Assembly: GCF_014596945.1 (NCBI RefSeq)
Contig: NZ_JACVXB010000002.1
Span: 186,001-250,000, forward strand
DNA from: Aestuariibaculum sediminum
GTDB taxonomy: Bacteria > Bacteroidota > Bacteroidia > Flavobacteriales > Flavobacteriaceae
Reading direction: 5' to 3'
Length of the DNA stretch: 64,000 nt
A program made the translations under genes and the position numbers. The notes below the pieces were generated by a model. It had not been told where the DNA came from and made no database searches. It was given only the letters and a program-made list of their open reading frames with translations. Numbering within the stretch: the stretch's first letter is position 1; each line of letters opens with the position of its first letter. This document shows positions 1-64,000 of this stretch, piece after piece.

Positions 1-115
1 CCTTTTAAATTTAATATAAGAGAAGACCAAGTAGAAATTAACTAATATTTTAAATTATTATGAATTAAAAAACAACTATTAAAACTAAAAACCAAAGATT
101 CATTTTACGAAAAAA

Positions 116-144
116 ACCGAAAAATGGTTCCAGCATTTTTCGGT
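116..144. other. Hairpin in the leader before the first susC
   Basis: Perfect 11-bp stem (116-126 with 134-144) and a 7-nt loop. The A-run before it would give a U-run on a minus-strand transcript, so it fits a terminator for the opposite strand. It could also be a leader structure of the susC mRNA. No -7 element (TAnnTTTG) was seen between 1 and 199. Confidence 0.45.
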
Positions 145-199
145 CTGTAAGAATGAATTAAATAACCTAAGTAACAATTATTTAAACCAACACAAAATT

Positions 200-3100
200 A
201 TGAAAAAAAGCTTTACTATGGTATGGCCTCCTAGTCTATGCCTAAAATTTGACTTGAAAATGAAATTGACAACACTATTATTGATAATTTCTTTGTTAAA
301 AGTTCATGCAGACTCTTATTCTCAAAATAAAAAATTGAGTTTGAAGCTTGATAATGTAACAATTGAACAAGTTTTTAATAAGATTGAATCTATTTCTGAA
401 TTTCGTTTTTTATATGAAACAGACGCTATTGATGTTAAAAAAAATGTAAGTCTTGAAATTAAAAATAAAAAGATTGATTTCGTTTTAGAGGAATTATTTC
501 GAGACTCAAATGTGAAATATGATTTACTTGATAGACAGATATTGCTTACTCAAAGACAAGTAATGCAAAATAAAATCAATCAATCATTTAATGTTAGTGG
601 TATTGTTCTAGATAATAATGGAATTCCTCTACCTGGGGCAACTATTTTGGAGAAGGGAACTCAAAACGGAGTCCAAACAGATTTTGATGGTAAATTTAAT
701 TTAAAGGTTTCAAGTAGTGATATAATTTTAGTTGTTTCATTTGTTGGATTTAAAACTCAAGAGGTGGAAATTAATGGCCAAATGAATTTATCAATTTCTT
801 TAGAAGAAGATACTGCTAAATTGGAAGAAGTCGTTATTACAGGATATGGCTCTCAAAAAAGGACTAATGTTACTACTGCAATTTCACAAATAAAAGGAGA
901 TAATCTGGTTAAAGTAGCTACACCTACACTAGGTACTAGTTTAACAGGACAAGTTCCGGGATTATTGGTAACAACACCTATTTCTGAGCCAGGAAATGAT
1001 ACACCAACCATTTTGGTTCGAGGTCTTTCTACAATCACAGGAGCTAACGCCCCATTAATTGTTATTGATGGTGTTGCAAATGCTGATGGGATTAATAGGT
1101 TGGATCCAAACGACATTGAATCTGTAACAGTTTTAAAAGATGCATCAGCAGCAATTTATGGTGCACAATCAGCAGGTGGTGTAATATTAATCACAACTAA
1201 AAGAGGTGAAATTGGGAAGCCAAAATTTAATTTTTCAACGGGTTACGGCTTCGTTTCTCCAATAAGTGTTCCTAAGTATTCTAATGCTGCATTACAGTTA
1301 AAGGGGCTTGGGTTTTCAGAAGAGGTTATTGAACCATGGTTGGATGGAACTAATAAAGGTACTGATTGGTTAGATGAAGTTCTTAAAAATACAAGTGGAC
1401 AACAAAGACATAGTTTAACAGCTTCTGGAGGATCAGAAACTGTAAATTATTTTGCTTCATTAGGATATGTCTCTCAAGAAGGTCAAGTTACTGGAGATAA
1501 TCAATCAGGTAACAAGCAGTATAATTTCAGAAGTAATATTGACGCGAAACTTTCAGATAGATTAAAATTGAGTTTTGATGTTTCAGGAAGAAGACAAGAT
1601 AGAGTTTTACTGGCACGGTCATTACAAGACAATATTCGAAATACGGGATTAACAACGCCACTTCAGCCTGCCTATGTTCAAGGTATGCCAACAGGTGGAC
1701 GTGTTAATCAAAGTGCATTAATTGTTGCTAAATCTGAAGGAAATAGAAAAGATATTGTTGATGTTCTGGGAACTACGATAAGACTTGATTATGATATACC
1801 AAAAATTGATGGTTTAACATTTAAAATGTTTGGAAATATTGTAACGAATCAACAGTATGGTAAAGATTGGCTTGTTCCTTTTATTTATTACGATGAAGAT
1901 GCTAACGGAAACTTGATTGAATATGAGGCAATAGGAAGACCCGTTAATAGACCACAATTAACAGAGCGCTTCGATCGATCAACCAGTTTAACGTATAATG
2001 CAAGGTTTAATTATAGCAAGAACTTTGGTTTACATAACATTGATGCGTTTATTGCTTATGAACAATATAAATTAAAATCAAATTTTATTCAAGCGCAACG
2101 TCTTGATTTTGATTCTACGGCGGTTCCTGAATTATTCGCAGGAACAACAGATCCAAATTTAATTCGAAATAATGGAAGCTCTAACGAGAGCGCCCGTCAA
2201 AATTATTTTGGACAAATATCGTATGATTACGATGGGAAATATTTATTTCAATTTCATCTAAGACGTGACGCTTCAGAACGTTTCTCAGAAAATGAACGTG
2301 TAGGGTATTTTCCAGGTATATCTGCTGGTTGGTTAATTTCAAAAGAAGAATTTTTTAATGTTTCTTTTATAGAGCATTTAAAGTTACGTAGTTCTTGGGG
2401 TATTCTCGGTAATGACGCTATAGGACGTTTTAACTACCTTTCATTATATGAATTTGCTCCTGGATATGTTTTTGATGGAAGTCTTGTAGTCGGAGGTAAT
2501 AGAGAAGGTTTACTTGCTGCTCCAAATACAACTTGGGAGAAAAAGGAAACAAGAAATCTTGGTTTTGAGTTTGGAATGTTTGATAGAAAACTATTCCTTG
2601 AACTTGATTTCTTTAAATATATTACTTCTGATATATTGATATCAAGAAACGCTACGGTTACAGATGTTTCAGGTATAGGCAGTCAACTTCCTAATGAAAA
2701 TCTTGGTGAATTTGAAAACAAGGGTTTTGAAATTCAAACAACTTACAGAAATAATATAGGAGATTTTAATTATAACATTTCAGCAAACTTTAGTAGAACT
2801 AAAAATGAGACTATATTTATTGATGAACCAGATTTTGGAGAATCACGGATTCATCAATCTAGAGAAGGTAGACCTTGGGGAACACCACTAATGTATGTAG
2901 TGGAAGGTAGGTTTTTATCACAAGCCGATATAGATGACCCCAACAAACTAGGTTTGGGAAATGTACAATTAGGAGACTGGATTTATAGAGATATTAATAA
3001 TGATGGTATAATAAATGTTGACGATCGAGTAATTTCTGATTATAATGAGATACCTCAAATTATAATGGGACTTAACATTAGTGCTAGTTATAAAGGTTTT

Positions 3101-3514
3101 GATTTAACAGTTAATACGCATGCGAACGCAAAAGTTAAGAAATTCACACATTTCTATATTGCAGGTGAGATTAATAATACAGCCGAATATTATTTTAAAA
3201 ATCTTTATTATAATGAAGCTGAACCAGGAACCATTCCTGCCTTAAATAGAGGTAGAGATATGAACTCGGTTACTCAAAAAGATGCCTCTTTTGTCCGTAT
3301 TAAAACCTTAGAATTAGGTTATACTATTCCTAATAAATACATGAATAAAATTGGTTTAGATAATGCTAGAATTTATGCTAATGGCTATAATTTGTTTACA
3401 TTTTCGAAATTCAATGACTACCAACTAGGAGATCCAGAGGCATTTGTTAGTGGAAGCTTCCACTATCAGCCTTCATTTAAAACTATAACTATTGGTCTTA
3501 ACTTAGGATTTTAA
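200..3514 (+). CDS. susC: SusC-like TonB-dependent receptor with STN domain (PUL1)
   Basis: Outer-membrane importer of oligosaccharides, powered by TonB/ExbBD. The N-terminus has a long pre-signal stretch and a hydrophobic signal (about residues 20-38), then an STN domain (about 45-115), a carboxypeptidase-D-like repeat (about 130-205), the plug (about 220-335, with the VITTKRG motif typical of SusC) and a 22-strand-type barrel ending in an aromatic residue (LNLGF). At 1104 residues it is normal for the family. The STN domain normally receives control from a FecI/FecR-type sigma/anti-sigma pair; none is in the window, so the regulator is probably left of position 1. susD follows after 23 bp. 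The glycan cannot be read from this protein; the enzymes downstream point to a fucose-rich polymer. Confidence 0.95.
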   Translation: MKKSFTMVWPPSLCLKFDLKMKLTTLLLIISLLKVHADSYSQNKKLSLKLDNVTIEQVFNKIESISEFRFLYETDAIDVKKNVSLEIKNKKIDFVLEELFRDSNVKYDLLDRQILLTQRQVMQNKINQSFNVSGIVLDNNGIPLPGATILEKGTQNGVQTDFDGKFNLKVSSSDIILVVSFVGFKTQEVEINGQMNLSISLEEDTAKLEEVVITGYGSQKRTNVTTAISQIKGDNLVKVATPTLGTSLTGQVPGLLVTTPISEPGNDTPTILVRGLSTITGANAPLIVIDGVANADGINRLDPNDIESVTVLKDASAAIYGAQSAGGVILITTKRGEIGKPKFNFSTGYGFVSPISVPKYSNAALQLKGLGFSEEVIEPWLDGTNKGTDWLDEVLKNTSGQQRHSLTASGGSETVNYFASLGYVSQEGQVTGDNQSGNKQYNFRSNIDAKLSDRLKLSFDVSGRRQDRVLLARSLQDNIRNTGLTTPLQPAYVQGMPTGGRVNQSALIVAKSEGNRKDIVDVLGTTIRLDYDIPKIDGLTFKMFGNIVTNQQYGKDWLVPFIYYDEDANGNLIEYEAIGRPVNRPQLTERFDRSTSLTYNARFNYSKNFGLHNIDAFIAYEQYKLKSNFIQAQRLDFDSTAVPELFAGTTDPNLIRNNGSSNESARQNYFGQISYDYDGKYLFQFHLRRDASERFSENERVGYFPGISAGWLISKEEFFNVSFIEHLKLRSSWGILGNDAIGRFNYLSLYEFAPGYVFDGSLVVGGNREGLLAAPNTTWEKKETRNLGFEFGMFDRKLFLELDFFKYITSDILISRNATVTDVSGIGSQLPNENLGEFENKGFEIQTTYRNNIGDFNYNISANFSRTKNETIFIDEPDFGESRIHQSREGRPWGTPLMYVVEGRFLSQADIDDPNKLGLGNVQLGDWIYRDINNDGIINVDDRVISDYNEIPQIIMGLNISASYKGFDLTVNTHANAKVKKFTHFYIAGEINNTAEYYFKNLYYNEAEPGTIPALNRGRDMNSVTQKDASFVRIKTLELGYTIPNKYMNKIGLDNARIYANGYNLFTFSKFNDYQLGDPEAFVSGSFHYQPSFKTITIGLNLGF

Positions 3515-3537
3515 CCATAACATTAATACAGATAATT

Positions 3538-5265
3538 ATGAAATATATATATAAGTTATTTAGTATAATAACATTAAGCATTATTACTATTTCTTGCTCT
3601 GATGACTTTTTAAATTTAAAACCAAGTACATCTTTGTCAGAACTTGATGTTTTTACTGATGAAGCATTGCTTACCAATTTCGTAAACAATAATTACGGAA
3701 GAGCTTTTAGAGACAAGTTTCATAGAAACCCAGCTGACGAAGGTATAACCGATAATGGTCAGGGGCGTGATGCTATATACACCGATTTTGTTGGAGATAA
3801 TTTTAATTCTTCAAGAGGAGAAGGGTTTACTGCTAATTTATGGAGTACATCATTTTCCACAATTAGAAATGTCAACTTGTTTTTTGAAAAAACAGAAGGT
3901 AATCCAAATTCGTTAGACGAATCGACTTTGTTAGACCTTAGCGGTCAAATGCGATATATAAGATCGTGGGTTTATTTTGATTTATTAAGAACTTACGGAG
4001 GAGTTCCTATTGTTACAGAGACATATAATTTAGAAACAGCAAGTGAAATACCTCCCAGAAGTTCCATTCAAGAAGTTGGTGCATTTATATTAGGAGAATT
4101 AGACAAGGCAATCACCGAATTACCAGAAAAGGGTTCAGAAGCTATTGTTGGACGAATTAATAAGGATGTAGCAATGGCCTTAAAAGGAAGACTTACGTTA
4201 TACCTAGCAAGTCCGCTTTATAATAATGGTAGCAACGGCTCCCAACAGCAATGGGAAGCTGCACGTGATGCGAACAAAGCTATTTTAGATTTAAATCATT
4301 ATGATTTAAATACCCCTTATGAAAATATCTTTTTACAAGGAACACAAAATACAAGTTCTACTATTTTTGCTAAAACTTATAGTGATGCTTTACCACAACC
4401 TGGAGAACGTGCTGGAAGACATATTTTAGGTTGTACGCATGGAGGTTATACCATGGTCCAACCTACTCAAGATTTAGTAAATGCGTATCAGATGAATGAT
4501 GGGCAATATCCTTATGAGGAAGATTTAGTTACTGTAAACCCAAATTCGGGATATGATGAACAAAATCCATATGTTAACCGAGACCCAAGGTTTTATAAAA
4601 GTATACTCTTTCAAGGTTCTACATTCTCATCGGTAACTACACCAGATCATGTACAACAGTATTGGCAGTTAGAAGATCAATCAGCTATAGGTGCTGATGT
4701 CTCAATTGCCGGTGTTATTGGAGGTGGTTGTAATTCTCAAGGTGGTTATAATTTTAGAAAATATGCCGATGGTAGAGCCCCTACGCAAAGTACTACACCA
4801 TGGGTCTACTTCAGATTAGCGGAGTTTGAGCTAAATTATGCCGAGGCACAATTGCAACTGGGAGATGAAGATGAAGCTAGAGCTGCTTTAAATAGAGTTA
4901 GAAATAGACCAGGAATTGAAATGCCTCCCATTTCCGATACAGTTACAGGAGCCGAATTATGGAGAGCCTACCATTACGAAAGACGAATCGAACTTGTCTT
5001 TGAGGGACATAGATGGCAAGATGGAAGAAGATGGATGATGGGTAAAGAATTGTTTGAAAAGCAACCTAAAGGTACAAAAATAATAAGAACTGATGGCGGA
5101 AATACTGGTGATGCTATAACAGTAACATATGAGCATTTTGCAGTTGACATTCAGCCACAATGGGGACCAAGAAAGTGGAATAATAAGGCCTACTGGGCTC
5201 CAATTCCGCCCAATGAAATTGTAAAATCCGAAGATGTCCTAACACAAAATCCAGGTTGGGATTAA
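3538..5265 (+). CDS. susD: SusD/RagB-like surface glycan-binding lipoprotein (PUL1)
   Basis: Surface lipoprotein that caps the SusC barrel and binds the glycan. The signal peptide ends in a lipobox with Cys20 (ISCSDDF). The acidic residues after the Cys fit the export signal of surface lipoproteins in this phylum. The TPR-like helical core is recognisable from segments such as YIRSWVYFDLLRTYGG and the C-terminal RRIELVFEGHRWQDGRRW block, with a terminal NPGWD, all standard for the family. At 575 residues it is normal. It is translationally close to susC and is followed by a strong hairpin. Confidence 0.95.
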   Translation: MKYIYKLFSIITLSIITISCSDDFLNLKPSTSLSELDVFTDEALLTNFVNNNYGRAFRDKFHRNPADEGITDNGQGRDAIYTDFVGDNFNSSRGEGFTANLWSTSFSTIRNVNLFFEKTEGNPNSLDESTLLDLSGQMRYIRSWVYFDLLRTYGGVPIVTETYNLETASEIPPRSSIQEVGAFILGELDKAITELPEKGSEAIVGRINKDVAMALKGRLTLYLASPLYNNGSNGSQQQWEAARDANKAILDLNHYDLNTPYENIFLQGTQNTSSTIFAKTYSDALPQPGERAGRHILGCTHGGYTMVQPTQDLVNAYQMNDGQYPYEEDLVTVNPNSGYDEQNPYVNRDPRFYKSILFQGSTFSSVTTPDHVQQYWQLEDQSAIGADVSIAGVIGGGCNSQGGYNFRKYADGRAPTQSTTPWVYFRLAEFELNYAEAQLQLGDEDEARAALNRVRNRPGIEMPPISDTVTGAELWRAYHYERRIELVFEGHRWQDGRRWMMGKELFEKQPKGTKIIRTDGGNTGDAITVTYEHFAVDIQPQWGPRKWNNKAYWAPIPPNEIVKSEDVLTQNPGWD

Positions 5266-5311
5266 AAAAAATATAAAGTTTAGGTTAGTTTAGTTAATTG
5301 AGTTGTTGAAT

Positions 5312-5345
5312 ACCATACAGTAAGCTATACGTCTTACTGTATGGT
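5312..5345 (+). terminator. Strong hairpin after susCD of PUL1
   Basis: Perfect 13-bp stem (5312-5324 with 5333-5345), 8-nt loop, 46 nt after the susD stop. There is no U-run, so it is more likely an mRNA 3'-end or processing hairpin than a classic intrinsic terminator. It would separate high susCD expression from the enzyme genes. Confidence 0.5.
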
Positions 5346-5662
5346 TACTTCAAAATAATGTTTGGTTGATAATAATTTATTCGAAATTTGGATTAAATTT
5401 CAATTATATCTATTTATTCTAGTAATAGAATCCGTATAATTATTTTTCATTTTTATATCGAAATTTTAGAAAATAAATTTTGACGGATTATTATGTGCCT
5501 AAATTAAAAGGGTAAGTTGCTTTAATTTTAAAAATATAAGAATATGTCAATTGTTTAAACATCATTGCATTTAAGGGGTAGTAGCAACTTATTAATAGGT
5601 GAGACTAATTATGTGTAAAATTAAAATTATGAAGAAATTATAAATACAGCCTTAGTAATTAA
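5346..5662. promoter_or_regulatory. Gene-free region before the PUL1 enzyme block
   Basis: The 397-bp gap after susD holds no convincing gene. Its right part carries an inverted pair, TAAGTTGC (5513-5520) and GCAACTTA (5584-5591), each next to a G-rich AAGGGGTA-like stretch. This could be an operator or a second promoter region for the enzyme genes starting at 5663. No clear TAnnTTTG element was identified. Confidence 0.35.
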
Positions 5663-6697
5663 ATGATGAAAGTAAAAGGAATAACAGAAACTATAATTAC
5701 GATTTTATCGTGTTTGGTATCGTGTTTTTTAATAGCACAGGACGTGAATACGTTAAAAAAAAAATTTTCAAAAATTGAATTTGATTTCGAAGAAATTTCT
5801 GGAATAGGTTACGAAGAAGGATGTACACGTCGCGATCCTAGTGATGTTATAAAGGTGGGTGATTCGTATTTTGTTTATTATACAAAAATTCCAGATGCTC
5901 AACCCAAATATTGGGGAGCCGGATATTGGGGTGCGAGTATTTGGTGTGCAATTTCTCAAGATGCCGGATATTCATGGATTGAGGTAGGTGAGGTGTTAAA
6001 AGTAGATAAACAAGGGCAGTGGGATTCACATGCCGTTTTTACTCCAAACATACTTTATGCGAATGGTAAATACTATTTGTATTATACAGGTGTAAAGCCA
6101 ACACCAGGAAACATCAACAAAGAATTTGAAAATAATAATTTATCCGATATTACAGCTATAGGTGTTGTTGTGTCTGATACACCAACCGGACCATTCAAGA
6201 GAATTTCAGAGGACCCTGTATTAAAAGTAAGTGTTGAGCCAGAAATGTTTGATAGTTACAGGGTTGATGACGCCTCTTTAATACGACGAAATGGACTTTA
6301 CTGGCTTTATTATAAAGGCCGCTCTTTAGTTAGTGGGCATGGAGGCCCTTCTCATACTTGTATGGGGGTTGCGTTTTCAAAAGATCCACAAGGTCCATTT
6401 ACCAAATTGGGATATCCGATTCTAGACAGAAGTCATGAGGTATTAATTTGGCCTGAAGGTACTGGTGTTGCTGCTTTTGCATCATTATCTGAAACCTTCG
6501 AATATGCCCCGGATGGAGTGGATTTTATGTCTGATAAATTAAATGTAAAGGTAAAAGAACGTGCTGTGGCACCAGGAGCATTTCGTCCTGATTTAACTAA
6601 TCCTGTTGTTTTCGGGGATGGATTAAAATGGGGAATAGCTATGGTTCCAAACAAACATGAATGCTATTTAATTCGTTATGAATTAACATCTAGGTAA
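5663..6697 (+). CDS. GH117-like five-bladed beta-propeller glycosidase
   Basis: Secreted enzyme (signal about residues 1-25, ending before QDVNTL). The sequence RRDPSDVIKVGDSYFVYYT, followed by WDSHAVFTPNILYANGKYYL, is the pattern of GH117/GH43-type propellers, in which an early Asp-Pro and later acidic residues form the active site. GH117 members cleave alpha-1,3 bonds of 3,6-anhydro-L-galactose, and relatives act on other algal galactans or fucose-containing glycans. The length (344 aa) fits a single propeller domain. Two adjacent ATGs (5663 and 5666) are possible starts. It is the first gene of the enzyme run 5663-19590. An unclassified GH43-like family is the main alternative. Confidence 0.7.
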   Translation: MMKVKGITETIITILSCLVSCFLIAQDVNTLKKKFSKIEFDFEEISGIGYEEGCTRRDPSDVIKVGDSYFVYYTKIPDAQPKYWGAGYWGASIWCAISQDAGYSWIEVGEVLKVDKQGQWDSHAVFTPNILYANGKYYLYYTGVKPTPGNINKEFENNNLSDITAIGVVVSDTPTGPFKRISEDPVLKVSVEPEMFDSYRVDDASLIRRNGLYWLYYKGRSLVSGHGGPSHTCMGVAFSKDPQGPFTKLGYPILDRSHEVLIWPEGTGVAAFASLSETFEYAPDGVDFMSDKLNVKVKERAVAPGAFRPDLTNPVVFGDGLKWGIAMVPNKHECYLIRYELTSR

Positions 6698-6751
6698 GGG
6701 CCTTCTTTTCTTTTTGTTTAAAAATAAAAAAATACAATAATTAGTATACAA

Positions 6752-8161
6752 ATGAATTTTAAAACGCAACTACAACAATTCCTGTTATTAATATTTACCA
6801 TTGTCGGGTATGCCCAACATCACAATAATGATCAGATACCTATTCCTACCCAAGCTCAATTAGACTGGCAAAATGCGGAATTAGCAGCCTTGGTGTGTTG
6901 GGATATGCATGTTTTTGATGGAAAATTCTATGTACAATCTAAAGCGCGGATTACACCTGTTGAGGATTATAATAGTTTTAATCCGGAGCAATACGATATG
7001 GACCAGTGGATTAAATCTTTAAAAGATGGAGGATTTAAAATGGCCATTTTTACAGTGAGTCATGAAACTGGATTTTTTTTCCATCAAAGTGAAGCGACCC
7101 CTTATTGTATGAAAGCCTTAAAATGGCAGGATGGTAAGGGGGACATTTTAAGAGACTTTAAGGCTTCTTGCGACAAGTACGGTATACTTCCAGGTGTTTA
7201 CATTGGGACCCGGTGGAATGCGTATTATGGTATTCATGATTTTAAAGTACAAGGAGATAATCAATTTGCTAAAAATAGACAAAAACACTACAATACTATG
7301 ATTGAAAAGATTGTAAAAGAAATCTTTATGAACTATGGCGATTGGGCTATGGTTTGGTTTGATGGAGGAGCCCACGGTCCGGAACAAGGCGGGCCTGATG
7401 TGTTATCTGTTTTTGAAAAGTACCAACCGAATTGTTTGTTTTACCATAACTTGCAACGTGCCGATATGCGCTGGGGTGGCAGTGAATCTGGCACGGTTCC
7501 TTATCCTTGTTGGGGAACATTTCCCTATCCTTCAACCGGAGCAGGAGAATCAGCTAAACAAGAGATTTATGCTAATAATTTTGAGATGTTAAAAACTGGA
7601 GATCCAGATGGGATGTATTATATGCCGGCCATGAGTGATGCTCCTTTACGAGGTAATGGCGGACATGATTGGTTTTGGGAACCAAACCGTGAACAAACTC
7701 TATTTTCATTGGATAATTTGGTGAGCAAGTATTACAATTCTGTGGGGCACAATACAACACTCATTTTAGGGGTAACCCCAAACCCAGAGGGTTTAATGCC
7801 GGCTCCGGATGTGAAACGCTTAAAGGAATTTGGTAATGAGATTAAACGAAGGTTTTCTAGACCAATTTCAACTATGTCAGGAACGAATAAGGAGTTAACG
7901 CTTAAATTTCCAAAAAATCAAATCATAAATCAAATTGTATTAAAGGAGGATATTACTCAAGGGGAACGCGTAAGACAATTTATATTGGAAGGAAAAACCC
8001 AAAATGGCTGGGAGTCCATTTTTGAAGGATCTTGTATTGGACATAAATTTATTCATTTGTTTGAGGATATGGAACTAAAAGCTGTTCGCCTTAAGGTCAA
8101 GGAATCTAAAGGGACACCTCAAATTAATTCGTTTGAAGTTTTTAACATAAATAATATTTAG
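6752..8161 (+). CDS. GH29 alpha-L-fucosidase (copy 1)
   Basis: Secreted retaining exo-fucosidase. After a signal peptide (about 1-21) comes the GH29 TIM barrel, with segments such as GGFKMAIFTVSHETGF and the nucleophile motif MVWFDGG (Asp204 by family analogy). A short beta-rich C-terminal domain (about 375-469) follows. At 469 residues it is normal for the family. A close paralogue lies at 13666-15069; the two share the start of the mature protein (PIPTQAQLDWQNAEL versus PIPTKAQLDWQNAEL) and most barrel motifs, so they arose by duplication and may differ in linkage preference. The next gene starts 2 bp after the stop. Confidence 0.9.
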   Translation: MNFKTQLQQFLLLIFTIVGYAQHHNNDQIPIPTQAQLDWQNAELAALVCWDMHVFDGKFYVQSKARITPVEDYNSFNPEQYDMDQWIKSLKDGGFKMAIFTVSHETGFFFHQSEATPYCMKALKWQDGKGDILRDFKASCDKYGILPGVYIGTRWNAYYGIHDFKVQGDNQFAKNRQKHYNTMIEKIVKEIFMNYGDWAMVWFDGGAHGPEQGGPDVLSVFEKYQPNCLFYHNLQRADMRWGGSESGTVPYPCWGTFPYPSTGAGESAKQEIYANNFEMLKTGDPDGMYYMPAMSDAPLRGNGGHDWFWEPNREQTLFSLDNLVSKYYNSVGHNTTLILGVTPNPEGLMPAPDVKRLKEFGNEIKRRFSRPISTMSGTNKELTLKFPKNQIINQIVLKEDITQGERVRQFILEGKTQNGWESIFEGSCIGHKFIHLFEDMELKAVRLKVKESKGTPQINSFEVFNINNI

Positions 8162-8163
8162 GA

Positions 8164-9570
8164 ATGAAACGATTTCTATTAGGGCTTTTGCTGGTATGGG
8201 GGCATACAAGTTTTGCTAAGATTTGGACGTCTTCAGTGATTTCTGATGGTATGGTTTTACAGAGGAATACATCTGTGACTATCTGGGGATGGACTAGCGA
8301 AACTATCGAACCGATTACAGTAATTGGTAGTTGGGATAATGTGCCGGTAACCCAAAATGCGTATCAAGGGAAATGGTCTGTTCAGCTACCTACACCTGAC
8401 GCAGGGGGACCATATACCGTTACCATTAAAGGTCATGAAGCCATTATATTATCAAATGTGTTAATTGGTGAAGTTTGGATTGCTTCCGGGCAATCCAATA
8501 TGGAGTGGACGGCATCAAATGGGATTACAAATGCGAAGGAAGAGATTAATAATGCCGTTTACCCAAATATTCGTCTGTTCAATGTGCCCAAGCATCAATC
8601 GGCTAGTCGTCAGAATGACACTAAAGGAAATTGGACAGAATGTTCTCCGAATACCATGAAGGACTTTAGTGCTGTAGCTTATTTTTTTGGAAGAGAACTT
8701 CATAAAGAGCTTAATATACCTATTGGTTTGATTAATTCAAGTTGGGGAGGTACTCGCGCTGAGGTTTGGTTTAATGCTAATTATTTAAAAAGTAAGCCGC
8801 ACTTGGTAGAGTCGAAAACACATTTTACAGAGAATAAATGGCACACTGCAGAACCAGGATATATGTTCAATGCCATGGTTGCACCTTTAATTCCCTTTAA
8901 AATTGCAGGAGCCATTTGGTATCAAGGAGAAGCTAATAGGGTGTCTCCTCATATTTATAAAGATGTGTTGTCAGCTCTCATTGAAAATTGGAGAGCAGAG
9001 TGGGGTTACAATTTTCCTTTTTATTTTGTTCAAATAGCCCCTTTTAATTACAAGGAAAAACATGCGGGTGTGTTAATTAGGGAAGCGCAATTGAAAACAT
9101 TTAAAGATGTTTATAATACAGGGATGGTTGTTGTGAGTGACATTGGAAATATTAACAATATTCATCCAAAAAATAAACAGGATGTAGGCAAGCGTCTTGC
9201 CCAATGGGCCTTAACAAAAAACTATAATGATAAAGGCAAGGCCTTCTCTGGGCCCATATATCGTGAAGTAAAAAAAGAAGGACAAAAAATGGTTATTTAT
9301 TTTGATTATGCAGAGGATGGGCTAATGAAAAATGGAGATGAGTTAACTGAATTTGAAATTTGTGGAGCCGATAAAATCTTCATAAAAGCTAGAGCTAAAA
9401 TAAAAGGGGATATTGTTATGGTTTGGCATAATAAGATAAAAAATCCATTAGCGGTCCGTTTTGCATGGAACAATAAGGCTGAACCTAATCTTTATAACAA
9501 GGCAGGATTGCCAGCATCCTGTTTTCGGACAGATGATTGGGATATTCAAATTGAACAAAATAATGAATAA
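8164..9570 (+). CDS. Sialate O-acetylesterase-family (SASA) esterase
   Basis: Predicted secreted carbohydrate O-acetylesterase. A signal peptide (about 1-18) is followed by a beta-sandwich with the MVLQRN motif typical of the family, then the SGNH catalytic core with the nucleophile in ASGQSNMEW (Ser111). A later NNIHPKNK segment supplies the likely catalytic His. Family members remove O-acetyl groups from sialic acid, but in algal-glycan PULs they more often deacetylate other sugars. At 468 residues it is normal. It is tightly coupled to the GH29 gene upstream. Confidence 0.85.
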   Translation: MKRFLLGLLLVWGHTSFAKIWTSSVISDGMVLQRNTSVTIWGWTSETIEPITVIGSWDNVPVTQNAYQGKWSVQLPTPDAGGPYTVTIKGHEAIILSNVLIGEVWIASGQSNMEWTASNGITNAKEEINNAVYPNIRLFNVPKHQSASRQNDTKGNWTECSPNTMKDFSAVAYFFGRELHKELNIPIGLINSSWGGTRAEVWFNANYLKSKPHLVESKTHFTENKWHTAEPGYMFNAMVAPLIPFKIAGAIWYQGEANRVSPHIYKDVLSALIENWRAEWGYNFPFYFVQIAPFNYKEKHAGVLIREAQLKTFKDVYNTGMVVVSDIGNINNIHPKNKQDVGKRLAQWALTKNYNDKGKAFSGPIYREVKKEGQKMVIYFDYAEDGLMKNGDELTEFEICGADKIFIKARAKIKGDIVMVWHNKIKNPLAVRFAWNNKAEPNLYNKAGLPASCFRTDDWDIQIEQNNE

Positions 9571-9651
9571 GCATCTAATGTATGATTCTATTTTATTGAT
9601 GTTTGGTTTTCAATTATACATAAATTAAAAACAGTTTAAGAAATCATATTT

Positions 9652-10935
9652 ATGCCTGTACTAAAATATTTAATTTTTAATATGTTTTTTGTTTTAACAA
9701 CTAAAATGTTTGGTTTTTCAAATCCTAAAAGCGTTAATTTAATTAAACAAAACCTTTTGGGTGAGAGGTTAAAATTAATCGAAATTCAAAGTAATGGGAC
9801 TTATTTTCATTATTTAAGAGGAGGTATTCGTAATTCCTATTTAAAGTTTAAACAGGAAGGTAAGGGAAGGGTTGCTTTTGTTGGGGGATCGATTACTTAT
9901 AATAGTGGTTGGCGTGATTCTATATGTAACTATTTAAGAAATCGATTTCCAGAAACCACCTTCGATTTTATTTCAGCCGGTATTAGTTCGATGGGATCTA
10001 CACCTGCTGCCTTTCGATTAGATCGTGATGTTTTTAAGTATGGACCAGTAGATTTAATTTTTGAAGAGGCAGCAGTTAATGATGCACTTAATTTCAGAAC
10101 CGACAAGGAACAACTGTTAGCTATGGAGGGCATTGTAAGACATGTGCGTCGTCATAATTCTAAATGTGATATCGTTCTACTGCATTTTGCCGATACTTCA
10201 AAGATAAATACCTATAATCGAGGGAAGGAACCAGGCGTAATAAAAAATCACGAAAGTGTAGCAATACATTATAATATTTCATCTATTAATATTGCCAAAG
10301 AGGTAACCCAAAGAATTAATTCTGGAGAGTTTAATTGGGAAGACGATTTTAAAGATTTACACCCCTCCCCATTTGGTCAGGGCATTTATTTTTCTTCAAT
10401 AAAGGCATTTTTAGAAGAGGCTTGGTCAGGACAGATATCAAATTCAGGTAAACTTTTGGATTATAATTTGCCTAAAGCATTGCACGGAGGAAACTATCAA
10501 TATGGAGAATTAATTCCTATATATAAGCTGAATCAACAAAGGGGATGGTACTTTATGCCGAATTGGAACCCTAAAGATGGAAAAGCAACAAGAGCAAATT
10601 ACACCAATGTCCCCATGCTTGTTAGCGAAAGCTTTGGAATAGAATATAAGTACAAATTTAAAGGGGATGCGGTTGGAATAGCCATTGCTGCAGGACCGGA
10701 CGCAGGTATAATAGAATATTGCATTGATAATGGTAAATGGAAAAAACAAGATCTATTTACAAAATGGAGTAGCGGATTACATATACCCTGGTACTTTACT
10801 TTAGGTTCAGAATTGGAATTTGGGAAACATAGTTTAAAAATAAGAATGTTAAAGGAAAAAAATCCGCAAAGTAAAGGTAATATTTGTCGAATCAGATATT
10901 TCTATGTTAATAATAAAGGTGATAAATTAAAATAA
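9652..10935 (+). CDS. SGNH/GDSL-family hydrolase with C-terminal accessory domain
   Basis: Probable secreted esterase. A signal peptide (about 1-22) is followed by the SGNH domain: block I is FVGGSIT (Ser80) in place of GDS, block II has a Gly in AGISSMG, block III is VNDA, and block V is DLHPSPFGQ with the Asp-x-x-His pair. The C-terminal 150 residues are beta-rich and resemble the extra sandwich domain found in some two-domain glycan esterases. The substrate is unknown; an acetyl ester on the PUL1 glycan is the likely target. The next gene's ATG directly follows this stop codon, so the two are co-translated. Confidence 0.75.
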   Translation: MPVLKYLIFNMFFVLTTKMFGFSNPKSVNLIKQNLLGERLKLIEIQSNGTYFHYLRGGIRNSYLKFKQEGKGRVAFVGGSITYNSGWRDSICNYLRNRFPETTFDFISAGISSMGSTPAAFRLDRDVFKYGPVDLIFEEAAVNDALNFRTDKEQLLAMEGIVRHVRRHNSKCDIVLLHFADTSKINTYNRGKEPGVIKNHESVAIHYNISSINIAKEVTQRINSGEFNWEDDFKDLHPSPFGQGIYFSSIKAFLEEAWSGQISNSGKLLDYNLPKALHGGNYQYGELIPIYKLNQQRGWYFMPNWNPKDGKATRANYTNVPMLVSESFGIEYKYKFKGDAVGIAIAAGPDAGIIEYCIDNGKWKKQDLFTKWSSGLHIPWYFTLGSELEFGKHSLKIRMLKEKNPQSKGNICRIRYFYVNNKGDKLK

Positions 10936-12588
10936 ATGAAATTAATTATATATTTTATTTTCTATCTATTAGTACCCATTTTTGTTGTTGGTGCTCAGGA
11001 AAAAATAGATCTTTTTATATGGGCTGGTCAGTCCAATGCCCAAGGTTGGACAGGTAATGCAAATGAATATCCTATCGACAGTCTGGCTTTGGATTCATCA
11101 ATTTTATTAAACTGGACTTTTTTTGAAGAGGAAAGCTCTAATGGAAAATGGGTGAAGATGCAACCTCAAAAAGGAAGATATCCGAAGGGACACTTTGGAC
11201 CGGAGGTCAGTTTTAGCCGTGATTTAAAAAAGGCCGGTTATAATCCAGCCATCTTTAAATATACTAGAGGAGCGACAGGTTTGGCCAGAGACTGGAAGTC
11301 TCCTGGGCAAGGAGGTATTTATGATCATATGGTTACCGATTTAAAAAAGGCTATTAAGGATCTGAAAGATAAAGGGAATTCTATAACTATTAGAGGATTC
11401 ATTTGGATACAGGGGGAATCTGATGGAGACAGTAATGATAATGCCAATGCATATAAGGCTAATTTGAGGCGGCTAATTGAAGACCTAAGAAGTGAAGTAG
11501 TTAAAAATCCAAAATTGAAAGTTATTCTTGGCGTTGATGAACAACACGGTTTTATGGTAGAAAGACCCCAGGTGGTTGAGGCTCAAAAATCCATAGCAGA
11601 ATCCGATGAGAATATTACTTTTTCAAGTATGTATGCACTGCCTAAAGCCGATGCAACTCATCTAACCACTAAGGGATTAATAGAGCATGGTCATCGATTA
11701 TTCAATGCTTATCAACTTTTGAGTTTAGGAAAGCAAGAAACACCACATCATGCCGGGAAATTGAAAGTATTGACCTATAATATTTGGAACGGTTTTGATT
11801 GGAGTAAAGACAATATCCGGAGAGCGAAACTACAGCACTGGGTAAATTTAAAACAGCCAGAAGTAGTGGCTTTACAAGAATTATTGTGTAATTATACTCC
11901 AGAAAAGTTAAAGGAAGATGCTAAAAGTTGGGGGCATGCATACTCTGTCTTACTAAAAACTACAGGTTATTCTGTTGGGTTAACATCCAGGTATCCAATT
12001 CGCTTGAAAGAAAAAATTCTGGAAGGGATGCACCATGGAGCGTTACATTGTAGTATTCTTGATATCGATTTTATAGTGGTACATCTTCACCCAGGAAGCA
12101 TTAATAAGAGAAGGGAAGAATCTAAAGTTTTATTGGATAAAATAGAACGTATTAAATCGAATAATGAAAAATATATTGTACTTGGTGATTTTAATGCGCA
12201 TTCGCCTTTCGATGCCATTTTTTATGAACCTGAGGGAGACCTCCTAAATCGCTTAAAACAAAATAATATAAATAAGGGGTTAAATGGAAATATAGATATA
12301 AATGGTGATTTAGACTATTCAGTGTTATCATCTTTCCTTTCGATACCTATGTATGATGTAGTAAAAAATTATACCCAAGATTTAGATGAACGAGGAAGTT
12401 TTCCTGGACGGGTTTTAGGAGTAATTAATAACGAAACGGAGGCACAATTGTTGTCTCGCCTGGAACGAATTGATTATATTCTTGTTTCTCCTGAATTAGC
12501 CGTAAAAACGGTTGATGCTAAAGTTTGTAACGGGGTGGAAAATTGGTATTTGTCTGATCATTATCCAGTATTAGTGCAGTTTGAATAA
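10936..12588 (+). CDS. SASA-type esterase fused to an EEP (endonuclease/exonuclease/phosphatase) domain
   Basis: Two catalytic domains in one secreted protein (signal about 1-20). Residues about 22-265 are a SASA/CE6-like esterase with nucleophile motif WAGQSNAQG (Ser33), an IWIQGESDG block, and a late THLT segment for Asp/His. Residues about 275-550 are an EEP domain with all usual metal and catalytic motifs visible: LTYNIWN, ALQE, GDFNAH, RIDYILVS and LSDHYPV. EEP enzymes are Mg-dependent phosphodiesterases or phosphatases. Both halves look intact. A phosphate- or phosphodiester-bearing substituent on the glycan is a possible target; this is inference. The continuous frame and lack of an internal start argue against a sequencing artefact. 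Confidence 0.8.
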   Translation: MKLIIYFIFYLLVPIFVVGAQEKIDLFIWAGQSNAQGWTGNANEYPIDSLALDSSILLNWTFFEEESSNGKWVKMQPQKGRYPKGHFGPEVSFSRDLKKAGYNPAIFKYTRGATGLARDWKSPGQGGIYDHMVTDLKKAIKDLKDKGNSITIRGFIWIQGESDGDSNDNANAYKANLRRLIEDLRSEVVKNPKLKVILGVDEQHGFMVERPQVVEAQKSIAESDENITFSSMYALPKADATHLTTKGLIEHGHRLFNAYQLLSLGKQETPHHAGKLKVLTYNIWNGFDWSKDNIRRAKLQHWVNLKQPEVVALQELLCNYTPEKLKEDAKSWGHAYSVLLKTTGYSVGLTSRYPIRLKEKILEGMHHGALHCSILDIDFIVVHLHPGSINKRREESKVLLDKIERIKSNNEKYIVLGDFNAHSPFDAIFYEPEGDLLNRLKQNNINKGLNGNIDINGDLDYSVLSSFLSIPMYDVVKNYTQDLDERGSFPGRVLGVINNETEAQLLSRLERIDYILVSPELAVKTVDAKVCNGVENWYLSDHYPVLVQFE

Positions 12589-12604
12589 TAAAAATGAATT
12601 ATAA

Positions 12605-13660
12605 ATGAAGACTTATTTATTAGGGTTAATTACTTTTTTTATGGTAATAAATGGATTTTCACAAGTGAAAAAATCCTTTGCTGATCAATTAGAATTTGTC
12701 GGGACAGCAGTCGATGAACCGGGTTATACGATATGGGGAACATCACCCATTATAGGTGAGGACGGAAAGATTCATCTTTTTGTGGCGCGCTGGCCATGTG
12801 AATTAAACGTAGATCCGGGATGGAGAACACATAGTGAAATTGCACATTATATCGGAGACACGCCAGAAGGCCCTTTTGTTTTTTCGGATATTGTTTTAAA
12901 AGGAGATATAGATAATATAGCGCCCTGCAATCCTGCAATTCATAAAGTATATGCACCACATAACCCTGCTATTCATAAGGTTAAAGGGGGATATGTTTTA
13001 TTTTATATCGTTAATGATGGTATTGAAGATCATCCCTCCAATCAATATATATGTATGGTAACTTCAAAAAGTTTGAGTGGTCCTTGGAAAAAGGCTGGTA
13101 AAGATGGAAAAATATTAAAAACTCCAAAAAATGAACATTATTGGAATTATAAGGCAAGCAATGGGGTTAATAATCCTGCTTTTCTTCAACATCCAAAAGG
13201 AGGCTATTTCCTGTATTTCAAATCGGAAAAGGCACGAATGGGATTAGCTGTTGCAGAGAATTTGGAAGGACCTTATGTTCAAATGCCTTTTCCAGTAACC
13301 GTTAATGATCGAAACATTGAGGATGGCTATGCATTTATGTATAATGGGAAATTTGCCTTGTTAACAACCGATAATCATGGAATGATAGAATCTGGAGGAG
13401 GAATACTTTGGACTTCTGATGATGGAATTAATTTTGATTCCTACGAAAAAGGGTTTCATCGTATAAATCATTACACCAATATAGATGCAGATAAAGTAAC
13501 CATTCATTATGGCCCAAGTAACCCAAAGTATTCAAAGTTTGAACGCCCACAGATTCTGCTAAAAAATGGCGAACCATGGTATTTGTATGTGGGGTCGGGC
13601 CATAATGTTTATGGTGGTGACTGTACTGTAAGCTATGTGTTAAAATTTAAAAAAGATTAA
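12605..13660 (+). CDS. GH43-like beta-propeller glycosidase with an internal 11-residue duplication
   Basis: Secreted (signal about 1-19) single-domain protein of five-bladed propeller type, with repeated blade motifs such as HNPAIHKVKGGYVLFY and FERPQILLKNGEPWYLYV. It belongs near GH43/GH117-type families, but I cannot name the family. Residues 106-116 and 117-127 are a tandem duplication (APCNPAIHKVY, APHNPAIHKVK): 9 of 11 residues are identical while most codons differ at the third base. The segment resembles the metal or active-site loop of such propellers. The GH29 copy 2 follows after 5 bp. Confidence 0.65.
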   Translation: MKTYLLGLITFFMVINGFSQVKKSFADQLEFVGTAVDEPGYTIWGTSPIIGEDGKIHLFVARWPCELNVDPGWRTHSEIAHYIGDTPEGPFVFSDIVLKGDIDNIAPCNPAIHKVYAPHNPAIHKVKGGYVLFYIVNDGIEDHPSNQYICMVTSKSLSGPWKKAGKDGKILKTPKNEHYWNYKASNGVNNPAFLQHPKGGYFLYFKSEKARMGLAVAENLEGPYVQMPFPVTVNDRNIEDGYAFMYNGKFALLTTDNHGMIESGGGILWTSDDGINFDSYEKGFHRINHYTNIDADKVTIHYGPSNPKYSKFERPQILLKNGEPWYLYVGSGHNVYGGDCTVSYVLKFKKD

Positions 13661-13665
13661 TTATT

Positions 13666-15069
13666 ATGAGAAAATTATATGTTTTTGCATTGAGTCTCTT
13701 TTTGTTGTCAACTACAATATTAAAGGCACAGATTAAAGAAGTTGTACCTATTCCCACAAAAGCTCAGTTAGATTGGCAAAATGCCGAACTGGTAGCCGTC
13801 TTTCATTACGACCTTCATGTTTTTGACGGTTTGAAATACAATCAGGCTAAAAATCGAATAACCCCTATAGAAGATTATAATATGTTTAATCCAAAACATT
13901 TGGATACCGATCAATGGATAAAGTCTATTAAAGATGCAGGTTTTAAAATGGCTATTTTAACAGCTACTCACGAAACGGGATTTGCGCTTTACCAAAGTGA
14001 TGTAAATCCTTATTGCCTAAAGGCACTTAATTGGCGTGACGGTAAAGGCGATCTTGTACGTGATTTTGTAAATTCATGTAAAAAATATGGCATTAAACCC
14101 GGAATTTATGTGGGTATTCGTTGGAATTCATTTTATGGAGTATATGACTTTAAGGTAAATGGAGACAATGATTTTGAAATGAATCGCCAAGAACATTATA
14201 ATCGTGTTTGCGAGGGTATGGTTGAAGAACTTATGTCTCGTTATGGTGATTTGGCAATAGTTTGGTTTGATGGAGGAGCTCACGGTCCAGAAAAGGGTGG
14301 AGCGGATATATTGCCTATTGTAACGAAGTACCAAAAGGATATTATTTTCTATCATAATACTCAACGAGCAGATATTCGTTGGGGAGGTAGTGAATCAGGT
14401 ACAGTACCTTATCCGAGTTGGGGAACGTTTACGTTTCCATACTCTCATTCTACGAATCAGGAGGTGATTTTTAAAAATAATTTTCATTTATTAAAAGAGG
14501 GAGACCCTAATGGAAAATACTATATGCCAGCCATGAGCGATGCTCCCTTACGTGGTTATAATGGTAGGCACGAATGGTTTTGGGAACCCGAAGATGAAGC
14601 AGGTATTTATCCTTTAAATAAACTAATGCATATGTATTGTAACAGTGTGGGGCATAATACCTCTTTAATTATTGGATTGACCCCAAACGCCGATGGTCTG
14701 CTTCCTGAGCCCGATGTTCTTAGGTTGAAAGAATGGGGAAACGAAATAAAAAGAAGATTTTCTACGCCAATTGCTTCAACTTCGGGGACTGGGAAGGCAA
14801 TTAATATTAGACTAAGCAAAGCCCAAAAAATAAACCAAATTGTTTTACAGGAAGATATTTCTAAAGGAGAACGTGTAAGGAAGTTTAAATTAGAAGGTAA
14901 AACAAAATCGGGGTGGGAACCCATTTTCGAAGGTTCATGTATCGGACATAAATTTATTCATTCCTTCGATGATATTGAATATTCACGAGTAAAACTAAGT
15001 ATTTTGGAATCCAAGGGCGAAGCTCAGATTCAATCAATGGAAATTTTTAATGTAGAACAGGATAAGTAA
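13666..15069 (+). CDS. GH29 alpha-L-fucosidase (copy 2)
   Basis: Secreted exo-fucosidase and paralogue of 6752-8161. Signal peptide about 1-21; the barrel contains DAGFKMAILTATHETGF and the nucleophile motif IVWFDGG (Asp202 by family analogy). A C-terminal beta domain (about 375-467) holds the shared blocks QKINQIVLQEDISKGERVR and FEGSCIGHKFIH. At 467 residues it is normal. Having two divergent GH29 enzymes in one locus suggests two kinds of fucosyl linkage or differently sulfated or acetylated fucose. Confidence 0.9.
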   Translation: MRKLYVFALSLFLLSTTILKAQIKEVVPIPTKAQLDWQNAELVAVFHYDLHVFDGLKYNQAKNRITPIEDYNMFNPKHLDTDQWIKSIKDAGFKMAILTATHETGFALYQSDVNPYCLKALNWRDGKGDLVRDFVNSCKKYGIKPGIYVGIRWNSFYGVYDFKVNGDNDFEMNRQEHYNRVCEGMVEELMSRYGDLAIVWFDGGAHGPEKGGADILPIVTKYQKDIIFYHNTQRADIRWGGSESGTVPYPSWGTFTFPYSHSTNQEVIFKNNFHLLKEGDPNGKYYMPAMSDAPLRGYNGRHEWFWEPEDEAGIYPLNKLMHMYCNSVGHNTSLIIGLTPNADGLLPEPDVLRLKEWGNEIKRRFSTPIASTSGTGKAINIRLSKAQKINQIVLQEDISKGERVRKFKLEGKTKSGWEPIFEGSCIGHKFIHSFDDIEYSRVKLSILESKGEAQIQSMEIFNVEQDK

Positions 15070-15080
15070 AATAGTTAAAA

Positions 15081-15797
15081 ATGATAAAGAAAAAGTTTTT
15101 TTATGCCATTCTTTGTATGCTTATAGGTGTATTGTTAGCGCAGTATATCCTAGAGGCTTGTAATGCCAACCCTAAAACAATAAAAGTTGCATGTGTTGGC
15201 GACAGCATAACTTATGGAGCTCGTTTGGATGATAGAGATAAAGAATCCTATCCGGCACTATTACAGGAATTGCTTGGAGTCCACTATGAGGTATCGAATT
15301 TTGGTGTTGGTAGTTGTACCCTTATTAGAAACGGAGTGCCCACGGTATGGGGACAATTGGATAAAATTAAAGCATTAAACCCGGATATTATTGTTATTAG
15401 TTTGGGAACAAACGATACTTGTGGTATGGGGACATGTGGTAATAGAATGTGTTGGGAATACAAATCTGAATATGAACAAGATTACAGAGATCTTATTGCA
15501 GAACTAAGAACTTTACCATCAAAACCGAAAATTTATATTTGTGCGCCATCGCCAATGGTGTTAGAAACTCCAGGACTAAAGGAAGAGCGTATTAATGGCC
15601 TAACGATTCGTAAACCAAGACTTCAGGAATTGATTGGTTATGTCAAAAAAATTGTAATCGAACAAAACTTAGGGTTTATTGATTTGAATACGCCGCTTGA
15701 CCATAAGCCAGAGCTTTTTACAGAAGAAGATGGAGTTCATCCAAATAAAAAAGGATATCGGGCAATTGCAAAATTGGTTTACGACGGTATAAAATAA
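15081..15797 (+). CDS. GDSL/SGNH esterase
   Basis: Classic single-domain SGNH hydrolase of 238 residues with an N-terminal membrane or signal segment (about 5-22). All blocks are present: GDSITYG (Ser42), Gly in FGVGSCT, GTND, and DGVHP (Asp217, His220). It probably removes acetyl or acyl groups from sugars in the periplasm or outside. It lies 11 bp after the fucosidase and 8 bp before the sulfatase, within the same operon. Confidence 0.85.
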   Translation: MIKKKFFYAILCMLIGVLLAQYILEACNANPKTIKVACVGDSITYGARLDDRDKESYPALLQELLGVHYEVSNFGVGSCTLIRNGVPTVWGQLDKIKALNPDIIVISLGTNDTCGMGTCGNRMCWEYKSEYEQDYRDLIAELRTLPSKPKIYICAPSPMVLETPGLKEERINGLTIRKPRLQELIGYVKKIVIEQNLGFIDLNTPLDHKPELFTEEDGVHPNKKGYRAIAKLVYDGIK

Positions 15798-15805
15798 TTA
15801 AAGAA

Positions 15806-17278
15806 ATGATAGATATCAATAAGAAAATGAGAATGAAAATTTTTAAAAATATCTTATATTTTGGTATGGTTTTGATTTTTGGGTGCAACAAAAACATTTC
15901 CAATACTAAGCCTAATGTTTTGTTTGTACTAGTCGATGATTTGGGCTGGGCAGATTTAGGGTATACCGGTAGTACTTTTTACGAAACACCTAATATTGAT
16001 AAGTTAGCAGCTAATGGCGCTGTATTTACAAATGCTTATGCGGCGTGTCCGGTGTGTTCACCATCACGAGCGGCGATTATGACGGGTAAAACGCCAGCCA
16101 AACTAAATCTTACAGATTATCTGCCAGGAAATAAAAGTTTTGGTCCACATAAAGATCAAAAGTTAACGTCTCATGCTTTTCCTCCATATCTGGATTTAAA
16201 AGAATATACCATTGCAGAATGCTTTAATAATGCCGGTTATAAAACGATGATAGCAGGCAAATGGCACCTGGCTGAAGATGAAAAATATTATCCACAGTTT
16301 CAAGGGTTCGATATTAATAAAGGGGGGAACAAAACAGGACACCCTGCAGCCGGGTATTTTTCTCCATATAAAAATCCAGAATTAATAGATGGTTATGAAG
16401 GAGAATATTTAACAGATCGCCTAACAGATGAGGTTATTCAATTTATAGAGCAAAATAAGAATCAGCCATTTTTTACATATCTTTCATTTTATACCGTTCA
16501 TTTACCCATGCAAGGAAAACCTGATAAGGTTAAAAAATATCAGGAGAAGTTAAAAACCATAACTACTGCCGATGATGGTTTTGTTAAAAATGGAAAGACT
16601 TGGACAAAACAACAGCAAAATATGCCTCATTATGCGGCTATGGTTGAAAGTATGGACGAGAATATTGGACGTGTTTTAGAGACCTTAAAAAAACTTCAAT
16701 TGGATGATAAAACCATTGTAGTATTTACCTCAGATAATGGAGGTATGGCTACAAGTAATCGTACAGATAATATTCCAACCAGTAATTTACCGCTTAAAGC
16801 TGGTAAGGGCTATTTATATGAAGGAGGAATTCGCGTTCCATTAGTTATTAAATATGGTCAAAAATTTAAAGGACAAGTCTGCGACACGCCTGTTTCGGGC
16901 ATAGATTATTATCCCACTTTGTTGGATTTAGCAAATATTGAATTTCCGCAAAATAATGAAGTTGAAGGTTTAAGTTTAAAACCTTTGTTAAATAATAATG
17001 AATTTGAAGAACGTCCCATATTTTGGCATTACCCACATTATAGTGGTGGTTTGGGCGGAAGACCCTCCGGAGCTGTGCGAATGGGTGCGTATAAGTTAAT
17101 AGAGTTTTATGAAGATATGCATTGCGAATTATACAATATTAATGATGACCCAAAAGAACAGGAGGATTTAGCAAGCAAGAATCCTGATAAAGTTAAAGAG
17201 TTAAAAACATTACTATATGAATGGCGTCAAAATGTAGATGCACACATGCCTTTCTCAAACCCCTATTTTACTAACTAA
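15806..17278 (+). CDS. S1-family sulfatase (formylglycine type)
   Basis: Removes sulfate esters from the glycan. The catalytic Cys, converted to formylglycine by a sulfatase-maturating enzyme, is in CSPSRAAIMTG (Cys84). The N-terminal metal-binding DDLGWADLGYTG motif, GKWHL and the SDNGG motif are all visible. A lipobox-like GCNKN follows the hydrophobic stretch, so it is a lipoprotein. In-frame ATGs at 15827 and 15833 give a more typical signal-peptide start than 15806. The regiospecificity and S1 subfamily cannot be read by eye. It is the only sulfatase in PUL1. Confidence 0.9.
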   Translation: MIDINKKMRMKIFKNILYFGMVLIFGCNKNISNTKPNVLFVLVDDLGWADLGYTGSTFYETPNIDKLAANGAVFTNAYAACPVCSPSRAAIMTGKTPAKLNLTDYLPGNKSFGPHKDQKLTSHAFPPYLDLKEYTIAECFNNAGYKTMIAGKWHLAEDEKYYPQFQGFDINKGGNKTGHPAAGYFSPYKNPELIDGYEGEYLTDRLTDEVIQFIEQNKNQPFFTYLSFYTVHLPMQGKPDKVKKYQEKLKTITTADDGFVKNGKTWTKQQQNMPHYAAMVESMDENIGRVLETLKKLQLDDKTIVVFTSDNGGMATSNRTDNIPTSNLPLKAGKGYLYEGGIRVPLVIKYGQKFKGQVCDTPVSGIDYYPTLLDLANIEFPQNNEVEGLSLKPLLNNNEFEERPIFWHYPHYSGGLGGRPSGAVRMGAYKLIEFYEDMHCELYNINDDPKEQEDLASKNPDKVKELKTLLYEWRQNVDAHMPFSNPYFTN

Positions 17279-17313
17279 ACAGATAAAAGAAGTAATTTAA
17301 AAAGAAGAAATTT

Positions 17314-19590
17314 ATGAAGTTAAAAAACGTTATAGCGCTAGTAATTGGTGTTATTAGCATTGTATCATGTGAAAAAAAAGATGACGTTTTATCATTTTCA
17401 AAACATGATTTGGTTTTTGATAGTATACCAAAAGTTTGGGATGAAGGTATGCCCCTTGGGAATGCCTTTATTGGAGCTTTGATTTGGCAAAAGGATAATA
17501 ATCTTAGGATGTCTCTAGATAGGGTCGATTTGTGGGATATGCGTCCAATGGAAAATATCCAAAGTGATAAATTTAGTTTTAATTGGGTTTATGATAAAGT
17601 GTTGGAACAGAATTATAAACCTGTACAAGATGCATTTGATGCTCCATATGATCAAAACCCAGCCCCATCTAAACTACCAGGAGCAGCCTTAGAATTTAAT
17701 CTAGCCAAGATGGGAAATGTTAGTCAGATAGGGTTGCAATTAAATAATGCAGTTTGTCATGTAATTTGGGAAAATGGAGCCCATTTGGAGACATTTGTAC
17801 ATGCCAAAGAGAACGTAGGATGGTTTGTGGTAACAGGAGCAGATGATTCATTTATTCCTGAATTAGTTCCCCCAGTATATGAGAAATCAGAAGGAAAAGA
17901 TGATGGCCCCGTAGCTGGTCTTTCACTATCAAGATTGGGTTATACGCAAGGTCCTGTTACTAAAACTCAAAACAAGATTGTTTACGACCAAAAAGGTTGG
18001 GGAGACTTTTATTACCAGACTGCAGTTAAATGGAAGCGTGAGGACGAAAAACTGATTGGAGTTTGGGCCATAACATCTTCAATGGAATCAGAAAAGGCAG
18101 AAGACATAGTAGATGACGCTTTAACATCATCTATAAATAATGCAAAGACAGAGCATACCGAATGGTGGAAAGACTATTGGTCACTATCATCGATTAATAT
18201 ACCTGACGACTTACTTGAGAAGCAGTATTATAATGAAATGTATAAGTTTGGGTCAGCTACAAGATATAATTCCTATCCTATTTCTTTACAAGCTGTATGG
18301 ACGGCAGATAATGGGAAATTACCCCCATGGAAAGGAGATTATCATCATGATTTAAATACACAATTAAGTTATTGGCCAGCCTATACAAGTAATAGATTAG
18401 AGCAGGGTATGGGGTATTTAAATACATTATGGAACCAACGCGCTATACATAAAAGTTATACAAAAAAATTCTATGGAACCTCAGGATTAAATGTACCAGG
18501 AGTAACTACTCTTATAGGAGAACCAATGGGGGGGTGGATTCAGTATGCTTTTTCACCGACGGTTTCTGCCTGGTTGGGTCATCATTTTTACATGCAATGG
18601 AAATATTCAATGGATCGAACATTTCTTAAAGAAAAAGCATATCCTTATTTAAAGGATGTTGCGACCCATCTAGAAGAATTTTCCATTGTTAAGAATGGAA
18701 TCAGAACACTTCCACTAAGTTCCAGTCCTGAGATTTATGACAACAGTATAAATGCATGGTTTAAAGATATAACTAATTACGATTTAGGTTGTGTTTCATT
18801 TGCGTTTAAGGCTGCTTCAGAGATGGCTAAAGAGTTAGGTTTAAAAGAAGAAGCAAAACATTGGGAAACTTTAAGGAAGGAACTTCCTGCTTACGATTTG
18901 GATGAAACAGGGGCATTAACGTTTGCCAAAGGACACCCATATAATATTTCTCATCGTCATTTTTCTAATGTTATGGCTATTCATCCTTTTGGGAACTTAG
19001 ATTGGAGTGATGGTGAAGCGTCTCAAAAGATTATTAAAGCAACAATAGACAAGCTGGAGAAAGTAGGTCCAGATTTTTGGACGGGTTATTCATATAGTTG
19101 GTTTGGAAACATTAGAGCGCGAGCTTTAGATGGTGAAGGAGCTGCTAGATATTTGCGTGACTTTGCTAGTTCATTTTGTTTGAAAAATACATTTCATGTC
19201 AATGGAGATCAGTCTAAAACTGGTAAATCGAAATTCTTATATCGCCCTTTTACTTTGGAAGGTAATTTTGCATTTGCAGCGGGAATTCAAGAAATGCTGA
19301 TTCAGAGTCATACCGGTATCATTAATATATTTCCAGCAATTCCTAAAAGTTGGAAAGACGTCAGTTTTAATGATCTGAGGACCTTTGGAGCATTTTTAAT
19401 TTCAGCAGAAAAAATAAACGGAACTGTGGTTTCTGTCAAAATTAAGTCAGAAAAAGGAGGAGAATTAAAACTATACAATCCATTTAATAATGATAGTTTT
19501 AAAGTAAATGGAGCCGAATATGATATAAAAAATGATATTATAATAATTGAAACTATAGAGGGGCAAGAAATAGAACTTACTCAGAGTTAG
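17314..19590 (+). CDS. GH95-like glycosidase (fucosidase/L-galactosidase type) with altered catalytic motif
   Basis: Lipoprotein (Cys19) with the three-part GH95 architecture: an N-terminal beta domain with WDEGMPLGNAFIGALIW, an (alpha/alpha)6 barrel with DYHHDLNTQLSYWPAY, and a C-terminal domain with GNFAFAAGIQEMLIQSHTG. GH95 enzymes are inverting alpha-1,2-fucosidases or L-galactosidases. From memory, the family uses an Asn-x-Asn pair activated by an Asp in a DGNFG motif. Here the first is Asp346-Leu-Asn348 and the second is Glu649 (EGNFA). This suggests a divergent subfamily with different specificity, or a neighbouring unnamed family. It is the last gene of PUL1. Confidence 0.7.
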   Translation: MKLKNVIALVIGVISIVSCEKKDDVLSFSKHDLVFDSIPKVWDEGMPLGNAFIGALIWQKDNNLRMSLDRVDLWDMRPMENIQSDKFSFNWVYDKVLEQNYKPVQDAFDAPYDQNPAPSKLPGAALEFNLAKMGNVSQIGLQLNNAVCHVIWENGAHLETFVHAKENVGWFVVTGADDSFIPELVPPVYEKSEGKDDGPVAGLSLSRLGYTQGPVTKTQNKIVYDQKGWGDFYYQTAVKWKREDEKLIGVWAITSSMESEKAEDIVDDALTSSINNAKTEHTEWWKDYWSLSSINIPDDLLEKQYYNEMYKFGSATRYNSYPISLQAVWTADNGKLPPWKGDYHHDLNTQLSYWPAYTSNRLEQGMGYLNTLWNQRAIHKSYTKKFYGTSGLNVPGVTTLIGEPMGGWIQYAFSPTVSAWLGHHFYMQWKYSMDRTFLKEKAYPYLKDVATHLEEFSIVKNGIRTLPLSSSPEIYDNSINAWFKDITNYDLGCVSFAFKAASEMAKELGLKEEAKHWETLRKELPAYDLDETGALTFAKGHPYNISHRHFSNVMAIHPFGNLDWSDGEASQKIIKATIDKLEKVGPDFWTGYSYSWFGNIRARALDGEGAARYLRDFASSFCLKNTFHVNGDQSKTGKSKFLYRPFTLEGNFAFAAGIQEMLIQSHTGIINIFPAIPKSWKDVSFNDLRTFGAFLISAEKINGTVVSVKIKSEKGGELKLYNPFNNDSFKVNGAEYDIKNDIIIIETIEGQEIELTQS

Positions 19591-19926
19591 GTTTATAAAA
19601 GATTAAAAAAAATTGTTAAAATAAATAGGGGAGAATGGGTTGAATCTTTTGATTGCAACCCTTTCTGTGATTTCACAGATAGAAAAAATACTTTTTTGTG
19701 TTTATTGAAATATATGATTTTAAAAGTTATCTGCACTGGACTTCCTAAATAAATATAAAAGAATAGGTATGATTTTAGATAATAAAAATTAGAGATGAAA
19801 ACAATAACATTGCTACTTAGTATTAAAACAAATGGTAGTCCCCAAAACCTAGGTATAGAAGAATAAAAGGTAATCCGTTTCTTCTTGTCTAGCTACGAAA
19901 AGCGTTTTGGAATATATGATTTGGTC
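19591..19926. other. Gene-free region between PUL1 and the recombination module
   Basis: The 336 bp hold no supported gene. A small dyad, TCTGTGA-TT-TCACAGA (19664-19679), is followed by A- and T-runs and may end PUL1 transcription; it is too short to be sure. The genes on either side converge here. Confidence 0.4.
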
Positions 19927-20382
19927 TTACTTGTTGTTTTCTATAAAATATTCCACATTACCAGTTTCTATGTCAAAATAAGGTGCTCTACCAATATAAT
20001 CATATGGTAAATTATTAATAGGAAAATATCTCGTAGTGAGCAGATCTTTTAATTCTTGAATATCTTTTTTGGTCGCTGGAATATTTGGTGTAGATGTGAA
20101 CATTTTTTTTCCAATTTCTACTATTGCCGCTCCAGCAGCTGCATTACCAACTCCAGCAAAACTCATTTTTACTTTTTGGGGATGATATTCTGGTTTTACT
20201 TCAGAGGGAGTTAAGCTTTCCTCTGAAATTTGCGGTAAATTATTTTTCTCTACGACTTTATTTTGCGGTTGTTTTTCATACCAGTGCCTACTTCTGCAAG
20301 AACCACTGCAAAATTTTTGTGCACCTCGTCGTTTAGGAACATAATCATCCCCACAATGTTGGCAAATTTCAATTTTTTTCAT
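19927..20382 (-). CDS. Zinc-ribbon protein of recombination module 1
   Basis: Small protein (151 aa) with an N-terminal CxxC-x14-CxxxC zinc ribbon (Cys7, Cys10, Cys25, Cys29) and a basic PKRRGAQKFC stretch, then a variable linker, a shared MSFAGVGN segment, and a conserved C-terminus (YFPINNL, GRAPYFDIET). It is clearly homologous to 55283-55711, which sits at the same place in module 2. I do not recognise a named family. A DNA-binding role is likely, perhaps a repressor or directionality factor for the integrase. A large palindrome overlaps its start codon, which suggests autoregulation. Confidence 0.75.
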   Translation of the reverse strand: MKKIEICQHCGDDYVPKRRGAQKFCSGSCRSRHWYEKQPQNKVVEKNNLPQISEESLTPSEVKPEYHPQKVKMSFAGVGNAAAGAAIVEIGKKMFTSTPNIPATKKDIQELKDLLTTRYFPINNLPYDYIGRAPYFDIETGNVEYFIENNK

Positions 20383-20422
20383 ATTTATACGTAAATTAAA
20401 CGTTAAATTTACGTATAAATAT
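20381..20422. promoter_or_regulatory. 42-bp palindrome overlapping the zinc-ribbon gene start (module 1)
   Basis: Arms 20381-20397 and 20406-20422 are perfect 17-bp inverted repeats around an 8-bp centre (AAACGTTA); across the whole 42 bp only one base pair is mismatched. The inner 24 bp (20390-20413) have the same design as 55719-55742 in module 2: CGTAAA, then TAAACGTT at the centre, then TTTACG. Position and conservation point to an operator, probably of the adjacent zinc-ribbon protein. Confidence 0.75.
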
Positions 20423-20434
20423 AATTTATTTTAT

Positions 20435-21148
20435 TTAAATGCCAACTTTAAAAACACTTTTTAAGATGCTGATTTCTGCTTTTTCTGCACTAATAGGTGG
20501 TTGCTTTTTGATTTTAGAACGTGTTTTTATGGTGTATTCTGTACTAGTTAATTTACCTTCTGATAAACTACAATTCAACTCTTCCTTTTGTTTCTTAAAA
20601 ATTACATTTTTTAAATGGGTATAATGGGTTTTAAGTAAATTTTCAAGTTCAGGATTATGGTCAATTCTTATATCTGTTTTTGAGCTGAAATGTTTGATAA
20701 ACGTATTTAGATGCGATTGGTAATTGGTTTGCTGTAATTTAAAAAGGCCAGTAATTTGACTATCACATTTTACAAAAGTATTAAGGTTTATAGTTAACCA
20801 ATTGGCTATATAGGTTAATGTTTCTATTTGCTCTAAATACCTATCAGATATATATTCAAATTCAATGGCTTCCAATTCTTTCTTTTTCTTTAGCAATTCG
20901 AACATGTTCTGTTCTAAAGTCGCATTTTTAAAAATGGTTTTTGAATTGTCGCGATCTTCAGTTAATAGGATAGGGCCTTTATGGTAATCCAGCACAAAAA
21001 CCGTATTAAAATGACGTTTATTGGCAAAAAAATCGATTTTTTTAAAAGCTTCTAAAAGTAACGGTGAATCTGGAAAGAAAAATATGAAATCAACCCACAA
21101 ATGTTTTAGTAGCTCAAAATATGTCTCTTGTAAATTTATTTTAGTCAT
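20435..21148 (-). CDS. Accessory protein of recombination module 1 (unknown family)
   Basis: 237-residue protein, overlapping the integrase stop by 8 bp, so translationally coupled. Mostly helical, with a Lys/Glu-rich middle (KKKKELEAIEFEYISDRYLEQIE). Its end, KKQPPISAEKAEISILKSVF, matches the end of the module 2 protein (KKQQLISDADADAFLLESVF). The rest of the two proteins is only weakly alike. I do not recognise a family. Since it sits between integrase and zinc-ribbon gene in both modules, it is probably part of the recombination machinery or its control. Confidence 0.7.
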   Translation of the reverse strand: MTKINLQETYFELLKHLWVDFIFFFPDSPLLLEAFKKIDFFANKRHFNTVFVLDYHKGPILLTEDRDNSKTIFKNATLEQNMFELLKKKKELEAIEFEYISDRYLEQIETLTYIANWLTINLNTFVKCDSQITGLFKLQQTNYQSHLNTFIKHFSSKTDIRIDHNPELENLLKTHYTHLKNVIFKKQKEELNCSLSEGKLTSTEYTIKTRSKIKKQPPISAEKAEISILKSVFKVGI

Positions 21149-22469
21149 GTTTGGATTTTAACATTTCAGAATAATCCTCAGGTAATTCAGCATCAATATC
21201 TCGTAGGTATTTTTCTAGCGCAGCCATGGTTGAGTGCCCCGTGATAAGCATTAATTTACTTTTAGCCTCGAAAGGAGAGGATTCTTTTACCAGTGCCCTA
21301 TAGAGTTTAGTAATATAGGTATGCCTAAAGCTATATAAACCATAATCTGTGCCTAAATTAAAATGGTCTTTGACAACTTTTTTAAAGCGTTTCGAAAAGT
21401 AATTTCTTTTATTAATAATGGCAGTGTCCCAATCGGCTCCAATCTTTTCAGGTGTAAACAGCATTGCTTCTTTATCTAAAGCAGATAAATCAGGCAAATC
21501 ATTCCATAAAATTTTAGGTATGATTTTAGTCTTTAATGGACTGTTTTTGGCTCTAAATTGAATGGTGCGGTTAACCAAATCGATATCCTTCACTTTTATT
21601 CTGCAAACTTCAATAGGTCTTAAAAAGTTGTAAGATATAAACTTTATATACAATAATAGTATAGGGTCATTAACCTGTAGATGCTTAAAAATTGCTTGCT
21701 GAATTTCTACCGAATAGGTTTTATTTCTTTCAGGGGTTGATTTTAAAACAGGAATTTTTTTGATAAAGTTTACTTCAATAATGTCGTTATCTTCTAAAAC
21801 CTGCATTAAACTACTAAGGTCAGTTCTATAATTATTTCTGTTGCGGGCACTTGTTCGCTGTAGTGTGTCATTTAAAAATGCGGAAACGAGCTTTTTGTTA
21901 AGTTGATTTATGTTTTTTACCTCTGGCACATTGTCGTTTATCCATTTTACAAAAGAATCGACACGGTTTTGGTATCCTCTGGTTGTCGTTTTACTTAGTA
22001 ATTGCCTTTTTATATTTAAAGAAAACACGAAAGCTTCTTTAATAGGCATACTAGTAGCTTCTACCAATTCGGTTTTCTTTTCTTCAGCCTTTGTATTATT
22101 TGTGCTTTTCGTTTTGGTTTCTGAAGTCTCTTTTTTAGAATTTAATTTGTTGTATAATTCCGTGTTATCTTCAAAAGGGTTATAACCTAGTTTTAGAAGT
22201 TTTATTAACGTCTTTCTGTAAATCGTTAAGGCTTCCATGCGTTCTTCTTTGGTTTTGTATTTATTAACATCGCCATAGAAGGGTGTAACACGTTTTAATT
22301 TTCCTGTTTTTGGATTTCGAAATGAAAAATAAACGTACCAACGTTTACTTAAATCACCTTTTGCAGTGTAAATTTTAGGAGCTGTGAAATTCTTTTTTTG
22401 GGACAAATCGTATGCAGTTTCGTATTCACTTTCGTATGCAAATGTAAGGATTTGTTTAGATGTAAACAT
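21141..22469 (-). CDS. int: Tyrosine recombinase (integrase) of module 1
   Basis: Phage-type integrase. It has an N-terminal arm-binding region, a SAM-like core-binding domain (about 160-260) and a C-terminal catalytic domain with NFLRPIEVCR (first Arg), SFRHTYITKL (Arg/His box), ITGHST and the nucleophile Tyr in LEKYLRD (22 residues before the end). The frame extends to a TTG at 22487, but that lies inside a terminator stem. The ATG at 22469, directly after the T-run, matches the start of its relative at 57783 and is preferred (442 aa). It likely acts at the tRNA-derived site 22506-22565. Three 12-bp-spaced boxes lie within its own N-terminal codons. Confidence 0.92.
   Translation of the reverse strand: MFTSKQILTFAYESEYETAYDLSQKKNFTAPKIYTAKGDLSKRWYVYFSFRNPKTGKLKRVTPFYGDVNKYKTKEERMEALTIYRKTLIKLLKLGYNPFEDNTELYNKLNSKKETSETKTKSTNNTKAEEKKTELVEATSMPIKEAFVFSLNIKRQLLSKTTTRGYQNRVDSFVKWINDNVPEVKNINQLNKKLVSAFLNDTLQRTSARNRNNYRTDLSSLMQVLEDNDIIEVNFIKKIPVLKSTPERNKTYSVEIQQAIFKHLQVNDPILLLYIKFISYNFLRPIEVCRIKVKDIDLVNRTIQFRAKNSPLKTKIIPKILWNDLPDLSALDKEAMLFTPEKIGADWDTAIINKRNYFSKRFKKVVKDHFNLGTDYGLYSFRHTYITKLYRALVKESSPFEAKSKLMLITGHSTMAALEKYLRDIDAELPEDYSEMLKSKHD
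22409..22440. repeat. Three putative integrase arm sites, type CGTATKCA, inside int of module 1
   Basis: CGTATGCA (22409-22416), CGTATTCA (22421-22428) and CGTATGCA (22433-22440) repeat at exactly 12 bp within the coding sequence for the integrase N-terminus. They correspond in position to the CGTGTTCA triplet in module 2 but differ in sequence, as expected of arm sites specific to each integrase. Confidence 0.65.
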
Positions 22470-22500
22470 AAAAAAACGGTTTAACAAAGGTTAAACCGTT
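22470..22500 (-). terminator. Intrinsic terminator between tRNA-like end and integrase 1
   Basis: On the minus strand, a perfect 11-bp stem (22475-22485 with 22490-22500), a 4-nt loop and seven U residues end exactly at the integrase ATG (22469). It has the same geometry as 57784-57814, with a different stem sequence. It would stop tRNA transcripts before they enter the integrase gene. Confidence 0.8.
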
Positions 22501-22505
22501 AGTTT

Positions 22506-22565
22506 TGAATTGATTACATTTTGTAGCGAGAGCGGGGCACGATCCCGCGACCTCCGGGTTATGAA
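22506..22565. repeat. att site: 60-bp direct repeat with truncated tRNA 3' half (copy 1)
   Basis: This 60-bp stretch is identical to 57820-57879. Within it, 22524-22565 equals the 3' part of the tRNA(CAT) gene from the anticodon loop to the discriminator base; the 5' half of the tRNA is absent here. The extra 18 bp lie on the integrase side. This is the classic signature of an integrase crossing over at a tRNA anticodon loop, and marks the junction of two elements. Confidence 0.92.
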
Positions 22566-22574
22566 CTCAACAAT

Positions 22575-22659
22575 CGTGTTCACTAAAACACATTTACTGG
22601 GGTTCACAGCGCCCAATTTCTTATAATCGTGTTCACAAACGTGTTCATGTTTGTGTTAA
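22575..22659. repeat. Distal putative arm sites of the right element (CGTGTTCA type)
   Basis: CGTGTTCA at 22575-22582 and a degenerate GGGGTTCA 24 bp later (22599-22606), then CGTGTTCA (22628-22635), CGTGTTCA (22640-22647) and TGTGTTAA (22652-22659) at 12-bp spacing. They match the triplet in integrase 2 (57723-57754), not that of integrase 1. This ties the DNA right of the att copy to integrase 2, 35 kb away. Confidence 0.7.
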
Positions 22660-22825
22660 ATTTTATTATTTGAATGCAAATTAGTTTTTATTATAGATAA
22701 AAAAAAATTATCTAAAATATTAATTCACAACTTATTCAGAAAAGTCTATGTGTTATTGATTAAAGACATTATTAATTAAGAAAAGAATAAGTTGGTTTAA
22801 ATTACAAATTAAATTTTGATCAGTT

Positions 22826-22856
22826 TCCCCCTATAATAGAGCCATGTCCCCCCTTT
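22826..22856 (+). promoter_or_regulatory. C-rich direct boxes before the beta-helix gene
   Basis: Two boxes, TCCCCCTA (22826-22833) and TCCCCCCTTT (22847-22856), lie 22 bp apart (counted between the ends of the C-runs), 54 bp before the preferred start. Similar C-rich pairs precede susC (31997-32037) and GH88 (39158-39200) in the same PUL, so they may be binding sites of the PUL regulator. In this AT-rich DNA such C-runs stand out. Confidence 0.45.
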
Positions 22857-22909
22857 GTAGAAGCTTTTAAGTAAATAACTTGCATGTAGATTCAAAACTA
22901 TTCGTTATT

Positions 22910-25495
22910 ATGGCTTTAAATTATTTTAAATTCTTAATTATCATTTTTCTATTTCCCGCTATCGGTATAGCACAAAACCCAAGTACATTATATCAAAATT
23001 GGAAAGCTTCGATGGATAATCGAAAGGATACCGACCCTAATAATGATTATATACCTATATTACCCGACTTTAGTTATGCTGGATATCATAATGGAGAGAG
23101 AGGATTACCATCGGTTTTTACACAAACCTATTTTAATGTAACTGATTTCGGAGCTATAGCTAATGACAATGTTTCAGACAAAGATGCGATTATGGCAGCG
23201 ATTTCTGAAGCCGAACAAAATCCAAATGGAGGGGTAGTATTTTTTCCACCGGGGCGATTTATAGTTAATGATGCAAATGTGGATAATCTATCTGAAATAA
23301 TAAAAGTAACTAAAAGTAACGTTGTAATTAAAGGTAGTGGCTCTGGTGATGGCGGTACAGAATTGTACCAAAAAGATAATACCACGCATCCTGATATGGA
23401 AACCAAAGATTGGGTATGTCCCTACTTAATTCAGTTTACTAATAATGAGGATTCGGTAAATAATTATATAACTGATGTTACAGAAAATGCTGAAAGGGAA
23501 ACTTATACCATTAATGTCGCTAATACTTCTAATATTTCAGTAGGGCAGTGGATAGAATTGTATGTGAAAAATTCATCGTCATCATTTATAGCCGAAGAAT
23601 TAGCTCCTTATACCAGCGCAGATCTTTTTGAACCCCAGAATTTAAAACTAGTAAATAATGGAGTAGAGGTACGGGAAATTCATAAAGTAGTTGGAAAAAC
23701 AACTAATACTATTACTTTTAAAGAACCTATACACCGAGCCATTAATGCTGCCTATAATTGGAAAATAAATAATTTTGCTGTTTTAGAAGAAGTTGGAATT
23801 CAGGATTTAAAATATACCGGAGGGTTTGTTTGGAAACATATCCATCATAGAGCTCCTCAGGAATTATACCCTGGCGAACCAGTAGGCGGACCTCATGCTT
23901 ATTTGAGTTCGTCTGGTTGGAGTGGTATTCAATTCAATCATGTTGTAAATGGGTGGATTACTAATGTTGAATTTTCGAATATGTCACAGGTAGCACAGTT
24001 TAAGTTTTCAGGATATTGTTCTGCATTAGATAATGAATATACTGGAAACCCTGGACACAATTATATTAGTACAAATTCAGCTACTGGGTGTTTAATTGGT
24101 AGAAATTTAGATAGTACAATAGGTATTTGGCATGGTTGCGGTTTAAATGCAGTATCAATAGGAAATGTAATTTGGAGAAATGAAAATCCGGTTAATGGTA
24201 ATTCCGGAATGGAGGTTCACGCCAGTCAGCCGCGCGCCAATTTATTTGATGTCTGTAAAGGCGGGTTCTTCTTTAATATGGGGGGCTCTACAGGAGCTTT
24301 ACCAAACCATTTAAAAAATTTGGTTTTATGGAATTTTGAAGGTGTATCTTACCAAAGTACTGAGGTAAAATCCTGGAGGCCAAATTCAGAAACTAAGTAT
24401 GCTAAATTTTTAATGCCTATTATTTCAGGTTTAAAAGGATTTACTATGTCTGAAGAACCTAATCAGTTTCAAGAAAATGAGTCACCAGGAATTCATGTCG
24501 ATGAAGAGTCTTTATATGAGGCACAATTAGCCTATAGGTTAAATGGTAATTTACCTAATTGGGTAACGAGAATTAATTCAGTTAGTGGAGTAGAAATGTC
24601 TCAGCAAGTGTTAGATTTAACTATTGGCGAACAAGCTATTTTAGAGGCTACGGTGCAGCCAGAAACAGCTGATGATAAAACTGTAAGTTGGGTTTCAAAT
24701 AATGAAACGGTAGCTACCATAGATTCAGAAGGTAGGATTACCGCATGGTCTCCGGGAGTTGCTATTATTACTGTAACTACCAATGATGGTAGTTTTGTAG
24801 CTACCTCAAATGTAAATGTCAATAATGTGGCTCTAAATAAAAATGTAGTAGTATCCAGTGAACCTCAAATAGAAAACCCTGGTACTGCAGCTGTAGATGG
24901 TGATTTTGATACAAGGTGGTCTGCCGAAGACTTTCCACAATGGCTTGAAGTCGATTTAGGAGCACTTAAAACTATTTACAAAACTGAACTAGTGTGTTTT
25001 GAAGACAGAGCTTATCATTATACTATTGAAGCTAAGTCTGATTTAGAAACTTCCTATAACAAAATTGTCGATAAAAGCAGTAATACGGAGGGAGGATTTC
25101 AAAACAATCCAATTACTGATGAATTTGTCCCTGTTAAAGCCCGATATATAAAAATTACAGTGACAGGAGCTGATTCATACAGTGGTACTTGGGCAAGTAT
25201 TTTGGAATTTCGAGTTTTTGATCGGTCATCTTTAAGTACTACTGATAGGAGTTTAGATAACGTTATAATTTACCCCAACCCATTCACTTCACAAATTAAA
25301 TTAAGACATTTGAACGCAAATTTTAAAACTCTGAAGATAACGGATGTAATTGGAAGGGAGGTTGTTAGTAAAAAGATAAAAGATATGAATGAGGTTGATG
25401 TAACTGTAGTTAATGAAACCAACCCCGTAGGTATTTACATTTTAAAATTAATAGGAGAAGGAGTAGTTAGAACGTTTAAGTTGGTGAAAATGTAA
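22910..25495 (+). CDS. Secreted beta-helix protein (DUF4955/pectate-lyase-like) with Big2, F5/8-type and T9SS domains
   Basis: Probable polysaccharide lyase or glycosidase. The frame opens with a TTG at 22880, but the ATG at 22910 starts a proper signal peptide (to IGIAQ) and is preferred (861 aa). Next come a right-handed beta-helix with the pectate-lyase-3 start YFNVTDFGAIANDN (about 85-560), a bacterial Ig-like Big2 domain (about 575-650), a discoidin/CBM32-like domain (about 655-780) and a T9SS type A tail (YPNP to the end). The catalytic residues are not obvious. It is first in PUL2 and points away from the integrase. Its exact family is uncertain. Confidence 0.75.
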   Translation: MALNYFKFLIIIFLFPAIGIAQNPSTLYQNWKASMDNRKDTDPNNDYIPILPDFSYAGYHNGERGLPSVFTQTYFNVTDFGAIANDNVSDKDAIMAAISEAEQNPNGGVVFFPPGRFIVNDANVDNLSEIIKVTKSNVVIKGSGSGDGGTELYQKDNTTHPDMETKDWVCPYLIQFTNNEDSVNNYITDVTENAERETYTINVANTSNISVGQWIELYVKNSSSSFIAEELAPYTSADLFEPQNLKLVNNGVEVREIHKVVGKTTNTITFKEPIHRAINAAYNWKINNFAVLEEVGIQDLKYTGGFVWKHIHHRAPQELYPGEPVGGPHAYLSSSGWSGIQFNHVVNGWITNVEFSNMSQVAQFKFSGYCSALDNEYTGNPGHNYISTNSATGCLIGRNLDSTIGIWHGCGLNAVSIGNVIWRNENPVNGNSGMEVHASQPRANLFDVCKGGFFFNMGGSTGALPNHLKNLVLWNFEGVSYQSTEVKSWRPNSETKYAKFLMPIISGLKGFTMSEEPNQFQENESPGIHVDEESLYEAQLAYRLNGNLPNWVTRINSVSGVEMSQQVLDLTIGEQAILEATVQPETADDKTVSWVSNNETVATIDSEGRITAWSPGVAIITVTTNDGSFVATSNVNVNNVALNKNVVVSSEPQIENPGTAAVDGDFDTRWSAEDFPQWLEVDLGALKTIYKTELVCFEDRAYHYTIEAKSDLETSYNKIVDKSSNTEGGFQNNPITDEFVPVKARYIKITVTGADSYSGTWASILEFRVFDRSSLSTTDRSLDNVIIYPNPFTSQIKLRHLNANFKTLKITDVIGREVVSKKIKDMNEVDVTVVNETNPVGIYILKLIGEGVVRTFKLVKM

Positions 25496-25521
25496 TCATT
25501 GGTTTTCACAATGGCTTAATA

Positions 25522-25573
25522 TAAACACAACCCTCCTTGTTGAAAAATTTTTCAACAAGGAGGGTTGTGTTTA
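25522..25573. terminator. 52-bp perfect palindrome: bidirectional terminator between convergent genes
   Basis: Each arm is 26 bp and the centre has no spacer (AAAAATTTTT). It lies 26 bp after the beta-helix stop and overlaps the stop codon of the DUF4861 gene. Both strands give a long GC-containing stem, so it would end transcription from both sides. Confidence 0.8.
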
Positions 25574-26752
25574 CTTCACTATGTAAACCTTTAAAGGGGT
25601 ATTAATACATTTTGAAAACGAGTTTAAATAATTTTCCCATTGTTTTTTATCCATAAACTGCTTGCTCTTTTTCCATCCAAAACCTGCATAATAGACTACC
25701 TGATTGTTTTTAACCTCTAAATGTACATAAGCATTACTTAAATCTTTTATTTCCGTATCATACTTTTCAAACTCTAAAAAGGTGTTTTTGGAGGCAATAA
25801 TTGCTGTTCCTAGTTCTGAATCATCGTGGGGTTGCCAATAACTAACCCATCCCATATCATTATTCCCTGTGACTTCACCATCTTTTTCATGAAGCGTTAA
25901 ACCCGCATAAACGTCCTGAATACCATTTATTGTTATAATAAACTTTGATAGGTTGTTACCTTTATCAAGATTAATAATTTTCGATTCCGAGATAGATTTG
26001 CCATCAGCATCCCAAGTATCATATTTTAAATAAAAACTAGTGCGTATAGGGCCATTTGCAATGGTTTTACATTCAGTGTAGTTTTTTGAAAAGTAAAATG
26101 TCGTATCAACTTTTGCTGCTAAACCGCCAACACCTCGGCTAACGCCGACATGAAAATTATCAAGGCCTTCACCTGTATCTTCATGGTATGATCCAGTGCC
26201 TTCAATGGTTTTTTTGTACCATTTATTAATCACGGGATAATTTACACGTTTTAGCCAGGCATCAATACCACTTGAAAGCGTTCCTTTTGGATTTCCTTCT
26301 ACAGCTAGTTTTTGAGCTGCCGGACCATAAACTCTAAAGGCTACTTTATCATTTTCCCACGTATAATCATCAGTTCGTTCAGGAACAAATCTGGAATAAC
26401 AGATTGCTTCAGTTTCAGGAATAATGATACTAGAATCATATACAATTTCATAAATAGTTTCTGAATTGGCTGATATTTTTGGTTGAAAAAGAATAATATC
26501 ACTTATTCCATCGTCATTAGCATCAATGGTTTGCGTAGTTTCAAAATCACATGTTTTGGTATTTCGAATTCTAATTTTATCCAGGCTTTCAAGGTCTAAA
26601 AAAGCCTTAGTTAATTCAATTGTCTCAAACGATCTGTCTACATTTAAAGTGTTTTGAATTTTAATAGATAAAGTTTTTGTTTTTTTTGTACAAGACGTGA
26701 GTATTACAAATCCAACAAGTAAGTACGATATTATGGTTTTATATAGATTCAT
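25571..26752 (-). CDS. DUF4861-family lipoprotein
   Basis: Typical member of the family: NDDGISDIILFQ, KVAFRVYGPAAQ, SGIDAWLKRVNYPVINKWY and the C-terminal AGFGWKKS are recognisable. The frame opens at 26803, but the ATG at 26752 begins a lipoprotein signal (Cys21, LTSCTKK) and avoids a long overlap with the upstream gene, so it is chosen (393 aa). DUF4861 proteins are common in loci for uronate-containing polymers, where they are thought to bind or act on the sugars. No reaction is assigned here. The preceding SDR gene ends 4 bp before, suggesting one operon. Confidence 0.8.
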   Translation of the reverse strand: MNLYKTIISYLLVGFVILTSCTKKTKTLSIKIQNTLNVDRSFETIELTKAFLDLESLDKIRIRNTKTCDFETTQTIDANDDGISDIILFQPKISANSETIYEIVYDSSIIIPETEAICYSRFVPERTDDYTWENDKVAFRVYGPAAQKLAVEGNPKGTLSSGIDAWLKRVNYPVINKWYKKTIEGTGSYHEDTGEGLDNFHVGVSRGVGGLAAKVDTTFYFSKNYTECKTIANGPIRTSFYLKYDTWDADGKSISESKIINLDKGNNLSKFIITINGIQDVYAGLTLHEKDGEVTGNNDMGWVSYWQPHDDSELGTAIIASKNTFLEFEKYDTEIKDLSNAYVHLEVKNNQVVYYAGFGWKKSKQFMDKKQWENYLNSFSKCINTPLKVYIVK

Positions 26753-26756
26753 AATA

Positions 26757-27548
26757 TTAAATTTCGTTAGATGGTTTTCCAATAGTAGCCAAAATACCGC
26801 CATCTACATATATTATTTGTCCGTTTACAAAGTTACTTGCATTTGAACTTAAGAAAACAGCAGCACCTTGTAGATCTTCTGGAGTTCCCCAGCGGCCTGC
26901 TGGAGTACGACTAATAATAAAATCGTTAAAAGGGTGACCATCAATTCTAATAGGAGCTGTTTGACTAGTTGCGAAATATCCGGGACCTATTCCGTTGGTT
27001 TGAATGTTATGTTTAGCCCATTCTGTCGCCATACTTTTCGTAAGCATTTTTAAACCTCCTTTTGCAGCAGCGTAAGCACTTACAGAATCTCTTCCAAGTT
27101 CACTCATCATAGAACAAATGTTTATAATTTTACCACTACCTCTTGTAATCATGTTTTTTGCGACATATTTTGATACAATAAAGGGGCCAACCAAATCAAC
27201 TTTTACAACAAGTTCAAAATCTGGCACTTCCATTTCGATAATAGGTGTTCTTTTAATGATTCCTGCATTATTAATTAAAATATCTATAGGGCCTACCTCT
27301 TTTTCAATTTGTTTTATAGCTTGTGCCGTTTTAGAATCGTTGGTTACATCAAAAACATAACCATGAACATTAAAGCCTTCTGCTTTGTATTCCTCGATGG
27401 CCTTATCCAAAGGCTCTTGTAAGTTATTATTAATAACTAAAGTTGCTCCAGCATGTCCTAAACCTTTTGCCATAGCCATACCTAAACCATGAACTCCACC
27501 TGTTATTAACGCTGTTTTTCCTGTTAAATCAAATAAATTAATTGACAT
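26757..27548 (-). CDS. kduD: KduD-like SDR dehydrogenase (2-dehydro-3-deoxygluconate/gluconate 5-dehydrogenase type)
   Basis: Cytosolic NAD(P)-dependent short-chain dehydrogenase of 263 residues. The Rossmann motif TGGVHGLGMAMA, the NNAG motif, a catalytic Ser in the ICSMMSELG region, YAAAKGG (Tyr-x-x-x-Lys) and the PGYFAT segment are all present. The closest known activities are KduD and gluconate 5-dehydrogenase, which handle the keto-deoxy sugar acids made from unsaturated uronates. This fits the PL8 lyase and GH88 of the same locus, since those release unsaturated uronic acid. The exact substrate is an inference. It is transcribed divergently from the regulator. Confidence 0.82.
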   Translation of the reverse strand: MSINLFDLTGKTALITGGVHGLGMAMAKGLGHAGATLVINNNLQEPLDKAIEEYKAEGFNVHGYVFDVTNDSKTAQAIKQIEKEVGPIDILINNAGIIKRTPIIEMEVPDFELVVKVDLVGPFIVSKYVAKNMITRGSGKIINICSMMSELGRDSVSAYAAAKGGLKMLTKSMATEWAKHNIQTNGIGPGYFATSQTAPIRIDGHPFNDFIISRTPAGRWGTPEDLQGAAVFLSSNASNFVNGQIIYVDGGILATIGKPSNEI

Positions 27549-27692
27549 AATAAATAATTTTAAAATTATATAGTTTGAATAGTTTGTACAATAATTATAA
27601 CCAGCAAGTTTTAGGGGAGTAAATTAACTTGCTTTTGTTGGAATTAGTGCGAATGTAGATAATTCTTTTATTTTAAAAAAGGATTTTTTGAC

Positions 27693-27737
27693 AAAATGTG
27701 CTCGAACACATTATTTTATTGTGTTCGAGCACATTTT
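27693..27737. promoter_or_regulatory. Long inverted repeat in the SDR/regulator divergent region
   Basis: Perfect 18-bp arms (27693-27710 and 27720-27737) with a 9-bp AT spacer. Each arm contains the near-palindrome TGTGCTCGAACACA, so the site is two dyads 23 bp apart, about two helical turns. Lying between divergent promoters, it is a good operator for a dimeric regulator, such as a GntR/LacI-type protein or the hybrid regulator's own AraC domain. Confidence 0.7.
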
Positions 27738-27750
27738 ATTGATATAATCT

Positions 27751-27803
27751 TATATTTGGAATGTATTATTGAAAATGGTTATTAATTATAATACCTATAT
27801 TTG
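27751..27803 (+). promoter_or_regulatory. Candidate -7 elements for the hybrid regulator gene
   Basis: Two TATATTTG sequences (27751-27758 and 27796-27803) match the Bacteroidetes -7 consensus TAnnTTTG. The first is 13 bp after the inverted repeat; the second is 40 bp before the start codon. No convincing -33 element was found at the usual distance for either. Confidence 0.4.
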
Positions 27804-27842
27804 TCATAATATTTTACATGATTTAATTAGAGTTGACGAATT

Positions 27843-30800
27843 ATGAGAATTAAACTACATAGCTTGTTCATTATTTTTTTTGCGTTTCAATCAATAAGTT
27901 TAGCGCAGAATGATATAAATGGATTTAAATCATTGAAATTTAGGCAGTATTCATTGAATGATGGGCTGTCACAAAATTCTGTTTTAGCTATCGAACAGGA
28001 TAAAGTTGGTTTTTTATGGTTTGGCACTCGAGATGGTTTAAATCGGTATGATGGTAGAGAATTTCATACTTATAGACATAGCTCTCAAGATTCGCTTAGT
28101 TTAAGTCATAGTCTAATTAAATGTATATACGAGGATGCAAATCAAAACTTGTGGATAGGTACGATTGATGGTTTAAATAAATACAACCAAAATAGCAATT
28201 CCTTTGATAGATTTTATTTTGAAACTATAGATAGTTATGAAAACAATGAAATTTGGAGCATAACTCAAGCAGATGAGTCTTCCTTATGGGTAGGTACAAG
28301 TGGAGGATTAAAAAAGTTAGATCTTATAACCAAAGAGTTTATTTCTTTTAAATATGATGAAAAGGACAATTTCTTTTTTAGAAGTCCAGTGAGGGCTTTA
28401 CTAAGGATTGACAATAAATTATGGATTAAAACAACCGAACAAATTGGTGTTTTTGATGTTTTAACAGGAGTAGTAAAATATTATAATTACCCTGAACACT
28501 CTCCAAAAGAGCTGAATAAAAATAATATTTCGACATTATACCAAGATAAAAATAAAAATATTTGGCTAGGGTTTAAAAATGGATTGGCTCAATTAGATAA
28601 AGAAGATGATACTTTTAGGTTTTTTAAGAATCTTGATAAATTCAATCAATCAAACCTTACTGATGTAAGAAGTATTCAAGAAGATAACAAAGGAAATTTA
28701 TGGGTGGGTACTTATAATGGTCTTTATATAATTAATCTAGCTAAATCTTCAGTTTCGCACTATGTCCATGACGAAAATAACCCCAACAGTCTTAGTCAAA
28801 ATTCTATTTATGATATTTTTAAAGATGAAAAGGGAGATATTTGGTTAGGTACTTATGCAGGAGGTATTAGTTATTTTGATCGGAGCTTTGATGTTTTCAA
28901 ACATTTCGCTTCGGGGGCTAATAATACTAAATTAAATTATGGGGTAGTAAGTTCAATAGTCCAAGATTCTCAAGGCAATTTATGGGTTGGAACAGAAGGA
29001 GGAGGTATTAATTTTTTTGACGCTTCCGAAGGTATATTTAGATATTATATGAATGAACCTAATACCCCTAATAGTTTAAGTGCTAATAATGTAAAAACCA
29101 TCATTCAAGACCAAGAAGGTGGATTTTGGATTGGTACTCATGAGGGCGGATTAAATTATTTAGAATCAACCAAAAAACCATTAAAATTTAAGGTTTATAA
29201 AACTAGTCCAAAGGATACCAATAGTATTAGTGATAATAGGGTAATATCTTTACTGGAAGATACATACGGTAATATTTGGATAGGAACTTCGGGTGGCGGA
29301 ATTAATGTTTTAAACAGGGAATCTGATTCTATATATAGAATTAAGGACGCACAAGGTTGGGTGGGTAAAATTATTTATACCATACACGAAACTTCTGACA
29401 AGAATAAATTACTTATTGGTGGAAATATAGGTTTATGTGAGGTTGATATTCAGAGTAAGAAACTTACAAAAATTAATTATATGGGCAGAAATCCTGAAGC
29501 CCATGCCACCAGAGCTGTTTTGGGTGTTTATGAAGATGAACAGGGGAATCTTTTAATAGGAACAGAAGGAGATGGTCTTTACCATTACAACAGAAAAACA
29601 AAGTCTTCAAAAAAATATGGAACACAGCAAGGGTTACCTAACGACATTATATATGGTATTATCCCAGACGAGCAAAATAATATTTGGCTGAGTACGAATA
29701 ACGGGTTAAGCCGAATTAATCCAGAAACCTTAGAAATTAAAAATTTTAATAGTCAAGATGGATTGCAGAGTAATGAATTTAATTTTGGCGCTTATTTAAA
29801 AAATAAACAGGGAGAATTATTTTTTGGTGGAGCGAATGGTTTTAATGTATTTAACCCTAAAGATATAAAGCAAAACATTTACTTACCGCCAGTTTCAATT
29901 ACTTCCATGCAGGTTAACAATAAACCTTTTCTAAATATTACTAATGAGACGAAGGAAGTTACTTTAAAGTACAATCAAAATATTTTTAATCTAGATTTTA
30001 TAGCATTGAGCTATTCCCAGCCTTTGAAAAATAAGTATGCTTATAAGTTAGATGGGTTTGATGAAAATTGGAATTACATTGGTAACAAAACATCGGCGAC
30101 TTACACAAATATAGACGCCGGAATCTATAATTTTAAAGTAAAAGCCTCTAACAATGATGGCTTATGGAATGATGAAGGAGATTCTTTAATTATTAAAGTG
30201 TTACCTGCCCCTTGGTTTACATGGTGGGCTTATTTACTTTATTTACTCTTGGCATTTGCAATATTTTGGCAAATAAGGAAATATAGTTTAATAAGAATAA
30301 AAGAACGTAACGAATTAAAACAGGAGCGTTTAGAAAAGGAAAGGATAGAAGAAGTCAATAAATTGAAGCTTCAGCTGTTTACCAATATTTCTCATGATTT
30401 TAGAACACCGCTTACTCTAATTATCGGTCCACTGGAACGATTGTTAAAAATTGATGATAGAAATAATTTTATTAGAAAACAGCATGAAATTATGTATAGA
30501 AATGCGAGCATTCTTATGGAATTGATAAATCAGTTGCTGGATTTTAGAAAAAATGAATCTGGTAAGCTAAGTTTAAAAGCCTCAAAAGATAATATTGTTC
30601 CTTTTTTACAAGATATTAAACAGGCATTTAATGAATTGGCAGAAGTAAAACATATTAATTTTAGTTTTTCCAGTACAGAAGAAGAAATAAATGTTTGGTT
30701 TGATAAGACACAACTTAAAAAAGTGGTATTTAATTTGTTATCGAATGCCTTTAAGTTTACGCCTGAACAAGGGACTATTTCATTAAAATTATCCACTGTC

Positions 30801-31946
30801 AGCAAGTATCGAAATGACTCAGAAAAGCAATACCTTAAGATAGAGGTGATTGATAATGGCAAAGGTATACCTAAAAAGAATGTAAAATTTATTTTTGATC
30901 GTTATTATCAATTAGGGGAACGCACTGGTACAGGAATAGGTTTGGCTTTATCAAAAAACTTGGTTGAGTTGCATAAGGGAGTTATTAAAGTAAAAAGTAA
31001 AAAGGGAAAGGGGACTACTTTCAAAGTTTTATTACCATTTGGAAAAGAGCATTTAAGTAAAGATCAAATCAAAAAGCAATCGCAAACTGATCAGTCCGAG
31101 GAGCTTTATAATATCGAAAAATCTGTCTATGTGGAAAAAGAACTAGTCCCTTTTAAACTAGATCAGGAAGAGACCACGGCAATTGATGAATCTTTGGCAA
31201 CTTTATTAATTGTTGAAGATAATTATGATGTCCGCAGTTTTATTAAATCCATTTTTGAAAAATCTTATAATATTTTTGAGGCGCCTAATGGAAAGGAAGC
31301 TATTAGCATAGCTAAAAGACAGGAAATAGATTTGATTATAAGTGATATTATGATGCCAGAAATGGATGGTATGGAACTTTGTGAAACTATTAAAACTAAC
31401 ATTAATACTAGCCATATCCCTATAATATTACTTACAGCCAAAACATCACAAGAATTTCAAAAGGCTGGATTTTCTACAGGTGCAGATGCCTATGTAACTA
31501 AACCTTTTGATGCTGAAATTTTAAAATTGAGAGTAGAGAATATATTGGCCTCAAGAAAAAATCTTATTGATAAATTTAAAAAAGACGTCATACTTCAACC
31601 TAAAGAAATAACTGTAACCTCTGCCGATGAGTTGTTTCTAAAAAAGGCAATAGATTTAGTTGAGGAAAATATGACAAATACTGAGTTTACAATTCAGGAT
31701 TTTATAGAAGGAATGGGTATGAGTCGATCTGTACTTTACAGAAAACTAAAAGCGTTAACAGATCAGTCAACTTCGGAATTTATTAGAACCATAAAATTGA
31801 AAAGGGCCGCACAACTTATTGAGCAAACCCAAATGACTATTTCCGAGATTGCTTTTGATTTGGGTTTTAATGATTTGAAGAATTTTAGATCTTCTTTTCA
31901 GAAATTATTTGATAAGCTACCTTCTGAATTCCGAAACCAGAAATAA
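27843..31946 (+). CDS. Hybrid two-component system regulator (HTCS) of PUL2
   Basis: One-protein sensor and activator in the inner membrane. Signal about 1-22; two seven-bladed periplasmic propellers with repeated WIGT/WVGT-type Reg_prop motifs and a Y_Y_Y domain (about 25-785); a membrane segment (WFTWWAYLLYLLLAF, about 790-810); HisKA with phospho-His851 in ISHDFRTP; HATPase with NLLSNAFKF; a receiver domain with phospho-Asp1168 (ISDIMMPEMDG); and a C-terminal AraC DNA-binding domain (about 1270-1367). The length (1367 aa) is standard. In Bacteroides, such proteins bind the unsaturated disaccharides released by the lyases of their own locus, so an unsaturated uronyl disaccharide is the likely signal here. 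Confidence 0.95.
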   Translation: MRIKLHSLFIIFFAFQSISLAQNDINGFKSLKFRQYSLNDGLSQNSVLAIEQDKVGFLWFGTRDGLNRYDGREFHTYRHSSQDSLSLSHSLIKCIYEDANQNLWIGTIDGLNKYNQNSNSFDRFYFETIDSYENNEIWSITQADESSLWVGTSGGLKKLDLITKEFISFKYDEKDNFFFRSPVRALLRIDNKLWIKTTEQIGVFDVLTGVVKYYNYPEHSPKELNKNNISTLYQDKNKNIWLGFKNGLAQLDKEDDTFRFFKNLDKFNQSNLTDVRSIQEDNKGNLWVGTYNGLYIINLAKSSVSHYVHDENNPNSLSQNSIYDIFKDEKGDIWLGTYAGGISYFDRSFDVFKHFASGANNTKLNYGVVSSIVQDSQGNLWVGTEGGGINFFDASEGIFRYYMNEPNTPNSLSANNVKTIIQDQEGGFWIGTHEGGLNYLESTKKPLKFKVYKTSPKDTNSISDNRVISLLEDTYGNIWIGTSGGGINVLNRESDSIYRIKDAQGWVGKIIYTIHETSDKNKLLIGGNIGLCEVDIQSKKLTKINYMGRNPEAHATRAVLGVYEDEQGNLLIGTEGDGLYHYNRKTKSSKKYGTQQGLPNDIIYGIIPDEQNNIWLSTNNGLSRINPETLEIKNFNSQDGLQSNEFNFGAYLKNKQGELFFGGANGFNVFNPKDIKQNIYLPPVSITSMQVNNKPFLNITNETKEVTLKYNQNIFNLDFIALSYSQPLKNKYAYKLDGFDENWNYIGNKTSATYTNIDAGIYNFKVKASNNDGLWNDEGDSLIIKVLPAPWFTWWAYLLYLLLAFAIFWQIRKYSLIRIKERNELKQERLEKERIEEVNKLKLQLFTNISHDFRTPLTLIIGPLERLLKIDDRNNFIRKQHEIMYRNASILMELINQLLDFRKNESGKLSLKASKDNIVPFLQDIKQAFNELAEVKHINFSFSSTEEEINVWFDKTQLKKVVFNLLSNAFKFTPEQGTISLKLSTVSKYRNDSEKQYLKIEVIDNGKGIPKKNVKFIFDRYYQLGERTGTGIGLALSKNLVELHKGVIKVKSKKGKGTTFKVLLPFGKEHLSKDQIKKQSQTDQSEELYNIEKSVYVEKELVPFKLDQEETTAIDESLATLLIVEDNYDVRSFIKSIFEKSYNIFEAPNGKEAISIAKRQEIDLIISDIMMPEMDGMELCETIKTNINTSHIPIILLTAKTSQEFQKAGFSTGADAYVTKPFDAEILKLRVENILASRKNLIDKFKKDVILQPKEITVTSADELFLKKAIDLVEENMTNTEFTIQDFIEGMGMSRSVLYRKLKALTDQSTSEFIRTIKLKRAAQLIEQTQMTISEIAFDLGFNDLKNFRSSFQKLFDKLPSEFRNQK

Positions 31947-31996
31947 TAGGAATTTTACCATGAGAGCCCGTCTTTATTGAGCTTTTTTACTAATTT

Positions 31997-32063
31997 GAAC
32001 AGGAAACCTCGGTTAAATAAGCATATACCCCCCTTTATTCTCCGTAATTGATTTATAAGTTTG
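31997..32063 (+). promoter_or_regulatory. Promoter region of the PUL2 susC operon with C-rich boxes
   Basis: A 40-bp block starting GAACAG, with TTAAAT in the middle (32012-32017) and CCCCCC (32028-32033), resembles 39158-39200 before GH88 in the same order and spacing. A -7 like TAAGTTTG lies at 32056-32063, about 37 bp before the susC ATG. This layout suggests activator binding just upstream of the promoter. Confidence 0.5.
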
Positions 32064-32100
32064 GGTATGAATAAATCAAACACAAACAAAACTTAATTTA

Positions 32101-35100
32101 ATGACTAAAATGAAAAATCAGTTAAAGCTGTTTTCAGCAAAATTTAGCAGCAGGAATACAATGCATATTGTTTTTCTGTTAATAATGGTAATTAGTAGCC
32201 TTTCTGCTTATGCCCAGGTAAAGACAGTTACTGGTACCGTTGTAGATGAGATTGGATTGCCACTTCCTGGAGTAAATTTGGTTGAGAAGGGGACAAAAAA
32301 TGGAGTGAGTACAGATTTTGATGGAAACTTTTCGATACAAGTAACTCCGGAATCTGTTTTGGTCTTTACTTTTATGGGATACAAAACCATTGAGATTACT
32401 GTAGGGCAACAGTCTAAAATAAGCGTAAGCATGGCTCCCGATTTACAGCAGTTAGAAGCCACTGTTGTTGTTGGGTATGGATCGGTAAAAAGAAAGGATT
32501 TAACAGGCTCAGTGGCATCAGTAAATATGGATAAATTAAAGGAAGCTCCTGTTGCAAACTTTGATCAGGCTTTGGCTGGTCGTGTAACAGGCGTACAAGT
32601 AGGAGCCGATACAGGAGAGCCTGGTGCAGGATTAGAAATTACTATCCGAGGAAAAAATACGGTTAATGGGGATAATTCACCGCTTTATGTTCTAGATGGG
32701 TTTATTATTGAGGATTTTAATCCTGGTATTTTAAACCCAACGGATATTCAAAGTATTGATATTTTAAAAGATGCTTCGGCCACAGCTATTTATGGAGCAC
32801 GTGGAGCAAATGGAGTGGTTTTAATAACTACTAAGCAATCTAAATTAGGAAAGACAAAAGTTACTTACGAATCGCGATTAGATGTAAAGAATGTAGCTAA
32901 TAAATTAAATGTGTTACCAGCATATGAAGCAGTAAAATTAGCTGAAGAAATTAACCCGATTGGTGCGGCGTCTCGTTTTTATGTAGATGACAATGATAAT
33001 GTTGTTGGAAGTCTTGAGGATTACAGAAATTCACCTTCGGTTAACTGGCAGGATGAAGCATTTAGAACAGGATTTTCAAAATCACACACACTTAAATTAG
33101 GAAGTGGTACCGATGTAACAAAGTTAAATGCTTCATTAAATATGTTAAACGATGAAGGGACCTTACTAAAATCTGAATACAAGAAAATAAATGGTAGGTT
33201 AAACTTAAGACATAAAATAAATAAAAAATTAGATGCAACGTTAAATGTGATTTATGCCAATACGCAGCTTCAGGGATTAGACACAAAGGGTAATACTGCC
33301 TATTCGTTCATGAGAAACCTAATTACATATCCTAATGTAGTCAATAAATTTAAAGATTACGGAGATGCTAATCCGCTTTATGGAATAAATACAGATGAAT
33401 TTGATATTAATAATATTTTCAGCTGGCACCCTATAGTCTCATTAAATAATGAATACAGAAAAAGGGAAACCAATCAATTTATATCTAATCTTGCTTTGCG
33501 CTATAAAGTGATACCAAGTCTTACATTCGAATCAAAAGGTAGTTATAATGGAGATTTTAGAAGAACAGGTATTTTTAATAACAGTAATACGGTATATGGT
33601 AGGTTAATTAACCCTATAAATGGAATTAACGGAACCATGGATTATCAGAATTATAAAACGCTGTCGGCTATTAATACTTTAACTTTTAATAAGACTTTTG
33701 GGAAACATGATGTAAACGTATTGGTAGGGCATTCACTTAACGTAAGAACGATTACAAGAAGTTTTACCCGAGCGATTCAAATTCCACAATATGCCGAAAG
33801 TCAGGGAATCAATTCACTGGATGAGGGAACACTATCAACTACCGATGATATTAATGGAAGTGAGAAATCAAGAATAGAGTCACTTATGGCAAGAGCAAAT
33901 TATTCATTTGCAAATAAATATTTATTAACGGCATCCATCAGGCGTGATGGCTCTTCAAGATTTGCACCAGGTCACAATATTGGATATTTCCCTTCTTTGG
34001 CATTAGCTTGGAAAGCTGAAGAGGAGTCGTTTATTAAAAGTTTAGGATTCATATCTCAGATGAAATTTAAGGCTGGATATGGTAAAACGGGTAATGACAG
34101 AATACCAGGGGAAGCCAGATTCGATTTATTTACTTCAGATTTAGCATCCTACTATATTGATGGATCCGAGGTGTTAGGCCAAAGACCAACCTCTTCTGGA
34201 GCTAATCCTAATGTGCAGTGGGAAATAACAGAAATGTATAATGCCGGCGTTGATCTAGGTTTTTTTGACGGAAGAATATCAACAACCGTTGAGGTATATG
34301 AGAAAAATACGGAAGATTTGCTAATTAATGCGGATACGCCTCCAACTTTGGGAATTAGTACTATATGGAAAAACAGTGGAACGGTTAGAAATAGAGGTTT
34401 GGAAATAGCTCTAAGTACCATAAACATTGATAAAAAGAATTTTAAATGGGTAACAGATTTCAATATTTCTTTTAATGAGAATAGAGTAATGTCTTTGCCA
34501 GATGGTAAACCTATATTCGGAAACCCAAGGTATTATCAAAGATATAATTCTAACCAGTTTATTGTTCAGGAAGGACAGCCTTTAGGTAATATGTTTGGTT
34601 ATATTTCAGATGGCGTATATCAACCTGAAGACTTCGTAAACTATAATCCAGATGATGCTACACATGTTTTAAAAGCAGGACAACCAGATTATGATGGAGG
34701 TTCGGCTATTCGCCAGCCAGGAGACGAAAAATATAAAGATTTAAATGGTGACGGAAAAATAACAGCAGATGACAAAACAGTAATAGGCAATGGTTTACCA
34801 GAACATTTTGGCGGTTTAGGAAATACATTTTCTTATAAAGGTTTTGACTTAAGCGTGTTCTTTCAATGGTCCTATGGAAATGATATATTAAATGCCAACC
34901 GACTTATTTTTGAAGAAATGGCTTATTATGCGCAAAATCAATATGCGACCGTAATTAATAGATGGACGCCAACAAATCAAAATACAGATTTGTTTAGAGC
35001 TGGTGGAAGAGGCTTTGAAGATGTTTCATCACGAGTAATTGAAGATGGTAGTTATATTCGTTTAAAAACAATTAACCTGTCTTATAATTTTTCTAAGGAC

Positions 35101-35289
35101 CTGGCCGAAAAGCTAAGCTTAAATGCGGCTTCTATTTATTTGTCTGCACAGAATTTAATTACCTGGACAAATTATAGCGGCTTTGATCCCGATGTATCGG
35201 TTAATAGGTCTCCAATTATGCCAGGTGTTGACTATTCGTCTTATCCTGTTACAAGAACAGTTAGTCTTGGTCTTAATTTAACTTTTTAA
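32101..35289 (+). CDS. susC: SusC-like TonB-dependent receptor (PUL2)
   Basis: Outer-membrane oligosaccharide importer of 1062 residues. A signal peptide ends near AYAQ, then a carboxypeptidase-D-like repeat (about 40-115, LPLPGVNLVEKGTKNG), a plug with the SusC signature (SIDILKDASATAIYGARGAN) and a barrel ending in LNLTF. Unlike the PUL1 receptor it has no STN domain, in keeping with control by the HTCS gene just upstream. susD follows after 10 bp. Confidence 0.95.
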   Translation: MTKMKNQLKLFSAKFSSRNTMHIVFLLIMVISSLSAYAQVKTVTGTVVDEIGLPLPGVNLVEKGTKNGVSTDFDGNFSIQVTPESVLVFTFMGYKTIEITVGQQSKISVSMAPDLQQLEATVVVGYGSVKRKDLTGSVASVNMDKLKEAPVANFDQALAGRVTGVQVGADTGEPGAGLEITIRGKNTVNGDNSPLYVLDGFIIEDFNPGILNPTDIQSIDILKDASATAIYGARGANGVVLITTKQSKLGKTKVTYESRLDVKNVANKLNVLPAYEAVKLAEEINPIGAASRFYVDDNDNVVGSLEDYRNSPSVNWQDEAFRTGFSKSHTLKLGSGTDVTKLNASLNMLNDEGTLLKSEYKKINGRLNLRHKINKKLDATLNVIYANTQLQGLDTKGNTAYSFMRNLITYPNVVNKFKDYGDANPLYGINTDEFDINNIFSWHPIVSLNNEYRKRETNQFISNLALRYKVIPSLTFESKGSYNGDFRRTGIFNNSNTVYGRLINPINGINGTMDYQNYKTLSAINTLTFNKTFGKHDVNVLVGHSLNVRTITRSFTRAIQIPQYAESQGINSLDEGTLSTTDDINGSEKSRIESLMARANYSFANKYLLTASIRRDGSSRFAPGHNIGYFPSLALAWKAEEESFIKSLGFISQMKFKAGYGKTGNDRIPGEARFDLFTSDLASYYIDGSEVLGQRPTSSGANPNVQWEITEMYNAGVDLGFFDGRISTTVEVYEKNTEDLLINADTPPTLGISTIWKNSGTVRNRGLEIALSTINIDKKNFKWVTDFNISFNENRVMSLPDGKPIFGNPRYYQRYNSNQFIVQEGQPLGNMFGYISDGVYQPEDFVNYNPDDATHVLKAGQPDYDGGSAIRQPGDEKYKDLNGDGKITADDKTVIGNGLPEHFGGLGNTFSYKGFDLSVFFQWSYGNDILNANRLIFEEMAYYAQNQYATVINRWTPTNQNTDLFRAGGRGFEDVSSRVIEDGSYIRLKTINLSYNFSKDLAEKLSLNAASIYLSAQNLITWTNYSGFDPDVSVNRSPIMPGVDYSSYPVTRTVSLGLNLTF

Positions 35290-35299
35290 ACGCGCAATC

Positions 35300-36883
35300 A
35301 TGAAAATAAAGAATATAATATTTACAATATGTTGTTTTTTCGTCATTTTTAGTTGTGATGATAAACTCGATATTTTACCACAGGATGGGTTAGGGTCAGC
35401 AACCCTATATCAAAATGAAGCAGGAGCCACGGCAGGATTAATGGGGGTATATAGTAGGGTGGTGAGAGCTTATAGAGAATCTGTTATTAATGCAATGTAT
35501 CCATCAGCTGGAACCGATGAAGGTTTTGAAAATAGAAGTGTTAATCGTTTTTATTTAGAAAATAGTTTTTCCAGCAATAATTCAGATGTTCTTGATGCTT
35601 GGACTTTGCTTTATGAAGGCGTAAATGCAGCGAATGTTATGCTTGTAGAGGTTAATAACTCTGAAGGTTTAACTGATGCACAGAAAGTAGCATTTACAGC
35701 TGAAGCTCGTTTTATTAGGGCTTATTTATATTTCGATTTACAAAGAAACTTTGGTGGTTTAGAGGGTATTCCCTTGCCCACAGAAACAACAATAAAACAA
35801 TTATTACCAAGAACCAAAGGAGTAGATGTGTATAAACAAATCATTTCAGATTTGGAATATGCCGAAGCTAACTTAAAAGACATTCAAGAAGTGGCACCTG
35901 GTCGGGCAAGTAAATCTGCAGCTCAGGGGTTATTAGCAAGAGTTTGTCTTTATCGAGCAGGAGAACCGTTTGCTAACGATGGGGACTACTATACAAAAGC
36001 AAGAGATTGGGCTAAAAAAGTTATGGATAACGGTTACCATGAGTTAAACTCTAGTTATGAGGATGTCTTCAATAAATTAGCACAAGAACAGTATGATACT
36101 AAGGAAGTGTTGTTTCAAATAGGTTTTTTCTTTGGAAATCAGGATCAGCAACAATCAGGGAAGTTAGGCTCCACAATTGGGTTTAGAGTGGATGATGGTT
36201 CATGTAATAACAGAGGCTTTGGATTAATTTCAGCAACGATATCATTAACAGATGCCTATAGAAATGATGCAAATGATGAACGTGGGCTATGGAATGTTTC
36301 TCCTTATTACATTCCAAGAAACAATAATTGTGAATTCGCAACTTCGTTTAATCAATTGGCTTATGCGGCATCAAAATATCGTCGTTTACTAGAGTCTGGA
36401 GGAACAGGTAGTTATGGACCGCATCACTGGCCAGTGTTAAGATATGCCGATGTTTTGTTAATGTATGCAGAAGCTGAAAATCAATTAAATCCAGGATCGA
36501 CTGAAGCTTTAAATGCTGTAAATAAAGTTAGAAACAGAGCTCATGCAACACCCATAACAGGCACAATTACAACCGAATTGATTCAGGAAGAACGTCGATT
36601 GGAGTTATGTTTTGAAGGCTTACGTAAGTATGATTTAATTCGATGGGGAGTTATGCAAGAAAAAGTGCAGGAAACTATACAGGCTTTACAGGCGGCCGAT
36701 GGAACAGAAAATACTGATTGGCCACTATATGGAACGGGTGTGCCTGCCACCAGAACAAATACCCTACAAGGATATTATTTGGATAGTTATATGAATTATG
36801 ATGATAGTAAGCATAAACTTTTACCTATTCCAGAACAAGAGTTAGGAGCGAACGATTTGGTAATTCAGAATCCAAATTGGTAG
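35300..36883 (+). CDS. susD: SusD/RagB-like surface glycan-binding lipoprotein (PUL2)
   Basis: Partner of the preceding SusC. Lipoprotein signal with Cys19 (IFSCDDKLD). Typical SusD blocks: AEARFIRAYLYFDLQRNFGG, VLRYADVLLMYAEAENQL, VNKVRNRA, and RRLELCFEGLRKYDLIRWG near the C-terminus, with a final QNPNW. The length (527 aa) is normal. It binds the oligosaccharide at the cell surface and closes over the SusC barrel. Confidence 0.95.
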   Translation: MKIKNIIFTICCFFVIFSCDDKLDILPQDGLGSATLYQNEAGATAGLMGVYSRVVRAYRESVINAMYPSAGTDEGFENRSVNRFYLENSFSSNNSDVLDAWTLLYEGVNAANVMLVEVNNSEGLTDAQKVAFTAEARFIRAYLYFDLQRNFGGLEGIPLPTETTIKQLLPRTKGVDVYKQIISDLEYAEANLKDIQEVAPGRASKSAAQGLLARVCLYRAGEPFANDGDYYTKARDWAKKVMDNGYHELNSSYEDVFNKLAQEQYDTKEVLFQIGFFFGNQDQQQSGKLGSTIGFRVDDGSCNNRGFGLISATISLTDAYRNDANDERGLWNVSPYYIPRNNNCEFATSFNQLAYAASKYRRLLESGGTGSYGPHHWPVLRYADVLLMYAEAENQLNPGSTEALNAVNKVRNRAHATPITGTITTELIQEERRLELCFEGLRKYDLIRWGVMQEKVQETIQALQAADGTENTDWPLYGTGVPATRTNTLQGYYLDSYMNYDDSKHKLLPIPEQELGANDLVIQNPNW

Positions 36884-36911
36884 TAAAATGATAATTTTAA
36901 ACAAATAGACA

Positions 36912-37841
36912 ATGAAGAGTTTTAATATAATAGTAGTATTTTTAATAGTAGCTACATCCTTGATTCAAAGTTGTGATAATTTAGAAGAGGTATCTACCCC
37001 TGAATTCAAAGTAATACTTAATTCGCTTGAGGTTAAGGCAGGCGAACCAGTAATGTTTACGGTAAGTAATGCTCCGGATTTTTTGAAGTTTTATTCAGGC
37101 GAATTTGGACATCAATATAAATACAAGGACAGAACCAATGCAGAAGGTACTGTAACTATGTCGTTTGAAAATTCTCAAAAATGGGGATTAGGTTCTAATG
37201 CTAAAGATACGTTCACCGTTTGGTACTCTAAAGATTATGATGGTTCTGGAACTCCGGAGGCTGTGAATAGTGCTACTTGGATAGAAATAACAGATCGATT
37301 TGATATTTCTACACGGTACGATTTTACCTTTCAAAGTTCAGGTATTGTTGATATTACAGATTTAGCTGATGGCAATACTATTTATTTTGGTTTCAGATAT
37401 TTTTCTGATAATGTAGTAGATCGTGGAGCTGAATGGTATTTCAATGATTTAAGTATTCAGATGGATGTAGAAGAAGCTCCAGCTCCCTTGACCGTTGCAG
37501 ATGAGACTACACCTGGATTCACTCCAGTGGATGTGCAGGGTGTTGTTGATGCCTGGAATGCTGCGAAGTGGTACTGGGATTCAGGTAAAGGACATTGGAG
37601 AATGCGTGGTAACAGCGACAGAATAGTTAATGAAGATTGGTTAATTACTAATGCAATTAATTTAACTGCTGTAAATCCAGATATGGGGATTAATTTAAAA
37701 TCATATTCAACATTGTTAAATAATTTCGAGTATACATATGCAACCCCAGGAGTATATACTGTTACTATGGTCGGTAACAATACTACAATTTATGGAAATA
37801 AGGAAAAAGTAGAACAATTTACAATTAAAGTAATAGAGTAA
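36912..37841 (+). CDS. DUF5017-type surface lipoprotein (SusE-position glycan-binding protein)
   Basis: Lipoprotein (Cys21, IQSCDNLEE) in the third position of the susCD operon, where surface glycan-binding proteins normally sit. After a beta-sandwich stretch with DFLKFYSGEFGHQYKY, which recalls DUF5017, the rest is beta-rich and ends in a PKD-like strand pattern (YATPGVYTVTMVGNN). No enzyme motifs are seen. It probably helps recruit the polysaccharide. The susD-to-gene gap is 28 bp and a terminator follows. Confidence 0.75.
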   Translation: MKSFNIIVVFLIVATSLIQSCDNLEEVSTPEFKVILNSLEVKAGEPVMFTVSNAPDFLKFYSGEFGHQYKYKDRTNAEGTVTMSFENSQKWGLGSNAKDTFTVWYSKDYDGSGTPEAVNSATWIEITDRFDISTRYDFTFQSSGIVDITDLADGNTIYFGFRYFSDNVVDRGAEWYFNDLSIQMDVEEAPAPLTVADETTPGFTPVDVQGVVDAWNAAKWYWDSGKGHWRMRGNSDRIVNEDWLITNAINLTAVNPDMGINLKSYSTLLNNFEYTYATPGVYTVTMVGNNTTIYGNKEKVEQFTIKVIE

Positions 37842-37868
37842 ACACTCATTTATTTGTAATTTGGTAAG

Positions 37869-37903
37869 ACCGGTATTGTTTATAATAATGCCGGTTTTTT
37901 TTT
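37869..37903 (+). terminator. Intrinsic terminator after the susCD-DUF5017 operon
   Basis: Stem 37869-37877 with 37887-37895 (one G-T pair), followed by a run of nine T. It ends the operon 28 bp after the DUF5017 stop. Confidence 0.85.
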
Positions 37904-38049
37904 AATGTAGTTTGTGATGAATTTGTTTGAAATGGGCATTGTAAACTATAATTGAATAGGAAACCCCTCTTGTTAGAATAGCTAGGCACGTTAAATTCGT
38001 GTTGAAGTGAAGTAATTTTATCTCGGAAGAATAACTAAAAACTTTAATC

Positions 38050-39051
38050 ATGAGAAAAATTACCAAACAACTATTAGTTTTAATACTGTTTACAGTTAGT
38101 ATTAAACAATTTGCACAAACAACCAATGGAACCGGTTTACCTGGAGATGACCTTATTTTTTACGAGGATATGAGATATACTACAGGAGTCTCAGGGTTTG
38201 AAGTGACAATATCTGAAGCAACTTTAACTCCTAGCGGAAACTCATCAATTCCTGCAGATGGATTGACTGCAGGAGAAATAGGGTATATAAGACCAGATAA
38301 TAATTATCCGGCTGGAGATGTGAGAGACAATAGGTCCTTAAGAATTCAAGCCAATGACGGAAGTGCGAATTATGATACCGACGTTTGGGTGGTAGTTAAT
38401 TCTATAGATTTAAGTTCCTATGATTCGGGGTCTAAATTTTTCACATTCTCAACAAGAACAACGTTTCGTGAGGATGGAGGAGCTAATTTAGACACAGATA
38501 CTTCGGTATTATATGCAACAGATTTTGTTACAGGTACTGATCCAACGACAGTTACTTGGACCCCAATTACAACAACTCCAGTAGCAGATTCAGCCGAAAT
38601 GGGTGCAGACGGGGTATGGACAACTCAGACGGTAGACTTGTCGGAAATTACTTGTGGCACTCAGTTCGCTATTGCTATTAGAAGGCAATCTAGTGCAAAT
38701 GGACCTGTGGGAGGTGCCTTCGATTCAGGAACTAATAGAAATGGAACTTTTAATATTTCAGATTTAACTTATACTGGTTCTACAACACCTTTACTATCCG
38801 TAAACAAACCATTTTTGGTTGATGGTATTAGCCTGTATCCAAATCCAGTTAAAAATCAATTGAATATTAGAAGTTTAAACCCAAATATTATAATTAAAAA
38901 TGTTCATTTAATCGATATTACAGGAAAAACTATTTACAAAAGTGGGTTTAATGAAGTTATAAATGTAAGTCGATTTTCAAAAGGTATTTATATTTTAAAA
39001 TTAGAAGACATAAAAGGCAATTTGTTAACTAAAAAAATTATTCTGAACTAA
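38050..39051 (+). CDS. T9SS-secreted beta-sandwich protein of unknown function
   Basis: 333 residues: signal peptide (about 1-22), a jelly-roll-like domain (about 30-240) resembling the sandwich part of DUF5017 or choice-of-anchor proteins, and a type IX secretion type A tail (LYPNPVKNQLNI to KKIILN). No catalytic motif is seen. It has its own leader and is framed by two terminators (37869-37903 and 39063-39108), so it is probably a separate transcription unit. A role in glycan binding outside the cell is likely. Confidence 0.7.
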   Translation: MRKITKQLLVLILFTVSIKQFAQTTNGTGLPGDDLIFYEDMRYTTGVSGFEVTISEATLTPSGNSSIPADGLTAGEIGYIRPDNNYPAGDVRDNRSLRIQANDGSANYDTDVWVVVNSIDLSSYDSGSKFFTFSTRTTFREDGGANLDTDTSVLYATDFVTGTDPTTVTWTPITTTPVADSAEMGADGVWTTQTVDLSEITCGTQFAIAIRRQSSANGPVGGAFDSGTNRNGTFNISDLTYTGSTTPLLSVNKPFLVDGISLYPNPVKNQLNIRSLNPNIIIKNVHLIDITGKTIYKSGFNEVINVSRFSKGIYILKLEDIKGNLLTKKIILN

Positions 39052-39062
39052 ATTTAATCCAT

Positions 39063-39108
39063 AAAGGTTCAACTAAATCCAAGCTATAAGGAGTTGAGCC
39101 TTTTTTAT
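39063..39108 (+). terminator. Intrinsic terminator after the T9SS gene
   Basis: Stem 39063-39074 with 39092-39103 (one G-T pair), with the T-run beginning inside the stem end (39101-39106) and more T beyond. Confidence 0.8.
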
Positions 39109-39157
39109 TTTTAAGAAACTCCAATTTTGCCTTAAAAATGAGGTTTTTAATGGGAGT

Positions 39158-39200
39158 GAACAGAGAACACCACTTAAATGAACCAGATTCCCCTCTATTT
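39158..39200 (+). promoter_or_regulatory. C-rich regulatory block before the GH88 operon
   Basis: GAACAG at the left, TTAAAT in the middle (39174-39179) and CCCCTCT at the right (39190-39196) align without gaps with 31997-32037 upstream of susC. It marks the start of a fourth transcription unit of PUL2 (39278-46696) and probably binds the same regulator. Confidence 0.5.
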
Positions 39201-39277
39201 ATTTACTGGTTAAAATAACCTTTGTTTCACAACATCTATAAAAGAGTATTTCTGGGTATAGATTAAATCAAAATAAA

Positions 39278-40567
39278 ATGAAATTCAATCAAACCAAATT
39301 AGCAGTCAAAAAGATTAAAGAAAACAAACGCAAGCTCTTAGGTGCATATGTGATTGGTGTAATATTGTTTTGCTTTAGTTGTAAAGAATTAAAAGCGAAT
39401 AATGAAATTGGATTGGCATCAGCCAAGGAGTTGGATACTTTTAATTTAGAATCACTAATTGCAGACTGCGAAACACAATTAGAAATTTCAGTTCCGAAAC
39501 TAACTGATTTATCTAAACATCCCAGATTAATAGAAACGGGAAAAAAGGAATGGAAAGAAGTTCCAAACAACAGATTGGTCTGGACATCTGGGTTTTATCC
39601 GGGTGTACTTTGGTATATGTATGATATTAGTCAGAATGAAAAGTGGAAACTCGAAGCTATAAAACGAACAGAAGTATTTGATAGTTTTAAAACTATAACG
39701 GAACATCACGATATAGGTTTTATGATGTTTCCTGCTTTTGGCAAGGGTTATGAATTAGGAGGGAAAAAAGAATATAAGGACATTTTATTAACCTCAGCCG
39801 GGTCTCTGGCAAGTCGATTTAATCCGCAAGTGGGCACTATTAGGTCGTGGTCTAACAAAATGCATCCAAGATGGAAACAACATATTACCATTATCGATAA
39901 CATGCTTAACCTTGAGTTACTATTTTGGGCAGCAAAACATGGAGGAGATACAAAGTTTTATGACATAGCTGTAAAGCATGCTGAAACAACAATGAAAAAT
40001 CATTTCCGAGAAGATTACACATCATGGCATGTTTTGGAATATGATTCAATAACTGGGGCTGTTTTAAACAGACATACAAAGCAAGGTTATGCTGATAATA
40101 GCCGCTGGTCTCGGGGACAAGCTTGGGGTGTTTATGGGTATACCATGGTTTATAAAGAAACTCGGGACAAAAAGTTTCTGGAATTTGCTCAAAAAATAAC
40201 CGATAAATATTTATCATTATTACCTGATGATTATGTACCATGTTGGGATTTCGATGTTGCTAACAATCCAAAAGAGGAGAAAGATGCTTCAGCTGCTGCT
40301 GTTGTAGCTTCAGCATTATTAGATTTAAGTGAGTTTGTTGATAATAAAAAGGATCAAGAGCGATATTACGATGCAGCTTTAAAGATGTTAGAATCACTTG
40401 GTTCTGATAAATATTCAGGCGTTGGTAAAACGGATTCATTTTTACTGCATTCAACAGGAGCTAAATCTTTGGGGCATGAAATTAATGTAGCCCTGATTTA
40501 TGCCGATTATTATTATATTGAAGCATTGGATAGATTAAAGAAAATTAGAGAAAAAGGAAAATTATAA
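39278..40567 (+). CDS. GH88 unsaturated glucuronyl hydrolase
   Basis: Hydrolyses the 4,5-unsaturated uronic acid from the non-reducing end of lyase products. It is a lipoprotein (Cys35) with an (alpha/alpha)6 barrel. The two catalytic Asp residues expected in the family are seen in HHDIGF (Asp145) and TIIDNM (Asp207), 62 residues apart as in known members. WSRGQAWGVYGYTM and the late CWDFD segment also fit. At 429 residues it is normal. Together with the PL8 lyase two genes downstream, it forms the standard glycosaminoglycan route. The sulfatase gene starts 3 bp after the stop. Confidence 0.92.
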   Translation: MKFNQTKLAVKKIKENKRKLLGAYVIGVILFCFSCKELKANNEIGLASAKELDTFNLESLIADCETQLEISVPKLTDLSKHPRLIETGKKEWKEVPNNRLVWTSGFYPGVLWYMYDISQNEKWKLEAIKRTEVFDSFKTITEHHDIGFMMFPAFGKGYELGGKKEYKDILLTSAGSLASRFNPQVGTIRSWSNKMHPRWKQHITIIDNMLNLELLFWAAKHGGDTKFYDIAVKHAETTMKNHFREDYTSWHVLEYDSITGAVLNRHTKQGYADNSRWSRGQAWGVYGYTMVYKETRDKKFLEFAQKITDKYLSLLPDDYVPCWDFDVANNPKEEKDASAAAVVASALLDLSEFVDNKKDQERYYDAALKMLESLGSDKYSGVGKTDSFLLHSTGAKSLGHEINVALIYADYYYIEALDRLKKIREKGKL

Positions 40568-40570
40568 ATT

Positions 40571-42085
40571 ATGAAAAGCTCAGTCTTTTTAAAATTATCG
40601 TTAGTATTTATTTTATTTGGGGGAATATGCGCCTGTCAATCAGATTCTAAAAAGATAAGTAAACAAAAACCCAACTTATTGTTTATTTTTCCTGATCAGT
40701 TAAGAAACGCAGCAATTGGAATTAATAAGCAGGACCCTGTTTATACCCCAAATATTGATAAATTGGCTAAAGAGGGGATGGTCATAACAAACGCAATAAG
40801 TAATTATCCATTATGTAGTCCATATAGGGGTATGTTAATGACTGGAAAGTTACCTTACAATAATTCTGTTTTAAGTAATAGTAATTCAAGGCGTTATAAA
40901 TATAATAATTCTTGGCAAAAGGAAGATGTTAGCTTTTCGGATGTGTTAGTGCAAAACGGTTATGATGCAGGTTATGTCGGCAAACTGCATTTAACCTCAC
41001 CCGCACCTATTGCTGGTAAGGATAGTGTTATCTGGGATGCCTATACACCTAAAGAATTCCGACATGGATTTAATTTTTGGTACTCTTATGGAACTTTCGA
41101 TGTTCATAATACACCGCATTATTGGCTAAATGATGCTAAAGAAGATGAACTTACTCATGTAGATGAGTGGTCGCCGAAGCATGAAGCAGATGTAATAATA
41201 AACTATTTAAAAAATCCATCAGAAAAGACAAGAAATAAAGATAAGCCCTTCGCATTATTTTGGTCTGTGAATCCACCACATCCTCCTTATCAATATGTTC
41301 CTGAAGAATATGCTAAAATTTATGAGGAACGATCTTTGGAAGAACTTTTGGTTCGAGAAAATGTGAATTTACAAACTCAGGCAGATGATTTAGCATTTCA
41401 TAAGGGAGCAACTAGAAATAGAACACATCTCGCAAAAGATCATGTTAAAGATTATTTTGCCATGATTACTGGAGTTGACGAACAAATTGGTCGAGTGTTA
41501 CAAACTTTGAAGGAGGAAGGTTTAGAAAAAAATACTATAGTTGTTATAACCTCAGACCATGGAGAAATGATGGGAAGTCACGGATTGATGTCCAAAAATA
41601 TTTGGTATGAAGAATCTATAAACATACCATTCATTATTAGATGGCCAGAAAGGATAAAATCGCATCAAACCAGCGATTTAATTGTTAGCGCAACTGATGT
41701 TATGCCTACGTTACTTAATTTATTAAGAGCAACCGACGGTTTTCCGAAGGATCTAGACGGAGAGGATTTATCAGCTTTATTTTTGGGGAAGAATGAAGAA
41801 GAACCAACTTCTGCGTTGTATTACTATATAGAAGAAGGAAAGCCAGAGTCGGGGCATCGTGGTATTAGAACAAAACGATATACCTATGTTATAACTTTCG
41901 ATAATCAAGATTTAGAGCGTAAGGTACTTTTTGATAATGTTGAGGACCCGTTTCAAAAGAATAATATTGCAGGGAATAACCTAGAAATAGAAAGTGAATT
42001 ACATCAAAAATTATTAGCGCAATTAAAAAGTAAAAACGATCCATGGCTTAAGCGATATTTAAAACTAACAGATACAGAAAAATAA
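40571..42085 (+). CDS. S1-family sulfatase with a CSPYR active-site motif
   Basis: Lipoprotein (Cys22) sulfatase. The catalytic Cys82 lies in LCSPYRGMLMTG: the usual second Ser of CxPSR is Tyr, but the minimal C-x-P-x-R needed for formylglycine formation is kept. The FIFPDQLR start replaces the more common DDLG, while TSDHGEMMGSHG supplies the other metal ligands. This type is seen among sulfatases acting on glycosaminoglycan-like sugars; a 4-O-sulfatase role is possible but is a guess. The PL8 gene follows. Confidence 0.85.
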   Translation: MKSSVFLKLSLVFILFGGICACQSDSKKISKQKPNLLFIFPDQLRNAAIGINKQDPVYTPNIDKLAKEGMVITNAISNYPLCSPYRGMLMTGKLPYNNSVLSNSNSRRYKYNNSWQKEDVSFSDVLVQNGYDAGYVGKLHLTSPAPIAGKDSVIWDAYTPKEFRHGFNFWYSYGTFDVHNTPHYWLNDAKEDELTHVDEWSPKHEADVIINYLKNPSEKTRNKDKPFALFWSVNPPHPPYQYVPEEYAKIYEERSLEELLVRENVNLQTQADDLAFHKGATRNRTHLAKDHVKDYFAMITGVDEQIGRVLQTLKEEGLEKNTIVVITSDHGEMMGSHGLMSKNIWYEESINIPFIIRWPERIKSHQTSDLIVSATDVMPTLLNLLRATDGFPKDLDGEDLSALFLGKNEEEPTSALYYYIEEGKPESGHRGIRTKRYTYVITFDNQDLERKVLFDNVEDPFQKNNIAGNNLEIESELHQKLLAQLKSKNDPWLKRYLKLTDTEK

Positions 42086-42113
42086 AAAGATAAAAAAGAA
42101 GATAGTTACTAGG

Positions 42114-45100
42114 ATGAGATTAATAGCATTAAAAATATTTTTATTATGGTCAGCACTGGGCTTCTCTCAAAAGAAGCCAGCTGTTGAATCTTTTGAATCT
42201 GAAAAAAGCCTCGAGTTTTACGAAATTTCTAATGGAAACCTTACTATTAGTAAAGTGCATAGACGGTTTGGTAAAACTTCACTTCAATGGGAGTGGAATG
42301 GTGAAAGCACTTTCGGAACATCAAACTTTAAAATTCTTTCTCATGAAGAGAGTCCATTAGAGTATGGCGATCATTTTCCTGCTAGTCCGACATTAGCTAT
42401 GTCTATTTACAATGAGACACCAACAAATGAGAAAATTACTGTATTTTTTGAAAAGGAAGGCGTGAATCAGGTCTGGTTCGATATAAAATTATCTTTTAAG
42501 GGGTGGCGACGCATTTGGGTTCCTTTTTACGAGATGCAAGGTAAGGCACCAGAAAAGGAAACATCTGTGAACTATGATTATTTTAAAGTGAAAACTCAGG
42601 CTAAATCCGGAAAATTATTTTTTGATGATATCATCTTTTCACAATATCAGGATGACAGACACCAATATCCGGATATGCTAGTTCCATTCATAAAATCTGA
42701 TCAGGATTTAGCAAAAGATCATTGGATGCCTTTAATAAGAAACTATAAACGTATAGAGACTATTGCGCCCGCGCCAGTTTCTATGGCTATGCGAATGGAT
42801 TTAAAACGGTTTGAGTTAGCTATAGATCAAGATCTGACCATAGACAAGAAATACAAGGTTTACATAAATACACTTCGCGACCTTTTTAACAGTCTTCAAC
42901 TTGAAGATGATGGTAAAACAGTTTTAGGTCCACCTTTAACTTTTAAGGAACAGCAGGAATATTTTAATGAAAATCAACAAGGAGATAAGGTTTTTAACGA
43001 CATAAAAAAATTAGGAACAGTTTTAAAAAAGTTAGCTAATTTTCATGATAGAGCATCTACTGAAGAACGAGATGAAATTGAGTCTATGTTTTTGGCAGGA
43101 ACGAAGTATTTTCTTGATCAAGGATGGCAGGCAGGTTCCAATGGAGGCACTAGACATCATATTGGGTATAATGTTATCGAATTGACACAGGCATTTTATA
43201 TTATGCGGCAGTTTTTATATGACAATAATCTTTTAAACGATGTAGGGGCAAGTCTGCACTGGTTGTTTAATTTAGGGATGATTTTGGGTGATGAAAATGA
43301 ATTTCATGTAAATATCGATTATTTAAATACGCAGTCTTATTATCATTTAATGCTAATATTTTTATTCGATAGTCAGGAAAAACAAGCGGCATTATTAAGA
43401 GCATATTCAAAGTATATATCAATTATTTTAGCACAGCAAAAAGAGGAGTGGGGCTTTAAAGTGGATGGTACTTCCTGGCATCATAACGGGCATTATCCCG
43501 CTTATGGTATAGGTGCTTTTAAGTCAGTTCCAAAGATAATCAATACTTTGGCAGGAACGCGATTTCGTATAGGGAAGGAAGGTCATGAAAACTTTAGAAA
43601 AGCCTTTTTAGCGACAAGAATTTATAGTCAGTTATATAACTGGGGTTTTGGTAATGCAGGGCGTCATCCCTTAGAGAATAATGGTATAGAATCACTTCAA
43701 GAGCAGTTTTTATTAATGGCTAATGCTGGTAACCCCGAAGGTACAAGCAAAATAGATAAAGAAGTGGCTGCTGCGTATTTAAGACTTTGGGGTAAGGATG
43801 ATATCATGAATAAAACCATTTTTACAGATGTTAATGGTATTTATCCTGAGCGATTGCATGGGTATTACACATTACCTTATGCAGCTACGGCAATTCATAG
43901 AAATCAGGACTGGGCTGCTATCGTTAAAGGGTATAGTAAGTATGTATGGGCTTCAGAAATTTATGTTAGCGAAAACAGATATGGAAGGTATCCTGCCAAT
44001 GGAACAATTCAATTATTAAATAGTAATGGTGAATCAGGAAGTGGTTTTCGACAGGAAGGCTGGGATTGGAACAGATTTCCAGGTGCCACTATAATTTATT
44101 TGCCTTTGGAAGAATTGGAGGCTAAAATGCCTTTACTCATGTTTCGCTCTAATGAAACCTTTGCAGGTGCGAACCGCTTAAATGATAATGGTGTATTCGG
44201 AATGATTCTAAATGAAGGTAAAGGGTCTAACGCTGATGGCCTTGAATCTAAAGTAGGATACCCAGGTAAATTAAAAGCCAAAAAGTCTGTGTTTTCGTTT
44301 GGTGATAAATTAATTTGCATAGGGACCGATATATCTAGTATTGATACAAAAAACCCAACCCAAACTAATTTATTTCAAACATATTTAAAAGACACCAAAA
44401 GTCCCGTTATAACAGCTGTGGAAAGCATTAAAAAATTTCCTTATAGTGGAAATTTGAACCCTGATGATGTATCGAAAAATTGGTTGATAGATCCTTATGG
44501 AAATGGGTATCATATTCTTTCAAATGCATTAGTACACATAAAAAAGGAAAGACAACAATCTTATCATAATAAATATTCTGTTAATACTGGAAATATGCAT
44601 CCTAAAGGAAAAGGAGTAAAAGAAACCCAAGGTGATTATGCCAGCGCATATATAAATCATGGTCTCGCGCCTAAAAAAGCATCTTACAAATATGTTATTT
44701 ATCCGTTTTTAGATGAAGAAAAACAATCTAATTTTGATAAAATTGTTAAATCAGAATTAACTTTCGATATTAAACGTGCCGATAGTATTGCACATATTGT
44801 ATTGGATAAAGAAACTAATACTATGGGATATGTAATTTTTGAAGGTAAAACGGATTTAAATAATGGTTTACTAAAAAAGGTTTCAAATCCTTCTTTAGTT
44901 ATGTTGAAAGAAAATGGCGATAAGGATATTAGCTTAAGTGTTGTTCAGCCTGATTTAAATTTCCCTTTAAAGGAGAGTGGCAAATTTAATAACTACAGTC
45001 AGGAAGTATCAGTAACCCTTCTTTTAAAAGGAAAGTGGAGTTCAGTTCCTGTTAATTTTATAGAGCAAATTAGTTATTTAGACGGAAACACTAGTATTGT

Positions 45101-45152
45101 TTTGAAATGTGTTAATGGCTTACCAAGAGAATTTAATTTAAGAAAATTATAA
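42114..45152 (+). CDS. PL8 polysaccharide lyase, chondroitin-ABC-lyase type
   Basis: Secreted eliminase (signal about 1-18) of 1012 residues with the full domain set of ABC-type lyases: an N-terminal jelly roll (about 25-180, FKGWRRIWVPFYEMQG, FDDIIFSQYQDDRHQYPD), an (alpha/alpha) barrel and C-terminal beta domains. Known catalytic positions are matched by DGTSWHHNGHYPAYG (His457, Tyr464), GRHP (Arg517) and RQEGWDWNR (Glu648). Such enzymes cut chondroitin, dermatan or hyaluronan to unsaturated disaccharides. The true substrate here could be a related marine polymer. The GH88, sulfatases and KduD-like enzyme in the same locus support the call. Confidence 0.9.
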   Translation: MRLIALKIFLLWSALGFSQKKPAVESFESEKSLEFYEISNGNLTISKVHRRFGKTSLQWEWNGESTFGTSNFKILSHEESPLEYGDHFPASPTLAMSIYNETPTNEKITVFFEKEGVNQVWFDIKLSFKGWRRIWVPFYEMQGKAPEKETSVNYDYFKVKTQAKSGKLFFDDIIFSQYQDDRHQYPDMLVPFIKSDQDLAKDHWMPLIRNYKRIETIAPAPVSMAMRMDLKRFELAIDQDLTIDKKYKVYINTLRDLFNSLQLEDDGKTVLGPPLTFKEQQEYFNENQQGDKVFNDIKKLGTVLKKLANFHDRASTEERDEIESMFLAGTKYFLDQGWQAGSNGGTRHHIGYNVIELTQAFYIMRQFLYDNNLLNDVGASLHWLFNLGMILGDENEFHVNIDYLNTQSYYHLMLIFLFDSQEKQAALLRAYSKYISIILAQQKEEWGFKVDGTSWHHNGHYPAYGIGAFKSVPKIINTLAGTRFRIGKEGHENFRKAFLATRIYSQLYNWGFGNAGRHPLENNGIESLQEQFLLMANAGNPEGTSKIDKEVAAAYLRLWGKDDIMNKTIFTDVNGIYPERLHGYYTLPYAATAIHRNQDWAAIVKGYSKYVWASEIYVSENRYGRYPANGTIQLLNSNGESGSGFRQEGWDWNRFPGATIIYLPLEELEAKMPLLMFRSNETFAGANRLNDNGVFGMILNEGKGSNADGLESKVGYPGKLKAKKSVFSFGDKLICIGTDISSIDTKNPTQTNLFQTYLKDTKSPVITAVESIKKFPYSGNLNPDDVSKNWLIDPYGNGYHILSNALVHIKKERQQSYHNKYSVNTGNMHPKGKGVKETQGDYASAYINHGLAPKKASYKYVIYPFLDEEKQSNFDKIVKSELTFDIKRADSIAHIVLDKETNTMGYVIFEGKTDLNNGLLKKVSNPSLVMLKENGDKDISLSVVQPDLNFPLKESGKFNNYSQEVSVTLLLKGKWSSVPVNFIEQISYLDGNTSIVLKCVNGLPREFNLRKL

Positions 45153-45178
45153 AAAAGACAAATTTTTAAGTATTAATA

Positions 45179-46696
45179 ATGAATAATTTAATTAAAGGAA
45201 TAGTTAGTGCTGTAGTTTTACTTTACGTTAGTTTTGGGACCTTAGCCCAACAAAGACCTAATGTTATTTTTATTCTGGCTGACGATTTAGGCTATGGTGA
45301 TGTTAGCAGCTATGGAGCTACAAAAATAAAAACACCAAATTTAGATAAATTGTCAGATCAAGGTATAAGATTCACAAATGCACATACAACTTCGGCAACA
45401 TGTACTCCATCTCGTTATGCAATTTTAACAGGACAATATCCTTGGCGAAAGACAGGAACAGGTATTTTACCTGGAGATGCTGCTTTAATTGTGCCAACTA
45501 ATGAAATAACCTTACCAAAGTTGTTTAAAAAGGCAGGTTATAACACTGCTATTGTAGGGAAGTGGCATTTAGGTTTAGGTGAAGCTGTCGATAAAAATTG
45601 GAATCAATCTATTAAACCTGGCCCAAACGAAACGGGATTTGATTATTCCTATATTTTTCCTGCAACAGCAGACCGCGTACCAACGGTTTTTATGGAAAAT
45701 CATAATGTGGTCGCACTAGATTCTTTAGACCCTATTGCTGTAGATTATAAAAACAAGGTTGGAAATGATCCTACTGGTTTGGAGAACCCAGAATTGCTTA
45801 AAATGAAATCCTCGCCGGGTCAAGGTCATAATAATACTATTGTTAATGGCATTGGAAGAATTGGGTTTATGAGTGGAGGTCGCAGAGCAAGATGGACAGA
45901 CGAAGAGGTACCGATGACATTTTTGTCCAAAGCAAAGGATTATATTGAGGATAATAGAGATCATCCATTTTTTTTATTTTATACTTTAACCGAACCCCAT
46001 GTACCTCGAATGCCTTCGACTATGTTTAAGGGTAAAAGCGGTTTAGGCTATCGTGGAGATGCTATTTTGCAATTAGATTGGGCGGTAGGTGAAATAATGA
46101 AGCACCTTGAGTTCTTAGGACTTAAAGAAAATACAATACTTTTATTTTCAAGTGATAATGGCCCCGTTCTGGACGATGGTTATATTGATGGAGCAGTTAC
46201 TCAACTAAATGGACATACACCTTGGGGACCATTACGAGGAGGAAAATACAGCGTTTTTGAAGCAGGTACTCGAGTACCAATGATGTTAAGCTGGCCAGGT
46301 ACCATAAAACCTAAAGTGTCATCCGCTATGATTTCGCAAGTTGATTTATTAGGTTCTTTTTCAAAAATGCTGAATATTGAGTCAGGATGGGAAAAGATGG
46401 ATAGTGAAGATGTTTTGGAAGCTTTATTAGGAAAATCTCAAAAAGGGAGAACATACTTGGTAGAGCAGGGGCTTAGAGATAATTTAGCTATAATAAAGGA
46501 TCATTGGAAATTTATTGAGCCTCATGGAGGACCAGCGATTGAGAGGCTTACAAATATCGAGTTAGGTAACTTAAATAAACCGCAATTATATAATTTATCG
46601 ACAGATATTGGAGAATTGTATAATCTCGCCGATAAGTATCCTGAAAAGGTAAAAGAGTTATCGATACAGTTAGAACAAATTCGTAATAATAATTAA
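45179..46696 (+). CDS. S1-family sulfatase, probably S1_15-like 6-O-sulfatase
   Basis: Secreted sulfatase (signal about 1-23). Cys75 lies in CTPSRYAILTG, the formylglycine motif. ADDLGYGD, GKWHLGLG and SSDNGPV supply the metal site. PWRKTGTGILPGDA and the long insert around NETGFDYSYIFPATADRVP resemble Bacteroides sulfatases of subfamily S1_15, which remove 6-O-sulfate from GalNAc or Gal. The assignment to that subfamily is from memory. It is the last gene of PUL2; PL8 lies 26 bp upstream. Confidence 0.85.
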   Translation: MNNLIKGIVSAVVLLYVSFGTLAQQRPNVIFILADDLGYGDVSSYGATKIKTPNLDKLSDQGIRFTNAHTTSATCTPSRYAILTGQYPWRKTGTGILPGDAALIVPTNEITLPKLFKKAGYNTAIVGKWHLGLGEAVDKNWNQSIKPGPNETGFDYSYIFPATADRVPTVFMENHNVVALDSLDPIAVDYKNKVGNDPTGLENPELLKMKSSPGQGHNNTIVNGIGRIGFMSGGRRARWTDEEVPMTFLSKAKDYIEDNRDHPFFLFYTLTEPHVPRMPSTMFKGKSGLGYRGDAILQLDWAVGEIMKHLEFLGLKENTILLFSSDNGPVLDDGYIDGAVTQLNGHTPWGPLRGGKYSVFEAGTRVPMMLSWPGTIKPKVSSAMISQVDLLGSFSKMLNIESGWEKMDSEDVLEALLGKSQKGRTYLVEQGLRDNLAIIKDHWKFIEPHGGPAIERLTNIELGNLNKPQLYNLSTDIGELYNLADKYPEKVKELSIQLEQIRNNN

Positions 46697-46985
46697 TGGT
46701 TTAATTTAGGGTACTTATAAGAAAACCGTCGTAGGTACCATTCGGAAATCATCTCCAAATAGTGGCGGAATATGCTCATTTTAATTTATAATCATACAGA
46801 TGCTGGTGACGTCCAAAAGGAGTTGATTACAAATAGGATGCGGAGCAAGTTATATAGTATTGAATTAAAGATGAATCGTAGCTTCATCCCTAATTCAACA
46901 CGTTTAAAAATATTAAAAATGAGATAGTTAAAAGAATAAATATTAACTTTGAAGAACTGGACTAGTGCTTTTCATAGGATACATT
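46697..46985. other. Gap between PUL2 and the cassette array
   Basis: No convincing gene. A 51-codon frame (46772-46927, +) has no recognisable features. An interrupted hairpin at 46861-46897 (7 bp, 2x2 internal loop, 6 bp, 7-nt loop) lies between the PUL2 end and the first cassette boundary. It may be a transcription stop for the two converging gene sets or the remnant of an attC-like stem. Confidence 0.4.
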
Positions 46986-46995
46986 GTTGTGTACA
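46986..46995. repeat. Left boundary of cassette unit A
   Basis: GTTGTGTACA here is the exact reverse complement of 47414-47423, the other end of the unit. On the coding (minus) strand it reads TGTACACAAC followed by AATG, the same AAC-AATG junction seen at the ends of units C and D. No matching second stem arm is clear to the left, so this terminal site may be truncated. Confidence 0.7.
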
Positions 46996-46999
46996 GTTT

Positions 47000-47389
47000 T
47001 TATATGTCCAATCTGTCAATTTTCCAATAAACATATTCTCCGATTATTTTTTTATCATTTGTCCAATTTCCAGTATTTAATTCAAATTCTCCGAAATCAA
47101 TATTCACAGGATTAATACTCAAAACCTTTCCATAAGCCTCATATTCCCAATCTCCTTTCCGCTCAATTTTTATTTCTTTTTTAGAATTTTCAGAGAAGAT
47201 AATGTCCCATTCCAATTCAGCACTTATAGAATCTAATTCCAATTCAGTTTTTTGTCCGATTTTGAATTCAGTTCCATATGAAAACGCTTGAATTATTCCA
47301 CCATTTTTACCTTTAAAAGAGACAGTTCCTTCAAAGTGCTCTTTGTCAAGAAACCAATCAGTTTTAATTATTTCTGTCGTTATTTTCAA
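47000..47389 (-). CDS. Hypothetical protein of cassette unit A
   Basis: 129 residues, no signal peptide or membrane segment, beta-rich, with no recognised family. It starts with TTG (47389); there is no in-frame ATG near the start, and the start lies 24 bp inside the unit boundary. Orphan single genes of this kind are typical cargo of gene-cassette arrays. Confidence 0.6.
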   Translation of the reverse strand: MKITTEIIKTDWFLDKEHFEGTVSFKGKNGGIIQAFSYGTEFKIGQKTELELDSISAELEWDIIFSENSKKEIKIERKGDWEYEAYGKVLSINPVNIDFGEFELNTGNWTNDKKIIGEYVYWKIDRLDI

Positions 47390-47413
47390 TCCCTTTGAGG
47401 TTGTTTCTTAAAT

Positions 47414-47552
47414 TGTACACAACGTGTTTGGCTATGGTTTCGTTGCGTGAAAATCCGCAAGGATTTTCCGCTGTAAACCGAAGATAGCAAATTTGCGAGG
47501 ACTTTCCGCTAGGAAAGTCAGAAGCAATGAACTATAGCCGGTGTTACCCAAC
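47414..47552. repeat. attC-like site between cassette units A and B
   Basis: About 139 bp. It runs from the right end of unit A (TGTACACAAC, 47414-47423) to the left end of unit B (GTTACCCAAC, 47543-47552). Inside, imperfect arms around 47428-47446 (TTGGCTATGGTTTCGTTGC) and 47523-47540 pair across a structured centre that itself contains short inverted repeats (GGATTTTCC, GGAAAGTC-like). It resembles an integron attC with a large variable terminal structure. Confidence 0.65.
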
Positions 47553-47557
47553 GTTTT

Positions 47558-48100
47558 TTAATTCGGGTCGATATAATTTCCACTATAATTTCCAGATATC
47601 ACTTTGCCATCTTTTCGAGTAAATGAAAAAGTCAAGTCAACCGTTGTATCTGTCAAGTTGTTAATTGTTACCGTAGAACTTGAAGCGTAAATATCCAAAT
47701 TTGAATCGCCATCAGAAAGAAATACAGTTCCAGGGGTAAATTCACCACTAATTAATGTTCCGTTTATTGAAAAATCATAGTCCCAAATTTCCGTGTATGT
47801 TTTTTCTTGTAAGTCAACTTCGGTAAAATCAAAATAGATAAAAGTAATGTTTGTCAAATCATTGCCACTATTAATTTCTGAGGTCGTTTTATTAAAGAGA
47901 CTTATTCCAATGTCACTTGGGTCGTTAGTTGTTGTATTTTCATCGTTAATCCAAGCAGTAGTTATGTCATAGGTAGTTCCGTTAAATGTAACTTCATTTT
48001 TTGATTGATTTGGATTGTCGCCATTATCGTCCGACGAACAACTTGTGATAAAAATTGTTATAGTAAAAAGAACTACTAATCTGATTCTTTTAAAATTCAT
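47558..48100 (-). CDS. Small lipoprotein of cassette unit B
   Basis: 180 residues with a lipoprotein signal (Cys21, FITSCSSDD) and a beta-rich domain with VTFNGTTYDI and a C-terminal GKVISGNYSGNY. No enzyme motifs. It is co-transcribed with the beta-barrel gene upstream (16-bp gap). The stop is 6 bp from the unit boundary. The function is unknown; secreted lipoprotein/porin pairs in cassettes often serve surface roles. Confidence 0.7.
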   Translation of the reverse strand: MNFKRIRLVVLFTITIFITSCSSDDNGDNPNQSKNEVTFNGTTYDITTAWINDENTTTNDPSDIGISLFNKTTSEINSGNDLTNITFIYFDFTEVDLQEKTYTEIWDYDFSINGTLISGEFTPGTVFLSDGDSNLDIYASSSTVTINNLTDTTVDLTFSFTRKDGKVISGNYSGNYIDPN

Positions 48101-48116
48101 AGTTGATAATTTGAGT

Positions 48117-48713
48117 TTATTTAAAAAAGTAACCTAACGATAGACTCACCACAGAATTTTTATATCTATCGTTTTTAAATATTTCTATTAATCCATAACT
48201 GTATCTTGCTTGTAAAAATAGGCTTTCATTAAATTTCAAGGATAGACCTCCATTTAAAGCAAAGTCAATTGTATTTGTGTTAGTGAACTCAACTTCCTCA
48301 CCTTTGTTATTTTGTGGATATTCAATTTCTCCCTTGCTATCTATTAAAAAACCTATTTGTGGGCCAAAATGAAAACTTAAGTTTTTAATAAACTCAAATT
48401 TTGCTTGAATAGGGATGTCTATGTAGTCTAATTTAGCATCAATTGATATTGTAGGTTCATTTGTGTTACGAATGCTAATCAAACCTCCTTTTTTGTTGTA
48501 AAGCAATTCAGCTTGTAGTGAAAATGATTCTGATAATTCCAATTCTGCTAAACCACCAATATTAAAAGAAACGTTATCGGTAAAGGCACTTTTACCTGTA
48601 TGGAATCCAGAAAGATTTATTCCTGCTTTAGCTCCATATCGAATGTTGTTTTGGGCTATCAATTTTGCAGTAACAATTACAAAAATTATTAAAGTTAGTC
48701 TTTTAATGTTCAT
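48117..48713 (-). CDS. Outer-membrane beta-barrel (porin-family) protein of cassette unit B
   Basis: 198 residues with a signal peptide (to KLIAQ) and the alternating-strand pattern of small outer-membrane barrels: RYGAKAGINLSGF, SLQAELLYNKKGG, KNLSFHFGPQIGFL, and a terminal VSLSLGYFFK. It belongs to the outer-membrane beta-barrel domain 2 group. It starts 22 bp inside the unit B right boundary, leaving little room for its own promoter. Confidence 0.8.
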   Translation of the reverse strand: MNIKRLTLIIFVIVTAKLIAQNNIRYGAKAGINLSGFHTGKSAFTDNVSFNIGGLAELELSESFSLQAELLYNKKGGLISIRNTNEPTISIDAKLDYIDIPIQAKFEFIKNLSFHFGPQIGFLIDSKGEIEYPQNNKGEEVEFTNTNTIDFALNGGLSLKFNESLFLQARYSYGLIEIFKNDRYKNSVVSLSLGYFFK

Positions 48714-48735
48714 AAGTTTATTGTTTGGTCAAAAT

Positions 48736-48810
48736 GTTGGGTAACGGCCCGGCTAAAAAGCGTTGCCGAACCGCAGGGCAGCTATGATTTTTTAGCCATT
48801 GTTAGGCCAC
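48736..48810. repeat. attC-like site between cassette units B and C
   Basis: 75 bp, the most compact site. It begins with the right end of unit B (GTTGGGTAAC, 48736-48745) and ends with the left end of unit C (GTTAGGCCAC, 48801-48810). Perfect 9-bp arms GGCTAAAAA (48751-48759) and TTTTTAGCC (48789-48797) enclose a terminal loop region. The hamB stop codon and last codons lie within the site. Confidence 0.75.
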
Positions 48811-50999
48811 GTTATATTTTCATTTATTTTCTGTTTTTCGTATTCCAATAGGTCTTTTGAATTAAAAAGCTCCTTATCGCGAATAAATTCCAAAACACGA
48901 TCTTGATCTAGGTCAGTTGGAATTTGCTCTTGAATTTTTCTGATTGCACTACCCGGAATACCATATTCACTTAAAATCGCCAAATTTTCACGGAGAAAAT
49001 CGTTTTCAATATGATTTGCGTAATAAATATAGTTCCCTGGTCTTAACCCAAACTCAGCACAAACAAACCTTTGGATTTCACTGACCACCGACAACCATTT
49101 TGGCACTTTATATTGAAACCAGTGCTTCATTATCTGAAAAGTGTCTTGAATAGCCTTGTCCATTAAATCTGCGTCTTCAATATCCTTATTTCCTTCAAGC
49201 CTTCTTAAATAAGCAAAATTGTTATTCACCAAATAACTAATGTCCTGATTAAGACCATAATTAAAGGTCATATTTACAAGTTTACCTTTTGTCATTGGCC
49301 TTGTAGTTTCACCTTCAACAATCAAATTGTCCCAACAAATTCCTAAAATGTACTCTAACTGCTTATAACGTGGTTGATTCCAGCTAATAAGCTCGTATTT
49401 AGAATGAATGTCATTACGTAAAGTATCGAAGATATTCTTCTGACCATGAACTTTAACTCCATTCTTCTTAATTATTTGCCTTTCATTCTCTGGAATAGAT
49501 AGAATAGCTTCATACTGCTCAGAGGTTCTGTCTTTTACTTCCTCTTCTGAGAGTTGAATTAGGATTTCATCTTTAATAGGGTTTTGCTGATAAAATGGAA
49601 TATCAATTATAATTTGCTCTTTCAGAGGAGGAGGATTAAAGTTGTAGATGTTCCCGACATAATGAATCATCATTCTGCCGGCTCTTCCCTTAATATTTGA
49701 GTAGTCAAAATAATCAACATCATTCGGACCCTTTTTTTCATCAAAATAGATTATGTTCTTCGCACTGGTATTGACTCCTTCAATTATCGTAGATGTGCAA
49801 AAAAGATATTTTAATTCTCCCTTATTAAAATAGTCTATTATGGAAGTCGTAATGTGTTTCTGTAATGCACCATCGTGAACACCGATATCATATTTTAGAT
49901 TTTTAAGAATGCTCCATTCTTTGGTTACATAATCAATTATCCAATTGCTTAACGGATATTCATTATTACTGGCTTTCGCTTCAATGTCTGATAAATAATG
50001 GCAAAACTTCTTCGACAGACTTCTAACTCTATTTGGAGAAGAACAATAAATTATTGTCTGCTCATTTTCAAGTTCATGTAATAAGTCAAATAGAACTTTT
50101 TCCTTGAATCGTGCTTTTTTTCCTCTTTGTCCAAACTCCCCTTTGTATTCTTTATAAACATCAATAGATTTAGAATCTACAAGCGAATAATCACTTTTAA
50201 TAAAGACAGCATTGTGTCGCTCGGCAAAACCCTCACTGATTCCATCTATATTAGGGCCTAGCAAGTAGAATTTTGGAGAATAGGTTTTTAATATATGATT
50301 GAAGGCATTATTGAGTGAGGAAGATCTTTCGTCATCTCTATTTCCACTTAATTTATAAAACTCGTCAATTACTAAAAAATCGACATTGAAGAAATCTTGG
50401 TACTCATTTACTCTCTCCGCAGTAAACAGGAAAATATTCCCTTTTTGTTTATCTGATTCTTGTGAAGTTCTAACTATTAATTTATAGTGTTCGCGATACT
50501 TCAATAGTTTTCTACGGGTCTCATCAAGTAGTGCTAGTGTCGGCTGAATTATTACAATATTTTGGTACTTTCTGGATGATACAACTTCTTCAATCAAGAG
50601 GCTTTTACCAAAACTAGTGGGGGCGCTTACAATTACGTTTTGATCTGTCTTTAAGTACTCTAACAACTCTAGTTGCTCTTCATGGAAATATTTTGAAGGT
50701 ATATTTTCTGAATGGTGCAAGCCTTTTCTTATTTCAGCTGGAAGATTTTTCAACCCTTTGAACTCGTCTTTCTCTAAGTATGGATAAAAGCCAGATGACT
50801 CAATTAAATCAATCCATATATCATGAGTCGATTTTTCGAGTTTGTCCCAATTACTCAAAGCGTTAATTATTATTTTACGAGCAGAAGAATCGTCTGTTTT
50901 GAGCAGTGAAGAGCAATATTGAGCATAATCGAAACTTTGATTAAAGTCAAGGGTTTCAAGATTTTCTAAGTCAAATAATATTTCTTCAGAACTACGCAT
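48792..50999 (-). CDS. hamB: HamB-type helicase of a Hachiman defence system
   Basis: 735-residue superfamily 2 helicase. Walker A SAPTSFGKS (about 130), the DExx box VIDEFYKL, a C-terminal helicase lobe with STIIEGVNTSAKN and KGRAGRMM. Preceded by hamA with an 8-bp overlap, which is the Hachiman gene order. In Hachiman the helicase senses or unwinds damaged or phage DNA and releases HamA. The last residues (WPNNG) and the stop codon are encoded by the cassette boundary. Confidence 0.85.
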   Translation of the reverse strand: MRSSEEILFDLENLETLDFNQSFDYAQYCSSLLKTDDSSARKIIINALSNWDKLEKSTHDIWIDLIESSGFYPYLEKDEFKGLKNLPAEIRKGLHHSENIPSKYFHEEQLELLEYLKTDQNVIVSAPTSFGKSLLIEEVVSSRKYQNIVIIQPTLALLDETRRKLLKYREHYKLIVRTSQESDKQKGNIFLFTAERVNEYQDFFNVDFLVIDEFYKLSGNRDDERSSSLNNAFNHILKTYSPKFYLLGPNIDGISEGFAERHNAVFIKSDYSLVDSKSIDVYKEYKGEFGQRGKKARFKEKVLFDLLHELENEQTIIYCSSPNRVRSLSKKFCHYLSDIEAKASNNEYPLSNWIIDYVTKEWSILKNLKYDIGVHDGALQKHITTSIIDYFNKGELKYLFCTSTIIEGVNTSAKNIIYFDEKKGPNDVDYFDYSNIKGRAGRMMIHYVGNIYNFNPPPLKEQIIIDIPFYQQNPIKDEILIQLSEEEVKDRTSEQYEAILSIPENERQIIKKNGVKVHGQKNIFDTLRNDIHSKYELISWNQPRYKQLEYILGICWDNLIVEGETTRPMTKGKLVNMTFNYGLNQDISYLVNNNFAYLRRLEGNKDIEDADLMDKAIQDTFQIMKHWFQYKVPKWLSVVSEIQRFVCAEFGLRPGNYIYYANHIENDFLRENLAILSEYGIPGSAIRKIQEQIPTDLDQDRVLEFIRDKELFNSKDLLEYEKQKINENITWPNNG

Positions 51000-52020
51000 T
51001 TTGCTGATTATATAGTTTTGTGTGTAATCTTTTTAGTAATTCTTTCTTACTTGGAATTGGGAATAGTACGAGTAAGATATTTAGTTCGGTTTTCACAGGT
51101 TCACCAACGTTGTCTTCGATTTCATTTAGCTTATTTTTAAGTAATTCTTGCAACTCAAGCATCTCTTTCTCATACTCTTGAATAAACTCATTTGTGTTTT
51201 CATCAGTGTGAGTTTCATAGAGATTGGATTGATAAGTACACACTAAAGGGATGGTCACAGACTGTAAAAAATCTTGAAGTTTCGCTTCTTTCAATTCCAC
51301 TTTTGATAAAGCATCGAACCAATACTTTTTATCGTCCAAAAATCGAAGGTATTCGTCCTTTGTGTTTTTATCCTCATAATCATCTGGAGGGATGAATGAA
51401 TATTTTTTCTTTCCAATTAATGCTATCTCTCGATATAGAAAGTCCTTTTTAAAGTGAGATTCTATATCACCAATTAAATCAGAAATACCGTGAGATCCAG
51501 CGTTACCATTTTTTCTTGAATATAATTTCGACTCACCAAAATACAATGAGGAGTTTTCTGGATTATTAAGGTCAGGACCAATATGTACTAGGTCAAATCC
51601 ATGAACTGTTGCCCCATCTGTATCTTTAAAATATATTTTAGAGATCAGGGGAATTGTATCGACAAAGTCTCTTAAAAGAAGATGAAGTATTAGCTCTCCA
51701 AATTCTCCCCGTTTTAGGTATTTGTCTTCTAATTCAATTTCACAATCATTGAGACAATCATCCTTATCAACATAGATTGCTTTTGCTTCTTTGAATTCTT
51801 TTATATTGTAAATTGATTTAGCCGCTTCGATTAATTTTCTTCGATCGTACTGTTTTAGAATGCCCGTATGATAACCAAAAGCAAAGTCGACAATTGAATC
51901 CATTAACAATTCAGTCAGTGCATCATACCTAAATTCGCCAAAATCAAACCCAACAAAATAGGTCCGCAAATCAGCTTGTTCAAAATGTTGGTGAATTATG
52001 TTTTTTGAGTTTGGGGGCAT
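50992..52020 (-). CDS. hamA: HamA-type (DUF1837) nuclease of a Hachiman defence system
   Basis: 342-residue protein with the DUF1837/HamA pattern: GEFGELILHLLLRDF, then VHGFDLVHIG and YFGESKLY, which give the Asp and Glu-x-Lys of a PD-(D/E)xK-like nuclease core. In known systems HamA is held by HamB and on infection degrades DNA, so the host cell dies or stops growing before phage release. It starts 20 bp inside the right boundary of unit C. Confidence 0.85.
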   Translation of the reverse strand: MPPNSKNIIHQHFEQADLRTYFVGFDFGEFRYDALTELLMDSIVDFAFGYHTGILKQYDRRKLIEAAKSIYNIKEFKEAKAIYVDKDDCLNDCEIELEDKYLKRGEFGELILHLLLRDFVDTIPLISKIYFKDTDGATVHGFDLVHIGPDLNNPENSSLYFGESKLYSRKNGNAGSHGISDLIGDIESHFKKDFLYREIALIGKKKYSFIPPDDYEDKNTKDEYLRFLDDKKYWFDALSKVELKEAKLQDFLQSVTIPLVCTYQSNLYETHTDENTNEFIQEYEKEMLELQELLKNKLNEIEDNVGEPVKTELNILLVLFPIPSKKELLKRLHTKLYNQQNA

Positions 52021-52040
52021 TTTATGTCAATGTTTTTAAT

Positions 52041-52177
52041 GTGGCGTAACGGTCTAGTATAAGAATAGTAGCGGATTTTTATGCACTAACTTTTCGGCTA
52101 AACACAGACCTTATTTATATTTACTTACTTTCGTTTTAGCGATAAACCCGCTATTATTTTTATACATTGTTGGCGGT
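52041..52177. repeat. attC-like site between cassette units C and D
   Basis: 137 bp, from the right end of unit C (GTGGCGTAAC, 52041-52050) to the left end of unit D (GTTGGCGGT, 52169-52177). The stem arms 52056-52074 and 52148-52166 pair at 16 of 19 positions. The intervening 73 bp are a long AT-rich segment. Architecture as at 48736-48810, with no sequence similarity in the stem. Confidence 0.72.
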
Positions 52178-52185
52178 TCGTTTTT

Positions 52186-54057
52186 CTATTTAAACAGCTC
52201 GTTTTTTTCTTTCAAAATTGCATACATTGTCCTACCTTCTTTTGTAACTCTTACAGTTTCGCCAATCTCATTTGTTATTAAATTTTCAACATCACTATTT
52301 GTTTTAAATTTTTTAGAAATTGATTTTATGTCAGCAAGTTTTACTTTTTTCTTTTCCTTAAGGATTTCAAGAATTTTAGAAGCTAAAACTGAAATAGGTT
52401 TAGAATAAACATCACTAGGTTCAGACGCTATATTTTCTTCTGTCTTATCTGATTTCAAAAATGTTTCAGCTCCTTCTGAACTTAATTCTTTACTAGGCAC
52501 ATAAGTATTCAATGTACTTTCAAAAGCTGTAATTAAAGTTTTTAAATTATTCCTGTCATCTGTTATAAGTTCAGTTGTTGTTTTTGGTAAAATTGCTGCT
52601 CCATAAATTGAACCCCAAAGTGAATAATAAATTATTGGGTTTAAAATTTCTTCTTTTTCATTATTTTCAACGAACTTTAAAAAGTCACGACCTGAAGTAA
52701 ATAAAATTGCTATTGATTTAAGAACTTCATTATTGGTTGATGAAATTTTAAAACCACTTCTTAAACTGTCGAATGATTTTAGGAGTTCTAAAAGATATGT
52801 TCTGTCTGCGGATTTATCAAATCCTTTAATACTTGTTTTAAAGTGTCTAGCAATGTCAATTAGCAATTCTTTTCTATTGATAAAAAAGTACTCAATATTT
52901 TCAATATTATCTGCTTTTATAAAATACAATAAAGTAGAAGTTAAATATTCTTTGTCAGTAGAATTTAGAAATTCGGGCGTTTTTATTGTTAGTACATCAT
53001 TTTTAAACTCTGGAATGATTAAATCATCCAAATTCAGCTTGTTAATCTTTCTAGATAAAGTGATTTGTTTTCCAATAGTGAATTTAATATCATTAAAAAC
53101 ATCAGTTACTTTTTTGATGTAATTACTTGGGTATTTTGAACTATATTTTGAATCTATTGCACGTTTTAACTTTTCAATTTTAAGTAATATTGGTAAGTCA
53201 ATTTTTGACTTACTTAAAATACCTTCAATTAATAATTCATATACTGATGTCTTGAAGATTTCAAACTTCTTAAATGAATTTAGTACGTCAGAAGTAATTG
53301 TTGATTCAAGCATAATTGCTTCATCAAGTGTTTCAGTAGATTCATAAAGAGAGTAGATTTCATCTATAATATCTAAAGACTTCTTTTTTTCAAAGTCATT
53401 TTCTTCACCTATTTTATTTAGAAATAGAGACAGGTTATTGTTTAGAGATTTTAATAGAAGTGATATTTCTTGCCATTCTTTAGAAGTTTTATTTGAAAAA
53501 GCTATTGAACTACCTAAAATAACACCAAAAATTCTGTTTATTATTCTTTCATTTAAGAAAGTATTTGAATTGAGTTCTTTGTTTTTTGACGGTAAATTGG
53601 GGTTAGGTAAATCCATAACGAAACAATCTTCTTTAATCACAACAGAATTCTCTTTTGCAATTTTCGCATACTTTGTTTCAATGCTTTTTAAAGATTTTGC
53701 TAAAGTTTCATTTAGCTCTTGTTCTCTTCTGAAAATTAATTTAAAGTCGTTAAATAAAAATATAGTTTTATCAATTATTATATAATTTACCCCAGTTTTG
53801 TCCTTAATTATTTCAAAGTTATTATTGTCAATACTTGTTTCTAACAATATTGGAAAACCATAATCTTTGTCAATTTCTCTATTATGAAAAATTGGTTTTT
53901 CATAACCTATCAAGAAATTTTCATTCTCATTAAGGAAAGTCGCAGAAGCTCTTTTAAAACTATATTTTCTATTTGGATAATATGAAACAGGCGAAATTGA
54001 TAATGTAGTAAATACACTATTGAAATCGTTTGAGTTAAATGGAATATATACTTTCAT
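52186..54057 (-). CDS. Unknown 623-residue protein, candidate defence partner of an SF1 helicase
   Basis: No recognised family. The N-terminus (MKVYIPFNSNDFNSVF, then SISPVSYYPNRKY) looks like a distinct small domain; the middle is long and helical (about 130-510); the C-terminus (about 555-620, LASKILEILKEKKKVKLADI and RVTKEGRTMYAIL) looks like a winged helix. There is no signal peptide. It lies 9 bp after the helicase gene, within the same cassette unit, next to the Hachiman unit. A phage-defence role is inferred from the neighbourhood only. Confidence 0.6.
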   Translation of the reverse strand: MKVYIPFNSNDFNSVFTTLSISPVSYYPNRKYSFKRASATFLNENENFLIGYEKPIFHNREIDKDYGFPILLETSIDNNNFEIIKDKTGVNYIIIDKTIFLFNDFKLIFRREQELNETLAKSLKSIETKYAKIAKENSVVIKEDCFVMDLPNPNLPSKNKELNSNTFLNERIINRIFGVILGSSIAFSNKTSKEWQEISLLLKSLNNNLSLFLNKIGEENDFEKKKSLDIIDEIYSLYESTETLDEAIMLESTITSDVLNSFKKFEIFKTSVYELLIEGILSKSKIDLPILLKIEKLKRAIDSKYSSKYPSNYIKKVTDVFNDIKFTIGKQITLSRKINKLNLDDLIIPEFKNDVLTIKTPEFLNSTDKEYLTSTLLYFIKADNIENIEYFFINRKELLIDIARHFKTSIKGFDKSADRTYLLELLKSFDSLRSGFKISSTNNEVLKSIAILFTSGRDFLKFVENNEKEEILNPIIYYSLWGSIYGAAILPKTTTELITDDRNNLKTLITAFESTLNTYVPSKELSSEGAETFLKSDKTEENIASEPSDVYSKPISVLASKILEILKEKKKVKLADIKSISKKFKTNSDVENLITNEIGETVRVTKEGRTMYAILKEKNELFK

Positions 54058-54066
54058 TTTACTTTT

Positions 54067-55122
54067 TTAAAAAGGTAAATCGTCATTTACAGAATTTTTA
54101 TTCTTTTCGTTATGATACTCAAATAGATTTCTGTCGATATTTTCAATAAAACTTGATAAATGATTTGAGTATAAAATGAATAAATCACGATAACTTCTAG
54201 TTAGTGCAACATATAATGGGTTTCTATCTTTTTCATCACTTCCAATGCACATTGGAATGAAAACCGCCTCAAATTGAAGTCCTTTTGCACTATGATAGGT
54301 CATTAATTTAGGATTTTCGGTTGTAAAATCTAAATCCATTGAATTAGAACCATATCCTATTTTGGCTTCTACACCCCAATTTGATTTGTCAAAATAGCTT
54401 TTTGCTATTTTGACATCATTATTTGTTGGCAGTAATATACCGACATCAGTATAATTTTGTGCTTTAACAACATCTTTTATATAATCCAATTGGTCTTCAA
54501 AAGAAGAACATTCCACTAACCTTGGTTTATTAACTCCTTCTTTATTACATCTGTCTTCTAACGGGTCTCTAGATTGAGTTACTTTTTCTGCAATTCGAGC
54601 TACTTTTTTTGGCAACCTGTGATTAATTACTAAATTTTCCATTGGAATATTAGTTTGGATTTGGATTTCCTCCATTGTCAGAAGTTTACCTTTGTTCGGT
54701 ATGTTTTTGTAGAGTTGTTGTGCTGAATCTCCAAAAAGGATAAAATGTTTTTTAGCTGCATTTTGTAAATCAGCTAATTCGTTAGTATCAAAATCTTGAA
54801 CTTCATCTACAATTATATATTCAGCTGATGCCTTATCTCTTCGATTTACCCATTCCCAATGATAAAGTACTTTAGATTCGTCAACTCCAATAGTGTGTAT
54901 TCCATCTTCAATAAATTGTTTCAATGCTTTTGTAAACACGATAATCAAGTAATCATTATTTCCTTGTTCAGCAAGTTCTTTTGCTCTCCACAGTGCTAAA
55001 ACAGTTTTTCCACTTCCTGCACAGCCTTTTACAATAAAAGAACTGCTTAAATTTCTACGCACTATTCTTACTTGATAATCATCAAGTTCAGATTCGTTTA
55101 TGTACCAAGATTCTTTTGCCAT
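54067..55122 (-). CDS. Compact UvrD-like SF1 helicase/ATPase
   Basis: 351 residues with the main SF1 motifs: Q-like DDYQVRIV, Walker A GCAGSGKTVLALW (about 33), Walker B IIVDEVQDF, GDSAQQLY (motif III), NHRLPKK (motif IV), TYHSAKGLQFEAVF (motif V) and YVALTRSYRDLFIL (motif VI). It is short for UvrD/Rep (about 700) and lacks the 1B/2B insertions, like helicases of several two-gene defence systems. It starts 51 bp inside the unit D boundary and is followed by the 623-residue gene. Confidence 0.8.
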   Translation of the reverse strand: MAKESWYINESELDDYQVRIVRRNLSSSFIVKGCAGSGKTVLALWRAKELAEQGNNDYLIIVFTKALKQFIEDGIHTIGVDESKVLYHWEWVNRRDKASAEYIIVDEVQDFDTNELADLQNAAKKHFILFGDSAQQLYKNIPNKGKLLTMEEIQIQTNIPMENLVINHRLPKKVARIAEKVTQSRDPLEDRCNKEGVNKPRLVECSSFEDQLDYIKDVVKAQNYTDVGILLPTNNDVKIAKSYFDKSNWGVEAKIGYGSNSMDLDFTTENPKLMTYHSAKGLQFEAVFIPMCIGSDEKDRNPLYVALTRSYRDLFILYSNHLSSFIENIDRNLFEYHNEKNKNSVNDDLPF

Positions 55123-55173
55123 ATTTTTTTATTCTATCTAAATATTCTTGTTTAGCACTCTGTTTCTTAAATG

Positions 55174-55210
55174 ACCGCCAACGTGTGTATAAACACACTG
55201 GTGTGTTTAT
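55174..55210. repeat. Right boundary of cassette unit D with adjoining hairpin
   Basis: ACCGCCAAC (55174-55182) is the reverse complement of the unit's left end (52169-52177). Next to it is a 22-bp dyad with 10-bp arms (55189-55198 and 55201-55210, spacer TG). No further cassette boundary is recognisable to its right. It may be the entry end of the array, in the place an attI-like site would have, or the edge of a lost cassette. Confidence 0.6.
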
Positions 55211-55282
55211 TTTTATTATATATACAACGAATATAAGGTAATTACTTAATTAGTAAAATGATTATTCGTACAATTACCCAAT

Positions 55283-55711
55283 TTATAGATAAACTAATTC
55301 CTGAGTTTCAATATCGTAATATGGTCGTTGCCCAAATTGATTTGGTTGTAAATTGGTAACCGGAAAATATCTAGCCCCTGCAATAAGTGATTTTAATTCC
55401 TGAAATTCTTTTTTAGTAATAGATTTGTTTTCTTCTTTGGTTGCCCAGTTTATTAATCTATCAGCCAAAAGAGTACCAGCCATAGAATTTCCAACACCAG
55501 CAAGACTCATTGTGTCTTTTTTTGCTTTTTTTTCTGGGGTAATTTCAGTAGAAGGTAAGCTTTCTTCTGAAAGTGTTTGTAAAACATTTTTTACCTTTCT
55601 AGCATGGTGTGCTTTATTACGACAAGTGTCGCTGCAATACTTCTGTACACGACGTCTTTTAGGTTCAAATTCTTTAAAACAATACTGACATTTGTAAAAT
55701 CTACTTTCCAT
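55283..55711 (-). CDS. Zinc-ribbon protein of recombination module 2
   Basis: 142-residue homologue of 19927-20382: Cys8, Cys11, Cys26, Cys30 in a CxxC-x14-CxxxC ribbon with basic PKRRRVQKYC, a shared LSEESLPSTE linker, MSLAGVGN, and the conserved end YFPVTNL and GQRPYYDIET. The last gene of the module, it probably binds the palindrome just upstream of its start. A role as repressor or excision factor is inferred. Confidence 0.75.
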   Translation of the reverse strand: MESRFYKCQYCFKEFEPKRRRVQKYCSDTCRNKAHHARKVKNVLQTLSEESLPSTEITPEKKAKKDTMSLAGVGNSMAGTLLADRLINWATKEENKSITKKEFQELKSLIAGARYFPVTNLQPNQFGQRPYYDIETQELVYL

Positions 55712-55718
55712 AATTTAG

Positions 55719-55742
55719 CGTAAAATAAACGTTTGTTTTACG
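55719..55742. promoter_or_regulatory. 24-bp palindrome before the zinc-ribbon gene (module 2)
   Basis: A 24-bp palindrome with a single mismatched pair: CGTAAAA at the left, AAACGTTT at the centre, TTTTACG at the right, 8 bp upstream of the start codon. It has the same length, centre and outer arms as the core of the module 1 palindrome (20390-20413). The conservation between two modules that differ widely in sequence argues for a binding site. Confidence 0.72.
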
Positions 55743-55776
55743 TATAATACCGTTGATTTTGAGTTTTAAGTTAATT

Positions 55777-56430
55777 TTAGGTGACATTTGTAACCATTTT
55801 TATGGGAATGTTAAAAACCGATTCTAATAAAAATGCATCGGCATCAGCATCACTAATCAATTGTTGCTTTTTAGGTTTTGGCTTTAACACAGGTGTTTTT
55901 TTAGTTTGTGTTGTAAGGTATGTATTGGCACTAAAACCCCTCGTTTTTTCCTCAAAGGGACTCCCTTTTATAAGTTTTGAAAACTTGGTTTTTATTTCGG
56001 AGTGATGAACTTTAAAAGCATCAAATTGCAATTTAAAAAGCGACCTAACATTTTCCGATAAATTAACAAAATACTTACCTAAATTCACATACATTAAATA
56101 AGTAATGTTGACATGAATGTCTAGATGTTCCCAATATTTATTCATTAAAAATTGAAACTGACTTTCTGTTAGTTTTTCTTGAGCATCTAAAAGTAAAAAG
56201 AGGTTTTCTTCGAACAGGTTATATTTTGTGGCTATTTCAACTCTACTAAATTTTGTTTCATCAGCTGTTATTTCTTCTTTACGGTTTCTAAAGGCGATAG
56301 TATTGATTGCACCAGGTGGCACTAAATCCTTAAATTCTGTTTGTTGAAACTCGTTATATATTGTATCTGGAATATAAAAAATGTATGATCTTGTTAGATT
56401 ATCACGTATGGTTTTAAAAATATCGTTCAT
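55777..56430 (-). CDS. Accessory protein of recombination module 2 (unknown family)
   Basis: 217 residues, 3 bp after the integrase stop. Helical with a basic linker (KTPVLKPKPKKQQ), and a C-terminal ISDADADAFLLESVFNI that aligns with the end of the module 1 protein (20435-21148). The shared tail suggests a conserved contact, perhaps with the integrase, while the bodies have diverged. Function unknown. Confidence 0.7.
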   Translation of the reverse strand: MNDIFKTIRDNLTRSYIFYIPDTIYNEFQQTEFKDLVPPGAINTIAFRNRKEEITADETKFSRVEIATKYNLFEENLFLLLDAQEKLTESQFQFLMNKYWEHLDIHVNITYLMYVNLGKYFVNLSENVRSLFKLQFDAFKVHHSEIKTKFSKLIKGSPFEEKTRGFSANTYLTTQTKKTPVLKPKPKKQQLISDADADAFLLESVFNIPIKMVTNVT

Positions 56431-56433
56431 ATT

Positions 56434-57783
56434 TTATTTTAATAAGTGTGAATAATCCTCTGGTATCGCTGCATCGATACTTCTTAGGTATTTTTCAAGC
56501 GCATTCATTGTGGAATGCCCAGTGATTTGCATAATTCTACTCTTTACTTCGTTTGGTGGATACTGAGAAATTAACGATTGATATAATTTGGTGATAAACG
56601 TATGTCTAAAGCTATATAAACCATAATTATCGTCTATATTGAAATGCTCTTTGACAACCTTTTTAAAACGCTTTGAAAAGTAGTTTCTTTTATTGTTTTC
56701 TTCGGTATCCCAGAAATCACCTAATTTATCAGGGGTGAAAAGAAAACTCTCGGGATCAAAACCACTTAAATCAGGAAGTTCTTCAAGCAACATGTCGGGA
56801 ATGCGTTTAACTTCTAAAGCATTGGTTTTCGATTTAAACTGTATGAGTCCTTCTGCAACATTAATGTCTTTTATTTTAAGCCTGCATACCTCAATTGGCC
56901 TTAAAAAGTTATAGGCAACAAACTGAATATAGAGTAGGAGTATAGGATCTTCCTTTTTTAGGTAATTAAATATTGTAGTTTGTTGTTCTTGAGAATAGGT
57001 TTTGTTTCGTTCAGGTTTGGCTTTTAAAACCTTAATTTTCTTTACGGGATTAGTAACAATGATGTCGTTATCCTCCATGGTTTGCAAGAGTGCGCCAAGG
57101 TTGGTTCTATGATTGTTAAAACTTCTTGCACTGGTGTTTGAAAGCACATGATTAAGGAAAGTTTGAACTACGGCCTTATCAATTTGGTTGATTGTCTTTA
57201 TTTCTGGCGCAGATTCATTCAACCAGTCTGTAAATTTGTTAGCGTGAAACGTATAATCTTTAAGGGTTCTTTCACTAATAACATTCTTTTTAAGGTTTAA
57301 GCTTAAATCGAAAGCTTCCTTAATAGTAGGCGAATTAGGTTGAGGTTTTTCTAAGAACTTGCTTGTTTGATTCTTTCCTTCATTAGATGAGTGAGCAGGT
57401 TGAACTTTAGGTGCTACTTCGGTTTTAATCTGTTTTGGTTTTATAGCTTGAGCTTTCTCCTTTTTAAATAAAGCTTCGTTATTTTCAAAAGGATTGTAGC
57501 CTTTTTTAAGAAGAATAATAAGTCGTTTTCTATAAGTGGTTAAAACCGAAAGCCGCTCTTCTTTCTTTTTATAAGTATTGGCAATACCATAAATGTTTTT
57601 CATTCGCTCTAATTTACCTGTTTTAGGATTGCGAAATGAAAAATAAACATACCAACGTTTGTCTAAATTACCGTTGGCTGTATAGATTTTTGGGGTTGAA
57701 AATTGGGGTTTTTTACTCAAATCGTGTTCAAAAACGTGTTCACTTCTGTGTTCAAATGTAAGAAATTCATTTAAATAAGACAT
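56434..57783 (-). CDS. int: Tyrosine recombinase (integrase) of module 2
   Basis: 449-residue relative of 21141-22469. NFLRPIEVCR, SFRHTFITKL, ITGHST and the nucleophile Tyr432 in LEKYLRS are present, with the SAM-like domain at about 160-265. The ATG at 57783 directly follows the terminator T-run. It is the likely enzyme that inserted the 22506-57879 element at the tRNA. The CGTGTTCA boxes in its first codons recur at the far end of the element. Confidence 0.93.
   Translation of the reverse strand: MSYLNEFLTFEHRSEHVFEHDLSKKPQFSTPKIYTANGNLDKRWYVYFSFRNPKTGKLERMKNIYGIANTYKKKEERLSVLTTYRKRLIILLKKGYNPFENNEALFKKEKAQAIKPKQIKTEVAPKVQPAHSSNEGKNQTSKFLEKPQPNSPTIKEAFDLSLNLKKNVISERTLKDYTFHANKFTDWLNESAPEIKTINQIDKAVVQTFLNHVLSNTSARSFNNHRTNLGALLQTMEDNDIIVTNPVKKIKVLKAKPERNKTYSQEQQTTIFNYLKKEDPILLLYIQFVAYNFLRPIEVCRLKIKDINVAEGLIQFKSKTNALEVKRIPDMLLEELPDLSGFDPESFLFTPDKLGDFWDTEENNKRNYFSKRFKKVVKEHFNIDDNYGLYSFRHTFITKLYQSLISQYPPNEVKSRIMQITGHSTMNALEKYLRSIDAAIPEDYSHLLK
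57723..57754. repeat. Three putative integrase arm sites, type CGTGTTCA, inside int of module 2
   Basis: CGTGTTCA (57723-57730), CGTGTTCA (57735-57742) and TGTGTTCA (57747-57754) at exactly 12-bp spacing, in the codons that encode a Glu-His repeat of period four (SEHVFEHD). The same boxes occur at 22575-22659, the other end of the element. Confidence 0.7.
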
Positions 57784-57814
57784 AAAAAAAGCGGTTTATG
57801 AAACATAAACCGCT
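57784..57814 (-). terminator. Intrinsic terminator between the tRNA and integrase 2
   Basis: Minus-strand stem of 11 perfect pairs (57790-57800 with 57804-57814), 3-nt loop and seven U, ending at the integrase ATG (57783). It ends the tRNA transcript 24 nt after the tRNA and shields the integrase gene from read-through. Confidence 0.82.
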
Positions 57815-57819
57815 AATTG

Positions 57820-57879
57820 TGAATTGATTACATTTTGTAGCGAGAGCGGGGCACGATCCCGCGACCTCCGGGTTATGAA
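57820..57879. repeat. att site: 60-bp direct repeat overlapping the tRNA 3' half (copy 2)
   Basis: Identical to 22506-22565. It spans from 18 bp beyond the tRNA 3' end to the anticodon loop (to base 32 by tRNA numbering). The DNA to its right completes the intact tRNA. Confidence 0.92.
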
Positions 57880-57911
57880 TCCGACGCTCTAACCAGCTGA
57901 GCTACCTCGCC
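57838..57911 (-). tRNA. tRNA with CAT anticodon (probably tRNA-Met)
   Basis: 74 nt, CCA not encoded. The acceptor stem GGCGAGG pairs with TCTCGCT (two G-U pairs). The D arm is AGCTCAGCTGGTTAGAGC. The anticodon loop TTCATAA has anticodon CAT. The T stem GCGGG/CCCGC has a loop of ATCGTGC, which departs from the usual TTCRANY. It is elongator Met or lysidine-modified Ile; Met is more likely. It is the integration target of the element to its left. Confidence 0.93.
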
Positions 57912-58046
57912 TTGTTTTTGTGGGTGCAAATATAGAAACATTATTTATCTGCGCAAACACTTATTGAAAAAAATATTATTAAAAATTATTGTCATAGGTC
58001 TCAATTAATGTATATATTGGGCATAAATAATTTTTTAAAAGTATTT

Positions 58047-58436
58047 ATGGACGATAAAATTAAATTTGAAATAGAATTCACAATACATGCCTCTCCTCAG
58101 TTATTATTTCAGTACATTTCTACACCTTCAGGATTGTCAGAATGGTTTTCAGATAATGTAAATTCTCGTGGTGAAATTTTTACCTTTATATGGGACGATA
58201 GTGAAGAGAAAGCCAAATTACTCAGTAAAAAAAGTGGTGAACGTGTTAAATTTAGATGGTTAAATGACGATGAAGATAATACTTCGTATTTCGAAATTAA
58301 AATTCAGGTAGATGAAATTACTAAGGACGTATCTTTAATTGTTACCGATTTTGCTGAAGAAGATGAAGTAGATGAAGCTAAGATGCTTTGGGATAACCAA
58401 ATTTCCAGTTTAAAGCAGGTATTAGGTTCAGCATAA
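58047..58436 (+). CDS. START-like domain protein (SRPBCC fold)
   Basis: Small (130 aa) cytosolic protein of the flavobacterial START-like group: FEIEFTIHASPQLLFQYIST, WFSDNVNSRGE, and a C-terminal helix with WDNQISSLKQVLGSA. It probably binds a hydrophobic ligand; no function is assigned. The frame extends to 58008, but the ATG at 58047 matches the usual start of the family. First gene of the ordinary chromosome. Confidence 0.85.
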   Translation: MDDKIKFEIEFTIHASPQLLFQYISTPSGLSEWFSDNVNSRGEIFTFIWDDSEEKAKLLSKKSGERVKFRWLNDDEDNTSYFEIKIQVDEITKDVSLIVTDFAEEDEVDEAKMLWDNQISSLKQVLGSA

Positions 58437-58470
58437 TTCCAAAATCATATATTTTCAATTATATTTGTGC

Positions 58471-58505
58471 CCTGTTCTCCAAAAAAGAGAACAGGTTATT
58501 TTTTT
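58471..58505 (+). terminator. Intrinsic terminator between the START-like gene and the aminotransferase
   Basis: Perfect 9-bp stem (58471-58479 with 58487-58495) followed by TTATTTTTTT, which runs directly into the aminotransferase ATG at 58506. Confidence 0.85.
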
Positions 58506-59348
58506 ATGACAAATTACAACGGAAATATTTTAGCTGAAACCAACACATTATCAATTCAAAATAGGGGGTATGCCTATGGTGATGCCCTGTTTGAAACTAT
58601 AAAGGCTTCACACGGCAAATTGCTATTTTGGGAAGATCATTATTTTAGATTAATGGCTTCGATGCGTATTTTAAGGATGGAAATTCCAATGAATTTCACC
58701 ATGGAATATCTTGAAGATCAAATGTTAAAAACCTTAGAGGCGAATAACTTAATGGATGTTTCGGCACGGGTTAAATTAACAGTTCATAGAGCCGAAGGCG
58801 GATTGTATTTACCACAAACCAATGCCGTTGGTTATAATATTTCAGTAAAACCTCTTGAAAATGATTTTTATGAATTAAGTGAAGGTTTTTATGAAATAGA
58901 TTTGTTCAAAGATTATTTTGTGTCTCCTAGCTTATTATCAACGTTAAAATCAAACAATAAAGCTTTAAATGTTGTTGGTAGTATTTATGCAAAGGAGAAT
59001 GCATTAAATAATTGTCTGGTATTAAACACTAATAAGCATGTGGTTGAAGCGCTTAATGGTAATGTTTTTCTTGTAAAGGGGAAAACAATTAAGACGCCTC
59101 CAATTTCCGATGGTTGTTTAAAAGGTATTATGCGCAAGCAGATAATTGATGTTTTAAAAAATTGGGATGAATATGATTTGATAGAAGAATCTGTGTCACC
59201 TTTTGAGCTTCAAAAATCAGATGAAATCTTCATTACCAATGTAATTTCAGGTATTATACCGGTATCGAAATATAGAAAAAAAGCATTTAAGCATGAGGTG
59301 GCACAGGCGATCTTAAATAAATTAAATATTAAAGTAAGATTGTCTTAA
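58506..59348 (+). CDS. Class IV aminotransferase (branched-chain/ADC-lyase-like)
   Basis: PLP fold-type IV enzyme of 280 residues: RGYAYGDALFETIKA, VKLTVHRAEGG, STLKSNNKALNVVGSIYAKE (catalytic Lys in the LKSNNK segment), NCLVLNTNKHVVEALNGNVF and CLKGIMRKQI. It could act as 4-amino-4-deoxychorismate lyase or as an aminotransferase; the sequence does not decide. A GTG at 58467 is in frame but lies before the terminator stem, so the ATG at 58506 is used. It converges with yqgE (4-bp overlap). Confidence 0.85.
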   Translation: MTNYNGNILAETNTLSIQNRGYAYGDALFETIKASHGKLLFWEDHYFRLMASMRILRMEIPMNFTMEYLEDQMLKTLEANNLMDVSARVKLTVHRAEGGLYLPQTNAVGYNISVKPLENDFYELSEGFYEIDLFKDYFVSPSLLSTLKSNNKALNVVGSIYAKENALNNCLVLNTNKHVVEALNGNVFLVKGKTIKTPPISDGCLKGIMRKQIIDVLKNWDEYDLIEESVSPFELQKSDEIFITNVISGIIPVSKYRKKAFKHEVAQAILNKLNIKVRLS

Positions 59349-59905
59349 TTGTAATTAGGGTTTTCTGGTGCATTAGACCAAATACTGTATTCATCACCAA
59401 ATTCTAACATTTTTTCTTTCCAGAACGATTCGTAATTTTTACCAATAATGTCGTTTTTGTAAATGTTTTCGGTTACCAACCAGGAGTTTGATTTTAATTC
59501 GCTGTCTAATTGATTGGCAGCCCAACCAGAATACCCTAAAAAGAATCGGATATCATTTTCTTGAATACTATTTTTTGAAATGAGTTCGGCTACTTTTGAA
59601 AAGTCGCCACCCCAATAAATTCCTAGGGAAATTTCAATGCTATCTGGAATTAAATCTGGTACTTTGTGTATAAAATATAGGTTGTCTTGTTCTACTGGTC
59701 CACCATTATAAACCCTGAATTTGCCTTCAACTTCTGGTATTAAATCGTTAATGTTATAGTCCAAAGGTTTGTTCAAGATGAACCCAACGGATCCTTCGTG
59801 TGAGTGTTCTGCTAATAACACAATAGATCGATTGAAGGAAATATCGCCTATTATAGCAGGTTCTGCGATTAACAAATTTCCTTTTTTTGGATGGATTGTA
59901 ATCAT
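59345..59905 (-). CDS. yqgE: YqgE/AlgH family protein (UPF0301)
   Basis: 186 residues with the family marks KGNLLIAEPAIIGD, FNRSIVLLAEHSHEGSVGFILNKPL, YNGGPVEQDNLYFIH, and FFLGYSGWAANQLDSELK. Cytosolic; the role is not known in most bacteria. Single gene on the minus strand, upstream of the HU terminator region. Confidence 0.93.
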   Translation of the reverse strand: MITIHPKKGNLLIAEPAIIGDISFNRSIVLLAEHSHEGSVGFILNKPLDYNINDLIPEVEGKFRVYNGGPVEQDNLYFIHKVPDLIPDSIEISLGIYWGGDFSKVAELISKNSIQENDIRFFLGYSGWAANQLDSELKSNSWLVTENIYKNDIIGKNYESFWKEKMLEFGDEYSIWSNAPENPNYN

Positions 59906-59980
59906 ACTATCGATGGATTAGTAACTAAATCTAACATTTATTTCTTAAAAAAACAACACTTTTGAGCTATATATAAAAAA

Positions 59981-60003
59981 ATGCCTTCAAAGTTTGAAGG
60001 CAT
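59981..60003 (-). terminator. Terminator after the HU gene
   Basis: 11-bp stem (59981-59991 with 59993-60003) flanked by A-runs and T-runs, so it can act in both directions. It lies 26 bp downstream of the HU stop on the minus strand. Confidence 0.82.
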
Positions 60004-60029
60004 TTTTGATATTGATGTTGTAATTCTAA

Positions 60030-60302
60030 TTAGTTTACTGCGTTAGATAAATCTGCACCTGCCTTAAACTTTACAATGTTTTTCGCTTTAATTTTGATGG
60101 TTGCACCTGTTTGTGGGTTTCTACCTTCTCTAGCAGCTCTTTTTGAAACCGACCAAGAACCAAATCCTACTAAAGAAACACGGTTACCTTTCTGTAAAGC
60201 ACCTTCGATTTCAATTAGCGCGCATTCTAATGCTTTTTTTGCTGCTGCTTTAGTGATTCCAGCATGTTCTGCCATAGCATCGATTAAATCTGTTTTGTTC
60301 AT
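60030..60302 (-). CDS. hup: HU-family histone-like DNA-binding protein
   Basis: 90 residues with the HU fold: MNKTDLIDAMAEHAGITKAA, a helical ALIEIEGAL, VSLVGFGSWSV, and the arm motif REGRNPQTGATIKIKAKN. Bends and compacts DNA and may assist integrases of the tandem elements next door as a host factor; the latter is inference. Confidence 0.95.
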   Translation of the reverse strand: MNKTDLIDAMAEHAGITKAAAKKALECALIEIEGALQKGNRVSLVGFGSWSVSKRAAREGRNPQTGATIKIKAKNIVKFKAGADLSNAVN

Positions 60303-60491
60303 AATGTAAAATTTAATAATTAATAAATTGGTTAAACGTTTGTGTTAAATCCTATTACAAATTTATACGGATTATGCAATAATGCAAGTAATAGCAAGGG
60401 AAATGATAGGTTTTGTTAATAACTTATGTCGATTGTTAATAACAAAGGTGTTTTTTATCGGTGTTTTCAAAATGTCAGTAATAATAAGGCT

Positions 60492-61439
60492 TTAGCGCAT
60501 TTTTGCATTTACTTCAAAAGTATAACCATTTAAGAGCGATGTTACGTCCATAGAACGTTTGCCTGGCAGTTTAATGTCTTTAATGTTTATGTATCCGTTT
60601 TTAACAGCAACTTTTAATTCTTTTTTAGTAGCAATAATATCACCTAAATTGTGGTCGTGAGATACAAGTTCTTTTGTTGAAGCATAGATTTTAACGTCCA
60701 ATTGTTCTTCGCCGTTAATTAATGTGCACCATGCACCTGGATAAGGGCTTAAACCTCGAATTAAATTATAGATGGTTTCTATAGGAGCTTGCCAATCTAT
60801 TTTACAGTTATCCCGATTTAACTTATTAGCTGTTTTAATACTTTCGTTTTCTCGCTGTGGTGTAGTTTTTACTTTATCATGTTCAATTAATTTTACAGTT
60901 TTTAAAACCAAACCACTTCCTAAGGTCATCAATTTATCGTGCAAACTACCTACGTTTTCATCTGGTTCGATATTAATTGATTCTTGAAGAATCATATCTC
61001 CTGTGTCAATATCTTCGTTAATAAAGAAAGTAGAGACACCAGTTACAGTTTCACCATTAATTATTGCCCAATTAATTGGTGCTGCTCCTCGATAATTTGG
61101 TAATAAAGAAGCGTGTAGGTTGAATGTGCCATACTCGGGCATTTGCCATACCACTTTAGGCAGCATCCTAAACGCCACCACAATTTGCAAGTTGACGTTC
61201 AAGGCTTTTAGTTCATTTAAAAAATCCTCGTTCTTCAGGTTTGTGGGTTGTAAAATATTTAGTTTTTGCGAAACAGCGTATTGTTTTACAGCACTCTCGT
61301 GTATTTTTCTACCGCGTCCTGCTGGTTTGTCGGGTGCAGTTATTACACCAACTATATTGTAATTTTGTTCTACTAAAGATTTTAGAGTGGCAACCGCAAA
61401 ATCTGGCGTGCCCATAAATACAATTCGTAAATCTTTCAT
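60492..61439 (-). CDS. fmt: Methionyl-tRNA formyltransferase
   Basis: 315 residues. FMGTPDFAVATLKSL, LHASLLPNYRGAAPINWAI (catalytic Asn/His region, SLLPxxRG) and ITTG-type DTGDMI are the family hallmarks, and a C-terminal OB-like domain with RGLSPYPGAW is present. It formylates initiator Met-tRNA using 10-formyl-THF. It lies 42 bp downstream of recQ on the same strand, likely one operon. Confidence 0.96.
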   Translation of the reverse strand: MKDLRIVFMGTPDFAVATLKSLVEQNYNIVGVITAPDKPAGRGRKIHESAVKQYAVSQKLNILQPTNLKNEDFLNELKALNVNLQIVVAFRMLPKVVWQMPEYGTFNLHASLLPNYRGAAPINWAIINGETVTGVSTFFINEDIDTGDMILQESINIEPDENVGSLHDKLMTLGSGLVLKTVKLIEHDKVKTTPQRENESIKTANKLNRDNCKIDWQAPIETIYNLIRGLSPYPGAWCTLINGEEQLDVKIYASTKELVSHDHNLGDIIATKKELKVAVKNGYINIKDIKLPGKRSMDVTSLLNGYTFEVNAKMR

Positions 61440-61481
61440 TATACGGATGTTTTTATATTTTAATTGTTTTATAATACCATA

Positions 61482-63389
61482 TTATAAATGACTTAATTTA
61501 TAAGTATTGGTTTCTGTAATTTTTATGATGTCATGTTCTAACAACAGTTGTAAAACCTTTTTAAGCTCAGTTTCTTGGCAGTTTAATGCTGATTTCAATT
61601 CGCGAGAGGATTTGGCTTTATCTTGTAATTGCGTAATTACCAATTGTTTTAAATCACTTTTGTTTTTAGATTTTTCACTTTGCTTTTTATTGGAGATACA
61701 TACCGAACAAATGCCACATGGTTCTAGGTTTTTTTCTCCAAAATAGTTAAGAAGCTGAATACTTTTACATGTCTTGTCGTTGTTTATGTAATCCAGAATA
61801 GCATGCACCTGATCGTTTTTTAACTGATTTTGTTGTTTTATAATAGTAGCGATTCTGTTTATTGTTTTGTCGTCTTCTCGGGGTTCAATAAAAGTAACTT
61901 GGGCATCAGTTTTGGCTAAGTTTAAAGTTATTATTTCATCTTGCTCAAGTTGAAGTAATACTTCGGTAATTTGTTTTTCCGATACCGATGCTTTTTCTGC
62001 GATTTTACTAATATTTATTTTAGTATCGTTATCGAATATTCCACCATACATTCTTAAAATAGATTTAACAATGATGTTATATTTAGTCCGTGTTTCGAGA
62101 TATTTAAATAACGCAGGACTTGAAATAATAAACTGTGCCGAAACTTTATTTTTAAACTGTTTAGAAAGCACAATAATACTATTTCTGTCCAGTAGTAACA
62201 AAGTATTGTATGCTAAAATAGTATTAAAATTATAGGTTTTACAGAAGGAGTTAAAATCAAAATCGAATGTTTTGTACTCTCCTTCGCCATAAGAAATTTG
62301 AAAGTAGCTACATAGTTTACGATACACCTGTTTTACGAAATCTACATGAGGCAAAATTTTTAAAAACTGGTTTTTAACGCGGGCCTCATCGTTGTTATTT
62401 TTTAATATTACAGCAAATGCCTTTTTACCATTACGACCAGCGCGACCAGCTTCCTGAAAATAACTTTCTATGCTTTCGGGTAAATTTAAGTGAACCACTG
62501 TTTTTACATTTGGTTTGTCAATCCCCATTCCAAAAGCATTGGTAGCAACCATGACTTGTTTTTGGTCATTCAACCAAAGGTTCATATGTTTGTCCTTGTC
62601 GTCGGTTGGTAAGCCACCATGATAGAAGGTTGCAGATATCTGTTTAGATTCAAGAAAAGAACTAACTTCTAACGTCATTTTTCGGTTTCTCACATAAACA
62701 ATCGAAGGTTCTTTATATTTATTCAATATGGTTTGAAGACGATAGTATTTATCTTCTTCATGAAAAACCATATAGCCTAAATTGGGTCTGAAAAATGACT
62801 GCTTAAAAATTTGAGGATTAATAAAATCCAGTTCTTTAACGATATCATTAATGATTTCGGGTTTTGCCGAAGCGGTTAATGCAATGACATTTACCGTTGG
62901 TTGCAATTGCCTAAGTATGGTAATGTTTTTGTATGCAGGTCTAAAATCACTGCCCCATTGCGAAATGCAGTGGGCTTCGTCTACAGCAATTAAATTAACA
63001 GGCATTTGTCTAATACGCTCCTGTACCAATTCTTGTTGCAAACGCTCTGGAGATAGGTATAAAAATTTGTAATTTCCATAAATGCAATTATCGAGTAGGG
63101 CATCCAACTGATTGTAACTAATACCACTTGTTATAGCCATTGCTTTAATGCCTTTGTTGTTTAATTGCTTCACTTGGTCTTTCATTAATGCAATTAGTGG
63201 AGAGACTACTATACATATGCCCTTTCGGGCTAGTGCTGGAATTTGAAAACATAACGACTTTCCACCGCCAGTGGGTAGTAAGGCAAAGGTATCTTCGCCT
63301 TCTAATACAGCATTAATAATATCTTCCTGTAGTGGCCTAAACGAGGTGTATTTCCAATAGCGCTCTAATATGTTAATAGGATGTTCCAT
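61482..63389 (-). CDS. recQ: ATP-dependent DNA helicase RecQ
   Basis: 635 residues. Walker A LLPTGGGKSLCFQ, DEAH box VDEAHCISQWGSDFRPAY, ATNAFGMGIDKPNV, QEAGRAGRNGK, and the zinc-binding CGICSVC near the C-terminus with an HRDC-like or winged-helix end. Unwinds DNA in repair and recombination. Its ATG overlaps the stop of the upstream ATPase gene (TAATG), so the two are co-translated. Confidence 0.96.
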   Translation of the reverse strand: MEHPINILERYWKYTSFRPLQEDIINAVLEGEDTFALLPTGGGKSLCFQIPALARKGICIVVSPLIALMKDQVKQLNNKGIKAMAITSGISYNQLDALLDNCIYGNYKFLYLSPERLQQELVQERIRQMPVNLIAVDEAHCISQWGSDFRPAYKNITILRQLQPTVNVIALTASAKPEIINDIVKELDFINPQIFKQSFFRPNLGYMVFHEEDKYYRLQTILNKYKEPSIVYVRNRKMTLEVSSFLESKQISATFYHGGLPTDDKDKHMNLWLNDQKQVMVATNAFGMGIDKPNVKTVVHLNLPESIESYFQEAGRAGRNGKKAFAVILKNNNDEARVKNQFLKILPHVDFVKQVYRKLCSYFQISYGEGEYKTFDFDFNSFCKTYNFNTILAYNTLLLLDRNSIIVLSKQFKNKVSAQFIISSPALFKYLETRTKYNIIVKSILRMYGGIFDNDTKINISKIAEKASVSEKQITEVLLQLEQDEIITLNLAKTDAQVTFIEPREDDKTINRIATIIKQQNQLKNDQVHAILDYINNDKTCKSIQLLNYFGEKNLEPCGICSVCISNKKQSEKSKNKSDLKQLVITQLQDKAKSSRELKSALNCQETELKKVLQLLLEHDIIKITETNTYKLSHL

Positions 63390-63928
63390 TACATTTTTAA
63401 TTGATTTAAAATGTAATCTACGCGGTTTTCTATGGTATCAAAAGGGACATCATTTAAATGATAATCAAAAGTACTATAAGTATTTAATAAGTGCTCATGG
63501 ATTTTTAATGCCTGACTAAAATTCTCATAGCGCTCGTTATCGGAAGTATAAATGGCCTCCCACGGTTTTAAAATGAAAACAGTATCATAAACCGATTGCT
63601 CACAGGCTTCAACAAAATGATTTGGGTATGTGTCGCCACTGTAATTTAAATAAGCGATTACATCATGAACACCACGGTCAAAAAAAATCGTATCTGCTTC
63701 ATGCGAATTAGCATCTTCAAATTGTTTTAATCTGCCGTTTAGGAGCAATTCACTAAACTGAATAGGGTTATTTAAAAACAACTGGTCGATTCCTTCTTTT
63801 TGTGCCTGTAGCGTTACCTGTCTAGAAATTTCTTCTAAACAAGTATAGCCTCTTTTGGATAATTCGTTAATTAAAGACGATTTTCCTGTTCCTGGACCAC
63901 CAGTAATAACAATTTTTCTCGTATTCAC
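63389..63928 (-). CDS. Small AAA-type ATPase (AAA_28 family)
   Basis: 179 residues with P-loop ITGGPGTGKSSLI and an acidic FFDRGVHDVIAYL motif as in the nicotinamide-riboside-kinase-like AAA_28 family. Its biochemical role is unknown. It overlaps the recQ start by one base. Upstream of it, 63929-64000 holds no recognisable gene. Confidence 0.85.
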   Translation of the reverse strand: MNTRKIVITGGPGTGKSSLINELSKRGYTCLEEISRQVTLQAQKEGIDQLFLNNPIQFSELLLNGRLKQFEDANSHEADTIFFDRGVHDVIAYLNYSGDTYPNHFVEACEQSVYDTVFILKPWEAIYTSDNERYENFSQALKIHEHLLNTYSTFDYHLNDVPFDTIENRVDYILNQLKM

Positions 63929-64000
63929 ACCTGCGATAATTTAGTTGTAAAATTCGGAATTTAACCGTTATAAAAAAAATGCTCTAGTTTTATGTTGATA

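Follow-up and report, generated by a model that had tools for sequence, protein, structure and literature searches.

Sedentary chromosomal integrons, such as those of Vibrio, Xanthomonas and Treponema, combine a tyrosine recombinase, an attI site and long arrays of co-oriented cassettes separated by attC hairpins with AAC and GTT triplets, all of which recur in the system described here. The canonical R′ core follows the consensus GTTRRRY, recombination in classical integrons is single-stranded and uses the bottom strand, and a common Pc promoter drives the promoterless cassettes. In the accessible portion of one study, an additional domain near patch III is named as defining the integrase IntI (PMC9668308), and excerpts of another give some Treponema attC sites a length of 115–132 bases, similar to that of the sites below (PMC3607928). 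As far as the available sections of the IntegronFinder 2.0 paper go, an earlier survey had only In0 elements in Bacteroidetes, one complete integron, in Salinibacter ruber, was then added, and integrons are also known from Chlorobi and Ignavibacteriae (PMC9024848). Our literature search found no description of the integron-like system set out here.

The locus lies in a 64,000-nucleotide stretch of Aestuariibaculum sediminum (contig NZ_JACVXB010000002.1, positions 186,001 to 250,000), hereafter the window. A preliminary description had recognized four gene units there, each framed by its own inverted termini and holding one or two genes of shared orientation; all four are present, on the minus strand and in the order attI–D–C–B–A (Table 1). 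D, C and B carry two genes each and A one, all co-oriented, and the ends match at 9, 9, 10 and 10 of the first 10 bases for D, C, B and A. Two of the measurements needed qualification. Spacer stems of 75–139 bp had been given, values that vary with the choice of stem boundary, whereas the given unit coordinates leave gaps of 118 (D–C), 55 (C–B) and 119 (B–A) bases; a first start codon 20–51 bp inside the unit holds for C (30), B (32) and A (34, a TTG) but not for D (60). Cassette C satisfies the criterion for the anti-phage defence system Hachiman (HamAB), with HamA (DUF1837) and the HamB helicase adjacent, in the order A–B and with strong profile matches, but differs from that system in that HamAB is packaged as a cassette and the final codons of HamB extend through R″ into the attC arm, overlapping the recombination site.

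Table 1 Features of the array and its surroundings (window coordinates)
Feature	Position	Strand	Remarks
Island end, 60-base direct repeat	22506..22565		Identical to 57820-57879
Probable truncated attC of A, array/island border	46940..46999	-	R1 10.3 bits, E 1.7, alone not significant
Cassette A	46986..47423	-	Ends GTTGTGTACA...TGTACACAAC; 1 gene
A gene, 129 aa, unknown	47000-47389	-	No Pfam match to E 1
attC-like site of B (B–A junction)	47410..47556	-	R1 113 bits, E 3.7e-24; not in model
Cassette B	47543..48745	-	Ends GTTACCCAAC...GTTGGGTAAC; 2 genes
B gene 2, 180 aa	47558..48100	-	No family above cut-off
B gene 1, outer-membrane beta-barrel protein, 198 aa	48117..48713	-	Pfam OMP_b-brl_2 3.1e-23
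Short attC-like site of C (C–B junction)	48732..48814	-	R1 34.9 bits, E 3.8e-6; not in model
C gene, HamB helicase, 735 aa	48792..50999	-	PADLOC HamB1 2e-235
Cassette C (Hachiman)	48801..52050	-	Ends GTTACGCCAC...GTGGCCTAAC
C gene, HamA, 342 aa	50992..52020	-	Pfam HamA 2.8e-35; PADLOC HamA1 2.3e-95
attC-like site of D (D–C junction)	52037..52182	-	R1 110 bits, but R1 model member
Cassette D	52169..55182	-	Ends GTTGGCGGT...ACCGCCAAC; 2 genes
D gene 2, 623 aa, no known family	52186..54057	-	No Pfam (to E 1) or PADLOC (to 0.001) match
D gene 1, UvrD-like superfamily 1 helicase, 351 aa	54067..55122	-	Pfam Viral_helicase1, UvrD_C; PADLOC NERD+UvrD, GajB profiles
attI copy at array head	55183..55226	-	Palindrome AAACACACCAGTGTGTTT -> ATACACAC -> crossover GTT
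Tyrosine recombinase, 449 aa	56434..57783	-	Pfam Phage_integrase
Other island end, 60-base direct repeat overlapping tRNA-Met (57837-57911)	57820..57879		Identical to 22506-22565

The matching termini, offered in the preliminary description as a mark of cassettes, fail as proof when set against random sequence: with at least 9 of 10 end positions matching, the longest GTT...AAC chain reached four or more in 37 of 40 second-order Markov shuffles, which reproduce ends and spacing alike, and inverted GTT pairs of 9 bases occur often within the window. Because this control reproduces them, matching ends alone are weak evidence. The window junctions, unlike the ends and their spacing, exceed chance. 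A covariance model of our own, R1, was built from relatives' sites, 41 in all with the D–C site, and matched the B–A and C–B junctions although both lie outside it; its E-values are rough, the calibration having been shortened. Folding energy of the junctions in array form was rejected as evidence (minus strand, z −0.44 for D–C, −0.97 for C–B and −3.85 for B–A), values to be expected when R″ and R′ derive from different cassettes. When 450 kb of the window's own contig were scanned for isolated cassettes, forward and reversed DNA each gave 17 calls, two of the forward ones being window units; because the counts are equal, such single calls are noise.

DNA similar to the D–C site occurs in 255 of 397 genomes of the family, and R1 sites were found in 350 of these 397, with at most 7 candidates scored per genome. 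In the window region 45000–58000, Rfam placed the tRNA alone above its gathering score, a search of plasmids with the B–A junction found no match, and a search of phages with the D–C junction found one Polaribacter phage (two records, 72%). A family-wide repeat at D–C and the good folding of the B–A spacer would also be seen if fixed operons had been split by copies of a MITE- or REP-like dispersed palindrome inserting between genes. Such an insertion gives no unit-specific matching ends, would not be carried along with just one of its two neighbouring genes and leaves the differing cassettes at one attI (below) unexplained, and we regard it as the least credible of the alternatives, scarcely worth retaining.

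The cassette reading, by which every unit brings both complementary halves of its recombination site, extends beyond the window ends to relatives, where 137 cassettes were called against 16 in reversed DNA (chained, 123 against 2). Across 170 chained cassettes (165 distinct, the set including 2 window units and 5 repeats), agreement between the ends is 94–100% at positions 4–9, which is largely built in because the scanner requires 8 of 9 end positions as well as stems; it remains 82–91% at positions 12–14, outside the scanner's criteria. Among the 41 sites, likewise chosen by a stem-selecting scanner, 11 of 13 predicted attC pairs have changes on both sides. Chaining by ends alone, with no stem criterion, gave 334 junctions against 46 in reversed DNA, and despite the noise that this control implies, Watson–Crick pairing of the arms was 0.57 within a junction compared with 0.41 with the arms of other junctions (p 4e-25). 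Both results agree with an attC hairpin that is kept by its structure more than by its sequence. The bottom strand of attC is the more stable in 161 of 163 sites, an energetic preference only. The cores are non-canonical, as the preliminary description had noted: GTTRRRY fits none of the four in the window and 15 of the 170 overall. Further arrays, whose existence it had left to be checked, were found, and the window's own genome has 12 attC altogether.

That description had also reported no visible integron integrase, which is correct for the window but not for the genome. On contig C6, a 386-aa tyrosine recombinase (C6:24258-25418) is followed by an attI, its crossover GTT 63 bases past the end of the gene, and by two attC, so that the IntI-like candidate sought is present together with its sites. 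It is about 31% identical to IntI1 over residues 118–385, its first PDB fold match is the integron integrase 2a3v (IntI4), and in a small tree the recombinases and IntI1 form one clade that excludes the genome's other recombinases (support 84/97). It differs from IntI in scoring 208 bits against TIGR02249 (cut-off 265; IntI1 itself 508). The array-near recombinases have 78–79 residues, rather than 120, between the GKG..KDR and RHSFAT motifs and are without the IntI-specific insert of about 42 residues (20 of 20 aligned with IntI1). Profiles rank XerA above IntI, and the C6 protein passes the model NF040815, ‘site-specific tyrosine recombinase/integron integrase’ (227.7 bits, cut-off 220), with examples of groups b and c slightly under it (214 and 215). 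In archaea, XerA resolves chromosome dimers and is not known to be associated with cassettes. Judged by these comparisons, the array-near recombinases are IntI/XerA-like, in line with the earlier suggestion that a different recombinase might be involved, although catalysis is inferred. Compared with sedentary chromosomal integrons, the recombinase of the Bacteroidota system lacks the IntI insert and usually has an additional N-terminal domain, the cores have the form GTTRNNN and the integrase is often co-directional; this genus also has several dispersed attI-headed arrays per genome.

Co-occurrence of recombinase and sites was assessed in 158 genomes of the phylum (at most 20 candidates scored per genome), where attC occurred in 70, the recombinase in 55 and both in 43 (p 4e-10 by Fisher's test, and 3e-6 when the family is left out); at the thresholds used, 12 of the 55 recombinase-positive genomes had no attC match and 27 of the 70 attC-positive ones no recombinase. 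As in an integron platform, where attI adjoins the integrase gene and is the point at which cassettes insert, the start of the first cassette was located with a match of at least 9/10 in 17 of 18 recombinase-linked arrays, in 13 of them no more than 150 bases from the recombinase gene, the failure being the G101 array (8/10); in G291 a second-best place also reaches 9/10.

With at least two attC (three sites) and no IntI, the window meets the criterion for a CALIN, although an attI copy is present. The array could thus be a CALIN of a classical integron, made by a canonical IntI since lost or residing in other cells, as the identical cassette anatomy, the AAC and GTT triplets and the lack of an IntI-like gene in the window would allow. 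No canonical IntI exceeded the TIGR02249 cut-off in any of the 397 family genomes or in a set of 18 genomes (nor in 14 control genomes), the insert is missing from every recombinase aligned, few cores fit GTTRRRY and R1 matched nothing at E 1 in two intI1 plasmids, the intactness of whose attC is unverified; we consider this origin very improbable. Slightly less probable still is movement of the units by the island's 449-aa tyrosine recombinase or by XerC/D, as for pdif modules. The 449-aa gene lies only 1.3 kb from the array head, and Xer enzymes do mobilize dif-flanked modules. The 449-aa protein nevertheless falls outside the IntI1 clade, on long branches, the tRNA-Met repeats at both island ends suit it as its own att sites and arrays elsewhere adjoin the other recombinase family; the cassette sites are asymmetric and about 146 bases long, and dif sites are unlike them. 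We rejected the 449-aa protein as the cassette enzyme; it probably serves the tRNA-Met island as its integrase.

Evidence for movement in an integron-type system came from the cassettes at one attI locus and from duplicated cassettes. The window attI with its GTT is identical to the C6 attI over 47 of 47 bases (46 of 46 in another comparison). A sister species (G115) has the same tRNA-Met island and attI but a different first cassette, of 1,348 bases with 10/10 ends, and its 81% alignment with the window stops 4 bases before the GTT. Cassette content at the same attI therefore differs between these two species; a cassette with matching ends was absent after 2 of 14 attI copies. In 30 pairs of similar cassettes, 15 of them from one six-copy cassette of a single genome (G014), the cassette's own attC had a mean identity of 0.94, compared with 0.68 for the preceding 110 bases, 0.61 for the next cassette and 0.67 for random attC pairs. 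By this comparison, duplicated cassettes in relatives mostly keep their own downstream site and not the upstream one, as befits a mobile unit of gene plus downstream attC with crossover at GTT. There were exceptions: preceding DNA was also alike (0.76–0.99) in 6 of the 30 pairs and the next cassette in 1, and among four between-genome pairs attC was shared in one only (0.90; the rest 0.43–0.64). A search for units A–D elsewhere, one of the checks that the preliminary description had proposed, found no copy in another context, and relatives of HamB (7 loci, 60–73%, in other orders) were rejected as evidence of swapping, there being no R1 site in the stretches examined.

We conclude, with a probability of roughly 0.88, that the four units belong, as gene cassettes, to an integron-type system of Bacteroidota whose recombinase acts in trans, in an attI-headed array within a tRNA-Met island. 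Each cassette would run from GTT through its gene or genes and R″ (...AAC) to its own attC, ending directly before the next GTT; the bottom strand of attC would fold into a hairpin from R″/R′ and L″/L′; and a tyrosine recombinase, here most likely the 386-aa C6 protein, would insert excised circular cassettes at the GTT of an attI or attC. In the window, the array lies at an attI copy in the island, and no integrase gene of the array family is present. The sequences themselves show the complementary ends specific to each unit, the conservation of attC, the identity of the attI copies, the proximity of recombinase genes to arrays, the differing cassettes at one attI in two species and the retention by cassette copies of their own attC. 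Catalysis by this recombinase, single-strand recombination through the bottom strand, action in trans on dispersed attI and circular intermediates are all inferred, no recombination having been observed.

More speculatively, and at somewhat less than even odds, a separate, widespread integron lineage of Bacteroidota may read hairpins without the IntI domain, perhaps via a HARP/XPB-like N-terminal domain, with G·T/A·C asymmetry in the hairpin deciding the strand and a single integrase serving several dispersed attI arrays in trans. The role of the N-terminal domain is a guess because its fold matches, for example to XPB and the HARP domain of SMARCAL1, are weak (E 0.2 or worse). If true, whole chromosomes would be multi-site cassette landing pads trading defence genes. 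An integron-like capture system, with a seemingly unusual recombinase, proves to be very common in Flavobacteriaceae, and the sparse reports of integrons in Bacteroidetes contrast with cassette sites in so many genomes of one large family. If this holds, cassette recombination would not require the IntI-specific domain, and a major route by which genes, those of defence systems among them, are exchanged in one of the commonest bacterial phyla would have gone largely uncounted.

On the minus strand of the window, four units lie head to tail in the order D, C, B, A, each opening with GTTR and closing in an inverted copy of that opening, as the preliminary description had it. In unit D, the helicase resembles GajB/NERD profiles and its pairing with the familyless protein is a candidate new defence pair. 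The HamB stop codon in unit C falls within an attC arm, so that the recombination site encodes the last HamB residues. The array is enclosed in a 35.3-kb island at tRNA-Met, the 60-base direct repeat overlapping the tRNA gene.

Features of the array, its island and the related locus on contig C6 of the same genome
Feature	Coordinates	Content or remark
Cassette array	window 46986-55182	minus strand, n=4
Unit D	genes at window 52186-55122	UvrD-like helicase; 623-aa protein of no known family
Unit C		Hachiman HamA and HamB
Unit B		outer-membrane barrel; 180-aa protein
Unit A		129-aa protein
HamB stop codon	window 48792-48803	within attC arm
attI copy	window 55183-55226	before unit D
Island bounds	window 22506-22565 and 57820-57879	60-base direct repeats
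Recombinase	window 56434-57783	likely the island integrase
IntI-like tyrosine recombinase	C6 24258-25418	followed by attI and first cassette
attC sites	C6 25954 and 26681	downstream of C6 recombinase and attI; contig ends at 26876

The random-sequence control named in the preliminary description went against the ends taken alone: windows shuffled with GTT and AAC fixed yielded chains of at least 4 units in 37 of 40 runs. As shuffles reproduce chains of four or more, end matching alone was rejected as proof of units. The junctions between units, not the ends, decide the more-than-chance case. A search of 397 Flavobacteriaceae genomes with the D-C junction matched 255 of them (182 of 237 genera); leaving the own genome aside, identity reached 94%. 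The matches listed mostly started near AAC (query 7–11; AAC at 10–12) and stopped near GTT (query 131–135; GTT at 131–133), some running longer. Cassette calls in 20 relatives’ stretches around such matches (L066–L085) numbered 137 versus 16 when those stretches were reversed; for chained calls the figures were 123 versus 2. A covariance model, R1, built from 40 relatives’ sites and the window D-C site, recognized the B-A (E 3.7e-24) and C-B (E 3.8e-6) junctions, neither of which was used to build it. Further sites were sought in the own genome and also found, R1 giving 12: four on contig C12, two on C6, three in the window and three single.

Site anatomy was read from 170 chained cassettes (165 distinct; two from the window) with the start sequence GTTR(T/G/C)... 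The cores are indeed not canonical, only 15 of the 170 fitting GTTRRRY, the consensus of the classical core. End positions 4–9 were complementary in 94–100% of cassettes, a figure that mostly reflects what the scan demands; positions 12–14, on which it sets no condition, agreed in 82–91%, and position 11 in 1%. At position 11, 137 of 163 distinct sites carry an A.C mismatch on the top strand, for which the bottom strand has G.T, a pair, and the left arm has the same bias (366 A.C versus 68 G.T, top strand). In classical integrons, recombination uses the bottom strand. When refolded with each cassette’s own two ends, the bottom strand was more stable in 161 of 163 sites (mean folding energy −28.1 versus −23.9 kcal/mol for the top). 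The array form has 13 predicted arm pairs, 11 with changes on both sides, in sites pre-picked for a stem. Junctions chosen by ends alone numbered 334 versus 46 in reversed DNA; over 16 positions, pairing in 324 distinct junctions of this kind was 0.57 with their own arms versus 0.41 with other junctions’ arms. The longest ORF ran with the array in 136 of the 170 cassettes and against it in 6, while 28 held no ORF of ~50 codons. A second attC size class, ~200–215 bases, made up 19 of 119 R1 hits (L116, L081, L133, L121, L122, L124 and L134).

Cassette movement was assessed by pairing cassettes that resemble each other: of 30 pairs, 26 come from within a genome and 4 from different genomes (15 from one six-copy cassette of genome G014). 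Mean identity of their own attC was 0.94, versus 0.67 for random attC pairs; it was 0.68 for the preceding 110 bases and 0.61 for the next cassette. Exceptions were six pairs with alike preceding DNA (0.76–0.99) and one with an alike next cassette (1.00); between genomes, attC was shared in one pair (0.90) and not in three (0.43–0.64). Different units in the same context were found in a genome of the same genus (G115). Alignment to its tRNA-Met island (81%) begins at the tRNA, takes in the integrase and breaks off 4 bases short of the unit D GTT; in G115, attI is followed by another cassette of 1,348 bases (ends 10/10) and further attC sites.

The IntI-like recombinase sought elsewhere in the own genome lies on C6. 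The 44 bases preceding the first C6 cassette are identical to those preceding unit D, from which it follows that the window array consists of attI and cassettes with no integrase gene adjoining. Five genomes of the genus yielded 14 attI copies for inspection. A script placed a first cassette whose ends match after 10 of them, and inspection by eye added one more; one copy was not scorable by script but had R1 sites downstream, and two had no such cassette. The family recombinase was in or beside the locus for three of the 14, so attI-headed arrays are dispersed, a departure from the layout of classical integrons.

Best IntI-like matches in 18 searched genomes were under the family cut-off, yet several adjoin arrays. 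Recombinases near 18 arrays were ~350–400 aa, some open frames being shorter. The first cassette start, located by a match of 9/10 or better to R'' of the first attC, was found in 17 of 18 recombinase-linked arrays, no more than 150 bases from the recombinase gene in 13; it was not located in G101 (8/10), and in G291 the second-best start likewise scored 9/10. Some array-near recombinases (L083, L130, L132; G431, G439, G446, G458) are divergent from the array, like classical integrases. Three contigs (G311:C36, G345:C35 and the own C6) stop shortly past the recombinase, a hint that arrays interrupt assembly and that counts of them are too low.

The C6 protein scores 227.7 against a cut-off of 220 for NCBI NF040815, ‘site-specific tyrosine recombinase/integron integrase’, and falls under the TIGR02249 integron integrase cut-off (208 versus 265, in two stretches); IntI1, the positive control, scored 508. 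No canonical IntI above cut-off was found in 397 family genomes, nor in 14 control genomes. All 20 recombinases aligned with IntI1 lack ~42 residues of the IntI-specific region (78–79 versus 120). In a 38-row tree, array recombinases grouped with a recombinase from a Legionella plasmid and with IntI1 (84/97; long branches elsewhere), apart from the own genome’s other recombinases. The structure model (mean pLDDT 80.4) matched IntI 2a3v first, then XerA; XerA ranked first in a sequence profile search. Most members of subgroups a–c carry an extra N-terminal domain, which modelled alone (pLDDT 87.5) gave weak fold matches; four phylum-sample recombinases matched the profile only from ~position 95 onward.

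At E 0.001, R1 found sites in 350 of the 397 genomes of the family, spread over 220 of its 237 sampled genera. In a phylum sample of 158 genomes, 70 had attC (E 1e-6), 55 the recombinase (profile E 1e-75) and 43 both (p 4e-10); with the own family left out, the recombinase occurred in 28 of 55 attC-positive versus 12 of 87 attC-negative genomes (p 3e-6). In 17 genomes, picked for having both positions legible on one contig among the matches listed, the nearest listed site lay 0.5–16.5 kb from the recombinase; in 13 of them it was downstream in the same direction, and in the other 4 the arrangement was divergent. A Persicobacter plasmid carries a recombinase homologue with two sites downstream. 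On two intI1 plasmids, whose attC sites were not established as intact, R1 at E 1 found no site. Cargo of relatives’ cassettes (65 of 129 proteins scanned) included two ParE-like toxins, HerA, further matches to PADLOC defence candidates and a sulfatase; many of the proteins had no family. Polaribacter phage P12002S (KR136260.1, 39837–39959) matches the D-C site at 72%; cassettes of this type may be carried by phages.

No prior account of these arrays was among the matches listed in our literature search, whose scope excluded preprints and most subscription papers. Across PMC9024848, PMC8618304, PMC9668308, PMC3607928 and PMC2426708, Bacteroidota or the Bacteroidetes/Chlorobi group appear as integron carriers; integrons in the phylum are thus not new in themselves. 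The recombinase would cleave the folded attC bottom strand at GTT, strand use and catalysis both being inferred, and cassettes would by the same inferred catalysis be joined at attI or at other attC sites. Most likely, the system works as an integron in which the C6 recombinase acts, by inference in trans, from C6 on the window array.
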